Below are positions 1 to 64,000 of a stretch of DNA of 64,000 nt, piece by piece. This stretch comes from Tridacna crocea (Eukaryota; Mollusca; Bivalvia; Cardiida; Cardiidae), in the NCBI GenBank assembly GCA_943736015.1, contig OX031063.1, positions 46,702,672-46,766,671 on the forward strand, in the 5' to 3' direction. Positions within the stretch are counted from its first letter, which is position 1; each line of letters begins with the position of its first letter. The position numbers and the translations under genes are program-made. The notes below the pieces were generated by a model. It was not told where the DNA came from and did not search any database. It saw only the letters and a program-made list of their open reading frames with translations.

Positions 1-606
1 AAAGCACCATTGAGGGACTTTTTGTTTACCAGTGTGTTGTTTGTGATACCATTCAACTGGTCACTATCAGTCGATGATGCATCACTCGGTGAAGAGTAAC
101 TATCATCGACCGCTGAATCATCATGTTTATCGTCTGAGGAACTGCCATCTTTATCTGTTGAGGAATCTTCCTCGCTAGAGGAGGTAAGTCGCCATAAGAG
201 GAAGCTTCATAAATACAAAATGAAGGATTCTCAGACCATAGTGCGAATTTTCTGTCAATCGAACCCGAAGCTTTGCGTTTTCGGCATCCTTTAAAACCGG
301 TGGACGTACCAGGATGCGGTGACTCTATTTTTCTTCTCTTTGAAGGATAGTGCAACGCTTCATCTTCTCGCTTTCTTTTTTGACCTCTAGCCTCGGGGTA
401 AGATACATCACCTGTACTTGCGACTTCTGCAGATGTGCTATTAGGCAGTAAAACATCAGAAGCGCTATGTAGGGGCTTTCTCTGTATAACAGGCTTGTTT
501 GTGATTTCATCGGGCTCGTCACTATCAGTCGATGATGCATCATTCTGCGAAGAGGAACTATCATCGACGATTGAATCATCATGGTCATCGTCGGGGAAAC
601 TGTCTT
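1..606 (-). CDS. Partial gene, acidic Ser/Asp-rich protein with basic NLS-like motifs
   Basis: The minus-strand reading frame is open from a likely acceptor (TTACAG at 607-612) leftward to about 217. It encodes a low-complexity acidic stretch (DDDHDDSIVDDSSSS, SSTDSDEPDE) followed by basic clusters (GQKRKRED, SKRRK, CRKRKAS). That composition suggests a disordered nuclear protein. A diverged second copy of the acidic block follows in another frame from about 174 to the window edge (SSTDKDGSSSDDKHDD, DASSTDSDQ), so the acidic segment has been duplicated. The exact junction between the two blocks is not settled: the splice pair I tried gives mismatched phases. The gene runs off the left edge. 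I do not recognise a family, and it could be part of a repeat-borne gene. Confidence 0.4.
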
Positions 607-1053
607 CTGTAACTATGATAATAATGATTATGATAATAAAGAAATGCATATGACTAAAGAGCACAGTATTGTCCATTCAAGTATCATTTTGGAAAAAAAT
701 CCGATTTTTGTAATCCCTTCATTACATTTTATTGCCAAGAGCGATATAGTCTGATGAGAAAAAGACGTATATTGAGAAGAAATAGCTCAGAAACTGCAGC
801 CTGATCTTAGATCCACACCGATTGCTATTCGTAGAATTATTTGTAAGTTGCTCATTTAAGAAAAAATGATGAACGGGGAGAAACTTCTACTTCTACTGTA
901 TACTACTTGACAATCAATACAGATTATTACTAGCAGGCGCGTGTCTGGAAACAGTTGTTAGAAAAAAGTATTCAATGATTAGATTGTTAAAAAGACAACT
1001 ACGGTTATATAGTTTGAAAAATGATTAAAAGTTTAAAAACACACTCCGATATT

Positions 1054-1909
1054 TTAAAATTTCTGAAATGGGCCAAGCCTCTCATTGAAGACTGCTACGC
1101 GGGGGCTTGACTGGATGCTGTATGGGAGACTACTGGTATAGGAATAATCATTAAAAACATATCTGGCTGTTGACCCTTGCACTTTTTCCACTTTGTTTGT
1201 TAGAATTTTTTGCCATTGGTGCCAGATAGTAGAACAGTTTTCTACTTGGGGTCTTACACATGTTTTATAGGCTACCTCTGTCATCTTTTTCCTTGCAGTT
1301 TTTACATTCCTTTTGATAAATCTTAATGAGGTATTTGCTTCGGTAGTTATATTATTAATGTGTTTCTTCCGGGAGAGATCATGACTTTTAGTTAGACCTA
1401 AATATTTGGAAACATCTGTTGATTGCAATGGAATTCCACGTAAAGTGTTTTGGAATATAGTAGGCTTCCTTTTCCTTGTTATTCTTGATGTTTCACATTT
1501 TTCTGGTTTGAATTCCATAGCCCAGTCATTTTCACATGATTCCAGTGAATAGAGATCTTCTTGTAGCTTTTGTGCATCATCCTGGGAATCAACCACAAGA
1601 TAGACAATTGTGCCATCAGCAAATAGTCAAAATTTGCCTTGGACCCTATCTGGGAGGTCATTTATATAACACAGGAAGAGACAAGGACCTAACACTGAGC
1701 CCTGGGGGACACCAGATAGTAGAGGAAGAGTGTCAGATTTATGTTCCTCAACTACTACTTGCTTGGACCATGATTTAAGGAGGGACCCTACCCAATTAAT
1801 AACCTCTTTATTAATACCTAATCTGTGTAGTTTCAGGACAAGTTCATGGTGGTCAACCTTATCAAATGCTTTACTGAAGTCCATAACTATAATAGCGAGG
1901 AGCACACAA
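1054..1909 (-). pseudogene. Non-LTR retrotransposon reverse transcriptase fragment (jockey/CR1-like), inactivated
   Basis: The minus strand encodes the palm and thumb of a LINE reverse transcriptase: MDFSKAFDKVDHHELV (catalytic Asp of motif A), then GVPQGSVLGP, YINDLPD, the FADG version of the FADD box, KPEKCE, YLGLT, and a C-terminal VRPQVENCSTIW / ARYVFNDYSYTSS segment. Two lesions are visible. An in-frame TGA at 1627-1629 sits where related RTs have Arg, consistent with CGA-to-TGA decay. The second Asp of the catalytic FADD pair is Gly (1612-1614). The frame is continuous across the stop, so these are point lesions. The 5' part (endonuclease and RT fingers) is missing; similarity stops near 1909, and the last ~30 codons look frameshifted. 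Confidence 0.9.
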
Positions 1910-1948
1910 AAGGCGTTGCGAAGCGACGCCTCGAGAAGCGAGAGCTTA
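1910..1948. repeat. Small nested hairpins at RT breakpoint
   Basis: AGGCGT/ACGCCT and CTCG/CGAG inverted pairs lie directly where RT homology ends, probably the edge of another element. Confidence 0.4.
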
Positions 1949-2046
1949 TTGGTAGAAATGGTGTCAAATTTGTACATATCTTATGCCTTCGACAGAGCTT
2001 TAAACCGGAAGTAAAAAAATCTAAATATGACGGACGGACATGACGT

Positions 2047-3180
2047 ATAAACTGGCACTACCAGCGTTTCTAACCAATAATTCCTTACACCCCAATCTCC
2101 GAGCAGAGTTGTCGTTCTTTACTCTCACAATACATCTCTGCGATGGGCTAAATGACAAGAATCTTGTCAAACCGAGGAAAAGATGTTTTGTTACTGTTTA
2201 ACTGTTTCATGTGTAACATTATTAAGTAGACAAAGGAAATATGATTCTGGATACATTATAGGTGCATTCAAACTGATGAATTTACCTGTATACGATGGAA
2301 CTATTTTTTTCGAGCCTCTTTACTAACCAGAATCTTACGCCAATTTTAACAAAAATGACTGCGCCCATGAATGATGACAACAGTTTTGACACACCGATGG
2401 ATTTTAGTTTATAAGATTTAAAAATAAGTAATGGTCCTTTAAAAGACATTCAAGCTTTTCAGAAAATCCCTCTTTTTCACATTTCCTACCACTTAGTCTG
2501 ATTGGCCGTATGCTGTTTGAACAGCACACAAAGTTATTGATATTGGTCTTTCTTTCACCGACGTTTGTGTCGCCACTTTGAGTTCTGGTCATGTGACGAA
2601 AGTATCACGTAAAGACGGACTACTTTCTGAGCCCACTACAGAGGTGAATGTGAATGATCCGGAGTGCAAGAGAGTGCTTACACCCATGACGATCAGGTGA
2701 TTTGAAACAGTGTCCCAGTCTTCAAACGAGACCTTCACGAGATCTTGTCAAATACGATGGCACTCGGTCTTTTTCGTTCTCTATCTTCCTGAGTTACGGA
2801 AAATTCCGAATACAGAAATAAACATTACTTGAATTATCAAACCAGCTGAACCGTTACGGGTGAGCCAATATAGACCTGTGCTTTTAAGGTTTTTTTTTTT
2901 TTCGCGGACTTGCTTTCGAAAACTTTGTTCATGTATTATTTGGCATATTATTCGGACGTTCTGCCAAACATTTAAAGTGTTGTTCGGTAAAGAAAGCGAA
3001 ACAACTCGGCCACTCGAGTACTCAGCTCGTCCCCAAGTCAACACGGCCCGAACAAAGTTTGTTTATATATACTCAGTACATTTATTTCCGCAGGGGTACC
3101 TCTTTCACGCACAATCTAGGAATAACAAGCAATTTAAACTTTTAAGAAAATAAATAAATTTTAGTTTATTCATTTAATAC
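2047..3180. other. Gene-free stretch
   Basis: No recognisable protein or RNA gene. The only notable feature is a poly(T) run near 2890. Confidence 0.5.
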
Positions 3181-3259
3181 CATCCCGTTCAAAAAGCAAA
3201 AACAGTTCAGACGCATGAAAAAATGACATTTTATTGTCTGAAATTAGGAGGGGTCAAAT

Positions 3260-4174
3260 TCATAAATAAAACGTATGTCCGCCCAAAGCTTGGATTAAAG
3301 CCTGGCATCTGCGAAGCATAGAGAGCACTTTCTTCTCTATGCAGACCTGTGGTGTATTGTTCCACTCTTCAATGACTGCTATGCGAAGTTGTTGTAAAGT
3401 CTGGGGTGGTGGGGTATGTGAATAAACGCATCTCTTTAAGTCATCCCAAAAATGTTCTATTGGAGACATGTCAGGAGATAATGCAGGCCAGTCAAGGACA
3501 ATAACATTGTTTTGTTGGAGAAATTGTTGCTTAACTGCAGCTGTATGGGGCCTTGCCCCATCCTGCTGCAGTGTCCGTAGCCTGTGGCGCTTTATGAATG
3601 GTAATGCAACTGGTTTTAAAACATTGTTAATGTAAACGTTAGCGGTAACGTTTTCATTAAGCACGACTTAGTCAGTTTTATTGTGCTGTGTTATTCCAGC
3701 CCAAAACTGTATTGATCCCTCGCCCCACCGGTCAACCTTTTGTACACACGGATCTGAAAAACGCTCATTGCGTCGTCTCCACACTCGTGTACGGCCATCA
3801 GCACAGTGAAGCTTTATCCTGCACCCCTCAGAAAACAGAACAGAACTCCATTGCTGTCTTGTGAATCGGAGATGTGTTCTGGCCCATTGCAAACGAGTAG
3901 CTCGATGTCTAGCAGTCAATCTTGCTCCACGGTATCCTCGTCTAGCCGTAAGGTTCGCAGCCTTAAGTCGATTTCTCACTGTATTAGGTTGTATACTGCG
4001 CCTGTAAAGAAATGCATGATATTGAAACCGGGATACAGAGACCTTTTTTGAAATTGCCATAAAGGCGAAGTTAGTAAAACAAAACTCGACAGAAGTGCAG
4101 TTTGCATACCTGTGACGTCCTATGGTTTCTCTAGCTGTTTTTGAAGCAGGAAGAAACAAAATGTCTGAGGTAAG
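3260..4174 (-). pseudogene. Tc1-family (DD34E) transposase, inactivated
   Basis: The C-terminal half reads LQQDGARPHTA and then DWPALSPDMSPIEHFWDDLK. The second catalytic Asp (3560-3562) and the Glu (3455-3457) are separated by exactly 34 residues, the Tc1 signature. Upstream are NTVRNRLKAANLTARR, the end of the DNA-binding region, and KLHCADGRTRVWRR. Two lesions are visible. An in-frame TAA at 3668-3670 lies between NKTD and VVLNENV. The position of the first catalytic Asp (normally FSDESR) reads FSEGCR, so Asp is Glu at 3827-3829. Upstream of FLPASKTARETIGRH the frame soon hits a stop, so the N-terminal helix-turn-helix is missing. A 36-codon insert at 4002-4109 looks like an intron. I see no terminal inverted repeats, so this is a truncated relic. 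Confidence 0.92.
4002..4109 (-). other. Candidate 108-bp GT-AG intron in the Tc1 transposase
   Basis: On the minus strand the segment begins CAG|GTATGC and ends TTTCTTTACAG|GCG. Removing it joins TARETIGRH to RRSIQPNTVRNRL, which restores a contiguous Tc1 alignment. Its length is a multiple of three and it has no stop, so the unspliced frame also stays open. Confidence 0.6.
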
Positions 4175-4885
4175 TGACTCTGATCACTAGTGCTACTATG
4201 CACTAGACAGAGTTACTACCCATCTTCTTTTATTTCTTGTTTACTTCATCTTATTTCTGTCTTGGGTAATGAGTTAGTTTATTTTGGTCTTCAGGCTATG
4301 TTTGAATGTTCAGTTCTAAGGCCCCTTTCACATAGTAAGGTTCTAGATAGGTACTTTCCTGCATCATGAGGTGCTTATGTTAAAGCCTTGCTTGAACAGC
4401 CTGTCTCTTTATTGTTGTAGCAGTTCATATTTTTAAGCATTTTACTATGTAACACCATTATTGAGATGTGTTTTAACTATTTTTGTGGCCAATTACACAA
4501 TGAGGCTAGTATTGATAAATACTTGCGTTGTTTGGGGTATTTCATCTTACTTATTCATTCTCTTTGATTAATATCTACATGACCTTTTGTGAAATTGCAA
4601 CTTCATACCAGGGTCATTGTTATTTTCATTCTTGTAGAATAAATCAAACATTCCACAGTTTATACAGAAATACTCTTTCGTAAGAGTGTTGATTATTTCC
4701 AGCATTTTCCCAATGTTGATGATGCAATTTTCTATACAATCATTCCCCGTCTTTTTCAGGCTCTGCGACTGAAGATCGAATGGTTAATCGCTGTGGCTGG
4801 GAAAGCATCAAAATTTGGCAAGCTGTCTGTTACTGGAGATGTTACAATGTTTTATGTGGAGATGTTACACCGTTTCATTTTGTGA
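4161..4885 (+). CDS. Weak candidate two-exon small ORF
   Basis: ATGTCTGAG|GTAAGT at 4161 matches a start codon followed by a consensus donor. CTTTTTCAG|GCT at 4759/4760 is a good acceptor. Spliced, they give 44 codons (MSEALRLKIEWL...) ending in TGA at 4883-4885. A second frame is open through to another GT at 4894, so exon usage is ambiguous. No family recognised; this may be chance. Confidence 0.18.
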
Positions 4886-4899
4886 ATAACCAGGTATTT

Positions 4900-7800
4900 T
4901 CTTTTTTTCTTGGTGAAATAAATTCTTATTTCATGAACAAGCTTAGGATTAAGGGCTTCTTTAACTTCTAAAATTGTCCTGTCTTCTCCAATCATTTGCC
5001 CCCCTATATTCTTTCTGTATCTGGCCACTTCTACTGCTCTGTTTTCTTCTTTCATAATAAGTTAATTGGCATAAGTTTGGTCCTTTATATATCACTTTTC
5101 TTGCTGTCTTTCTTTGATTCACTCAAATCTGTCCACCCTATGACCTACTTACCCAATACACTAACCTGATTCAACATGTTCCGATAAGCCCAGCTGGGCC
5201 TATGTAATAAATTCCAGCTGTCTGGATGTTTGAAAAGGGCTTACTACTTTATCAGAGTTTTGAGCTGGTTACATCAGTATGGTCTGGTCTTTAGAAATTA
5301 CTCATCATTTGTCATAGCTGAAAACATTGCCACAAAAAGAGCCATGTGTACATACATTTTGCAGTACTGGTATTTCATGGAGACCATGGCGCATGTCTGT
5401 CATGTTCTATAAAAGCCATCTACATTCCTTTTGTCATATATTTCAACCTCCTTTTGACTGATATTGCTTGACTTTTGAATAAAAAGCTAAGAAATGTGCA
5501 TTTGGCTGGTCACATGGAAAATTATAGAGAAAAGATATGAAGAAAACCCCTAATTTTAGCCCGCAGAATGGGGGTTTTTTTGCCGAAAGGCTGCTTTTCA
5601 TGCAATGTTTTTAATATATATGAATGGAAATGGGTTAAACAGATAGACAAAAAGGGTCTAGAACAGTGACTTTTGTATTTCATGTAAATCCAGTGAGTTT
5701 TGACTGAGATATGCTAGATTTTGTAGTTGTAGTCACTGCACTTAAAATTTCCAATTTTTTTGGTCTTGGCCGCAAAAACAGCCATGTTAAACAAAGTGGG
5801 TTTTCTCCTTAGTAATGGCTTTGACTTCTTTCCAGCTAATTTTTTCCTTGTCGCAATTACCACATTCAGCTAAATGGCGAATAAAAATCAACTCGAAAGT
5901 AAAATTATGTTTTATATAGGTGTCGCACCACTGCGAGCTGCTTCCGGTTCGTAGTAGTCAAAAGTAGTCCCAAGTGAAAATTTGCAGTAGCACTTTTGTT
6001 GCACTGTTGTATGGAGCTAAGAGGGCTTGGTGGTATATAATTTAGATTTGCTTCAAATATAGGCATTGGGGGACCACTTAGATGTGTTTTTATAGTATAT
6101 TGAGTGGACTATTTTGTGTCACTAGAGGATAAAAAATTTGGGGTCATGGCGGTGAACAGGTGTTTTTGAGAGGGAAAATTCTAGGGGGCCCGTTGTTTTT
6201 GAGATTTAACGAAAAACGCAATCGGTTGACATGTTGTTTTTAATGTATTTTTTCGAAGGACTATGGACGTACTTTAGACAGCAAGAGACGGGATAGCAAA
6301 ATTTTTGCCATTAAGCGATCTGTGAGGCTTCAAAGATGGCCACTCTATTTTCAGTATGGCAAAAAACCACAGGTGTGACACCATAGCGTTTGCAATGTGC
6401 ACGGTTCTAGGCTGTACCAAGTCCTCGATTAGCAGGTGCTTTCTGGAATGTAGCTTTGTGACAAATATAGATCTTCTAATCACGTGACGTATAAAAGTCA
6501 TTTGCACCATGGAAATCTTTATAAATTTACATATTTATGAATCAGTCGCTGAACCGGCCTTTACTTTCAGCGTGCACCGACCTATGCAGAGAGAGTGCTT
6601 TGAGATTTACTATGTTTCATTGTTTTTTGTACATAAAGACGGGCAAATTTGTTGAAGTCTGCTGTTATTTTTTTTCAAGGAGCGATTAACCTAGATCTAG
6701 TATTTATTAAACAATGTATTAGTGCAGGTGTTAGAATGCAAAGTGTTTTCATAACTGCCAAAATCTGAATTTACACTACGCAGTTCTAACAACCAGCAAT
6801 CTGAAAAATTGACTTTTTACTCCGCTATAAATAATTCACACCCCCCCCCCCACACACACACATATATAAAACAGATCAGTGTTAACCCACCCGAATAACA
6901 AGTTCTTTATTGGAGTGTTTGTAATCTTGCGAAGGGTTTTTGTAAAGGGTAATAAAGCGAATCGCAAACATTTAATTTACACCAAATCAATATACATGTA
7001 GACAATTTTCGATTGGTCTGAAAGCACTATTAATCCCTGGGACGTTATAAAACGCAGACTAAGATTAAAGGCTGATGATCATGCTATTGGATTATAGATT
7101 TTCTTGAGTTGTAGCAGCCACATTCATAGAGTCCATTGCTGGTCAAAACCTCAACCTGGACAACAATAAAAACAAATTATTTCCAAAGGACAGGTAGATT
7201 ACTGAGTCAAATATTTGTTTGTGTTCCAACGGCTACAGCTCAGTCCAATGATCATGAAATTGCACGACTGTTTGTCTCAATAATATTTTTGACAAAACTG
7301 AATATAGGTCACCTGGGGTTAAAAGAAAAAGCCTAAAGGTTGTCACTAGGTCAAATCAGACGAAACCGTAATAGAGCTGTAGAATCCATAAATTTATGTT
7401 CAGTCTAATACTCATGAAACTTTGTCAGACTGCTAAGATTAGATATGGGCGAGTTGCAAAAGGGCATTTTTGGTCTAAAAGTATGTCACCAGATCCTGTA
7501 CCAGAACATAATCTGGTCCCTACTTGTAAAGGGTTGTTGTCTGTGAGTAAAAAACTTTGAACTTTTTAAAGCTGGTCCTGGTGCCTAAATTTTTATTTCC
7601 ACCACATTTTTTTAAATGTAAATTTTAATATGGATATATTGAATTTTAGGATGACAACTCAGAAATATTCTTGCATGTAATACTGACTTATGGTTAAGTT
7701 ATTTCGTATCTTGAATGCTTTAATAGATTTGAACAAAAAAGGATGAAAATTTTTAACCCATTACCCTCCAGGCTACTCTCAGGACTTTCAGTCCTTTGAT

Positions 7801-7964
7801 TGTTATTTAACAGTTAACATCTGGGTCGATTTCGGATGGTACCCAATTTAGTCCCAGTTTTTGTGCACATTTTTATCGGAGGCTGAGAGGAACCAACTGA
7901 ACTCGTCCTTGAGAGATAAACGTATAGTATAGTATAACGACTATAGTGGATCACTTAAAAATGT
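4900..7964. other. Gene-free stretch
   Basis: No gene I can support. It contains a C-run plus (CA)n at about 6841-6862. No TTAA-HP copy was seen here, which contrasts with the region to the right. Confidence 0.5.
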
Positions 7965-8192
7965 TTAACCCTTTACTCCATAGATACTTATTTCTACGCA
8001 CTGCTTGTAGGAGCCTTTGGAAAACGTTGTGGCAAAAGGTTGAATTGCTCGTGACGAGTAATTTTCCTTTTTGTCATCATGTTTTCTGTGCTGTCAAAAG
8101 GTGTCATATACATATAAGAAACAGCGTCATCCTTGCTGTTATTTAGGGTCATTTAGAGATACCATAGAAATGCCTTATGGGTAAAGGGTTAA
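7965..8192 (+). repeat. TTAA-HP copy, subfamily C
   Basis: TTAACCCTTTACTCC ... GGGTAAAGGGTTAA ends with TTAA on both sides. The left arm has GTGGCAAAAGGTT and the core is GTGACGAG. It shares its right TTAA with the next copy. Confidence 0.85.
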
Positions 8193-8419
8193 CTCATTAC
8201 CAAACGACAATATTTTAGCCCTGTCCAAATTGAAAGCATTTGCATACGACAATATCAATGTGGCTCAAATGATGCTGTTTGTTTATTGATATGGAAGCAA
8301 ACATTGTGGGAAAAGGAGAAAATGCTGGTTACTAGCATTTTCTCCTTTTCTCACAGTGTTTTTCAAAAGGCTTCTTTCTCAGGCTCGTCAAAAGTTTTCA
8401 TTGTAAGATAAAGGGTTAA
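8189..8419 (-). repeat. TTAA-HP copy, subfamily A
   Basis: Palindrome AACATTGTGGGAAAAGG / CCTTTTCTCACAGTGTT around GGTTACTAGC. It abuts the preceding copy at a common TTAA. With its right flank (to ~8540) it is a paralogue of 35378-35660. Confidence 0.85.
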
Positions 8420-8541
8420 CCAAATGTATGTAGGTAGGAAAATATGAGCTGTGTTTCGACAAATGGGATTTAAACACATCTTAGTGCTTTCTCATACCAG
8501 TCAATCCATCATATAACTGTGGATTCATAAAAATCGAAGTT

Positions 8542-8566
8542 CATGCGCGGATCCAGATATCTTTCT

Positions 8567-8598
<32 letters not shown>

Positions 8599-8884
8599 CC
8601 CACCGAAAACGCACTCGTCTTATTATACGACACTTTGATTTCCGGATTTCATTGGATGTAAGCCGTTTACAAGAAAAGCTAACTTTTCCAGTTCTAACCA
8701 CGAGGAGGTCTCCATATTTAGAACCTTGTTTTTTTTTTAGATTTATGACTATATTTTACATAAATGCTGTGCAACATCAAACCAGTGACATTTCACGAAT
8801 CTGATAACCACATTTTTGCCAAAATTCCAGGGGGGGGGGTCCGGCCCCCGCCCCCTCCCCCCTCTGGATCTAGATCTGCCCATG
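8542..8884. mobile_element. 343-bp palindromic-end insertion with 5-bp TSD
   Basis: It starts CATGCGCGGATCC and ends with the inverse of CATGGGCAGATC. It is flanked by direct AAGTT (8537-8541 and 8885-8889). A paralogous uninterrupted site at about 36075 reads straight through AAATCGAAGTTGTATAT. It contains a run of 30 G (8568-8597) near one end and a G/C-rich GGGGGGGGGTCCGGCCCCC block near the other. Confidence 0.75.
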
Positions 8885-9132
8885 AAGTTGTATATCAACC
8901 GACTGAAACATGATGTTCACTAGTCCTCTGACATTTTGTAAATTGACTTATATCAAACCAAATGGAGATTTCAAGCCAAATTTTGCGTTGACATAGGCTT
9001 TCGCTCTTAAGATTTCACCACGTCGGACAGTTTAGAAGCAAGATCAGTCTACACATTCTGTGCAGTCTGACCTTAATCTACACTACCCGCAATTAAAACA
9101 TTTATCATACATGCATACTTAGTGTAAGTTGT

Positions 9133-9535
9133 GCTTAAGTAGTGATTAGCGACCGAAAGGTCAATCGTAGCTGTCCATGGCATTTAAATGTCATTTGAAA
9201 GAATAGACGAAATTTACTTTACTTTCAGTGTACTGGTGGCATTTGCCCATGTTCCAACGGACTTTGCTGGTATAAAATGAAGTTTTTTTTTTTAAATATA
9301 TATAAGTATATACTAACAATGCACAGTGTGTCTTTCAGATTTGGAAAATACGTCTGAATAAAAAGGCACTTCAGAGTACCAGGTGAAAACTTCACACGCC
9401 TGGTTTTTTTGAATGATTTTTAAGGAAAAAAATGAATTTACAAATGCTGTTTGTTCGTTTTATTTCTCTGCCAAACGACGAAATTTTAGATTTGACCAAA
9501 TGCAAAGCATTTGCAGACGACAAAGTTGTGTTTCA
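9133..9535. repeat. Dispersed repeat, paralogous to 41131-41945
   Basis: It shares TTAGCGACCGAAAGGTCAAT, TGTTCCAACGGACTTTGCTG and AACAATGCACAGTGTGTCTT with 41131-41440 in direct orientation. The part from about 9350 on is present at 41765-41945 in inverted orientation. Confidence 0.75.
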
Positions 9536-10017
9536 TATAATCGGGGTCTGTATTTACCAACCATTCTTAAGAACGGTCTTGGTCTTATTCTTCAAGATTT
9601 CCTGACTGTGAAAGTAACAGGCTTAGATAGGCTGTATTTCATGAATATAGTCAGGTCGGAAGAAATTTATCCATGGCGAACTTTTGTGACTGTGCAAGCT
9701 TGACGAGACGGAGTCAAGACACTGAAGGCGAGTTTTTTGCCCATGTAGCCCGGTGGTATGTTCTGAAACAAGAACAATACACAGACAAGTTTTGTATGTA
9801 TATGATATGGCCAACAGGGCGGGTGTTCACAGATTCGAGGGCACAAGGGCGAAGTGAAAAAGGGGCAGGGCGGCGCGCCCTGCTATTCCGCTCTAGAATA
9901 AACACTACGTTATCAACTTTCACTTTCACTTCCTGCCGTAATTTGGGAACTTTTTTTTTTCGACTACATTTCTTTCGACTTTCAAACGCAAAATTACAAA
10001 TAATGATATTAATAAGG

Positions 10018-10193
10018 TATATAATAAATAGAATAATCAACTGGTTATTTTTGATATGAAAAATATCTCACTCGGACGGGTCGTAAGGCGTTAAAAAAAC
10101 TCGTGCTGCGCACTCGTTTTTTCAACGCCTAACAACGCATCCTCGTGAGATATTATTCACATCAAAACCAACCAGTTGATTATCCTCTATAAA
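10018..10193. repeat. Imperfect foldback repeat
   Basis: The outer arms AATAATCAACTGGTT / AACCAGTTGATTAT and inner arms GGCGTTAAAAAAACTCG / CGTTTTTTCAACGCC form a ~175-bp palindrome. Confidence 0.7.
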
Positions 10194-10827
10194 ATGTTTA
10201 GAATCCATTCTTTGCCAATCTTAAGCTGACCGGGGTTTGTATTCACCAACCATTCTTAGCAACATTTTTAGTCTTAGTGTCCAGAATTTTCCAAATGTGA
10301 AAGTTATTACACACCTTTTGACTGTTATAACCATTTAGTGTAGCCATTCCAAAGGTGTTTTACTGTCAAATTTGGAAAATCTTGGAGAATGAGACAAAAA
10401 ATGCTATAAAAAAAGGCTTGGTAAATATGGACTGTAAAATAATTATTTAATTGAACCAACTAAATTACTGTGTTGTATTTCGTGAAAAAATGTGTAACCT
10501 TGGATGTTCTATCAGAGATAAACATTTTGCAATTTTTACATCATACATGTAGATCTACTTTAAACAATAACAGCATCATTTACATTAAGGCAAGGAAAAA
10601 TCAGTGCAAAAATAACGACATCAGCTGAATGTTTGAAAAAGCGACTATGATGGTTGAATTAAAAAAATACCTTATGAGCACTCTAGAGACCAATGAATAA
10701 ACCTGCTTGTATTGCTTGACAGTGTTCATTGTTTTCAAAAGCCTTCTTTTTAAGGGTCATGAACACTTCAAATCGTTATTTAAATAGCGTTACAAGTCTT
10801 ATCATGACAACCACGTCTGAAAACGCT

Positions 10828-10831
10828 TTAA
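10828..10831. repeat. TTAA target-site duplication, left
   Basis: TTAA directly before AGGGCAAATC. It matches TTAA at 31080-31083 on the other side of the 20-kb element. Confidence 0.75.
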
Positions 10832-10975
10832 AGGGCAAATCAACAAGTTTCAGATATGGTTAATTTTCAAATCTGCATCTATCAAATAGTAACCTGTTAA
10901 TGTTGAAAATTGAAAAAAAAATATTAAAAGTACTTTTTTTTTAATTTATATTTCTGCTTTTCAAATTTTATTGCA

Positions 10976-10988
10976 TCGCTTATCTCCC
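10976..10988 (+). repeat. Left subterminal inverted repeat
   Basis: TCGCTTATCTCCC, an exact inverse of 30886-30898. Confidence 0.75.
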
Positions 10989-11015
10989 TTACTTATTGTT
11001 GTGTCCCTTGACCTG

Positions 11016-11023
11016 TGACGTCA
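11016..11023. promoter_or_regulatory. CRE-like palindrome upstream of the P2X7-C gene
   Basis: TGACGTCA lies 20 bp before the ATG and is followed by TAG, as in the mirror copy at 30869-30876. This is the consensus CREB/ATF site; function is inferred. Confidence 0.55.
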
Positions 11024-11042
11024 TAGGAGCGTGACTTTCAAT

Positions 11043-14000
11043 ATGGACGTTGTTTACGATAGTGAATTGAGTGATATTGAAGACGAAGAAATTGACGATT
11101 CTGGTCCGGTAAGGCCGTACATGTACGAGCCAATTTTTAAAGAAACTAACCAAGTCTCTGAGGATGAGGATGAAAGCAGCTTTTCGCCCACGGATGACGA
11201 ATATAACGATGTTGTGCCAGACGTTTCAACATGGTGAGTAGGCCTTTCTGTATTGCGCGCTTTTGAAATAAGTCCATTTCGGGCGAACGTCGCTTACAGA
11301 AATATTTTACTGTACATGATAAACTTAAGTGTATAGCCTAAACTTTGTTTCACGTGGAGCAGTTTCAGTGGATTAACGGACGAATTAAACAAAAAAGAAA
11401 GATGGTTCAAGACGGTTCCACGAGACAGTTCCCGACACGATTCCCCCCGACGGGTCCCCCTAAACACAGAACCTAACCGAACCTTAGCTATTTTTGCCGA
11501 ACCTAAGTTGTTTTTGGGCCATACAGTGTTTGCATGATCTTAACAAGTATATTTTCTATTTCAGAAACAGTTTGATAGTTATAATTCGAAAGAAAATGCA
11601 GCCCTTTGTGATATATAACGATATATTAGGACCTTATTGTTCAACGAACCTAAAAATCTCGCAGAACTGTCCGCCATATTGGAGGCTATTATAACCCGGG
11701 AATGCTATACACCGGTACCATCCGGTCTTTGCGTGATATTTGTCTACGATATCCGGATTACCTTCTTAATAAAGACTTATTGTGAATTTTTAGTTTGTTT
11801 TATGTCCCCATATTAATTTCCTCGTGTCTGTTTATATTTTTGCTTTTATTGAAAATATGGAAATGTAGAACTTGAAGGATATCAGACATCTGGACCACAG
11901 ACCATCTAGACCGCTTAAATTTTGGACCCTGCGATCTATAAAACCCATGTTTCGCTGAGACTAATAGACCCCTTATTTCAAGAAAATATAACTAATTGTG
12001 TTGTTGAAATGTGACAAAATGTTCTTTTGTTCTTAACATAAAATAACCGTTACCACAGCTGAAAAGACAGCATTTTGGAAAACATTGTAGGAAAAGGCTA
12101 AAATATGGTAACCGGCTTTTTCACATTTTCCTACAATGTTTTTTCATTTATCCAATGAAAAAGACAACACGTTAAGTCACAGGTAGGGCTATTTTGTTGT
12201 CAGCAAATGCTTTCAATGTGAGGAGCGAAAACATTTTGTCCAGAGGTAATCTCTAAATTAATGCTATGTGCAGATGGTAATGAGTTAAGGGGTGTTTTGG
12301 AAGATGTTTCATAAGCTCCCAGAGTACCTCTTCTCTTAACCCTTATCCTGCCGTTCTTGACTATGGACTAATTTTGCGGAGAGTGTGGATCAAGATCAGC
12401 ATGCACATACCTGCAGTCTGACCTTGCTCCACACTCCTCGATGCTCTTTCAATAGTTTACGGCAGCGAAATCACACCCAATGCCATTTAAATAATTGAAC
12501 TCAGGTTTTATTCCGTCAAATATTTCGATTCGGCAAGAAAAGGGTAATCCCCATACTGACTAGAAAAGGACAATAAATTGTATTACAGGGATAATATTAG
12601 GATCATTTCAATTTCAAACCATGTCTGTCCATTCTTGGTTATCGGTCATTTTGACTACCCATCCAATTACCAACCTATCCATCTTTCCTTCCTTGCCTTC
12701 CTTCCTCCCTGACAAAATTTTGACATTGTCCTAATTTAACCCATTACCACATAATCCCTACTTTTGACGCTCCTGACAAAGACGCCTTCAGAAAACATTG
12801 TGGGAAAAAGAGAAAATGCTGGTAACCAACATTGTCTTTTCCCACAGTGTTTTCTACCCTTCACAAAACAAATTTCAAATTTTCGGTCATTTTGTCGTCT
12901 GCTAATGCTTTCGTTTTGGTCGTTCGATAATGAGTTAACCCTCTCTCAAACAAGCCCTGATTTTTACGTGTCTGCAGTAAAAGTGTATTGAAAACACTGT
13001 GGGAAAAGGAGAAATTGCTCGTAACGAGTGTTTTGTACCCTTTTTGAGAATTTTCTACCATTTTCTCCAAATCTAAAATAGTTGTCTGCAAACTCTTTTG
13101 GTTTGGAAGAGTCCAAAATTTGTCGTTTGGGAAAGGGTTAAAGCATTTGAAGACGACGACTGAAGACCATGTATAACATTATAAATGGATCAATTATCAC
13201 TTCCCTCCACAGTTTTCAACCCTATGAGTAAAACATGTTCAATTTGTTGGTACACACAAAACATTGTTTGAAATTAAGTGGTGGCATTCTTTTGAAAATC
13301 ATAGTGCAAATACTCGTGTTTGTTGATACCTACAAAGGACAACAGTCATTGAAATATTTTTGACTTGTGCAAATTGATTATTATATGATACAATACAGTA
13401 TACTGTATTGTTTATAAATTAATTGATAGCAATAAAAGTTGCAGGAAATGCCCTTATTACATCAAACTGTTATTGACTGATTGCATAATCATGATTAAAA
13501 CTTTGACTCGTATAAAGTTTATTGTTGTTGTTGTTATTGTCGTAAAAAAACAGTATGCACAAAAATGATTGCATGACGGAATTTCTCATTTTTCCACAAT
13601 GTCTTCTACACTAAGATATTTATTCTTCAAACTCAATTCGTCTTGTCCAGACATCTTTCAAACTGGAAAATTGTGTTGTATGGGACAGGGTTAAATATTT
13701 AGAGAACCTGCATACAACACACTCAAGATAGCATATGGAACAGTGTGGGAAAACAAGAAATTGCCTGTTTTCCGTCTCCTAAAATGTGTTCAAGAGTCAG
13801 CAGCTGAAGACTTGGAACGTTGTATTACGATCATTTCCCCTTATCAAAGAACTAATTTAAGAGTCTTGCAACGATTGCGTGGGAAAAGAAGTACTAGACT
13901 TTCAAACCCATCTTTTCGTACAATGTTTCTACTTTATATTTTTGGGGGGAGTTTCGTACCTCTGGTTTTGTAACCCATGTTCAGAATGGAAGGCATAATC

Positions 14001-17000
14001 GTGCAAAAGATTTTTCATGAATACAACTAACTTTTCTTTTCTTTGTACGATAAAAATGAACAAATACTTCTTTTTCAACATTGTTTTCTAAGCACCATAG
14101 GCATGTGTATGGAAAGATCAAGGGTTTAATATAAATTTAGGTTGATTCAACTCTTGTGTCAAGTATTGTTATCAAACAGCGTTGCAAATCTGTCTCGCAG
14201 CGGGTATTGTGTTTTCCGGAATAACGTGTTACTTAAAGAAACAATTAGAATTACAGTGATATACTGTATCTCCCTTGTTTCCGTTGAATGAATTATGATT
14301 ATCCGATCTGAATTGACACTTTGCATATATATACATACGTACAATTTACAAGCTAGCCAAAAATGATGGAAACGTTATCCAGAAGGATAATCTTCTACCT
14401 CACACATGATTCGTCTGCTCCTTTTGATAATTACGGTTACGTTAGAGTACAGCATATTTTGGATATATTCAATATAACAAAACGCCAGCTATCGGATGTC
14501 ATCAAACAAAGACTAAGAGTCTGATCAGAAGTTGTTATATCCCTGAACGTGAAGAATAATTTGAAAGCCGGCCTTAAGCTTTACGGGCTTGAAGACGGAA
14601 ACCTGGCTGCGCCGGGAAACGGAGATGGTTTTATAAAACCCCAATACTTCAAGTCCATTTCTTTAAAACAGTAAACATAAACGGCCTTTTCAAGGCCACA
14701 AAATAAATAGAAAGATATTTTTCTCTAATTGTCAACATACCCCTTCCCCCATTTCCCATTCAATCATCAAACCTTTCCAAAACGAACCCTCGTTTTTACG
14801 TGTCTGCAGTACAAGTCTTTTGAAAATACTGTGGGAAAAGGAGGAATTGCTCGTTAATTGTGGGAAAAGGAGGAATAGCTCATAACGAGCAATTCCTCCT
14901 TTTCCCACAGTGTTTTCTACCCATTTGGAGAATTTCTGCCATTTTTTTTTTTTTTTTCAAATTTGAAGTTTTTGTCTACAAACTCGTCCTTTTTGGAAGA
15001 GTGTAAAATTTGACGTTTGGGAAAGGGTTAGAATTAATGATACTCCTTTTAAGTTGACCTTGACATGAAACACTCATGACCACATTGTGAGAAAGGAGAA
15101 ATTGCTCAACAATACCAACTTCTCAAATTTCCATCAGACTCTTATTCCTATACTCTATATAAAACTGATTTGTATAAGCGTAAATATCGTCTTCTGCAAA
15201 TACTTTCAAATTCTATCAGCATTAAATTAACGTTGTCATCTGCAAATACTTTAAATTTTGGACAACATTGTGAGAAGAGGAGAAAATGCTCAACTATAAG
15301 ACCTTCTAAATTTCCCATACTCCACATAAAACTGCATGGTTTCTACCATAATAAACATTGTCGTCTGCAAATACTTTCGATTTCGGACGGTGTAGAAATT
15401 GGTGTTTGGAAATGGGTTAGAAAATTAAAGAATTCATTCAGATTTAGAAATTCCACAATTTCATCAAGATGCATTGTATGTAGTGAATTCGACTGCTACT
15501 CTGATAAAAAAAAGACTGAAAATTTGAAGTGGATGGAAACAATGCAATATACAATATCCGGGAAAAACGGGCTGTTACCGGTGTATATAGCATTCCCGGG
15601 TTATAGCCTCCAATATGGCGGACAGTCCTGCGAGTTTTTAGGTTCGTTGAACGATATGGTCCAAATATATCGTTATATATCACAAAAGGCTGCATTTTCT
15701 TTCGAATTATAACTATCAAACTGTTTCTGAAATAGAAAATATACTTGTTAAGGTTATACAAACACTGTATGGCCCAAAAACAACTTAGGTTCGGCAAAAA
15801 TAGCTAAGGTTCGGTTAGGTTCTGTGTTTAGGGGGACCGCCCCCCGACACTTATGAAGACATTTCCCAGACACATATTAGATTCATGAATGTCAAATAGT
15901 CTAGCCTCTTTATTGATAATCGTGAGATGTCAATTCTAACTGTTTGTTGATAGGTCAATGTTGATATTTCTACCTTGTAAAGAATTCTGTAAACATTGGT
16001 CCTTGTTGATATTTGTACCTTGTAGAGAATTCGGTAAACATTGACAGAAGTTCTTCTCTGTATTCTCTCATTGGTGAGGGGTTACACAATATAACACGAT
16101 ATTTGTAATACATGTACATGATATTTGAAATTATGTTTACCAACATGAAATTTGAAAAAAGAAATTTTTTCGAGACAATTTAGAGTTAATTCTTAAAATT
16201 ATTTTGATTTTATTTTGTACAGTACTTACTATTTCAGAAATAAAACAATATAATATGTAGATCTAGGCCTACATGTAGGTTTACATCAGGGACAGATAGA
16301 AGGGATCTACGTTTGTGAAATACTTTTTTGCTGTTTACCATGTACACATGATTCAGTTAATGCAAAAATTCATCATACGTATCATTCAAAATGTACATGT
16401 ATCATATGGTATTTCTTTGTTTGGTATGTTGCAATGGAAGGCCATCAAACTATTCCGTCAAATAAAGCCGAGTTATTTGCCTTTTGACACTGAACCAAAG
16501 TATTGAGAAAGTATCTACAAATGCGTTGGTCTCCAAATCTGTCATGGAACTATCTCAAAAACTTGTGACATGGAAATGTACAATGTATTGTTGTGATATC
16601 GTCTTGTTCCCAAATTAGTCAGTTTCACATTTTGTTGTTTGTTTTTCTTATGGTTTTAATCGAATTGTACTATAGATCTAAGGAGATTTGATATTTAAAT
16701 GAAGATTCCTTCCTGTCAGAGTTTTAGTGTTATAAGACTAGGAGAGGGTTGAAGGAATATAGCTATATATTTTATTGAAATTGTAATGCAAATGTGTCTA
16801 ATAAGATACTGTCACACTGCATAAAGTAACTGGCAACTTAAATACATGTAGTGTTCATGTCATTCTGGTTGAAATTTACTGGTATTAAAGGATTCTTTTA
16901 GATTGGGATCAAAACAGCCCGCTCCAAAAATGGCCAATTACCGAAATGTCCCAGTGCCAAAACTGAAAATTACTGTAACAGGCCTTTTATTTTGCCATTA

Positions 17001-19426
17001 CTTAAAACCATTCTGAGTACTTTAAAAATACTGTCATTTGGACAATTCAGTTTTACTAATCTATATTCATATGAGCCATGCTATGTAACAAGTGGGCTTA
17101 ATGCATCTTTGAAAAATATCGACCAGGCTATCCTGGGCTAAGGCTTTTTGCCGTTGGTCAGTTTTCTGTATGTCAAGGGAACAACCTACCACATGATTAA
17201 CAACAAAATTTTAAGTTTGTCCAAATCGAAAGCATTTGCAGATGACAAAATTTGAAATTTGTTTTGTAAAGGGTAGAAAACATTGTGGGAAAAGGAGAAA
17301 ATGCTGGTTACCAACATTTTCTCCTTTTCCTACAATGTTTTCTAAAGGCTTCTTTCTCAGGGGCGTCAAAAGTAGGGATTGTGAGGTAATGGGTTAACTT
17401 GTGTGTTTGAAGAATTGGCTATTATGGATCCAAAATTATGTGATGACTAGGGCTAGTGTAGTGCATTAGCTCTTTACCGAATGACAAAATTTTAGACTGG
17501 TCCAAATTAAAAGCACTTACAGATGACAAAAGAACTGTAACTCAAAAATTGAAATTGGTTTCCAGCAAGGTAGAAAACGTCATGGGAAAAGGAGAAAATG
17601 GTGGTTAACAGCATTTTCTCATTTTCCCACGATGTTTTCAAAAAGGCTTCTTTCTCAGGGTCGTAAAAACCAGGCTCAGAATATAGATTTTGCACAAGTT
17701 GGCATTCAAGGTCTTGGTCTGGGCCATTTTCTAAGTGGGCTGCTTTGAACCTATCCTTTTACATAAAAGTAAAAGAGGCTTTGTATATTTCCTATAATAA
17801 TTCTAAGGCTTAAGCAGTACACTGAAACTTCAGTCCTCATTCTCCTTATTTTTTTTTTAACAGGTGCCAGTGTAACAACTGTGCTAATATGGATACCGCC
17901 ACAGAAGCAAAGTGCTGCAGAACCACAAATGTAGTAGATGGGAAGGTAGAAGTTGAGGGTCTGAACTGTATTATAGAACACGAAGGATTTAGGGTGAATT
18001 GTCTGAATATCCATGTGTTGGAAGTGGCATATTACGACCATGTACAGCAGTTAGGTCCACCTGAGGAAGACCAAATAATTCATGAGTAAGTAAATTAAGA
18101 AAAAAATGCAAGCTTGAAATCTCATTTTTAATGCTATATTCATTCACATTGTGCCAACTTCTGCTTTTTCTGTAAATGTAGTCAAAATGTAGTGTGAAAG
18201 TCATCCTTGCCTTGCTACATAGCCATTATTTTCAGCAACATGAAAGAGTGTTTGCCTTGTGCACTGCAGGTTGCAGGTTCAATCCTGAGGCAGTTTATTC
18301 AATAGCACAGAGAAAAATTTCCTCCGTCTTGATAGGTGCATGAAAATTAGTACAATTACTATATTCAGATGAATGGTGAAGGTATTTTCACAAACATAGT
18401 TGCAACATTCTTATATAGGAAACTGGTGCTGCATTGCAATAGAGTTAAAACCACAAGTGCTTCTGATTGAGGAAAATATAAATTTTGAAAATTGTTTTTT
18501 AACTCTTTACTGAATGAAAACATTTTAGACTTGAATAAATTACAAACCTTTGCAGATAACAATAGAAATGTAACACTATAATAGAAACATGTTCCCAGCA
18601 GGGTAGAAAAAATTGAGGGAACAGCAGAAAATACTGCTTTCCAGTGTTTACAAAAAGCTACTATGACAGAGTCATAAAAACCAATGATTGTTTAGTTAAC
18701 CCATTAACATACCATCCCTACTTTTGAAGACCCTGAGAAACAAGCCTTTAGAAAAACATTGTGGGAAAAGGAGAAAATGCTGGTAGCAGCAAAGAGCATT
18801 TTCTCTTTCTCCCATAATGTTTTCTGCCCTTCACAAACCAATTTCAAATTTTCAGTCTCTTTCATGTAGTCATCTGCAAATGCTTTTGATGTGAACAAAC
18901 CACAAAATTTTGTCATTTAGTAATGTGTTAACCCATTACCACTCAATCCCTACTTTTGACGCCCCTGAGAAAGAAGCCTTTTGAAAACACTGTAAGAAAA
19001 GGAGGAAATGCTGGTAACCAGCATTTTCTCCTTTTCCCACAGTGTTTTCTACCCTTCCCAGAACAAATTTCAATTTTCCAATCACTTTTATGTTGTCGTC
19101 TGCAAATGCTTTCAATTTGGACCAGTCTGAAATTTTTTCTTGTGGTAATGGGTTAAAGTGTTAAACCTTTTATATCCAAAATTGATCAGAAATCTTTACA
19201 TGTGAAAGATTGGTTATTCTATAAGTGACAGTTTTCTTCACTTCATCCTTGTTACATTGTTTTATATTTCAGACTGTATAGACACCTTGCCTACAGAAGA
19301 TTCGTAAGATGGGTATATGGACTGCTGGGAAAAGGAGTGAGGAAAGTTATACCTTCCTGTGCAGTGACAGCTATTAGAAATGCCTTTCCTTCAGAAAATT
19401 ACTGCGGTTTTAAATACCCACAGTAA
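11043..19426 (+). CDS. P2X7 cytoplasmic C-terminal domain-like protein (3 exons, 188 aa)
   Basis: Exons 11043-11233, 17864-18085 and 19273-19426, with donors GTGAGT and GTAAGT and acceptors AACAG and TTCAG; both junctions are phase 2. Residues 1-63 are acidic and contain RPYMYEP. From residue 64 comes WCQCNNC (C65, C67, C70), CCR (C81, C82), C99, a helical VLEVAYYDHVQQ, LYRHLAYRRFVRW and IPSCAVTAIRNAFP, ending NYCGFKYPQ. This is the order of conserved features in the cysteine-rich 'ballast' at the end of vertebrate P2X7 (WCQC, CCR, LR..AYR, IPSC..IR..FP, GF). There is no ion-channel part and no transmembrane segment, so the product should be soluble and probably binds zinc. The ATG at 11043 is the first in the frame; the frame's upstream extension starts only at GTG. 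Intron 1 (6.6 kb) carries a nested transposon. Its role inside the element is unknown. Confidence 0.88.
12050..12255 (+). repeat. TTAA-HP copy, degenerate
   Basis: Hairpin AACATTGTAGGAAAAGG / TTTTCCTACAATGTT around GGTAACC, with the GCAAATGCTTTCAATGTG side recognisable. Confidence 0.6.
12355..12446. repeat. GATCAGAC palindromic dispersed repeat
   Basis: GAGTGTGGATCAAGATCAG pairs with CTGACCTTGCTCCACACTC. Related units occur at 37278, 51205, 51535 and 55640. Confidence 0.6.
12736..12938 (+). repeat. TTAA-HP copy, subfamily A
   Basis: TTAACCCATTACCACATAATCCC ... ATAATGAGTTAA; abuts the next copy at one TTAA. Confidence 0.85.
12935..13141 (+). repeat. TTAA-HP copy, subfamily B
   Basis: TTAACCCTCTCTCAAACAAGCCC ... 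GTTTGGGAAAGGGTTAA. The left arm is intact with core CTCGTAACGAG; the right arm is largely deleted. Confidence 0.8.
13560..13696 (+). repeat. TTAA-HP right half, degenerate
   Basis: TTTTCCACAATGTCTTCTAC ... GGGACAGGGTTAA. Confidence 0.5.
14769..15030 (+). repeat. TTAA-HP copy, subfamily B, arm duplicated
   Basis: The arm TGTGGGAAAAGGAGGAAT occurs twice in a row before the core CATAACGAG. The left end has lost TTAA; the right end reads TTTGGGAAAGGGTTAG. Confidence 0.75.
15040..15421. repeat. Two degenerate TTAA-HP remnants
   Basis: Remnants such as CATTGTGAGAAAGGAGAAATTGCTC and repeated GTCGTCTGCAAATAC can be traced, but hairpins are broken. Confidence 0.5.
15900..17190. other. Intron 1 sequence without recognised feature
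   Basis: I see only a short direct duplication near 15955-16040 (TGTTGATATTTSTACCTTGTA). Confidence 0.4.
17197..17397 (-). repeat. TTAA-HP copy, subfamily A
   Basis: TTAA at both ends; nearly perfect arms around TGGTTACCAA. Confidence 0.8.
17466..17690 (-). repeat. TTAA-HP copy
   Basis: CTCTTTACCGAATGACAAAATT start; the core GGTTAACAGC itself contains TTAA; the right end is eroded. Confidence 0.7.
18215..18310 (+). repeat. tRNA-like (SINE) fragment
   Basis: GGTTGCAGGTTCAATCCTGAGG resembles a Pol III B box. No complete A box or cloverleaf was found, so this is a fragment and not a tRNA gene. Confidence 0.3.
18499..18699 (-). repeat. TTAA-HP copy, first of a chain of three
   Basis: Diverged arms; TTAA at both ends; the right TTAA is the left TTAA of the next copy. 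Confidence 0.7.
18696..18931 (+). repeat. TTAA-HP copy, second of three
   Basis: TTAACCCATTAACATACCATCCC ... TTAGTAATGTGTTAA; the centre is enlarged (GGTAGCAGCAAAGAGC). Confidence 0.85.
18928..19156 (+). repeat. TTAA-HP copy, third of three
   Basis: Near-consensus subfamily A with GGTAACC core and TGGTAATGGGTTAA end. It lies just upstream of exon 3 of the P2X7-C gene. Confidence 0.9.
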
Positions 19427-19585
19427 CTTGGTGAAATATAAGTTATCAAGGGAGTTCGTGTGTTCCTTAATTTCCTACAGTAATTTATACCCTTTCACAA
19501 ACTATCCTTATTTCATATGCAATGACCTTCAATTTGGATAAATTTAAGATTTTGTAGTCTTGTAATGAATTAATATGTTCTTCAT

Positions 19586-19757
19586 CAACTCTTTACCACA
19601 GGACAAATGACTGAAAATTAGAAATTTGTTTTGGGAAGGGTCGAAAACATTGCGAGAAAAGCAGACAGAAAATGCTGGATACCTTTCCAAATACAGTTTT
19701 CGATAGGCTTCTTTTAAAAGGTCGTTTAAAGTCAGGATCCTGTGGTGAACAGTTAAG
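19586..19757 (-). repeat. TTAA-HP copy, degenerate
   Basis: CTCTTTACCACAGGACAAATGACTG ... GGTGAACAGTTAA; a right-half remnant (19475-19572) precedes it. Confidence 0.55.
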
Positions 19758-19999
19758 TTGATCATGATTACAAATTTTAACACTTAATTACACTAACAAA
19801 TCTGTGTCAGCATTGTTTTAGAAATATAACAATATTTTTTTATCTTATACATGTGTGAGACAAGAACATTTGTAATTTCTGTATTATATGGGAAACAAGG
19901 GGAGTTATGTGACAAAAAGTAGAGCCTACATAAATTTTTGGCCCTTTACTAAAACAAACAGATGATCAGCAGTGAATACTTCACAATACATTTATCAAC

Positions 20000-20211
20000 C
20001 AATTGCCATACAATTCTGAGTTTTAATGGCCCTGAGAAAAATTTTGAAAACATTATGGGAAAAGTGGCGATGCTAGTAACCAGCATTTATTCCTTTTCCC
20101 ACCATGTTTTCTATTCAAAGGAAAGTGTCACTATTTGAACCAACTTTGATGGTTGTCTACAAATGCTATAAATTTGGACAAGTCTGAAATTTTGTTCAGG
20201 TACAGAGTTAG
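20000..20211 (+). repeat. TTAA-HP copy, diverged
   Basis: AACATTATGGGAAAAGTGG arm and AGTAACCAGC core; ends CAATTGCCATACAATTC / GGTACAGAGTTA. Confidence 0.65.
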
Positions 20212-20507
20212 AAGAAATTGCTTGTAATGAACAATTTCTTCTTTTTCGGCACTATTTTATATATTGGCAACAAAGTGCAACTTTTAAGAACTAGGAATAG
20301 AATGGTCATCCACACATTCAGTCCGAACTTTTGAGGACCTGTAGGATTAAGGCATATAAAAACCTTGAAGGAAAAGTGTAAAAAGCAGGTAACCTGCATT
20401 TTCTCCATTCCCCACATTGTCTTCTATGCTCAGTAGAAAATTTTTTTGAGGCAGTGTTGCTTATAATGTGAACAAGTCTTTAATTTTGTTGTCAGGTTTT
20501 GAGTTAA
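20211..20507 (+). repeat. TTAA-HP remnants (B piece plus A copy)
   Basis: A short B-type stem (GAAATTGCTTGTAATGAACAATTTC) is followed by an A copy with core GCAGGTAACCTGC, ending at TTAA 20504-20507. Confidence 0.5.
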
Positions 20508-20731
20508 CTCTGTACCACACAAATGATTTTTAGACTGGTGCAATTTGAAAGAACTTACTGACAATAAAATAAACTTAACTAAAAAATAGAAATTTGTTTC
20601 CAGTGGAGTAGAAAACTTTGGGTGAAAGGAAGAACATACTGGTTACCAGCATTTCCTCTTTTTCCCACAATGTTTTCAAAAGGCTTCCATCGAAGGGTCG
20701 TAAAAAACAGGGATTGTTTGGCACAGGGTTG
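20504..20731 (-). repeat. TTAA-HP copy
   Basis: TTAACTCTGTACCACACAAATG start; right end GGCACAGGGTTGA has lost TTAA. Confidence 0.75.
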
Positions 20732-20869
20732 AAATAGTGAAACATAAAAAATAGAGAATGTTTATAAATTACATGAAGAAAAAATGAATGTTTGCAGTTT
20801 GTTTTTTTGAAACAAGTATTTATATGTAAGTTTTTACCATACCATTTATACGATTGTAATGCTCTAAAA

Positions 20870-20935
20870 TCTTTACCAAAAAAAAATCACATCATTTTTT
20901 GACTCGTGCAGGGAAGCCTTTTGGAAACATTGTGG
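20870..20935 (+). repeat. TTAA-HP copy truncated by foldback repeat
   Basis: Runs from CTTTACCAAAAAAAAATC to GGAAACATTGTGGCAG, then switches abruptly into the foldback element. Confidence 0.55.
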
Positions 20936-21690
20936 CAGTGCACGGCTGTGGTGAATCATGTGGCTGAAGGCTCAGGGCGACATAATTCACCACAGCCGTG
21001 AACAAATTTCAAAGTCCCCTGCCACCTGACCGTATAACAAATTTATTATACTGCAAAGTTTACCCTTTCAAAGCTCATTAAGTGGATTTTTCCTGTTTTG
21101 TAATTTCACGAATCAAGTAGTTGAATAGGGCACTCAAAAGGGAAACTGGCTTTATTTGGTTTTTGCCAGGATACATGATATATATGTTCCCAGCCTGTTA
21201 ACCAATCAGATCAAAAGAAATTTCTTTGCAGAATAATAAATAATTTTATTATACTGCAAAGAAATTTCTCGTGATATGATTGGTTAACATACCAGAAACA
21301 TATATATCATGTTCCCTGGCAAAAACCACATCACTGCGCATGCAACACAACATCCAAAGCGGCTGCATCGATCCATCACCAGACTACACATCTATGCACC
21401 AAACCAGTTTCCAGTGACGTCAGTTTTCATTGAGTTGGGGCACTCAGAAGGGGATTTCTATTTCGTCAGCATACTCCATTCGTGAGATGATAATACAGGA
21501 AAATTTTGCTTAACACACTTTGAAAGGGTAAAACTTTGCAGTATAATAAATTCCTTGTACGGGCAGGGCACTTGAAAACTTGTTCATTTTTGTATCGAAT
21601 CATGTTGCCACCTCGCCTTCGGTTCCGGATGACATGATTCACCACAGCTGTGAACAAGTTTCCAAGTCCCCTGCCACCTGATTGTACAAC
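20936..21690. repeat. Large compound foldback repeat
   Basis: Outer units CACGGCTGTGGTGAATCATG and its inverse occur at both sides with AAGTCCCCTGCCACCTGA. Middle units ACTTTGCAGTATAATAAA are inverted copies of TTTATTATACTGCAAAG. The inner arms 21155-21320 (GGTTTTTGCCAGGATACATG / inverse) are centred near 21237. It lies between the two convergent genes. Confidence 0.75.
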
Positions 21691-21803
21691 TAATATTGCT
21701 TTTGTGTAATAGAACCTTTACATCAACAGAATGTTACAATAGAGAAATCTATCAAAATGGCCTTGTAAAAGAAACAAAACTATAAACTCAAATCAGCCAG
21801 TTA

Positions 21804-24800
21804 TCATCTTGCGAATCTTGCCCTGTGAGCTTTAACAATTTCATCTTTTTTGGGTCTTGGTGTACTGCAGGCTATTGGTTTTGGTTTTTCTGACACCTGC
21901 TCATCATTTGCTTTTCGAGCCCTCAAATAGCTGTTATTCTCTTTGCGATTTTCAAGCAGATAGTCCATGAGTTCATCAACATAACCTGAAAAAAAAAAAA
22001 AAAAAAAGGAACTGAATGTTTATTTCCATCTTGGGTATTACTCTAGTTATACAATGGCAAACAATTTTGTTAATTCAAGGTCTTGCTGATGCGACCAACT
22101 GTTCATTCTTGATCATGCTATCCAGTCTTAATGCTTCCTTTTAACAAGAATACCATAGAGGGAGTTCATAACCACAGTACTTGTGATATGCCCAAAGGGT
22201 CTTACTATGTGATGGCCCTGGTTGTGTATCTGTCTGTCTGTCAATCCGTCCCTTTGCGTGTGCAACTTCTCCTACAGTTTCCGTTGGAATAAGTTCAGAC
22301 TTTCCACAATGAATCTCTAAAATGTGTGGTTGGGCATTTGACTCTTAAAATTTGGATCTCATAGGTGTTCTTGATTTTAACCCATTTTAATGACCAATAC
22401 GCCGCTCTGCAAAGCTCTTGTTGTCCTTGGTATGATGTGGTGTAAGGCTGAAACCTTGCTTTGAACATGAATACAGTTGAATACCTTACACCAACCAATG
22501 CCATCTTCAAACTATCCAGAGAAAGAATGCTTTTGAAAACATGTGAACATGAGAAAATGTTTGTAAGCAGCTCATTTTCCATTTGCACAATGTATATTAC
22601 TGTTTGAGATAGAAATTTCATGTTTTGAATAAACATCAGTATGTTACATTACCAACTAACTTACCAAATGTTGCTTCTTTTTTCACTTCTTTAGCAATTG
22701 CTGCACCTTTCCTTGATTTCGGAAATGATATTCTCCATTGTAAATTCCCGTCTTTTGTCACTGCTTGAGTTCGTGAGGAATTTTCATTAAAATGAAGTGC
22801 AGCTAGAGCAAGTCTGAAAAGAAGTATTTATGTTTTCCTTACAAGTCACCAATTTAACCCATTACCACTCAATCCCTACTTTTGACGCCCCTGAGAAAGA
22901 AGCCTTTTGAAAAAACTGTGGGAAAAGGAGAAAATGCTGGTAACCAGCATTTTCTCCTTTTCCCACAATGTTTTCTACCCTTCACAAAACAAATTTCAAA
23001 TTTTCAGTCACTTTTATTTTGTCGTCTGCAAATGCTTTCAATTTGGACCAGTCCAAAATTGTCTCGTGTGGTAATGAGTTAAAACTATTACCAATTCAGC
23101 GTTTTATAAACATATCTGCAGTAGAAGTCCAAACAATATCATGGGAAAAGGAACAGTTGCCCATGACAAACAATTGCTAATTCACACCATGTTTCCTACA
23201 ATATTGGAGCACTACGTACCAATTTCAGGAATGATCTGTAAGCAGCAAAGTCTTTCAATTTAGGATGCTGCATCTTTTTATATGTAGTCAGAAAAAAGGT
23301 TGAATATGATTTTCATTCAACAGTTTGATGAAATGCACAGGACTGATAGGTGTAAGGTACAAATGTTTTTCTAAGTTTAGTATTCAATTGTCTAACGATT
23401 TTATTCTAACACAAATTATTAACCCATTACCACACAATACCTACTTTTGATGACCCTGAGAAAAAAAGCCTTTAGGAAACAATGTGGGAAAAGGAGAAAA
23501 TGCTGGTTACCAGCATTTTCTCATTTTCCCACAATGTTTTCTACCCTTCACAAAACTTTCTAATTTCCAGTCACTTTACTTTTGTTGTCTGCAAATGCTT
23601 CTGATTTGGACAAACCTAAAATTTTGCAAAGAGTCAACCATCTACATTACTGAGAGTCTGGGCAAAAACTTGGACAATTACAACACAAGTTACCTTGCTT
23701 CCATCTGTGCATAGAAGTAATGTACGGACTTCGCAGCAAACTGGCAAACAACATTATGAAAAGACCCAAGTGTAGATGTCTGTTCAGTTGGTGACAGCTT
23801 TTTTACATCTTGCACAAGCAGTCTTCCTGTGACAATTTTTTCCATTTCAACATATGGTTTAAAACCTGCCAAAAACAAAATACAATTACAGATAAAAGAT
23901 TTCAGATCTGTCAAGACCAAATTCGAATTCCAGTTTGGTTACGCAGACTGAAAATCTGCTCAGATCAAATTGGAATATTTCCTTGTGAAATAGTGTGACT
24001 ACCTGTAAACCATCTCATTTCATTTGGTCCCTAGAATAGAGGTTTCAATCAGATATTCAGTTAAAATTGACTTTTAAAAGTGTTGTACTTTAGTGGCAAA
24101 AACAATTTTGAAAAACACAGAATTTGTATGGAAAAAGAGTAGAAATCATAATGTCTTACGGGAGGATGAAAATAAAAATTGAAGTACACTCTTCTATGTA
24201 TTTTGAGTTGTATTTTTTCCTATGGAAGAGCTTTTGTTTAGCAGATCAAAGATAAAACGGAAAATAAGAACCAAATTGAGTATTTATGTACCTTTTTTCA
24301 TCCAGTCTCTGTCATCTAGCTGCCCATGTTCACAATGTGGAAACTTCTCTCCATGTCCACTGTGAATATTTGCCACATGGTTGAGAATTGATAGCCACTT
24401 CTGTTGCACAAGCTCACCATCACCACCACTACTTGCAGCACACCAGTACATATGGTTACTTATGGACCTTGCCCAGTCCTTCACTTTTTGGCATCCTTTT
24501 TTCTTGCCAGCCGCTTCAAGTTTCTTGTAGACACCTGTGAAAAAAAGAAAAACAAAAAAGTCATTTCAGTTAACTCTTTACCAAACAAGAAAACTTTAGA
24601 CTTGTCCATTGAAATTGAAAGATTTTGCAGCCAACAAAGCAAATATGACTTGAAAATTGAAATTTGTATTAGGATGGGTAGAAAACATTGTGGGAAAAGA
24701 AGAAAATGCTGTTTACCAGCATTTTCTCCTTTTCCAACATTTTTTTCAAAAGGCCTCTTTCCCAGGGTCTGTAAAAGTCGTGATTGTGTTGGAAATTTTT

Positions 24801-27800
24801 AAAATTTGAAATCTCAAAGATCCAAAGCCAAAAGTCAATCTTACATTTCTCACAAATTCACATGAAAATGTTCATACAGACGACACTCACTTTCAAAACC
24901 CCTCTCTGATGTTGAAAGTTTACGAACCATTACCTTTTGCAACATGCCAAACATCAAACCAGTGCTGAATACAGGGCCTTTCTTCACGCAAGTGCTTCTT
25001 TATGGAGCTGTGACGGTCTGTTACTAGGTCTGACACGGTTAGGTCTTGTATCTCTATGAGCCATCCAAGTCCTCTCTTTAACCCCTCTATTTCCATGGCA
25101 TGCGAGTTTCGGACTTCATTGCTCTGAAAACATTAGCAGTAATGTGTAAATATACTCCTTTCTGAACTTCAAGGAAGTTCAGTTACAGATGCTGTAATCT
25201 ACATGTATTAGAGATGCTTTGCATGTGAATATGTATGTATTTCATATGCATTGCAAGAAATTAGGTTGGATTGGACTGAAAAAATAGCAAACTCTGGTCC
25301 ATTCAAAATTCATAGCCTATTATTTAGCATTTTAAACATGGGTCAAATTATCAGATTCTTCTCATGCGTTAGTAGTCAACATTGTAGTAAAGAGAGAAAA
25401 TGCTGGTTTTAAAAACCCTCTCCTTCATGCTGATGAAATTCAAAAATGGTGGTAAAGGGCTCATGTGCTAATATGAATTATGAAAACATTAGAATTTTCA
25501 CAAACATACCTGAACCAGCTGAAAATCCAAAACTTGGTTTGCTTCTAGGTCTATCATCGTGTAAGAGCCATATTTTGCTGTATGACCTGGGGTGCAACAT
25601 CTCATATCTCCAGCCAGCTTCAGTGATTTACCATGGCTCCTTATCTCCCTGACCATAGACTGTTGGTGCTTTTTCCAAACTGACATTACCGTTGGTGTTA
25701 GATAAGCCGACTGTATCAAATTAAAAGTACTGTTGCTTATATTTTGTATTGAAGCAAAGTCTAGTGCTCTCAGTACTTTCACTGGACTCACACCACAAAA
25801 CATGACTGCTGCACTCAAAATTAAGTTTCCCAATGGCATGTTACCGCATAGTGGCTGACTTCGCCATGTTGTCTCCTGCTCACAGTTGAAGCACTTAATA
25901 TCACATACCAGACATGTTCCTACAGTCTTCTTGTTCACACAAGTGATAGATCCACAGACAGAACACTTGTTCAATAAACTGTCGAGACATGATTCAAACA
26001 CAATGTACTTTCTTTCTTTGGCAACATTTGTATCACAATCCTCGATTTCATTATCACTGTCTTCAATTGGATGCCACTCAGGATCTCTAGCGTTGTCTGA
26101 TACTAATGACAACAGGGATTCATTCAAACTTTCATTCATATTCATACCCTTCATAGGCTGTATATCATGTTCTTTCCTCGGGGGAATGGAGGTTGTTTGG
26201 GTGCCTTTATTTTCTGTCTGCACAACTGGGCATTGGATCAAAACACTCCTTCTTTTCTGTTGAAGAAAAAACACATAAAATTAATACTATAACACTAAAG
26301 CTGCTAAGGACGACTCAGGCTCCTTTAGTGGACATGTGTAGATGAATATCAGAATAGAAAAATGTGCAGTCTGATCTTAGACCTACACTGTCCAAGAGGG
26401 AGACAGCTTTCTTCCACAAAATCTAAACTTGAATAGCAATTTTGGGTTTTTAACTCTTTACCAAATGAGAAAAGTTAGATGGTCTATACTGAAAGCATAT
26501 GCAGACGACAAATAAAACGCAACTGGAGGATTGAAAATTTGTTCCCAGCAGGGTAGAGGTCACAATGTTTTCAGCTGTCAGTAGCTGACATTGCATTAAG
26601 TTTGGTTATCAAAGAGCATAGCTCATAATAGATATATCCAGTTCAGTAATTGAAACTTACTTCGAGGAAAGGAGTATGCACTTTTGAGATGTCATTTACT
26701 TTTTATTGCCTAATCTACAACCATTCTCTTAGCTTTAACTCTTTATCAAATGACAAAATTTTCAACTCCCCTCAATGAGTGCATTTGCAATTACATGGTA
26801 CATGCTTTTGAAAGCATGATGTGAAATGGAGACTACCGTATGCTGGTTACCAGTATTTTCTCCTTCTTCCACATTGTTTTGAAAAAGTTTGTTCCTCAGG
26901 GTCATTAAAACTTGAAACTGTGTGGCAAAAATTTCATACATGAACAAAGTGAAACTTACGACAAGGTTGTAAGCTGTCTGTGTGGCTGTTGAAAATGTTC
27001 GTTGACTGGTGAGAGTTTGGCTTGGCAGTACATTTTTATCGGAGCCTATTGGGTTGATCTGGTGTGTTGTAGATAACTGTGTGCCTGTTGATTCGTTGAC
27101 AGTTTGGAAGTGGTTTTGTTCAAGTTGTCTCTGTTGGAACTTGGATTCAGATGAAAATGTAGAAAGCTTAGGTAAAGAACTTGTTAAATCTGCAAACCAC
27201 GTCAATGAACAAGGGTAAGACTGGCAAGTCTGACGATTCATTGTAGATGACACTGCTGTAGTTGTGATGATGGAAGTGGTTGTAGCAGCTATTGAGGGGC
27301 AAGCAGTCACACACGAGAAAAGTGGAACTGCTGTGTAAACTTCTCCAAAATGGTCTGTGTTTGTCTCTGCTAAACATGGATTCCTTTCTTTTTGTCTGAG
27401 CATCAAAGTTGAGTTTATCTAAAAAATCAATGGCAAAACATTGAAATCGAACTTGCATGTTATCCATATGGGCAAAAAATACATAAGGGTTTATTCTTGA
27501 AATGTTATCCGGTTTAGCTGAGGAGTAGCAGCAGTAGTGTTTGGCGTTTGTCATTTGGTAAAGTGTTAACTCTTTACCAAATGACAAAATTTTAGACTGG
27601 TCGAAATTGAAAGCATTTGCAGACAATAAAATGAATGTGATCAAAGAATTGAAATTTGTTTTAGGGAGGGAAAAAAAACATTGTGGGAAATGGAGAAAAT
27701 GTTGGTTCCTAGAATGTTTTCAAAAGGCTTCTTTCACAGCGGGTGTTCAGAGTAGGGACTGTGTGGTAAAAGGTTAACCCTTTCCCAAACAACAAATTTT

Positions 27801-30769
27801 GGACCCTTCCAAACCGAAAGAGTTTGCAGACGACAATCTTAGATTTGGAGAAAATTGCAGAGGGTTCTCCAAAAGGGTAGAAAACATTGTAGGAAAAGGA
27901 GAAATTGCTCATTACGAGCAATTTCTCCTTTTCCCACAGTGTTTTCAAAGACTTTTACTACAGACACGTAAAAACCAGGGCTTGTTTGGGAAAGGGTTAA
28001 CTCTTTAATACACAATACTGACTTTTATAGAATCGGAGAATTTCCCACAATGTTTTCTGCCCTTCCAAAATCAAATTTCGATTTTTTAATGACATTCATT
28101 TTGTCATCTTCAAATACTTTCAATTTGGACTTGTCTGTAATTTTGTTGTTTGGTAAGGAGTCAAACATGGGACAAAATTTCCAAGTGGTAAAACTTGAAT
28201 ACCAAAAGGAAATTGGAGTCAAAAGATGGAATATTTTACTGAAAGACTTTGTAATATTTTGGCAAGAGGACAAAATACATGTACCAGCATTTTTACCTTC
28301 ATCTAAATTGAATTTATAGACCTCTGTGAAAGTCATAAACTCTAAATTTTGTGTCATGTAAATTTGTTAGTTCTGGTTTGTCTTCTGCAATTTTTTTCAA
28401 TTTGGGCAAGTCTGAAATTAGTCTCACAAGGAATGAGAGGTTAATACTGAAATTCAGATCAAACTGAAGTAAAGACGACTTTAGAACCATTGTAAAAACA
28501 TAAAGAGAGCTGGTATCAATTGATCCTTTATCCAAAAAATGTTTTATTTTTAACTGCATGTTTACAAAACTTCAAAATTTTAGACAGGACCAACCTGAGA
28601 ACACTGTCTTGCAGACAACAAAAAAAAGTTACATATTTCAAAAACTGAAATTTGTTTCCAGCACAATAGAAAACATTGTGGTAAAGGAGATGCTGGTTAC
28701 CAGCAGTTTCTCCTTTTCCTACAATGTTGAGTTCTGGTGTAGTTTCCAGGAAGCAGTATCCAAAGAAATTAGTATGACGTGAATGAACTTGTTTCTCAAT
28801 CGATGCAAAATTCTGTACCAAATGTCAACATTACAGACTTGTCCAAATGGAAAGAATTTGCAGATGAAACAAAAGATTATTGGCTCAAAAAATGAAAATA
28901 GTTTCGGGAAGGGTAGAAAACATTGTGGGAAAAGAAGAAAAGGTTTTTCTCCTTTTCCTGCAATGTTTTCAAAAGGTTATTTTCTCTGGATTGTTAAAAG
29001 TCAGGATTGTGTGTTAAAGAGTTAACATGTTCAAAGGGTTTTTCTTAGTTGCCTGTTTATAAGATATTATGATATGGAAGAAAGAAATGCCCACAAATCA
29101 AAATTGTACAGAACTGATATAAATCAGAATTTGGTCAAAATGCATGCAAGTTGTCAAAGAGTGAATTGTCAAAGAGAGGTAGTGTATGGCATAAAAAGCT
29201 TTACACTGGTTTACTGTCACAAACAAACATTACAGTGTAAAGGGGTGAGATATGCAATTGTTATGTAACCATTTCCTGTATTGTTTCAAATGGTCAGTGA
29301 TGGATTAACATTTATGACCATGACTAGGGGTAGCCAGATACTGACCTCTCCCTTAACCATATAAAGCCTAGATCTAGGTTCCCATACCAAAAGAAATAGT
29401 GATTGAAAATGATGTTTGCTATTCAAAAAATGAATATAAACACTTATATAAGTTAACATCATTTGAACAATCCAGACTTTGTAACTTGCAAAATTTATGT
29501 TATGAATTTGAATGAACATGTAAATTTGTTGCCTTTGAAACATTGTGGGAAAAGGAGAAAATGTTAGCAATTTCTCCTTTTCCCACAATGTTTTCCATCC
29601 TTTCCAAATCAAGTTTCATTTCAATTTTTGGTTCACAATTCTTTTGTCTGCAAATGCTTTCAATTTGGACTAGCCTAAAATGTTTGTGTTTGGTGAAGAG
29701 TCAGCTGACCCTCCGTTTTTTACAACCCTGAGTTAGAAGCCTTTTGAAAACATTGTGGAAAAGGAAGAAAATGCTGAAACACTTGAAAGTTAACATCATT
29801 TGAACAATCCAGACTTAGTTATTTGCAAAATTTATGTTATGAAATTGGATGAATGTGATGTTTTTTGCCTTTGAAAACATAGTGAGAAAAAGAAAAAATG
29901 CCAAGATTTTCTCCTTTTCCCAAAATTTTTTTCATCCTTTCCAAATCAAATTTCATTTCAATTTTTTGATTCCCATTTTTTTTTTGTCATCTGCAAATTT
30001 ATGCTTTCAATTTGGACTGGCACAAAATTTTGGCGTTTCCTGAAGGGTTAATTAACCCTTTACCAAACAATCCCTGGTTTTTACAACCCTGAGATGGAAG
30101 CCTTTTCAAAACATTGTGGGAAAAGGAGAAAGTGATGGTAACCAACATTTTCTCCTTATTCTACAATGCTTTCTATCCTGGTGGAAACACATTTCGATTT
30201 TTAAGCTAGGTTTAGAATCTACTTTGTTGCCTGCAAGTGCTTTTAATTTGGACCAGTCTAAAATTTTGTCTTTTGGTAAAAGGTTAAATGTTGAAAACAT
30301 TTGGGAAAAAAAGGGAGAAAACGGCACCAATTTATCCTTTGTCCGGAATGTAGTTCTAGAAAGGGATAAAATATTACGAAAAACAATTAAAGGGATTACT
30401 TACCTCATGTTTGATTTTCTTTTTGGAGATTGTCATTGCGGAATGTCTGTCTTTTGGTTTATGGCCGATCTTCTTTCGACCCGGAGTTTCGAACAATGTC
30501 GGCACAGCATCAGGTTTTAACCGCAGCCTAAAATTCTTGTAACCAACTTCTTTTGCGAATTTTGGACTTATTAAGAACTGACTGTCCTCGAAGTGTTTCA
30601 AACACAATTTGGAATGAACCGATGGCACAAAATCCGTCGTTACTGTCCGGCCCCGGTTTAAACGTTGAATCCATAGTTTCCTCCTTTTTAATTCCTTCGG
30701 AAATTTGAACATACTAATTCTATGTGTTCCCGATTCGACGTTGCAGCCATAGGCTGCACAATTTACCAT
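21804..30769 (-). CDS. THAP-domain Kolobok-type transposase (8 exons, 835 aa)
   Basis: Exons in order: 30769-30404, 27418-26960, 26256-25510, 25123-24934, 24534-24292, 23865-23694, 22813-22665, 21985-21804. All are GT-AG; together they are 2508 nt with matching phases and no internal stop. Residues 1-93 form a THAP zinc finger (C4, C9, C56, H59, W33, AVPTLF 88-93). Residues 123-345 are Ser/Thr-rich and probably disordered. A cysteine cluster follows (C373, C376, C381, C390, C393, C397, C400) with W406-RSQP. The DDE core has GDMRC (D492), VTDRH (D560), FDVWHVAK (D581-H584), SISNHMYWCA, HCEHG and LAALHFNENSSR, a pattern I know from Kolobok transposases and their host-gene relatives. The third acidic residue is not assigned. 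It should bind element ends and catalyse cut-and-paste at TTAA. Intact frames permit either an active element or a co-opted gene. Confidence 0.9.
22195..22300. repeat. (TGTC)n-bearing dispersed repeat fragment
   Basis: TATCTGTCTGTCTGTCAATC followed by CAACTTCTCCTACAGTTTCC; transposase intron 7. Confidence 0.35.
22490..22640 (+). repeat. TTAA-HP remnant
   Basis: Traces of both arms (GCTTTTGAAAACATGTGAACA) are visible; ends are lost. Confidence 0.4.
22854..23082 (+). repeat. TTAA-HP copy, near consensus A
   Basis: TTAACCCATTACCACTCAATC ... GTGGTAATGAGTTAA with a perfect GGTAACC core. It begins 41 bp upstream of transposase exon 7, in intron 6. Confidence 0.92.
23079..23275 (+). repeat. TTAA-HP copy, degenerate B
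   Basis: Shares TTAA with the preceding copy. CATGGGAAAAGGAACAGTTG and ACGTACC traces remain. Confidence 0.5.
23419..23636 (+). repeat. TTAA-HP copy, subfamily A
   Basis: TTAACCCATTACCACACAATACC; core TGGTTACCAGC; the last 10 bp are lost. Confidence 0.85.
24570..24795 (-). repeat. TTAA-HP copy
   Basis: TTAACTCTTTACCAAACAAG start; core TGTTTACCAGC; right end eroded. Transposase intron 4. Confidence 0.75.
26450..26575 (-). repeat. TTAA-HP half copy
   Basis: TTAACTCTTTACCAAATGAG through GCAGGGTAGA; then the hairpin is deleted. Confidence 0.6.
26735..26930 (-). repeat. TTAA-HP copy, diverged
   Basis: TTAACTCTTTATCAAATGAC; core TGCTGGTTACCAGTA; transposase intron 2. Confidence 0.65.
27566..27777 (-). 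repeat. TTAA-HP copy, first of a chain of three
   Basis: TTAACTCTTTACCAAATGAC ... GTGTGGTAAAAGGTTAA; part of the core is deleted. Confidence 0.85.
27774..28000 (-). repeat. TTAA-HP copy, subfamily B, second of three
   Basis: TTAACCCTTTCCCAAACAAC ... TTGTTTGGGAAAGGGTTAA; stem GAAATTGCTCATTACGAGCA. The best-preserved B copy in the window. Confidence 0.92.
27997..28164 (+). repeat. TTAA-HP copy lacking the left arm, third of three
   Basis: Shares TTAA with the preceding copy; CACAATACTGACTTTTATAG then directly the right arm. Confidence 0.65.
28570..28735 (-). repeat. TTAA-HP copy, partial
   Basis: ATTTTAGACAGGACCAACC through the GATGCTGGTTACCAGCAG hairpin; ends lost. Confidence 0.6.
28808..29025 (-). 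repeat. TTAA-HP copy
   Basis: Ends CTGTACCAAATGTCAAC / GTTAAAGAGTTAA; the loop is reduced to GAAAAGGTTTTTC. Confidence 0.7.
29442..30051. repeat. Tandem duplication carrying TTAA-HP copies
   Basis: 29442-29777 is repeated as 29778-30051 (shared AACATCATTTGAACAATCCA and ATTTATGTTATGAA). Each unit contains a TTAA-HP copy (29535-29703; 29870-30051). A partial third copy lies at 29703-29775. Confidence 0.75.
30052..30287 (+). repeat. TTAA-HP copy
   Basis: Begins at the second TTAA of TTAATTAA; CCCTTTACCAAACAATCCC ... TTTTGGTAAAAGGTTAA. Transposase intron 1, close to exon 1. Confidence 0.85.
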
Positions 30770-30868
30770 TTTTTCGGCTGAATTCTTTGTTAATACTCAG
30801 ATATCTGCGTATAATCATCAGCGTTCCTACTAATTTCTACTGACTGTAAACACAGGCTTACGCGACTA

Positions 30869-30876
30869 TGACGTCA
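30869..30876. promoter_or_regulatory. CRE-like palindrome upstream of the transposase gene
   Basis: TGACGTCA sits 100 bp before the transposase ATG, followed on the minus strand by TAG as at the other end. CREB/ATF binding is inferred. Confidence 0.5.
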
Positions 30877-30885
30877 CACAGGTAC

Positions 30886-30898
30886 GGGAGATAAGCGA
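30886..30898 (-). repeat. Right subterminal inverted repeat
   Basis: GGGAGATAAGCGA, the exact inverse of 10976-10988. Confidence 0.75.
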
Positions 30899-31079
30899 AT
30901 CAGGGGAAGTCAGCCATGCACCATTTTTGGGGCCGTACGTCAGCGTGACAATTCGAGCGTGATTTATGGCATGTTACAGGGTGTTATTTATGAAAATTGA
31001 TTGACACGTGTTTACTAACATCATTTGCAGCTGATTGGAGCAAAAAAACAGTATGGTCAAAAATCTTAGGATTTGCCCT

Positions 31080-31083
31080 TTAA
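31080..31083. repeat. TTAA target-site duplication, right
   Basis: TTAA immediately after GATTTGCCCT, the right end of the 20-kb element. Confidence 0.75.
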
Positions 31084-31084
31084 A

Positions 31085-31215
31085 TACTGGTAACCATGCA
31101 GCATTTGTGCCTTTTCTTACAACATTTTATACCTTCTTGAAGAAGAATTTCATCATTTGCACCAATTTTGATTTGTCTTCTGCAAATGTCTTAACGTGGG
31201 AAAGATCTTGCACTT
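31085..31215 (+). repeat. TTAA-HP right-half remnant next to the 20-kb element
   Basis: CTGGTAACCATGCAGCATT ... TTGTCTTCTGCAAATGTC. A left-type remnant (GTTTTCAAAAGCCTTC) lies near 10732 on the other side, so the transposon may have landed among old TTAA-HP copies. Confidence 0.5.
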
Positions 31216-31219
31216 TGTT

Positions 31220-34200
31220 TAAAACCCGCATTTTTGAGCATCAGGTCCAAGAATACAAATGCAAGCCTACCAGCACTCTGGCACCTCCCCTCCGTCCGAT
31301 ACAGACACTCCACTCACTCACTATGCACATATTTATGTACTGTATCTTTGAGTGTGCGTATAGTCCAGTCAAAATAATGAAAAAAAGGGCTTAACCCAAA
31401 ACTAATTGCAACACAAGCCATTCTTTGATTTTTATGAGGGGTTACCCTCCCTAAACAATATATAAAAAGTAGGACGAAATCGGAAGATATGAAATTCGAT
31501 TTTTTCGCGCGTTTTGTCTGCAGCCGCAACTTTGTGTACAAATAGTAGCTTATGTGTAAATTTTACATTAGTCGAACTGTTTTGAGCTTTCTATATTGCA
31601 TGTAACATTTTCTGATAACTATGGTGTTGAATTATCTAGTTATTTGAAATATTGTTCTTCCTTCTTTCTGTTGTTTTACTTAAAGTAATGATAGAGCCGA
31701 CATCAACTTACCCCACCCACTACTTTTTGTATTAGATTTTCAGTGTCAATTTTTTGGGGGGAAGTGAACTGCTATGTGCATGATCATTCCCTTTATGATA
31801 ATAACCGCTTATTAAAAGCCTACAAACATTCTTTCAATGCCTGTCATTTGATAAAGTCTGGCACAATGTCTTGTGATGGAATCGTGAATGCCGAATCTGT
31901 GTCTTATCATAGATTTTGTGAAACAACAAAATTGTTTATGAATAAACTTGAATGTTTGGTTGAATGACTTTTTATGCAACAATCAGCTTGGTTTCAGTCA
32001 TACCACTGTGACAATTCATATATTGGTGTATTTCTTTGGTTTCACCAGTAATAGGCTTGGGATCTGAGGCGTCCTGCCAAACAACACTCTCACGAAAAAT
32101 GTAGGAATAAACTTGAATCATTGTGTTTTAAGTTTTGATACAGTTAGAAAACTGTGTTAGGATGTTTTTGACCAGAGGTAGGTAAGAATTTAACCTATGA
32201 TAATTAACAAAATTTACAACATCTTTTTGGTTTTATACTTACCCTATTACTTTTTCTATAAATAAGCAAACCTTGAACCACCATTTTAATAAAAGGTAAC
32301 ATACCGCCATCAACTGCAGGGGCATATTAAGTCAATTAAAGGTTAAACACAAGTACTTCCATAGATGTATTCAAGCAAAGCTGTCATATGAACCAATGAT
32401 TGTAAGTCTTATAACTTAGATTTGTAACCTACACATACAAAGTTCCAACTTTAAGGTTTCCTTGTTCAACCATATAATGTTCTTTTTCTTATTTTATTTT
32501 GAATTCCAGCAACAATTTCTTATCCAATTTGTCGCCACTTTAAGTTACGAAAAAGCCACAATACTGGTTTTTTGATTGGTGTCTGTTAAACTTGATAAGG
32601 GACTCACTTTCCAAGTTAAGCAAATGATATTTCGAAAGCCATAAGCAAGGGTTGTCCAAAATGTACTCTTAATAAAAAATGCCAGCAGGTCTTTTATGAT
32701 AACTGAATGACATCGGGCACTTTTTGAAAATAAATAAGGTTCTACCGCATCTTTTGAATTTAGGTGTGCACTATGGTAAAATGTTTCCTAGCCAACCAGT
32801 AGACACATGCCTCGAACGTATCTTGTATATAGAAAAGACTACTTGATAAGTTACAAACCATGCAATGAATGCTGAAGTACATCTGCATAAAAGCTGACGT
32901 TATGAAAGCAGAGTGTCTACAGAGATACAACAATATCTGCAACAGTGTTTCCAAGAAGAAACTTAAAGCTCTAATAATTTCAGACAGAGACATCATGCAT
33001 CCAGCCAAATCTAGGTCTTTGACGATGAAGTAGGATAGATATCAGTAAATTATGGACTCTGACAAGTTGCAGTTTGATCCAGCATTATTTCCTTGCATGT
33101 TTACAAATAAAAGAATCGTTTGATAATATTCAGCCAAGTTTGGAAACAAACAGTTTAGAATGCTAGGTGGTATTAGGATGGGTGACCTTCTGACAAGCGA
33201 ATGATGTCCGCGTGGTGAATATGTTAGTTGATCTCCATGCGTGAACCAGGAGGTAACTGCCCTGAGACCATCTAGGTGACTTCAGTCTATCAGTAGTTTT
33301 ATATAGACTACTAATGATAAAAATGACAGCAAAGACGGACAAGGTAAAGTCAATGGCAAGACTGCTGTAAGAATATAATTTGCCAAGAAGCGCAGATTCT
33401 TGGCCAGTTTAAACAAGGCGCCAACCTTTCGAGAACCTCAAGAATCTTATCCAGTTTCAGGTGAAGTTATGACTTGGAACTATTCATAACTCCCACATTA
33501 GAGCAAGGCTTTCTTCGTGGGCTTCTCCAGCTTTCTCAGTGTATGTTTCTTCTTTGCTGAAGAAACGCTCCATACAGCCTCCGTTTCAAAAGAATGTTTC
33601 TTCTGATTATAATGCAAACAAAATCCTGACAATAGAGAATTTGGAATCTCAACTTTCATTAGTTACATGTAAGCCGGACGGCTCCAGTCAGACAAGACTT
33701 CTACTACCTGCTGCCTGCACAGAAATCGCCCGATACCCTGACAATATGTAAAAGTCACTGCCTATTTGAAAAGAGGCCCGGATGACGTGCGTTTTGTTGT
33801 TGTGTTGTTGCCGTTAATTGTTAAGTTGTACATTAACCTCCAACAAACTCTGTCTACTGACAAAATTTTCAGCTCTTCTTCTTCATTTGCAACTGCCGCA
33901 GGGCTGGTGCAATCCCATTCTGACCCTATTCCGGATAAAGGCGCACTAGCTGTCCGTTGGCAGTTCCTAATCTGTGACAGTGCCATTAGAAACGGCCCAT
34001 GAACCATGTACACTCTATCTTTGGAAATAGGAAAACGCTATGTACATGTATATTGGATTCTGATGGATTATATACATGTATACGAAAAAAGTCAGTGCAA
34101 GTTCAGATCCTCGGCCCTCTGTCCTGTGAACAGAGAGAAAATGATAATGGTATGATCTGCGCAATTTCAGAATGGTTACAATTTTTTTTGCATTATCACC

Positions 34201-35377
34201 ATGAATGGCAGGTGGAGATGATGGGAAAAATCCTGAAAAGTTAAATTATCCATGTAGGGTTCACTTAACTTTAGGCCCCTGAAGAAGAGTAGAATTCACA
34301 AGTCCAGTGAAACAAACATATTTGATAATTTTTATTGATCCCAGTTATATCTTGCAAGTGAACTGAGGACAGAGTGAACTGAGGACAGACAATCATGACG
34401 TATCATATTTCTAGAAGTTTTTTTTTTATCATACAATGCTAAAAAATATATTATTTTGATAATAATTTTATATGCAACATAAATGAAAATATCCCCAGTG
34501 TATCTCTGTGGAACTTTGTACTTAATATCTGTAAAGAGTAAGTCAGTATTTGCTAACGAATCCATTTGTAGGAAGAATACTAGAAAAGGTCTCTTGCTGT
34601 ATTGTCTTACACGGATACGTAGCCTATGATTTAATGTAAATCTAGTTTTCATGCTAATTTGCAAATGCAAGTTGGAATGTCACATGATCATTAGCCTGCA
34701 ACGATTACGTCGAATGGCAGTCAAATGGGTATATTATATTCGGACCGCAAAATTAACTACCTTCTCGCTTCTTCATCACCAAATTTATACCACTTAACGT
34801 AGTGGACCCGTAATAGAAAACAGCTATTTCCACTTTATTGTTATCCTACAAAATTTGCTAATATTAAAAATGAGTATTATTGTACTACTTTCACCAAGCC
34901 ACTTTTTCATTTTTCTCCTTGCTGGAATTATCATTTATAAATCTAAAACCACTATATTCTGATTACAAAGAGATGTGATAATTACCTCCCTTTTCTGGAA
35001 ACTAACAAAAGTACCATTAGATAATTTGAAGATAGACAACAAAGGAATTTCTGGTCGGTTAAAATGTGCAAAAGTATTATATTTATGTAAATCTGTCTTT
35101 ATCAACAGTCAAGAAATTTTATGCCATGCTGCACTAGAAGTATTACGGGTCCTCTACATGTACCTTAGCAAAGTGTTACCGACAAGTTTTTGTACATTTA
35201 AAGAGAAAAATATGGTCTAAAATACTTATTAGCATTTCAACAAACAAAAATTTATTCACAATAAAAATGTAAATTAACTATTTCAACTGTCCAACCTTAG
35301 TTTACTGTATATATACAGTAGTCCCTCCCTTTGTATTGGTGGGTGGGGTAAACCAACTCCAGTGTAGAACTAAATTG
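31220..35377. other. Long stretch without a supported gene
   Basis: Several short open frames exist (for example 31743-31967 and 33766-34002), but none shows a known domain, splice context or codon pattern that I can defend. GGATGGGTGACC at about 33178-33189 matches the 5S rRNA C-box, but no full 5S gene surrounds it. Confidence 0.45.
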
Positions 35378-35660
35378 ACAGACTCATTACCAATCGACAA
35401 TATTTCAGCCCTGTCCACATTGAAAGCATTTGTATACGACAATTTCAATGTGGCTCAAATGATGCTGTTTGTGTATTGATAGGGAAGAAAACATTGTTGG
35501 AAAAGCAGAAAATGCTGGTTACCAGCATTTTCTCATTTTCTCAGTGTTTTTCAAAAGGCCTCTTACTCAGGCTCGTCAAAAGTTTTCATTGTAAGGTAAA
35601 GGGTTAACGAAATGTTTGTAGGGAGGAACATATGGGCTGTGTTTCGACAAATGGGATTTA
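35378..35660 (-). repeat. TTAA-HP copy inside a larger dispersed repeat
   Basis: The element is 35378-35607. It and the following GGCTGTGTTTCGACAAATGG match 8189-8480, and the same host repeat resumes at 36010-36140. Confidence 0.8.
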
Positions 35661-36139
35661 AACCGTTGTCTGTGCATGTCATATTCTTCGAAGATTCTAC
35701 CTGTCTTATATGACGCATCACTAGCCCCAAAAGCGGGCAGACTGTAATATTACGCTCTATAAAGTAGCAATGGAGAAAATAGCTTTTATCAATGCGATTG
35801 AGGAGAAATGAGATCAGCTTTAGCTTCAGATTTCTCTAAACTGCTGATTATAGCTGAGTGAATTCACAAGGTAGCGGTTTAGTAAGTAAATGTTTATTTT
35901 TGTTTGAAATTCAAAGTAACGGTTTTCGCGTAGGAAAGTGGTTCGGTTCTGTACCCAGGATGCCCAGATTAGATAGATGAGTATTTATAGAATGCCATCT
36001 AGCGGGAGATAATGAGATTTAAACGCTTCTTAGTGCTGTCTCATACCAGTCAATCCATCACATAACTGGATTCATAAAATCGAAGTTGTATATAAACTGA
36101 CTAAAACATGATGTACACTGGTCCTTAGACATGCTGTAA

Positions 36140-36215
36140 ATTGACAGATATCAAAAAGCATCAACTCATGTCAGCCTGCGCGGACTGCGCAGGTCGACAT
36201 GAATCGATACCTTTT
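36140..36215. repeat. GCGCAG palindrome repeat
   Basis: TCAGCCTGCGCGGACTGCGC pairs with its own inverse. The same family appears at 42910-43165 and 43485-43640. Confidence 0.6.
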
Positions 36216-37021
36216 GCAGATACTTTAAGACTTTTTTTTTTTACTGAAAAAAGGCACAATGAAATAGCATGTTGGTATCTTATTTCTTTAATGATATATT
36301 TTTACCTAGATGTACAATAATTCCAAAATTCATCATACCCTTTGTCGAAATTTTGTGTAAAATCAAGTCATTGTCTTCTGCTAAGTGGCATTTTTCATAT
36401 AGAGACCAAACTCATTTGGGCATTCTGGGTACGTACATTGCCAGACTGCTTTTCAAAACGACAGCCTTTACTTCGAAATTTAAGGTAAGAGTTTAGTGAA
36501 CAAAACGCGACCTGGAACTTTTCATTCAGCTATGGTCACCTCGCACATAAGATAATGTACCAGCCATTTAAAAAAAAAAAACCAGCCCATACAGGCCTAT
36601 GCTTCGGTATAAGCCAGGACAGTTCTTGTTTGCAAGTCTATGGAAAAATCCTTCACGAATCCTGGTTTCCATACAGTCTATATTTAGAAACTCTATTCAA
36701 GGATGTGCTGTAAAACAACACTGGACCTTTTTGTCAAATCTATTTTGCCCATTTGAAATGATTGATTTTTTTAAGAAATTTGGCGCCAAAGAAATGCCAA
36801 TTTTTTTTAAAAGATTTACTCTAGCCATTTTCTCCATTACTACTTTATTGGGGGCAAGTTTTCATTTACTCACCGCGTATTAATTTTCGAAGAAAATGAC
36901 ATGCGCAAACAACGATTATGAAGTGACACAAAATCGACGTCATAGTATACAAATATTATGTAATAGACTAGATCTAGTATTGTAATGCAACAGTTTAGCA
37001 TTGTCCAAAACCTCAAACAAA

Positions 37022-40000
37022 ATGCCGATAGTTCGTTTAACAACCACGTTAAAGGATGTGCCTGAAGGGCTTGATGCCAGACTTGCAAAGTTTGTGAACG
37101 AATTATTTCCATGGAAAGAATTGTCGGTAATATTTTAACCTTCTGTAGATTTTGTTAATGATCTTTTAAAATTTCATTTCAACATGGCTCCATAATTTTT
37201 ACAGTGCAATAATAAAGGCGCATTGCGATACAGAACTAAATACCAGACAAATAATCTGTAAAGTCATTGACCTTTGTGGACAGTGTAGATTAAGATCAGA
37301 CAACACAAAAGGTGCTGTCTGATCTCTGATCCACACTGTCCGCTTTGCTGTTCAAAGTCCTGAGAAAGTTTGGCCTAAAGACGAAAAACAATTTGGTCTT
37401 GATTCTAAATTGAAAATGTCAGTTGGTTTTATTCGGCAATCTAGGGGTTGAATTCTGAATGTGTCCAAATTGAAAGCACTTGCAGACGATTAGTATTACA
37501 TAAAGCTCACATGAAGGAATTTGTGTTTTAAATGGTAGAATACTTTGTCGAAAGGGATGAAAATGTTGATCATCCCAAGCGTTTATTTTTTTCCTTTTAG
37601 CACAACATTTTTCAAAGACTTCTTTCTACGGGTCGTTAAAGTTGGGTTCTCAAGAAAAAGGATTAAAGGTTTTCTAGATTTTTCATTTTCTAACCACGCA
37701 TTTCCTTTTTTATTTCGTTTTGTCAGCGTTCAGTCGTGTCAAGGGAAACATTTAAATAGTAGCTATCATATTACGGCACTACGTACACTGCAAACAATTC
37801 TGAAAGCTATGAGGTCATATTACTGCCACGAGATTCAAGATAGCTGTTGCGATAATTGAAGAAAACTATCGCGAAAGAACAAAGCGTCTTAGAAATATTG
37901 CCTATATAATATAAAGTTTCACGATAGAAATATCGCGATAATTCTGAATTTTATCACGAATCTCTTTTTGCGTTCTTGCCCAAGATTGACATCCACGGTA
38001 TCTATAAAAAGAAACTGTTTCGGAACATCTAAGTACGGTCGCCAACCTTTTGCTTATAGAACGAGTGCGAATAAGATGGAAATGAATCGTGTGAAATGGC
38101 TTCTCCAGACAGTATATAAATGACCAATCAGTGGTATTTGTGAGTTTAATTTATGACAAACAAAATTTACCAAAAATAATGCCTTTAACGTTCCGCCATC
38201 TTGTAAATTCAAAGTCCACTGAGTTCATTCGAATGGTCAGTTTTCTTTCTACAGATACTGAGAAACAAGTACAACTGTCGTGATAATTTTATCTCGAATT
38301 TCAGATTCGTGCACCCATGAGATATTCTGTGCTTAACCCTTTCCCAAACAATCCCTGGTTTTTACGGGTCAGGAATAGAAGCCTTTTGAAAACATTGTGG
38401 GAAAAGGAGAAAATGCTGGTAACCAGCATTTTCTCCTTTTCCCACAATGTTTTCTATCCTATCATATAGAAAAAAACATCTTTTTAGCAACTTTTAATTT
38501 GACATCTGCAAAATGCTTTCAGTTTGGTCTGGTCCAAAATTTGCCGTTTGGGAAAGGGTTAAATATTTACTGATCAATTTAACATTTTCTAGGTAACAAA
38601 GTTTATAGTGATAATTTTCCCATGAAACTTTTCGCTATTTCACGTTACATAAAATTTCCAGTAAACTTAAGATTTATCGCGATAGTTTTGTGAGGTTAAT
38701 CCGACAGTTACCTAATATCTCGTGTCAGAAATGTGCTTCCATGTAAAGAAAAAACATTTATCCAAAGACGTCAGCAAGTGATATCCTTTGCATTGTCTTA
38801 ATGAATGTATAAAAGAAATCAAAACCATTGAAAAATATCGTGCTTAGTTCAAAGTGTTATACAAAAATCAAAATATTTTCATTCAAGTAAAGACGCGTTT
38901 CTTGACGGGAGTTGTGAAAACTGTAGCTTAGCCCGTTATCAAACAATGTGGGAAAAGTAGAAATGGTCGTTACAAGCATTTTCTCTTTTCCTGCAATGTT
39001 TTCTACCCTGTTTGACACAAATTTCAACTTTTTATTCACGTTTGTGTTGTCGCTTGCAAGTGCTTTCAATTTGGGCCAGTCTAAAAATTTTGTCGTTTGG
39101 TAAAGGGTGTACTTGCTAAATAGGTCAAAAAAAAAAGTTTTAACCCTTTACCACACAATCCCTACTTTTGACAACTCTGGGAAAAAGCCTTTGGAAAACA
39201 TTGTGGGAAAAGGAGAAAATGCTGGTAACCAGCATTTTCTCCTTTTCCCACAAAGTTTTCTACCCTATGAAAGTAAAATTACACCATTTGAGCCACTTTG
39301 AAATTGTCGTCTGCAGATGCTTTCAATTTCGCTAGGTCTAAAATTTTTCCGTGTGGTAATGGGTTAAGTCGATCGTAAAAAGACCAAATAATGCTTTTAC
39401 AAACGGACATTTTTCGGAGAAAAATATCATACCGGACTGTGGAGATTCGAGATTAAACTGCAGTTTCAGTACAGACTCATTTTGATCTTCACTGTTCGCA
39501 GAAGGTCCTTGGCTCTCGCCTAGCAGCCCAAAGGGGTAGGGGTCGAGCCGCGTGAGCTGACGGTGACCTTGGAAATATGACGTTAGTACAAGTAAGAAAA
39601 AAGTGAAAAGACATACTGATTGGTGTACCAGTTGCTCTGACTATGAATTGTGGGATTGTCAAAAACTGCGTCAACTCTTTATCACGAGACAAGTTTTTAA
39701 ACTTGTCCAATTTGAAAGCAATTGCAGAGGACAAACTGAATGCAGCAAAAATGAAGTGATTTCTCTTTAAAATGGAAAATATTGTGGGAAAAGGGGAAAA
39801 AAAACTACTTATCAGAATTTTATCATTTTCTAAATATTTTTTCAAAGAGCGTCTTTCTTAGGTAATTGGGGATTGTGAGGTAAGGGGATAAACCCTTAAC
39901 AAGCTGTAGTTAAGAGATTGTTTTAAGTAAACCGAAGTAAACCGACGATATACGAAGGACTCTGCGCTTAGTCGTTAACAAAGTTTGACGAACTTTTTTG

Positions 40001-40378
40001 GTAACGAGTACACATTTTCATATCCCGTTGATAAAATTTATCAAACATGAAACTCTACAATGTATTTCAGCACGTATTTGTGATGACGAGCCCAGGCACA
40101 AAGATATATAACAATCCCAGAAGCCCTTCAGGAACCGAGGACATGGTACTGCTAGAAATACAATCCATGGATACGTTCTCGCCTGATAATGTCAATACAG
40201 CTCGAGAATCATTTATTGATTTCATCAGTAAGGAACTTGGAGTTGCCAACAGCAGGTATTTTCAAAATCTCAGATGCACATATAATTTGCAAGAAGCTTT
40301 GTACGAAACTTATTTTTCAATCTCTTTGTTTTCAATATTTTGTATTTTAGGTCATATACTTTGTTGTATATACGATAG
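37022..40378 (+). CDS. MIF / D-dopachrome tautomerase-like protein (3 exons)
   Basis: Exon 1 (37022-37126) encodes MPIVRLTTTLKDVPEGLDAR and ends in phase 0 at GTAATA. Exon 2 (40071-40255, acceptor TATTTCAG) encodes HVFVMTSPGTKIYN, then MVLLEIQSMDTFSPDN, then FIDFISKELGVANSR, ending in phase 2. The MIF-family pattern is clear: Pro2 as the catalytic base after Met removal, a lysine at residue 32 near the usual Lys position, a beta strand with IQSMDTFS (family SIGTFS), and a KELG(V/I)..R turn. A plausible last exon (40351-40378) has a strong acceptor, but in the correct phase it reads only nine residues before TAG. One frame over, it reads VIYFVVYTIEITFFG then TAA, which resembles the family's final strand. 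Either one base is missing or the true last exon lies elsewhere. Confidence 0.75.
37278..37341. repeat. GATCAGAC palindromic dispersed repeat
   Basis: GGACAGTGTAGATTAAGATC pairs with GATCTCTGATCCACACTGTCC across an AGACAACAC...GTGCTGTCT loop region. Intron 1 of the MIF-like gene. Confidence 0.7.
37440..37665 (-). repeat. TTAA-HP copy, degenerate
   Basis: GTCCAAATTGAAAGCACTTG and CGTTAAAGTTGGGTTCTC sides survive; the hairpin is scrambled. Confidence 0.5.
38333..38562 (+). repeat. TTAA-HP copy, A stem with B-type ends
   Basis: TTAACCCTTTCCCAAACAATC ... GTTTGGGAAAGGGTTAA, with a perfect stem around GGTAACC. Its ends are of the CCCTTTCCC type while its core is subfamily A, so ends and cores recombine. 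Confidence 0.9.
38932..39108 (+). repeat. TTAA-HP copy, left end lost
   Basis: CAATGTGGGAAAAGTAG arm through TTTGTCGTTTGGTAAAGGGT. Confidence 0.65.
39140..39367 (+). repeat. TTAA-HP copy, near consensus A
   Basis: TTAACCCTTTACCACACAATC ... GTGTGGTAATGGGTTAA. Confidence 0.9.
39669..39892 (-). repeat. TTAA-HP copy, diverged
   Basis: TCAACTCTTTATCACGAGAC start, broken core, GAGGTAAGGGGATAA end. Located 180 bp upstream of MIF-like exon 2. Confidence 0.6.
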
Positions 40379-40426
40379 AAATCACGTTTTTCGGTTAATC
40401 ATTTACACAGCAAAACAAGCTTGATA

Positions 40427-40511
40427 ATATCGATAGGTGAGTGCAACACTATTCTAAGTGCCTGTACAATGTACAGGCACTTAGAATAGTGTTGCACTCA
40501 CCTATCGATAT
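40427..40511. repeat. Perfect 85-bp palindrome (42-bp arms, 1-nt centre)
   Basis: Arms from ATATCGATAGGTGAGTGC to GTGCCTGTACA, centre A at 40469, then the exact inverse. No mismatch was seen and it has no TTAA-HP similarity. It starts 49 bp after the candidate last exon of the MIF-like gene. Confidence 0.9.
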
Positions 40512-40616
40512 AGGTTCTTACGAGCATGAAAGTTGGCAATAAATTCATAGCGGAAATACAAGCCGCATCTTGCAGGACTCGAACCCATGAAGGCAAATAC
40601 CCTTGTTTTTCGAGGT

Positions 40617-40846
40617 TTAACTTATTACCAAACGACAGTGTTTTAGACTGGTTCAAATTGAAAGCATTTGCAGACGACAAAATAAAAGTGACTGAAATTT
40701 TGAAATTTGTTTTGTGAAGGGTAGGAGACATTGTGGGAAAAGGAGAAAATGCTGGGTACCAGCATTTTCTCCTTTTCCCACAATGTTTCCTAAAGGCTTT
40801 TTTTCTCAGGGGCGTCAAAAGTAGGGATTGTGTGGTAATGGGTTAA
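40617..40846 (-). repeat. TTAA-HP copy, near consensus
   Basis: TTAACTTATTACCAAACGAC ... GTGTGGTAATGGGTTAA; core TGGGTACCAGC. Confidence 0.9.
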
Positions 40847-40913
40847 ATGACCAAGACCATAGTCACTGAGTCAAAGAGATGTTTCTCCGACGCAGAGAAG
40901 TCAGGTATTGTAT

Positions 40914-41130
40914 TTAACTCATTACCAAATGACAAAATTTTAGGATTGTCCAAATCGAAAGCCTTTGCAGGCGAAAAAATAAAAGTGACTGAAAAATTGA
41001 AATTTGCCTTGTGAAGGGTAGAAAACATTGTGGGAAAAGGAGAAAATGCTGGTTACCACTTTTATTTTGTCGTCTGCAAATGCTTTCAATTTGGACCGGT
41101 CAAAAATATTGTCATTTGGTAATGGGTTAA
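40914..41130. repeat. TTAA-HP copy with two identical-type halves
   Basis: Both ends are the ACGACAAAATTTTAG side. The left runs TTAACTCATTACCAAATGAC to AAAATAAAAGTG, and the right is the inverse CACTTTTATTTTGTCGTCTG to GGTAATGGGTTAA. The usual CAATCCCTACTTTTGACG side is absent. Confidence 0.8.
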
Positions 41131-41945
41131 GTAGTGCTTAGCGACCGAAAGGTCAATCGTACATGTACTTGGCATTTACATGTAAATGTCATTTGAATGA
41201 AAAAACGAAATTTAATTCACTTTCAGTGTACTGGTGGCATTTACCCATGTTCCAACGGACTTTGCTGGTCTCGGCAGCTGAATAAAATGAAATTTAGGCA
41301 GAAAAATCAGATTTCGTTTACATGTTGGTTTGTAATGTATTGGAAACAAATATTATAAAACGAATAAAATTTGGTGAAAGCAGTCGTCTTTTCTTTTTTT
41401 TTTTAAATAAGTATTTACTAACAATGCACAGTGTGTCTTAAATTACCAGCATTTTCTTCCTTCCCCACAATGTTTTCGAAAGGCTTCTATTTCAGGGTCC
41501 TAAGAACAAGGGATTGTTTGTTAAAGTGCTAGAAACTGTCTTCCAAAACTATGTTTCCATTTATAGATCATAACCGCCTCGAAGTACATGATTTGAAACG
41601 TAAATCTTGTTGCTGGCGGTTTCAGCATTCACAATACCATCCCGAGCTTGAGTGACCCTGACAAATATGTCATTTGAAAACTCTTGGAATAAAAATATCT
41701 CCCCTTTTTAATAATGTTCTCTAGCTTTTTTAAAAAAAAAAAAAAACCTGATTATATGAGACACATTTTTGTCGTCTGCAAATGCTTTGCATTTGGTCAA
41801 ATCTAATATTTCGTCGTTTGGCAGAGAGATAAAACGAACAAACAACATTTGTAAATTCATTTTTTTCTTAAAAATCATTCAACAAAAACACGCGTGTGCA
41901 GTTTTCACCTGGTACTCTGAAGTGACTTTTTATTCAGCCTTTCGA
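41131..41945. repeat. Dispersed repeat copy with internal inversion
   Basis: 41131-41440 is collinear with 9133-9345, but 41765-41945 is the inverse of 9350-9535. Identical inverted 40-bp TTAA-HP arms flank the flipped part (41443-41483 and 41937-41979). Confidence 0.65.
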
Positions 41946-42275
41946 AAACATTGTGGGGAAGGAAGAAAATGCTGGTAACCACCATTTTTTTCCTTTTGAA
42001 ACAATGTTTTCAACCTTCCATTTTTTCAACGAGTTTCAATTTTTCAGTCACATTCATTCCCCCTAATCATCTCCGGCATCACTTTGTGTGTTATTTTTTT
42101 TTTCCGAATCCATATATCACTATGACTATGTATGTTGCCCTTATTGTATGCCATGTGTACCTGGGTGTAATTAAAAGTATGTTGTTGTTGTTGTTGTTGT
42201 TGTTGTTAATTTGACGTCTGTAAGTGCTTTCAATTTGAACCAGTCTAAAACTTTGTCGTATGGTAAAAAGTTAAT
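41937..42275 (+). repeat. TTAA-HP copy interrupted by a LINE tail
   Basis: The arm and core GCTGGTAACCACC are followed by TTTCAGTCACATTCATTC; the element resumes at AATTTGACGTCTGTAAGTGC and ends GTATGGTAAAAAGTTAA. The insertion lies between. Confidence 0.7.
42058..42208 (+). mobile_element. Non-LTR retrotransposon 3' end with (TTG)n tail
   Basis: ATGCCATGTGTACCTGGGTG is followed by TAATTAAAAGTATG and nine-odd TTG units. This looks like a 5'-truncated LINE tail inserted in a TTAA-HP copy. Confidence 0.55.
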
Positions 42276-42909
42276 CACCCCATGGTCTTAAACTTCCGGG
42301 GATCACTCGACGGTCTACGACATAGAGAACAATGAAGAAACAAACACAATTTATCGTCTGCATAGCCTATTACATCTTCGCAAGCCAAGGCCGACGATTC
42401 ACTACGCTACTCTACCCTTGGCGGATCGAGCTTGATTTCTATGTTCACCCGATACGCTGTTTCATTGGACGCAGCCAGCTCTAGCTGCAACGAATGAAAT
42501 CACTCGTAGCATTTCATCTTTGATAAAAATAGAACAAGGTCTCTACCTTTCGAATAGAAGGTACAAACATGGAAACCGACGTGGATGTCTGCTTATCGCT
42601 TCATGTGTATTCGTAAGCGGTTTGTAAAACGATATTTCATTTGCTTTTAGAAAAATGATATAAAGGGGGATAATAACCAGCATCCAATAGAGGGCGCATC
42701 GCAAGTATCTCGAAAGCGGGCTCAATCAGCCAAGGTAAGATCCACGGAGTGATCGTAAACTTGGCTCGCGAAGATAGTCTTATTATAGTTCTTGAATAAT
42801 TAGAAACTTTAAAAAGTAAACACCGTTTGGTTTCGTATTTGTGTAACTAGCCGGAAATATTTGAAGTCACTCTGTACAAAGGGGGTCGAATGCCATTCTG
42901 CAAGAAGTA

Positions 42910-43165
42910 TCGACCCATGTTAGCCTGCGCAGTCCTCGAAGTCTGATAATTAGCTTGCAACACACGAAAAAGGGCATTCGGACATTTACGTAAAGTGTCG
43001 TATCGGATCAGCCTGTGCAATCCGCGCAGGCTTATCCGAAACGACACTTTCCGTTTTTATGTAATTTTCTGTTCTGCGCAAGGTTACTGTACCACAAAAT
43101 CTATTGAAGTCGTAAAGTGCCGTCTCGGATTAACATGCACGGACTGCGCAGGCTGCTCCGAGTTG
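42910..43165. repeat. GCGCAGGCTGATCCG palindrome repeats
   Basis: Successive hairpins such as CAGCCTGTGCAATCCGCGCAGGCT, each followed by ACGACACTTTCCG-like blocks. Related to 43485-43640. Confidence 0.6.
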
Positions 43166-43172
43166 ACACTTT

Positions 43173-43403
43173 TTAAAACTCTTTACCAAACAACAAAATT
43201 TAAGACCGATCCAAATTGAATGCATTTGCAGATGACAAAGTAAATGTCACTTAAGAATTGAAATTTGTTTTAGGAAGGGAAGAAAACATGGCGGGAAAAG
43301 GAGAAAATGCTGGTTACCAGCATTTTCTCCTTTTCACACAATGTTTTCAAAGGGCTTCTTTCACAGGGGTATAAAAAGTCGGGATTGTGTGGTAAAGGGT
43401 TAA
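43173..43403 (-). repeat. TTAA-HP copy
   Basis: TTAAAACTCTTTACCAAACAAC ... GTGTGGTAAAGGGTTAA. It sits between two GCGCAG palindrome units. Confidence 0.88.
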
Positions 43404-43728
43404 GCAAATGTCTGAATGTCCCGTTTCGCCTGTTACAAGTCATTTGTATAAACTTTGTGATAAATTATCTCAATGTCAGAGGACAGGCTAATCCGAAACG
43501 ACGCTTTCCGTTTCTTTGTGATTTTCTGCTTTACGCAAGTCTACTATAAGACAAAATCTAATATAGTCGCAAAGTGTCTTCTCGGATCAGCCTGCGCGCC
43601 ATGCGCAGTCTGATCCGAGAAGACACTTTACGCAAATGTCCGAATGCCACTTTTCTCGTGTTGCAAGCCATATAGTTTGGGATCCTTAAAGTCCATATTG
43701 TGTATCTTACAGTCTCATACAGATGATT

Positions 43729-44785
43729 GGGAAGCAGTGTTACAACGCATTTTGTAATAAACCTGCAAAATGTAATAAGTATTACAAAGTGCGTTGTTAT
43801 TACATGAAACATAATAAAAAAAATTATGCAACGCGGTATGTAATAAACTTGCAAAATGTAATAAATATGATAATGAACTTGAAAAAAATATTCCATCTGT
43901 GCAAATATGATCGAATTTATTAAGCTTATGACAAATCCTTAATCAGTCAGTTTTTTGTCTTTCTATCAAAAAGTTTAGAACTAGGGTCCTGGGATAAAAG
44001 ATTATTACAAATTCCAGGTCTATTACAAAATGCTTCGTGAAAACATTTATAACAATTTATGCAATTGCAACACATTTTGTAATAATTCTAAATCATGACT
44101 GAGAGTAGATTTTCTTGTTTTGATCATACATGTAACTACTTAATGTGATAATGAATGAAAAAAATCCGTGTGTGTAAATGTGAACGAAGTTTATAAGTTT
44201 ATGACAAATCCTTAATCAACCAAAGTCTCTGTCTTTCAATAAAAAAATAATAAAAGTGGGGTTCTGGGATAAAAGATTATTACAAATTGTAAGTTTATTA
44301 CAATATGCGTCGTGAAAACAATTATAACAATTCATATAATTGCAACGTATTTTGTAGTAATTCTAAAAGATGATATTAGATATTCTTCATTCGATCATAG
44401 CTAGTATACATGATAGTGAAAGAAAATAAATGTTCAAGGCGTTTTAATGTGATCGAAGATATTAAGCATATGACAAAACCTTAATCTATTAAAGTAAAAA
44501 GAAGTCTGTCCTCCTATTCAACATCTTAGAACTAGGGCCCAGGGAACAAAGATTATTACATTTTGCAAGTTTATTACAAAACGCGTTGCATAATTTTTTG
44601 ATTACATTTCATGTAATCACAACGCATTTTGTAATACTTATTACATATTGCAGGTCTATTACAAAATGCGTTGGAACATGTTACAACGCATTTTGTAATA
44701 AACCTGCAAAATGTAATAAGTATTACAAAGTGCGTTGTTATTACATGAAACATAATAAAAAGTTATGCAACGCGTTTTTAGCAGT
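43729..44785. repeat. AT-rich palindromic/tandem array
   Basis: Units ACAACGCATTTTGTAATAAACC and TGCAAAATGTAATAAGTATT recur in both orientations. 44560-44785 is a long palindrome centred near 44677. Two ~280-bp tandem units (about 43905-44195 and 44196-44480) share CTAGGGTCCTGGGATAAAAG and TTATAACAATT. Confidence 0.7.
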
Positions 44786-44793
44786 CTATTCAT

Positions 44794-45517
44794 TCATAGT
44801 ATAACACAGCATTCGGTGTCTCGGTTTTGACCATGCCCATAATTGGTCTCGTTATTGTACTCTGCAGTACGGTATGGCCTACTCGAGGTTAAAATTCCGC
44901 TTGAGCGCGAAGGTGCTGCTCTTTCTCCAAACTCTCTCCCTTGATGTATACGTATAACATCATTACCACCGGTGTTTCTTTCGTTCCTCCGCATCTCATT
45001 TTCATAACTTAGTGCTGTAGGGTATCCATAATCAGAAGATGGTAGCGTGCTTCTGACATTCGAGCTTCCAGGCGTGAAGTTCCCTGCATTTGCCGGTCTA
45101 TAAGTTTGGCTCGGGTGATAGATGTGCGTTTCTGCTGTCGAGAATGTAGGAGGGGTTGGTGAATTGTGTAACGTACGTGTCATCGTGGGTGAAGAATTTG
45201 ACGTCGATCTAAAGACGCTCTGTGAACGCCCCTGATTTAACGGTAATTGGGAAGCTGACGAATTTGGTCGACTTGTGGTTTTGTTAGGTTTTCTGTGCCA
45301 TAGCCCACCCGGATCCCCACGAACACGTACACTTTTCCCGTCGTTGACAGACGTGAGTTTGGCCTCAAGAATAAAGCTAATATTTTGGACTCGGATCTGT
45401 TCGCATTTCCCGAGTCTTTCTAACTGTCGAAACACCCATAAACGCCGATTGTCCGCAGTAACCCAGTTACCGTTGTGCAATGCAACCCGTATAACCGGAA
45501 TTTCCTCTATACTGCAT
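44794..45517 (-). CDS. Last exon of a DNRRLW-domain protein with C-terminal CaaX box
   Basis: The exon begins after TTTTCCTTCAG at 45518 with a split codon and stays open 241 codons to TGA at 44794. It starts CSIEEIPVIRVALHNGNWV, then TADNRRLWVFRQLERLGKC, a compact module I recognise from uncharacterised eukaryotic proteins (IP.I.V...G...DNRRLW). A ParB/sulfiredoxin-like fold is possible but unproven. After a GDPGG turn comes ~150 residues of Ser/Thr/Pro/Asn-rich disorder. The protein ends ECCVIL: Cys-Val-Ile-Leu is a CaaX box whose final Leu favours geranylgeranylation, with an adjacent Cys that could be acylated, suggesting membrane anchoring. Upstream exons to the right were not found within the window; their distance is unknown. 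Confidence 0.7.
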
Positions 45518-45639
45518 CTGAAGGAAAAACAGCAAAAGACCGGAATATGATTAAAATAAGTTGATGGCCACAGACAGCCTAACACTTTCAATAGAGCAGC
45601 AGTAGCAGGTATGTGTTTCGTTCTCTACAACAATTTATT

Positions 45640-46010
45640 TGCTTAACGCTTTACCAAACGAAACATTTTTTTGACTGTTCCAAATTGAAAGCAGTTGCAA
45701 GCAATAGAATAAACATTATGCAAAAATTGATGTTTACTCAAGTTTACATGGATATGGGGTTGGATCACAAGTTATGAGAACTTAGAGATCGACCCTCCCC
45801 CTACAATGTAAATATACGAGTCACTTAGTGTTCCCACAACTAATTAGAATACACAAGAAAGAAAGACAGACAGACAAACAGACAGACAGAGATTTTGTCC
45901 ATTTAGCATAATAAAAAAGAAACATCAGAGCAATCCAAAGTATGCCAGTATGAATGTTTGTTTTCAGCAGGGTAGAAAACATTGACAGAAAAAGAGAAGA
46001 TGCTGGTAAC
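45640..46010 (-). repeat. Split TTAA-HP remnant
   Basis: Left part 45644-45735 (TTAACGCTTTACCAAACGAA) and hairpin part 45945-46010 are separated by ~200 bp that includes (GACA)n near 45865-45890. Confidence 0.5.
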
Positions 46011-46787
46011 AAGCCAATAAACTATTTGGAAACATTGAAGCTGACCTCTCCTGGCTTCTTTTGTAAAGAAACCAGCTTGTTTATCTATAAAGAATCATGG
46101 CAGAACAAGCTAACAATACAAATCCAAAAGTGGGTAGTATTACCACCCGGGGTTACCTGATTTAGCACACTCGGAGGGTCCGGGAACTCGGAGGTAAACA
46201 AAAGAGTCACGGTAGAGTAGGCTCGATGTTTATCCTGGTTTATTTTTAAAAGACAAACACTTTCGAATATTAAATAACCATATATGTTAAGTTTAGAAGC
46301 CAAATGATCTATAATCGTCATTGATGTAAGCTTACAGGCCATTTTACAATGAAAAAATTAATCTAAACTGGAAATTTTACTATTTTGAAAATCAATTTCA
46401 ACTCTAACCATCTCCTTGTAGGTTAATGGGTGATTTGTTGCAAAACTTCTGTTAGTGTCTTATATTATAGGGTCTTTTTTAAGGATCTAACACATTTTCA
46501 GTCTCCAGTATGTAAAAAATCAAGTGTTTTATACTAGATGAAAGTGGGAGGTATGGAATTTTTGAGTACGGTAAATCTCGGAGGTATGATATGGTTAACT
46601 CGGAGTATTGTCATATTTATGATATGGTGAACTCGTAGGATCCATATACTGAAGAATGTGCTCGTTTGTCTCTATAACCTAACCAGGCTTTAATTCTACG
46701 AAATAGTGTCCTGTTTATTATAAGCCTCTGAAAATATACCATGTAATACAACCTGTAAGCAAATATCTCATCCATGAAGCGTACGAG

Positions 46788-47014
46788 TTAACACTATTCC
46801 AAACAACAAATTTTAGAATCGTCCAAACTGAAAAATAGTTGCAGATGACAATTTAAACTACATGAATATGACGGAAAGTTTTCCAAACGGGTAGACAACA
46901 CTTGGGGAAAAGGACAAATTGCTTGTTACGAGCAATTTACCCTATTCCCACAGTGTTTTCAAAATGTTCGCACTACAGACATATAAAAAGGAGGGTTTGT
47001 TTGAGAAGTGTTAA
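46788..47014 (-). repeat. TTAA-HP copy, subfamily B
   Basis: TTAACACTATTCCAAACAAC ... GTTTGAGAAGTGTTAA; core GCTTGTTACGAGC. Confidence 0.85.
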
Positions 47015-47079
47015 AACAAAAAAGCTTTGTTAGATGAAATAGCCATTTTTTTCTGTCAATCTAGGGTTACCTTTCGATT

Positions 47080-47990
47080 ATGGAAAATTTTCGTTGTTAT
47101 TACTGTGCTTTCAAAACAAATTGTGTCGACCAACTCCTGCAACATGTATCAATACTACATGAAAATGAAACACTCAAATACAGAGAGCTTTCACGTGATG
47201 AGGCCACTGGAAAATTTAGGTATTATTCTACGTGAGCTAAAAGACAGCAGGAAAACATTAACATCTTCAGACAATTCAAAAATTGTGGTAAAAACTAAAT
47301 CTGTATGTAAAAAATTAAAGTTAAATTCTCCAGTGAAAGAAGCGGAACAGACATCTGAAGATGAAAACTGTGATTCTGTTGACCTGGCTGATAAACTTAA
47401 GAAACTATCCGTTTATGACGAAATTTCAATTTTACTTCGAAAAGTAATAGAAAGTCTTGAAGAGTCAGGTCACCTGGATTCTTATCCTAAGTACAATGAA
47501 CTCTTAGCCTCTGGTAGATTGCCCTTCGATAATATTTGCTCTTTACTCATCCTTGATGTTGTTGAATGGTTTTCAACAGAGAATACATAAAAAATGCGTC
47601 ACAAATTCCCTCAGACAGTGCAGTTTTGGAACATAGGAAGTCGGTTATTTCACGGAAAATTTTTGCGGTTTATGTCTAGACCCAGAAGCTTTGGACAAAC
47701 GCTAGATGGTTCAAGTGAAAAAGGTTGTTTGGACCCTTCCCTATCTAAAAATAAAGTACACACAATCGTCGATGTTCAGCCGGGTATCCGAACTGTCTAA
47801 CAAATCCAAAATCATGCGGAATGCTTTTGTTTTATTCGTCATAAACGTTTTGCAAAAATTGGCGAGAGATCTACATGAGGTATCGTCAGATCGCACGGAA
47901 ATGTGTCAGCTTGTTCATGAAAGAATGTTTGCATAAGAGTTTTGAACGGACAAACAGCCGCAATGAAAATTCTCTATCGGACGTTTAATT
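47080..47990 (+). pseudogene. Decayed C2H2 zinc-finger gene inside the 3.4-kb transposon
   Basis: ATG at 47080 opens 51 codons starting MENFRCYYCAFKTNCVDQLL, with a classical finger C6-x2-C9-x12-H22-x5-H28. The frame stops at TGA 47233. The continuation lies in another frame (LRELKDSRKTL ... LPFDNICSLLILDVVEWFST), stops at TAA 47588, and resumes in that same frame (MRHKFPQTVQFWNIGSRLF, GKFLRFMSRP). After a further stop near 47800, shifted pieces read LQKLARDLHEVSSDRTE and LNGQTAAMKILYRTF. At least one frameshift and two stops, so it is a relic. I recall similar LFHGKFLRFM proteins as common unnamed ORFs in marine invertebrates, but cannot name the family. Confidence 0.65.
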
Positions 47991-48025
47991 CACGGTAAAG
48001 CTCTCTTCCCAAGCTACCACTTTTA

Positions 48026-48254
48026 TTAACCCTTTCCCAAACAAGCCCTGGTTTTTACGCGTCTGGAATAGTAGCCTTTTGAAAACATTGTGGAAAAAGG
48101 AGAAAATGCTGGTAACTAGCATTTTCTCCTTTTCCCACAATGTTTTCTACCCTATCATAGACAGAAATCACCTTTTCAGCAAGAGTTGAATTGTCGTCGG
48201 CAAATGCTTTCAATTTTGTCTAGTCCAAAAATTTGTCGTTTGGGAAAGGGCTAA
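48026..48254 (+). repeat. TTAA-HP copy
   Basis: TTAACCCTTTCCCAAACAAGC ... GTTTGGGAAAGGGCTAA; the right TTAA has mutated to CTAA. Confidence 0.88.
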
Positions 48255-48319
48255 GGGACTAGCCCTAAATTACCCCATTCAAAAGTATAAAAGTCTTAAC
48301 TAAGTACAAGGTTGTCCGG

Positions 48320-48625
48320 GGAAAACATGTCGAGCCCGCGTGACTTTGAGCCTACGTGAAAAAATAAATATTTCAAATGGCACATCTACTCATGATGGAG
48401 AACAATTGTGTAAATTTATATTGAAGTTCATCCAAAATTGTAGGAGTTATGGTCCGGACAAAAATTTGATCTTTAAGTGTGACCTTGACCTTGGGCCTAC
48501 CTGAACGAATGCTTCAAATGGCACATCCACACGTGATGGAGAACAACTGTGTCAAATTATTTTGAAATCCATCCACAATTGTAGAAGTTATGATTCGGAC
48601 GGACGGACGGACGCAGGGACGCACG
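48320..48625. repeat. Dispersed repeat with two internal units and GTGACCTTGACCTTG
   Basis: Two ~150-bp units share CAAATGGCACATC, TGATGGAGAACAA and ATCCA-AATTGTAG-AGTTATG. Between them is GTGACCTTGACCTTGGG. It ends in (GGAC)n at 48598-48613. Confidence 0.7.
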
Positions 48626-49641
48626 CACACACTGAACTGTCATTATACATTACAATAGACGTCTAGGCAATATACAACAATTTTACAGCTTTGAAAGTGA
48701 CAAATTTTCAGTTAATTTTTAACCACAAATGAAGTTTTAGCCTGTAGACTAGAACAGCCTCTGTGAGCGGTTCTGACAGGTACACAAAGCCGTAATTAAG
48801 AGCAAAAATATGAAATAGTAATGTACATTACAGTTTAACAAAGGTGGGATTCGAGGCTGTCTACATAAAAAAGACGAAGTATTCTGTCGGTTACTCATCT
48901 ACTTTCATTGCATACATTGAAAACTTACCTTTCCTTAATACCTACCTCTGCCTACCTACCTACCGAGACATTCAGATAATCTCACATTAACATTTTCAAA
49001 AACAACCAGCTCTTCGAAAAGTTAAAACCTCCGAGTTTCCAAACCCATACCTCCGAGTTCACAAAATTACATTTAGAAATTACTCCGAGAATTCCCGTAT
49101 TAAATTTTGTGACACATCGTTAATGTTTTTATTTATAGAAAGATTATCCTTATACATGAGTGCGCGATGACACCTAAGATCTGTAGTAAAAAGACTGGAT
49201 TTTGATTTAAAGATGGCAGTTTGTTGCTAAAATGGTATATTCGTTCAATATTAACCAGTGAAGTCGAATAATCTCGTCGCACAAACATAATTCCGAGTTC
49301 AAAATAGTATATTATCTTTAAGTGACCACATAATAAGAAACGATGATCATAAACTATTTCATTATTATGTTGGCCAATAACCTACTACACCAATAATATC
49401 CGATAATACTTTAACATCATATTATAAATGATTTAATTCAGACCCTAGTCTACCGTGACTATTTTTGTTTACCTCCGAGTTCCCGGACCCTCCGAGTGTG
49501 CTAAATCAGGTAACCCCGGGTGATTACTCTCAGATGATAATTTAAGCCTTTGTTGACATACACAACATTACAAAACAAACACATAAAAGGTAAGACAGGT
49601 AAAAATACATCGCTTCATTACATAGACAGTAAAGCGGGTAT

Positions 49642-49870
49642 TTAACCCTTTACTCCGTAAGGCATTTCTATGGTATCTCTGATTGACCATAAATAAGAGC
49701 AAGGATAACGCCGTTTCTTATGTGTATATGACACCTTTTGGTAGTGTAGAAATCATTGTGGCAAAAGGTGAAATTGCTCGTGACGAGCAATTTCACCTTT
49801 TGCCCCAATGTTTTCCAAGGGCTCCTACAAGCAATTCGTAGAGATGAGTATCAATGGAGTAAAGGGTTAA
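49642..49870 (-). repeat. TTAA-HP copy, subfamily C
   Basis: TTAACCCTTTACTCCGTAAGG ... ATGGAGTAAAGGGTTAA; stem GGCAAAAGGTGAAATTGCTC with core GTGACGAGC. It is the inverse-orientation relative of 7965-8192. Confidence 0.9.
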
Positions 49871-49874
49871 GCTG

Positions 49875-51200
49875 GGAGGAATACCTGTTTCCCCTATAAT
49901 TATGAAGTCAGTCGACCCTAAAAAGACACTGCTGTCGTCTGAGAGTAATAGTAGCTTTATTTCCCACTTGTACATACAACTACATTGTGATTACAACATC
50001 ATAACAATAACACAATATACGTGAAAAAATATGGAGAAAGATATGTATCAATTCATACATTGTAGAGAAAATAGACAAAATATAGAAAATTATAGGTAAA
50101 TCGTCGCAATCGGTGCTACGGAGGAATGTGAGATTTTATATTAAACGTTATTGGTCGCCCGGCAGAAGCCGGCAACCTTATATTTAATACAGTCGGGAAG
50201 AGATGTTGATGGAGAGTGTAGGTACTTCCGGTTGAAATCTTTCATCATATTCGCCAGGTTTATATTGGTAAAATAGGTGTGAATGTTTGTGAAATTGTTG
50301 TGTGGGGTTTTCATCACCTTTTTTTGAAGCTGTTGACTTGTTTTGAACCCGATAAAGAATCGTGAAAGAATTATTAACGGTCTGGTGCATAATGTTTTAT
50401 GAAACAATTAATGTTCTGGTGCAGAATGCATCTATGTTTTACGCAAATGAACTCGTTCAGTCACATGAACTTAGGAACCAATGGAAATGCAAAACTGCGC
50501 CTACTGTTTACCGATAGGTCTAAAGAGCGCAATGGAAATATTATTGAGCAATGGGCGCAATGGAAAAGAAAGTAAAGTGGAAATACATTATGTCTGTGTT
50601 ATTAAATAGAATAACAACAATGATTTAAAACGTGGTTTTTTTTTTTTCAACCTATTAAAGGTGCATAATTATACAAGTAAAAACCAAAAATTACTTTTTG
50701 TACGGCTGAAAAAAATGCGCTTAGTGGTGATATTTTTTTATGCAGGTATTCCCAGATTGTACCCAAACTGTTACACGTCTTTAATGTATTTTCTTATGGG
50801 TAGTTAATTGAAGAAATTTATTGGAATTTCTTTATGCTTATAAGTACAAATGTTAACACCTTTTTAATTTCCTTTGTGCGGGACTGGTGCAATGAAAAAG
50901 AAAGTTCGCAATGGAAATATATTATATATTTGTTGTAAAGTAACTATGTATGATTTCAAACGTGTGTATTTGTACTCATATATCTTTTATAGGGTATATC
51001 TACAGGAATATTGAAAAATAAAGTTTTTACCGTCAAAAAAAGTATATATACATTTGTAGCAATGTATTCCTCTTTAAGCAGGTAATCTCGGAAGGGGAAA
51101 TGGAAAATTTACCAAGTTCGAACAAGTACAATATAATGTACCCAGAACAGGTCTTAAAGTCCAGATTGAGTTTTAAAATGGATAATGACTTGATTTAAAT
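49875..51200. repeat. Stretch with GCGCAATGGAAA dispersed repeats, no gene seen
   Basis: CGCAATGGAAA units occur near 50527, 50558 and 50910. The flanks at 50900-51060 match both sides of the insertion at 56456-57073. Confidence 0.5.
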
Positions 51201-51204
51201 ATCA

Positions 51205-51427
51205 GTTTACATACATTAGACTGCATGAATCTAGGATCACACTGCAATTTTGGTAAGTCTGATCTTGGTCTACACCGTCCTCAGATATTTCACTGAAGGC
51301 TTTAGTTACATTTATCAGTTTACATACATTAGACTGCGTGAATCTAGGATCAGACTACAATATTGGTAAGTCTGATCTTGGTCTACACCGTCCTCAGATA
51401 TGTCACTGACTGGCTTTGGTTACATTT
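51205..51427. repeat. Tandem pair of ~108-bp GATCAGAC units
   Basis: ATCAGTTTACATACATTAGAC ... TCTGATCTTGGTCTACACCG ... GGTTACATTT occurs twice in a row; a third related unit is at 51535-51608. Confidence 0.75.
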
Positions 51428-51534
51428 AATTTACATGCCAGCTTACATGTTTAGCAATATCCGTAATTATTACTAATTTTGTCAGAATATATATGAATAC
51501 ATATACATGTACATGTACGTAGTTAAGCATGTTG

Positions 51535-51608
51535 ATCAGTGTATTGGACTGTGTAGATCTAAGATCAGGCTGCAATTCTGGTAAGACTGATCTTGATCTA
51601 CACTGTCC
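51535..51608. repeat. GATCAGAC palindromic repeat
   Basis: GGACTGTGTAGATCTAAGATC pairs with GATCTTGATCTACACTGTCC. Confidence 0.65.
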
Positions 51609-53748
51609 CGAAAACTTCAACAGAATTTGGTGGCACTTATCAGATACATGTATATGTTTAAATCTTTCGCATTTGTTTAATTGTATCAAATTAATGTACA
51701 TGAAAACTTTTTTTTTTTTAAATTCAGTAGTTCGAAACGTTATCAGACTTTCCTTGTATTTATGTAAATGAAAACATTTGAGGAAAGAAAAGCTGAAGAT
51801 GGAGTAGTTCGAACCGTTAATTTTTCAGACTTTGTGGATTAGCGATCAGACTGCGCACTGCGTGCTGTCTGATCCTGATGCACAGGGTTTGGAATACCAT
51901 TTTTAGGCGTGTTCAGCAGCAGATAGTTTTGGGAATGTATGAATTCTTGTATGTCAAATGTTTTTGGTTTTTCAGCGTAACCAACGTAATTTGTATTTAT
52001 CTTTTCTATTATTCCTTCGGAAAACACGAAGTATTTCATGTAATGCCGACACACACTTATTTTTTCCAAATTATACTGACATGCATGCATTTTTGTCTTT
52101 TCTAATCTCGTGCATATCTTCTTAAACTCTATTTTGTATTGGCTATAAATATGTTGTATTTTACGTCATAATAAAGATCATGTGTTAAGTTATAAATTAT
52201 AAGTTAAATAAACTGATACTTTTTTCCCAAGACCTATTAGTCCGGTCTGTTAGTTCAAAAATGTTTACCAGCCGGACGAAAGTGTGAAAATTTTATATGA
52301 TGTAAACAATACGTTTCTAAAACGAAAAAAAAGGGGTGTGCCCGATTTTAAGGCCCTAGATCAATTTTTATTGCGATTTGAAATTCGGATAACTGTACTG
52401 TCCGAATACTCTTCCTTCGTAGAACAATAATTTATTTGTTTCCCGTTTAGTCACAATGTATGATCGACAAAAAATGGAGTTCCAGAAGTATTTTGCCATT
52501 TTAAAGGCACTGCTGGATTTTGGGATTGGTTTTATGAATATTCTATATGTCTTTCGTATAGATCTGTGTGTTCATCTGTCCGTCCATTTGCCTGTCATTT
52601 GCTTGCACTTTACATTCTTAATTAGAACTGACTTTGAATTTCGCGTATAGGATTGCTTTGAATTTGGTCGTTCGGCAGAACAAACCAAATTGCCTTCAGA
52701 TTTCAGCATACAATGCAATAGACGATTTGCCGATTACATTTGATATATCATATACGTATTTTCTTTTTATTCAAAGGATTTTTTTCAAGGACAAATGCCG
52801 CGCCTGTGTGTCCCGTTCGCAAACCCTTCAAATTTGGACAAATTCACAACTGAAAAGAAAACGACATAGCAAGAAATCTAGAGGAAATCAATTCTAACAC
52901 AATTTAGTAATATTTCGTGATATTGCTTTTGAAACAAATAATCATGAACAGACAAAATATGCATTTTATGAGATCGTATTGAAATAAAGAGCATATAGAG
53001 ACTAAAAATGAACCCTCTGTAACCTGTGTATAATTCAAAATCCCGTCACCACACGGTAAATTAATATGAAACAAAAGATACGAAGAGTCAGTTTAATGTG
53101 ACACATGTTTGTAAATCTGTAAGAAGACAGTACATTACAACTCTTCTAAAGGTCACCCACCCTGCAGTGCGATACCGAGATCAAAGGAACAACGAGTTAA
53201 CCCTTTACCCATTTTTCACATCTTTAAATGCTCAAAATGAAGTTTGAATAAATACTTTGTGAAAACGGTAAGGAAGGTTTGAAATTTGGTCTGAAGCCAC
53301 GTTTTTCTTGTTCATGATCTATAACATAAAGTTATTCATCAATAGGAACATGCCTGAAAACGCAACAATGATGGTTTGATAATAGTGCTATAATATCAGT
53401 AAATGGATTGTCCCTGTCTTTCTGAAGACACTGGACAGCTATTTTACCTTTTACCAAAGTATTCCGAGTTTTGGCGATCCGGAAAAAAAGGGGCACACGT
53501 GCTGATTTTGCCCACTTTATGTTATTTGTCTCACTTCCTCAACCTTAACACTCCCACCCCCCGCAAAAAAAGTAATCACTATAAAAAACATCTGTGAAAA
53601 ATGTATTTTCAAAGTGTGAGAAAAAATATTGGGAAAAAAAGGAATCTTTCTCCAGCTTCAACAATATCACGTATGTTTTACTTTTTCAAGGAAAATTACA
53701 ACCACTTGAATCACCTAAATTCTATCGTCTCCATATGCTGGGTGTAGG

Positions 53749-54190
53749 ACAAAAACCCAATGGGACAAAAGCCCACCGGACAAAAGCCCGCTGGGCTAAC
53801 AGCCCATTGGGACGATAGCCCAATAGAACTTTTAGTTCTAATCATGAATGGAATTAATAAGTTTCGTATATATTATGTGACCTGTCTCTACAAAAAGTAG
53901 AAAACATTATGTGAAAAGCAGAAAATGCCGATAAGCAGCATTTTCTTCTTCTTTCACATGGTTGTTATAAGAATGGAAAATGTTGCAGAGAATTAAACAT
54001 TGAGAAGAAAGAAAAGCAATTTGATCATTCTTATCATTAAATCTCTGTGTTTTTTCTACTAAAATTGTTAAAAAATTATTTTTTTATACACTTTTTTTTT
54101 AATAAGCAGTGGGCATTTGTCCTCCCTGTCAAAATTAGCAGTGAGCTTTTGCACAGTGGGCTTTTGTCCAGTGGACTTTTGCCCGTCCCC
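53749..54190. mobile_element. MITE with GGACAAAAGCCC inverted ends
   Basis: AATGGGACAAAAGCCCACCGG ... at the left, and inverse GGGCTTTTGTCCAGTGGAC at the right. The ends are themselves built of short GGACAAAAGCCC repeats. Confidence 0.6.
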
Positions 54191-54288
54191 CATATGCTAA
54201 GTATATGGACGTCCTCGGGTGAAAACATCACCGTAACTATTTAAAACCCTATTCCGCGTAACACAAGCTTTTCACGACCCTGAGAAAT

Positions 54289-54932
54289 ATAGTTTTTAAA
54301 AATGTTGTAGAAAAGTGATAAAGTTCTAGTAACCACCCTTTTCTTCTTTTCCATTTGCTATCCTTCTTACAAACAATTTCATTTTTGTCAAGTCACATTC
54401 AAATTGTTGTCTTCAAACGTTTGCAATTTGGGCAAGTCTCAAATTTTCGTTTTGTAAAGAAATAATGAAGATTCAGTATTGCAAGAAATTGGTGAAAAGG
54501 GGAAAAAATAACATTAATATAACTGCAATAGAACTTTCCAATTTTTATGTCTCATTGATCAACTAATGTTTGCCGAATTCCGTGGCTAAGTTTTTTAACG
54601 TACTGGCTCGATAGTTTTTAAAAATGTTGTAGAAAAATGATAAAGTTCTGGTAACCACCTTTTTTTTCTTTTCCATTTGCTATCCTTCTTACAAACAATT
54701 TCATTTTTTTCATGTCACATTCAAATTGTTGTCTTCAAACGTTTGCAATTTGGGCAAGTCTCAAATTTTCGTTTGGTAAAGAAATAATGAAGATTCAGTA
54801 TTGCAAGAAATTGGGGAAAAGGGGAAAAAATAACATTAATATAACTGCAACCGAACTTTCCAATTTTTATGTCTCATTGATCAACCAATGTTTGCCGAAT
54901 TCCGTGGCTAAGTTTTTTAACGTACTGGCTCG
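54289..54932. repeat. 322-bp tandem duplication
   Basis: 54289-54610 and 54611-54932 are near-identical, each starting ATAGTTTTTAAAAATGTTG and ending TAACGTACTGGCTCG. Each contains a degenerate TTAA-HP piece. Confidence 0.85.
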
Positions 54933-55639
54933 AAATCCAGGAATCGGTGGTTTGATTTATGTAAACCATTAAAGTAATAATTTTTGTTTTTAAAAAAAAG
55001 TTCCAGTATCTGCAAATAGACAGAGACAGTTTATTTACCCAAAACTGGGATATCATACATTTTCAATTTTACAGCGGAAATCCTGACTTTGAAATAATAT
55101 TTTAAATCTCTATAGCTGCATTTTTGTCATGCTCCTGTTTGAACTACCTTATAAATTAACTATCGTAATAACAAAATTCAATTCAAATCTCAAACCTCGC
55201 ATTCCTTCTAGAAAAAAACAGAAGTTCGAACACCGACTAACAAAGACATGTCATAATTAAGTGTTTATCCCGTTCAGCCTTACGTTGATATCACTTGTAA
55301 AGGTTTGGAATGGTTAAAATCTGTTACAGAGGATAAGTCTGTTCTAATTACTGACCCTAAAAGATGTATTTTTCTGCCCGAACATTTTTTTTTTTGTTGT
55401 TTTCAAATGCATTATTATGTAACCTGATTTAACCGGTCCCAGTTTAACTGTATATTTGAACTTATTTCTTTCGGAATGGGCTGGGGGATTTGTTTTTCAA
55501 ATTATTAAACCCTATCCTACTGATTAAATGACACTTTAAAGCCGATCCTCACTTTAAAGCTGATCGACACTTTATGGCCGATCCTAAAATCCCAAATGTT
55601 ATTTCAGAGGAATATCTCGAGGAAAAATATCTCCGTATC

Positions 55640-55706
55640 GGACAGTGTAGATGATCTAGGATCAGACTGGACGTTCTTCGTAGTCTGATCTTAGTCTATA
55701 TTGTCG
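55640..55706. repeat. GATCAGAC palindromic repeat
   Basis: GGACAGTGTAGATGATCTAGG pairs with CTTAGTCTATATTGTC around TCAGACT/AGTCTGA. Confidence 0.65.
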
Positions 55707-56455
55707 GCAAAAGATCATTGAGTCGCGCTTGGCAGCCTAAGGGTTAATGCAGTCTCCATACAAAAAGTTCTATCAACACGCCCAACAGAAGATAACGCTT
55801 ATGGTACTGCTTTACTCTCTGAAGTCTACTGAAAGATTGATAAAACAATATTTCTTTTTTAGTGTGTATCTTCGAAAAAGATGATAGATAAAACTATCGG
55901 CACAGCCGTTTTAGGTTTTTTGGACCTTTCAAAAACTTCAGAACTTAATATAAAAGTGAAAAAAAAAACTAAAAATGTCTATTCTGGGTATCATTTCGGA
56001 TTTATTCATATCTATATTACTGAAAATAAACCAAAATCCACCCACAAAGTAAATAAAAAACTAATTTTCGATAAAAAAATGAAGTTTTCTTAAATTTGAA
56101 AGCGTTTGATCGACCCTCAGTGATCAAATCATTGTGAGATACAAATATATGTGTTCTGATAAAATACAAAGGAAGAGTATTCGGACACTACATCTATCCG
56201 AATATATAATAGGCAGTAATTAAGAACTAGGCAACTAAAATCGGGCACACCAGGCGTAAATGGTTCGGAATGATGTCTATTAACTATATGCAAAATTTGT
56301 TGCTTTCGTCCGGAGTGTAAACATTTTGCTAAAAAATCGAGTTAACAGACCGGACTATATTGAATACCCAGATAATAAAACTTCATTCCAAATTTCCATT
56401 GCGCGGGACAGGCGCAATGGAAAAACAAAATTCGCATTGGAAGTATAATGTTACT

Positions 56456-57073
56456 ATAAGGCTGCGATCACATAGGACTATACTGTATACGGTATTCGGT
56501 ATACGCTATACGGGCACGGCGAGTCATATAGGTTTGCACGCGTGCCCTACTCGGTCTTTGGCGCCGATCCTATCGGCACGTCCGACGAAGAAGATTTGTC
56601 CCTGCCTCTGCTAGCCGATGCTGAGAAGCAGCCCCCTGTTCGACAAAAAAAGAACGATATGATAGCATATTTGAAATCATACATGGCTACCTGTTAAAAT
56701 CATTTGTTTGATGTTGTAGCATATATATATATGAAGGCATGTGCAATGAAATTGCAATAAAGTGACTGCAAATGAAATCTATTGTTTCTAAATTTATCGT
56801 ATTGTATGCAATAAGTCGTGATAAGGAAAATTCAGAACGCCTGTACACACGAAATCCCGCTGACACATCCGAACAGGACGGTATTCGCTGCACGAAAATC
56901 GAACCCGAACGCTATTCTATACTATACGCAGGTATACGGCTGTTTAGAATAGTGCCCTCTTATGTGATCCGGTATTATGAGATAACCTTGTTCGATTCAA
57001 ACTTTTCGCGTGCCCTGCATAAACGGTGCACCGTATACCCGAATAGTATAGTCCTATGTGATCGCAGCCTAAT
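56456..57073. mobile_element. ~600-bp MITE with AGGCTGCGATCACATAGG ends
   Basis: AGGCTGCGATCACATAGGAC and TATACT at the left are matched inverted at the right. The flanks together resemble the uninterrupted repeat at 50900-51060, which supports insertion. The interior is rich in TATACG. Confidence 0.65.
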
Positions 57074-57948
57074 ATAAGTTGTAAAGTTAAGTATTTGGTA
57101 ACCACGTATGGTTTCAAATGCGTTTATTTTATTTGTACTCATTGACCAATTATAAGGTTTATCTCCAGTTATAAACGAAATACAATATTTTTGTAATCAT
57201 GGCTGAAAAAATGTATTTGTAGCATTTTTTTTTTTTCATTATGCAGTTATTCTCAGATGGCGAAATTGAAAATAGGCATAAAAGTAGCATAAAATGTAAA
57301 TCGGGCATTTAAACGTTTTCCAGTGTGTAAACCCATACCTTATTTTGACAGTTGGTTATATGACATTGTAGGTCACTATTATCATGTCAATTTTATTGGA
57401 AAACAATATCTATTTTTTTTTTTTTCAAATGAAAAATAACTAAAAAAAATTGAAGTCGGATATATTCTGTTTTCTGCATATTTGTTTAATAATGGAAAAA
57501 AACAATTCATTTTCGGGCGACCTTTGACGCTTTTGCGTCTTCTTTTTCTCTTGTGGATTAGTGTATTGGTATTCCTTTTTTCTAATGCCAAGTTTATAAA
57601 CTTACAAAAGATTAAACAAAACATTTTAATCATTACTTTTCATTAAGCATACAAATTTGTACACGCTAGGTCTAACTATATAGTAATTTACTATGAATTT
57701 TTTGCGTAAACCTGAAAAGAAAGGACATTAGGCTGCACGCTCTTTGCTGTTTGATCAATATGTAGTTCGTAAGCAAAATCCCCTGATTTCGCCTTTGGGA
57801 TTGAAAAGGGTTAATGAATTAGAAGAAAAGTTTCGGCCAAAATTAAACACAAAGTATGCCATCTTTCGTTAAATTTTAGTGAACATATCGTACCGTAAAT
57901 GTAAAGATAGTTCCGTGTAACTTGACGCATTGAGCTGGGTCCCAGGGG

Positions 57949-58177
57949 TTAACTCTTTACCAAAGGACAAAATTTTGGACTAGTCCAAATTAAAAGCATT
58001 TGCAGACGACAGAATAAATGTGAAACAAAAACTGAAAATTGATTTGGAAAGGTTAGAAAACATTGTGGGAAAAGGAGAAAATGCTGGTTACCAGCATTTT
58101 CTCCTTTTCCCACAATGTTTTCAAAGGCTTTCTTTTTCAGGGTCGTCAAAAGCCGAGATTGTGTGATAAAGAGTTAA
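57949..58177 (-). repeat. TTAA-HP copy, near consensus
   Basis: TTAACTCTTTACCAAAGGAC ... GTGTGATAAAGAGTTAA; perfect stem around TGGTTACCA. Confidence 0.92.
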
Positions 58178-58474
58178 ACTGTATTAGACATGATTTTGTG
58201 AAAAGGGAGCATAAAATGCATATATCAGCAAAAAGAGTACCTGAGATCAGCCTGTGCATTCTCTGCATGACCAAGGACTAGTCTATCTCATGTTTTATTC
58301 GTTGTATGACAAATTTGATATGATGGATCCCAAATTACCTTGCTTGTCTCAGTGTATTAGAGAGACACTTCTTTTGCATGTGCATCGTACGTAAATAAAC
58401 TTGAGTTTAGTTTAAAAATATTTATTTTACATCGATTGAGAAACAAGTTGTTACAACTTATACTCATCTCTCTC

Positions 58475-58612
58475 AATTCTGTTTCCTAGGACCTACACCA
58501 GTACTCACGCCGAATGTGTGGGCCAATGAAATATCCTAAAGTTGACACCCACTCCCAGGTATCTAACTCAGGACCTTTAGGCTATGAGGCCGACGCTCTA
58601 CCTCACGACCAC
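58475..58612 (-). repeat. tRNA-like SINE fragment
   Basis: On the minus strand GTGAGGTAGAGCGTCGGCC resembles an A box region, followed by CTGAGTTAGATACC in B-box position. Not a functional tRNA. Confidence 0.3.
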
Positions 58613-59199
58613 GAACACTACTAAACGTTACATAGAGAACTTACCGGTTGTTACATACATCATCCAACGTTTCCCCGATCATCTTGTGACTGTGGTTACA
58701 CCTGGTATCGAAATAGTTACTTATAGAATCCTGGGAAAAGCGAATATCCGAAGGTCTAAAGAGAGCCATGTGGTCCATATTTAAAGTCTGATAGACAGAA
58801 CAGAAACTATAAGGTACTTTTCGTAATGCACAAGCAAATTACGCACTATAATGCACATTATGTACCCGAAGTGTGTGATAAAGATAGTTACACGTAATAG
58901 GAGTGTAAAAATTTGCATTTTCTAGGAACAAAGGCTTCATTAAATCGAAAGTAGGCTATTTACACCGCTTACTAAGTCGAAAGTAGGCCACTTATTCAGG
59001 GACTTCTTTCTTTCATGATATTCCAGGCTCATATTTGTCAACCTTACGAACTAGCACTCTTAGTCTAATTCACGAAAATTGCTAAAGTTAACAACTTAAC
59101 CAAAAGAATTAGTCAATTAGAAGTTGTGTCACCTTCCTAATTCGGCTTAAAACCAGGAATACAGTCATGGATCAAATGACGCTCTCTCATTATTGATTA

Positions 59200-60830
59200 T
59201 CAAATTGCGTATGTACGGCGTCTAGCGATAAGAATGTAACGCCGCGAAAACGCAACAGCGACGTCATCTTACGTAGCACGATCTCCTTGTGCACAAAAGA
59301 GTGACCTTTTTTTGAAAACACGTAGCGCGTACGTAACAGCTCCTATACATCATGCGTACATCACACATGCGCCGTAAAAGCGAGAGAGGCTGCTGAAAGG
59401 TAGCTTGAACACTTGTTATGTAACGCAAACGTATTAGTTAACACGATACTCAACTGTGGCCTATATTTGTTGTGTAAAAAACATTGTTACTGCGTGCCCT
59501 CGACCTTCTCTTTGCATCTGTTGCGTATTAGTCGCATACGAATGAGTTATTTCATGCTTTCTGGTAGGATATCGAAAAATAGCAGTGAAAATATTTTTCG
59601 ATATTACACGGGTACGACCAGTTAAAATACCGATTTTCATGTTCTTGTTGCCTACGTAAATACAACAAGATGGAAGTATGACGTCGTTTATCTTACATTC
59701 TCACACATTAGTCCCATACGAATGATTTATTTCATGCTTTCCGGTAGGATATCGAAAAATAGCAGTGAAAATATTTTTTCGATATTACACGGGTACGACC
59801 AGTTAACTAAAATACCGATTTTCATGTTCTTGTTGCCTACGTAAATACAACAAGATGCAAGTATGACGTCGTTTACCTTACATTCTCACACTTGACGTAA
59901 TATTGTAATGCGCTGGTATGCTAAAGGGGTACGCCACGGGAAATAACGGAAAAGAACTGTACTGGATTTTGATAAAGCTCCTCCCAGAAAGGGTTAAAAG
60001 CATGAAATAAATAGAATATTAATTTTGTCTGAGCTACGAGTGAAAATATTACATATATTATATTATATTAAATTTCGATCTTTCATCGAAAAAAAAAAAA
60101 AACAAATACAATGTATCCTCTATTTATTCCCCGTATTTACGGCATACGTTCCATGTATATTTCGCCATTGAGTCGTTGCCGCTGCGTAGGCGTTCCATTG
60201 TCAAAGTATTTGCGGCGTTCCAAGAGTAAATACGACGTTTTGTGTTTGAAAAATACATTTTCACATGTAATTTTGATTGATATTTCTCATCATTTCCAAA
60301 GTAATCGACAAGGAAAAATTTGACGTGCAAGTGGCTGTTGATGGTCTAACTTAGCCATTTTTTATGGTTTAAAGATGAAAATGAATCTCAAACAGTTAAG
60401 GTAAGAAATGCGACACTTGATGCAAAAGGACCGATTGTCAGGAGGGGAAGACCCTAGAGATGATGGGCGAGAACATGGTTTGACGCAGACAGACGGTAGC
60501 AGTATGGACATTACTATCGCCTTATGGCAACGAAGTGAGCACAGCCGTTTTCCATCAGTGACCACCTTATTTCGCAACTGAAGACAGCACATACGAAATG
60601 ACCGTCATGCTAACGGAAGCGGTAAGGCTATTGCACGCGTCATGCGACACGCTTACGCCTCAGTACGCCGTACTTTACGTCCTTTGAACTCCCTGCGAAC
60701 ACAGATACGCCACATGAACGCCAGAGAAACGTCATGCATACGCCTTGTTTTTAATGTTAAACAAAATACATCTCAGTCCTTGACGATTAAAGAATTCTGT
60801 TGCATACGCCGCTGATACGCGATAGTTAGA
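59200..60830. other. TACG/CGTA-rich tract, no gene seen
   Basis: CpG, mostly within TACG or CGTA words, is far denser here than in the AT-rich surroundings (for example CGTACGTAAC, ATACGCC, TACGCCT). No open frame of note. Confidence 0.45.
59529..59892. repeat. 180-bp tandem duplication
   Basis: 59529-59708 and 59709-59892 share CATACGAATGA, GGTAGGATATCGAAAAATAG, GGGTACGACCAGTTAA and AGTATGACGTCGTTTA. Confidence 0.85.
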
Positions 60831-60969
60831 GAGTAGCTTAATACGTGTCCCCTTTCCCTGTCTGTCTCGGTTTCTCTATCTCTGTGTGTCTCTTTCTACC
60901 TCTCTCTGTCGTTTTCGGCACGAAAAGTACATTGGACAGGTAATCGAACTCGCGACCCGGAGTTCCTAA

Positions 60970-61125
60970 TTACCAACCCTTCTTTGTCTTATTCTCAAAA
61001 CTTTTCAAAATTTGAATGCAACACTAATTCTGATTGGCGAAACCAAATGGTTCAGCCAATCAGAAGTTGTGTTACTTTCTAAATATATAAGAAGGCTTAA
61101 GACTGAGAATGCTTGATTGATGAAT
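60970..61125. repeat. Imperfect palindromic repeat
   Basis: TTGGCGAAACCAAATGGTTCAGCCAA at the core and TTCTTTGTCTTATTCTC / GAGAATGCTT-type outer arms. Related text (TTTACCAACCATTCTTA) occurs near 9550 and 10243. Confidence 0.45.
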
Positions 61126-61846
61126 ACGGGCTCTGAATTACGCTTATGTGTCCTTTACATCAACGAATGAGCTTCCGGGCAAGGTTGAACAAGACCACTG
61201 AACCGTCAGGTTTGTGACATTTCTTTCGTAATGAAAGTCTCCTTGTTCAATACCTGAAAGAACAGCGCGTCGGTTACTTCAAAAACCTCGTAACTACAGC
61301 TTGTTTCAAGATGACGTTACGAGGTTTTTTAAGTAAACTAACGCAGTGTGTTCACTAACACGATATAAAACGACAGGAACACGAATATCAAAGATAAAGG
61401 GTTGTTCCGTGGAATCGAAATCGAAAGTAGGCTAGGTTATTTTGACACCTTTTTCAAAATTCAAAATTTACCCTTTACAGCTTTAAGCATGATTTCAATT
61501 ATTTCTGAAGGCAATGAAGATCAAGATCTGACTCCCTTTTTTGTGGACAGCATGGATCAAGCTGGCTCTGACTGCTTGGAACCATAAACTAATACTGGTT
61601 TGTCTGACAAATAGACATTTATGAATAAGCCGTGCTCTATTAAAAGAGGACTGCATCTGCAAAAAGTGTTGACCCTGGTCAGCCTTCACAGTCTGCGCAC
61701 GCTGAAATTGGTCAAATCCTTCAAGCTGTGGGTCAATGTCCTGCATGTCAAAGGACCAGTGTACTTCACGATCCAGTTGGTTGTGAGACAAACTGGCTTA
61801 TAAGTGTTACGGGAGACCAGTCCTTCATGCATGCATTCGTCCCGAT

Positions 61847-62075
61847 TTAACCCATTACCACACAATCCCTACTTTTGACGCCCCTGAGAAAGAGGCCTTT
61901 TGAAAACACCGTGGGAAAAGGAGAAAATGCTCGTAACCAGCATTTTCTCTTTTTCCCACAGTGTTTTCTACACTTTCCAGAACAAATTTCAATTTTTCAG
62001 ACACCTTTATTTTGTCGTCTGCAAATGTTTTTAATTTGAACCAGTCTAAAATTTTGTCGTGTGGTAAAGAGTTAA
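61847..62075 (+). repeat. TTAA-HP copy, near consensus A
   Basis: TTAACCCATTACCACACAATC ... GTGTGGTAAAGAGTTAA; one arm reads CTCGTAACC, so the loop is mismatched. Confidence 0.9.
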
Positions 62076-62216
62076 TTCAAAGGCATTGAAGAAGGCAAAT
62101 TAAATGTAACTGAAAAGATGATTTTTGTTTTTGATAGAGAAGAAAACATTGTGGAAAAAGGATAAAATGGTGGTTTCCAGGGTCGTAAAAACCAGGGATT
62201 GTTTGGTCAAGGCTTA
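62072..62216 (-). repeat. TTAA-HP copy, partial
   Basis: Shares TTAA with the previous copy; the right arm is deleted between GGTGGTT and CCAGGGTCG. Confidence 0.6.
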
Positions 62217-62319
62217 AACGACATTGACTTCCTATAAAGTTATCAATATTTTATCAAGATAACAGAATGAACGTCGTGAACCAGGACTTTAAAGATTGTA
62301 TAAGGAAAATAATGATATT

Positions 62320-62838
62320 TAACCATTTATCACTCCATTCTCGAATGTTAACGACCTTGAGCGAGAAGCGTTTTGAAAACATTGTATGAAGAGGAGAACA
62401 TGCTAACCAGCATTTACTCTACTTTCAACAATGTTTTGTTATCGATTGTAAGATTTATTGTACGGTGTTTAACACCATTTTCAACATAATTTCAGTTATA
62501 TCGCGGCGGCCAGTTCACCTATGGAATCCCTTTAACTAGTACTCAGCCCAATTTTCTTTCAAAGTCACTGGCTGCTTTTCCACATAACCACTGTCGAGAC
62601 AATAATCAGCGGTGGAAGAGGAATGAATCCTGTTGCCATGATTATCATCAATCCTCGGAAAGGAATAAGCCGAGCCTGGGATCGAACCAACAACTCACTG
62701 TTCTATAGTCCTGCACGCTACCGACTGAATTACCAAGGCTTTGCATTCATTTCTTTTCTTTATTTGTCCAAGACTTCTTTCGTCGTCTTCAAATACTCCC
62801 AACTTTCACTAGTGTAGAATTTTGAAGTGTGGTTTACT
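62320..62838 (+). repeat. TTAA-HP copy split by a SINE
   Basis: Left and central part 62320-62450 (CATTTATCACTCCATTC, hairpin, ACAATGTTTTG); right end after the SINE (GTCGTCTTCAAATACTCCCA ... GTGTGG). Confidence 0.65.
62452..62745 (-). mobile_element. tRNA-derived SINE (V-SINE-like)
   Basis: On the minus strand: TAATTCAGTCGGTAGCGTGC (A box), TTGGTTCGATCCCAGGC (B box) about 45 nt later, a ~150-bp body with CGCGATATAACTGAAAT, and the tail GTGTTAAACACCGTACAAT. Pol III box spacing and a GTTAAAC-type tail fit the SINE class common in molluscs. Confidence 0.7.
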
Positions 62839-63064
62839 CTATACTACACTATCACGACTTTTAACACCCCTGTATAAAGAAGCCTTTTGAAAACATTGTT
62901 GGAAAAGGAGAAAAATGCTGGTAACCAGCATTTTTCTCCTTTTCCCACAATGTTTTCTTCTCCATCCTAAACAAAAATCATTTTTTCAGTTACATTTAAT
63001 TTCTCGTCTGCAAATCCTTTCAATTTCGACTAATGTAATTTTTTGTCGTTTGGTAAAGTGTTAA
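62838..63064 (+). repeat. TTAA-HP copy
   Basis: Left end degraded (CTACACTATCACGACTTTTAAC); perfect stem around GCTGGTAACCAGC; right end TTTGGTAAAGTGTTAA. Confidence 0.85.
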
Positions 63065-64000
63065 AGATTTATGCTCTTAGATAGGTTATCTCTTGACAGT
63101 GCATTTTCAATAAAAGTATCTAACAAGGTCATCCAGTGCAGACCTTGATCGATACTTATAGTCACTGATCAATTTCTACATGTTCAAAGGGCCAAGTGTA
63201 CATAATCACCCCTCACAACGTACGTCAGTGTGACGTCACAGGTAGTGATATCGGACCCTTGTTATAAAGTCAATGTGCGTGTTTGGTAAACAGGTTTTTT
63301 TTGTAATCGTTCCTTTAAATGATCTGAAAAAGTCTTTAGACCTCCAAAGCGTACAATGCCTAGGGACTTTGTTTTTTGTCAAAGCTTTTGTTAACTACTT
63401 TATAATAATAGAATAGACTTCGACTAACTGTTAAAACCCAATCACTTTTTGATATTTGGTCAAAGTGTTTGCGCATATAGACATCTGCTTCCTGTCTAAA
63501 ACATCAGAATATTAAATGTATTCATCTAATGTCTTTGATAAATACATGATAGTCTTTGTAGTCCGTTTGTATCCACCCAAGCTACCCTCATTTTATCTTC
63601 ATATCGTACTTACTTTTCAATATGGCGGACATAAGTTACGAAAATGCCCAGGTCCGATATCACTTCCTGTGACGCAGGTTGTTACCCTTGATAATGTCTT
63701 AATCGGCTGTTAGACAAAATGAATTTTATGTATCCATAATTATGTGATGACTTGCTTGTTATCGTTCATCACGGAAATATTTTAAGCCCCCTTTTACCAG
63801 AGTATGTCTGTATTATAATGTGACAAATGTTGTTTATGTACAAATATTATATTTCATGTGCCTATTTTTAGAAATATTATGGGTAAAGAAATAACGTCAT
63901 TTAAGCTGGGGGAATTATTTCCCCGTCAGAGTGAATATTTCCCTCCTGCCGAAAATCTGGTTAGTTGACTTGAGATCACTAGTTTTAAAAGTGGCATTCG
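63065..64000. other. Terminal stretch without recognised gene
   Basis: No supported gene. GTGACGTCACAGG at 63229 and a second GTGACGCAGG near 63670, with TATCGGACC and GGTCCGATATC, form inverted flanks of a ~440-bp segment. Confidence 0.35.

Follow-up and report, generated by a model that had tools for sequence, protein, structure and literature searches.

A Kolobok transposon of Tridacna crocea with KolX as its second gene, placed in the Kol0 lineage by gene content

Two convergent genes lie between inverted repeats at positions 10828–31083 of the window, the whole 64-kb stretch of Tridacna crocea DNA analysed here, and the question is whether they are host genes or the two halves of one mobile element. 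A first-pass annotation, made from the letters alone, had favoured a Kolobok-type transposon. The locus very probably belongs to a Kolobok transposon family of the Kol0 lineage that has many copies and was active recently; its second gene is KolX, and the copy itself probably encodes a dead enzyme. The ends, the TTAA flanks, an unoccupied site, near-identical copies and the linkage of the two genes are matters of direct observation. As first annotated, both genes are multi-exon and convergent; in the predicted models, the transposase gene has eight exons on the reverse strand and KolX three on the forward strand (Table 1).

Table 1. Features of the element and predicted exons of its two genes, in window coordinates
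Feature	Positions	Strand	Remark
Left TTAA target site duplication	10828..10831		
Left terminal inverted repeat AGGGCAAATC	10832..10841	+	
Left subterminal inverted block CGCTTATCTCCC..GTGACGTCATAG	10977..11026	+	Directly 5' of KolX start codon; contains TGACGTCA at 11016
KolX exon 1	11043..11233	+	Acidic N-terminus, RPYMYEP motif
9-bp duplication CCCCCCGAC, left side of nested insert	11443..11451		
Nested MULE-like insert	11452..15839		TIRs >200 bp, 97% alike; not found in other copies compared
9-bp duplication CCCCCCGAC, right side of nested insert	15840..15848		
KolX exon 2	17864..18085	+	Zinc-ballast domain, first part
KolX exon 3	19273..19426	+	Ballast domain end, stop codon
Transposase exon 8 and stop codon	21804..21985	-	
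Transposase exon 7	22665..22813	-	
Transposase exon 6	23694..23865	-	Residue 702 codon at 23765-23767
Transposase exon 5	24292..24534	-	H2CH zinc finger
Transposase exon 4	24934..25123	-	Second catalytic Asp, DxxH motif
Transposase exon 3	25510..26256	-	First catalytic Asp
Transposase exon 2	26960..27418	-	Linker; acceptor site is the least certain border
Transposase exon 1	30404..30769	-	THAP DNA-binding domain
Right subterminal inverted block	30866..30897	-	5' of transposase start codon; TGACGTCA at 30869
Right terminal inverted repeat AGGGCAAATC	31070..31079	-	
Right TTAA target site duplication	31080..31083		

In the window copy, TTAA followed by AGGGCAAATC stands at 10828–10841 and its inverse at 31070–31083. 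The 15-mer TTTAAAGGGCAAATC occurs in the 64-kb window, at up to two mismatches, at the two element ends and nowhere else. As border evidence, such a pair inside one window is weak: shuffled windows held 0.39 matches on average, and at least two in 8 of 100 shuffles. Two matches to the inner inverted block (CGCTTATCTCCC ... GTGACGTCATAG) arose in none of 100 shuffles. Across the genome (1.049 Gb, 31 contigs), TTTAAAGGGCAAATC was found at 502 places (252 + 250) against 0 + 2 for the reversed control, an excess by which the window ends can be recognized as true family ends; the left end lengthened to 24 bases was still found at 442 places, and its control at none. The terminal and inner repeats noted at first pass are thus present, and the genome copies start and stop at the same letters. 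The comparison that the first-pass annotation had called for, whether copies elsewhere stop at these borders, likewise came out in its favour, with the 442 left ends and with long copies in different flanks.

The termini read AG ... CT, in keeping with the 5'-RR ... YY-3' ends of the Kolobok superfamily. TTAA lies on both sides, in different flanks, of the window element, of a long copy designated B (C2:10370064-10381654; 11,591 bp, same ends, other flanks) and of 13 of 13 paired short copies of 3.0–3.5 kb, these pairs having been chosen from the first 100 of the 502 TTTAAAGGGCAAATC places with a search pattern that fixes the base adjoining TTAA. Two elements (L026 and L029) occupy the same TTAA of a dispersed repeat, of which a further copy, in L006, lacks the element and aligns without a break across the joint at 82.7% identity, with the tetramer changed; among 15 joined flanks tested, this repeat alone gave an element-free match in the DNA searched. 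The unoccupied site is a diverged paralogue, not an allele, and fits TTAA duplication. The empty site with one TTAA anticipated at first pass has a fitting counterpart, but in a paralogue with an altered tetramer and not in an allele. A single interrupted MITE was rejected as the target of the window copy: its left and right flank pieces seem, by eye, oppositely oriented.

Each subterminal block carries TGACGTCA, which we take to resemble a CRE/ATF site. This motif is found at two further window positions outside the blocks (21415 and 63231) and in both blocks of copy B as of the window copy; across seven short elements and two array units it is retained in 8/9 left and 9/9 right blocks. Placed before both genes, it could be a shared promoter element.

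The transposase model runs from 30769 to 21804 on the reverse strand in eight exons with GT-AG borders, an open frame of 2508 nt predicted to encode 835 residues before a TGA stop. The product matches the THAP domain at 59.3 bits (cut-off 23.9) and a Mutator-like domain at 39.9 bits (cut-off 26.5), and 75 relatives were found among 6,620 candidate proteins; seven of the ten best are named, all from bivalves. It has the superfamily's DDE architecture, with a C/DxxH motif and a zinc finger ahead of the last catalytic residue. D492 is Asp in 72 of 74 relatives and D560 in 74 of 75, and D581/H584 and H640/H645/C655/H657 are conserved. With the TTAA flanks and the unoccupied paralogue, the THAP and DDE domains bear out the Kolobok type and TTAA target proposed at first pass. 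Rfam gave no match at its gathering threshold.

The last catalytic Glu of the superfamily is kept by the family and lost by the window copy. Residue 702 is Gly in the window, whereas the 70 of 75 relatives with a letter at that position (5 are gapped) comprise 66 with Glu, 3 with Gln and 1 with Lys. Searching the genome with exon 6, with all 19 candidates scored, returned eight places: the window with Gly, a frameshifted copy on C14 and six sister copies with an open exon 6, all six with Glu. Among the copies found, the change from Glu to Gly is private to the window copy. At two further conserved sites the window transposase departs from its relatives, T497 (Ser in 66/74 relatives) and A713 (Pro in 62/71). 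The genes that the first-pass annotation called intact do have open reading frames, but without its third catalytic residue the transposase of this copy is probably a dead enzyme, so that "active" applies to the family only; since its ends are intact, the copy should remain a substrate for transposition.

The forward-strand model, three exons with an open frame of 567 nt, is predicted to encode 188 residues. Judged by sequence and by a modelled homologue, the product is KolX, with a putative ballast (zinc) domain of the P2X7 receptor. It matches Pfam P2RX7_C at 74.9 bits (cut-off 23.5), and the four PDB sequences that it matched at E ≤0.001 are all P2X7. The fold evidence comes from the homologue P0001, the window KolX itself being known by sequence: the predicted P0001 model (mean pLDDT 68, pTM 0.62) retrieved P2X7 chains at ranks 1–14 (E 2.8e-5 to 5.9e-4, TM about 0.5), and the first match other than P2X7 at E 3.3. 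Of the columns with enough letters in an alignment of 26 relatives, 35 are conserved in at least 85% of those aligned, and the window KolX has the usual residue in every one. The seven conserved cysteines that mark KolX and the P2X7 ballast are all present; counted by alignment column, not paired singly with P2X7 zinc ligands, they occur among relatives in 20/21 (C65), 20/22 (C67), 22/22 (C70), 26/26 (C81), 23/26 (C82), 26/26 (C110) and 25/25 (C167). A profile search retrieved 258 proteins at E 1e-5, the names among the best 120 including molluscs, cnidarians, fishes, a tick and a nemertean; of the ten best relatives seven are named, all bivalves. In viral contigs no KolX relative was confirmed.

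In excerpts of Kojima and Bao 2022 (PMC9587614), the original Kol0 families have genes for two proteins, a transposase and KolX; KolX has the P2X7 ballast fold, and P2X7 is proposed to have arisen by fusion with a KolX, from which its cytoplasmic tail would derive. The separate second gene, considered unusual at first pass, thus belongs to the original plan. By its gene content, KolX being a trait of the Kol0 lineage, the element at 10828–31083 is assigned to Kol0, an assignment that rests on this content and not on a tree with named Kol0 reference elements. Ballast/ZCD proteins are described across animals in excerpts of Rump et al. 2020 (PMC7016195), whose main text has no match for "transpos". 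Within the collection of papers searched, the word KolX occurs only in Kojima and Bao 2022, and in the excerpts of that paper no statement on the role of KolX for the transposon was found.

Copies elsewhere in the genome are near-identical to the window copy. Copy B matches it at 99.8% (625 columns), 99.7% (1,836) and 99.7% (5,555), 8.0 kb together, at 98.5% over the right-hand 3,222 columns and at 97.0% over 301; it is without window 17676-21965, that is, KolX exons 2–3 and most of transposase exon 8. All three KolX exons are present at six loci including the window, their exon DNA 99.5–100% identical and a single base in exon 2 of the C5 copy being the only difference; a seventh locus, on C14, has exons 2 and 3 at 99.1% and 96.1%. 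These locus counts are lower bounds, since 150 of 892 first-look candidates were scored. The left ends of seven other long-type copies (C1, B, C5, C6, C17 and two on C18; for C1 and C5 the left parts were compared, the right ends lying beyond the stretches covered) differ from the window by 0–1 base in 406 and lie in different flanks. Around exon 6, the six Glu copies match the window at 99.3–100% in non-MITE pieces, the 3.2 kb being partly covered in C5 and C18-. The sister copies are decaying too: B, C17 and C14 are broken, and exon 3 of C18:28522818 is in two pieces.

The two genes travel together. Transposase exon 3, used as a genome-wide query, matched at 33 places, which were grouped into 22 loci, and a KolX core match lies within 20 kb at 15 of these, convergent in 15 of 15; by chance, such proximity is expected at about 0.001 per locus. 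This count drew on 24 KolX places from the 150 scored candidates, with exon-1-only relics and second exons of counted loci excluded. Seven of the linked loci form a second subfamily at 44–45% identity, and the seven transposase loci without KolX include copy B, from which exons 2–3 are deleted. Beside each of the six near-identical KolX genes lies a near-identical transposase gene, complete or in part.

The 20 kb given at first pass as the element's size does not describe its sisters. The window copy is larger because of the nested 4.4-kb MULE-like insert: in copy B the insertion site is empty, with a single CCCCCCGAC, and KolX exons 1 and 2 lie 6.8 kb apart in the window but about 2.4 kb apart in the five remaining complete copies. 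Subtracting the insert together with one of the two 9-bp duplicates gives a window element of 15,859 bp. Both ends were located in three sisters of 15.4–15.9 kb: C18:28512387-28528239 (15,853 bp), C6:59088928-59104796 (15,869 bp) and C18:962371-977812 (15,442 bp, its right end represented by 30 bp). The MULE-like insert alone looks private to the window copy. A TTAA-type MITE family makes up 34.7% of the element against 13.7% of the remaining window, one counted locus straddling the right border, and covers none of 3,075 exon bases; the chance of MITEs missing every exon is 0.012 by TTAA count and 2e-4 by length. We take the MITE-free exons to reflect selection on the exons of the family. That the large size stems from inserts gained after insertion, which would leave a residual of about 10.3 kb, was considered and dropped: copy B shares the MITE positions in shared blocks, and other copies match the window around exon 6. 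Since the sisters carry the same MITEs, the family moved with the MITEs in place.

Seven short elements and two array units are 95.9–98.4% mutually identical (100% between the two array units). All retain KolX exon 1, at 66–69% amino acid identity over the first ~35 residues and 61–65% over the next 23, and the THAP exon, at 85–91% over its main block, with just 17 amino acids left in L015; of the rest of KolX and the transposase, none was detected at E 1e-3. A role of the short copies as THAP-only repressors is unlikely, the second zinc-binding Cys being Phe in the three inspected.

Short derivatives also form head-to-tail arrays in which neighbouring units share one TTAA. The junction GATTTGCCC-TTTAAA-GGGCAAATC occurs at 11 places in four loci (control, 0); nine of the 11 were read letter by letter, and all nine, from all four loci, are head-to-tail. 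The C2 array consists of six whole 4.3-kb units with six substituted columns in total, length differences lying mainly in a short GTCC repeat. The C11 array spans, by its four junctions, five unit lengths of about 3.4 kb, and a comparison of the first unit with the last shows 2 differences in 3,398 columns. Both arrays have TTAA at both outer ends. Array units are far more alike than the 95.9–98.4% between elements, so insertions arriving repeatedly from other loci are unlikely to account for more than a first dimer; adjacent insertion with unequal crossing-over, or a TTAA-sealed circle, remain as origins, and an assembly artefact stays among the explanations. A tentative and rather unlikely proposal is that the Kol0 transposase joins element ends into circles sealed by TTAA, which would then be amplified and persist, or reinsert, as head-to-tail multimers. 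If true, a cut-and-paste element would possess a replicative side route that works without long direct repeats.

Under the transposon reading, the family transposase, with its THAP and DDE domains, would bind the ends and cut the element out of and into TTAA sites, the chemistry being one that we infer. The same enzyme would mobilize short derivatives that keep only the ends. KolX, the putative zinc-ballast protein of the convergent gene, may assist transposition, perhaps in end pairing or regulation. After the family had spread, the window copy would have lost the third catalytic carboxylate and gained its 4.4-kb nested insert. That KolX supplies a guanine-nucleotide switch to transposition seems doubtful; the idea arises because the P2X7 ballast binds GDP (excerpts of PMC7016195) and the THAP-type P-element transposase requires GTP for end pairing (excerpts of PMC7776569). 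The window KolX keeps three of the five P2X7 contact positions, R546, H547 and R578 (its R141, H142 and R173), the R574 and K583 positions being V and S. Among relatives, R141 is present in 25/25 and R173 in 24/25, H142 is in no conserved column, and Ser occupies the K583 position in 24/25; the non-conserved H142 and this Ser speak against a P2X7-like site. P2X7 is a drug target in inflammation. In the recent family found here the role of KolX can be tested, and with it, perhaps, the function that the P2X7 ballast domain first served.

Could the host have kept both genes, as a non-cutting THAP DNA-binding protein and KolX? Host use has been proposed for many Xenopus Kolobok genes; in excerpts of PMC6004289 the DDE motif is conserved in only 24/38 and 7/24 of them, and frames left open after the loss of the catalytic Glu, like the 3,075 bp of MITE-free exons, would suit such a locus. 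Yet the Glu is kept in six sisters, and long copies at unrelated sites differ by 0–1 base in 406 at the left end and, at the six complete loci, by 0–1 base in the KolX exons, as a recent spread would be expected to leave them, with little time for selection at one locus. MITEs around exon 6 and in the copy-B blocks also occur in sisters, which makes exon avoidance a family trait. We consider domestication quite improbable. Two unrelated host genes between chance inverted repeats would account for the 15-mer pair alone, which is within chance for one 64-kb window, but not for the 502 genome matches against 2 in the control, the copies elsewhere with both genes and identical borders, or the convergent KolX cores at transposase loci; the copies already refute this reading, whose probability is negligible.

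The lineage has its own rival. KolobokP elements are, in excerpts of PMC9587614, especially abundant in bivalves and form multimers, features that would suit the present family. The long terminal direct repeats of KolobokP are, however, absent, the best match between the two 1-kb ends being 15 bp (E 0.34). The second gene is KolX and not a His-Me finger nuclease, as judged on the two gene models, and a second CCHC finger is lacking after the first catalytic Asp: up to the second, residues 493–559 have only C495, C496, H500 and H532. A KolobokP-type or other Kolobok lineage has only a very slight probability.

The Kol0 and KolX architecture is known and in print (PMC9587614), and the window element adds a member. 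In excerpts of that paper, Kol0, with Kolobok-1_XT as its type, likewise has TTAA duplications, 5'-AG ends, a DDE transposase with DxxH and a zinc finger, and a KolX with the P2X7 ballast fold and seven conserved cysteines; the window copy differs in its nested MULE-like insert, Gly for the last catalytic Glu and MITE-filled introns. XKol of Xenopus tropicalis, in excerpts of PMC6004289, resembles it in AG ends, TTAA and a THAP + H2CH + DDE transposase. The ten full-length XKol copies in Table 5 of that paper are 6.8–13.9 kb long, against 15.4–15.9 kb in the three sisters here, and the transposase coding sequence is listed there as one interval; its main text has no match for KolX. The C-terminal ballast of P2X7 and ZCD, NANOR-like proteins (excerpts of PMC7016195) share the ballast sequence and fold, as well as the guanine-nucleotide positions R546, H547 and R578, whereas the window KolX would be a stand-alone transposon protein with V and S at R574 and K583. 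KolobokP shares a Kolobok transposase and tandem multimers with the present family. In its multimers, neighbouring units have direct repeats of ~450 or 660 bp in common, some abutting without them (excerpts of PMC9587614), against one TTAA here. A literature search, at the level of listed results, returned no report of TTAA-sharing multimers outside KolobokP, and the arrays described here suggest that Kolobok multimers need no long direct repeats of the KolobokP kind.

The long Kolobok copies fall into two groups, since a ~190-bp stretch inside the element (window 22267–22455) is associated with the residue at transposase position 713, its presence or absence tracking Ala or Ser at this site. 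Among the copies compared in DNA pieces L062–L067, those that contain the stretch are C1, C18+ and the copy of the window, and it is skipped in the sister copies B and C6; judging from the alignment pieces listed, it is also skipped in C18- and C5. The MULE-like element nested in the window copy (see the table below) was not found in any of the other Kolobok copies compared. Coverage by the ~230-bp MITE family is 2.5 times higher in the Kolobok element than in the rest of the window. Outside the element, the frame with a Tc3-type domain is probably a Tc1/mariner fragment, and a Pfam search of the frame resembling a reverse transcriptase gave nothing above the cut-off.

Features of the window and related loci of the same genome
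Feature	Location	Strand	Description
Open frame	window 1054–1626	-	resembles partial reverse transcriptase by eye
Open frame	window 3668–4183	-	Tc3-type transposase HTH domain, 37.2 bits
MITE family, ~230 bp	window 7965–63066, 61 loci		TTAACCC-like ends, internal palindrome
Nested MULE-like element, including duplications	window 11443–15848		9-bp duplication; terminal inverted repeats >200 bp, 97%
Two-copy tandem duplication, 113 bp	window 51200–51428		93–96% matches (range over three duplications)
Two-copy tandem duplication, 322 bp	window 54289–54933		93–96% matches (same range)
Two-copy tandem duplication, 185 bp	window 59527–59891		93–96% matches (same range)
Array of short derivatives (L016–L018, L022, L023)	C2:56646218–56672005		6 nearly identical units; TTAA at array bounds
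Array of short derivatives (L073, L074)	C11:54055954–54072930		5 unit lengths; first and last units nearly identical; TTAA at array bounds
Single junctions of short derivatives (L021, L075)	C3 and C10
Second-subfamily loci	C1:33516986–33522354; further loci on C7, C10, C13, C15, C17, C18

Short Kolobok derivatives are also joined head-to-tail, with one TTAA common to neighbors, in both arrays and at the single junctions. Two further short copies, L026 (C3:4045088) and L029 (C3:59016051), sit at an identical TTAA within copies of one dispersed repeat, a shared position that could reflect two insertions or, alternatively, segmental duplication of one occupied site.

The same genome holds a second Kol0 subfamily, with a transposase identity of 44–45%. 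At all seven of its loci, KolX is convergent with the transposase gene and lies 5–8 kb away.
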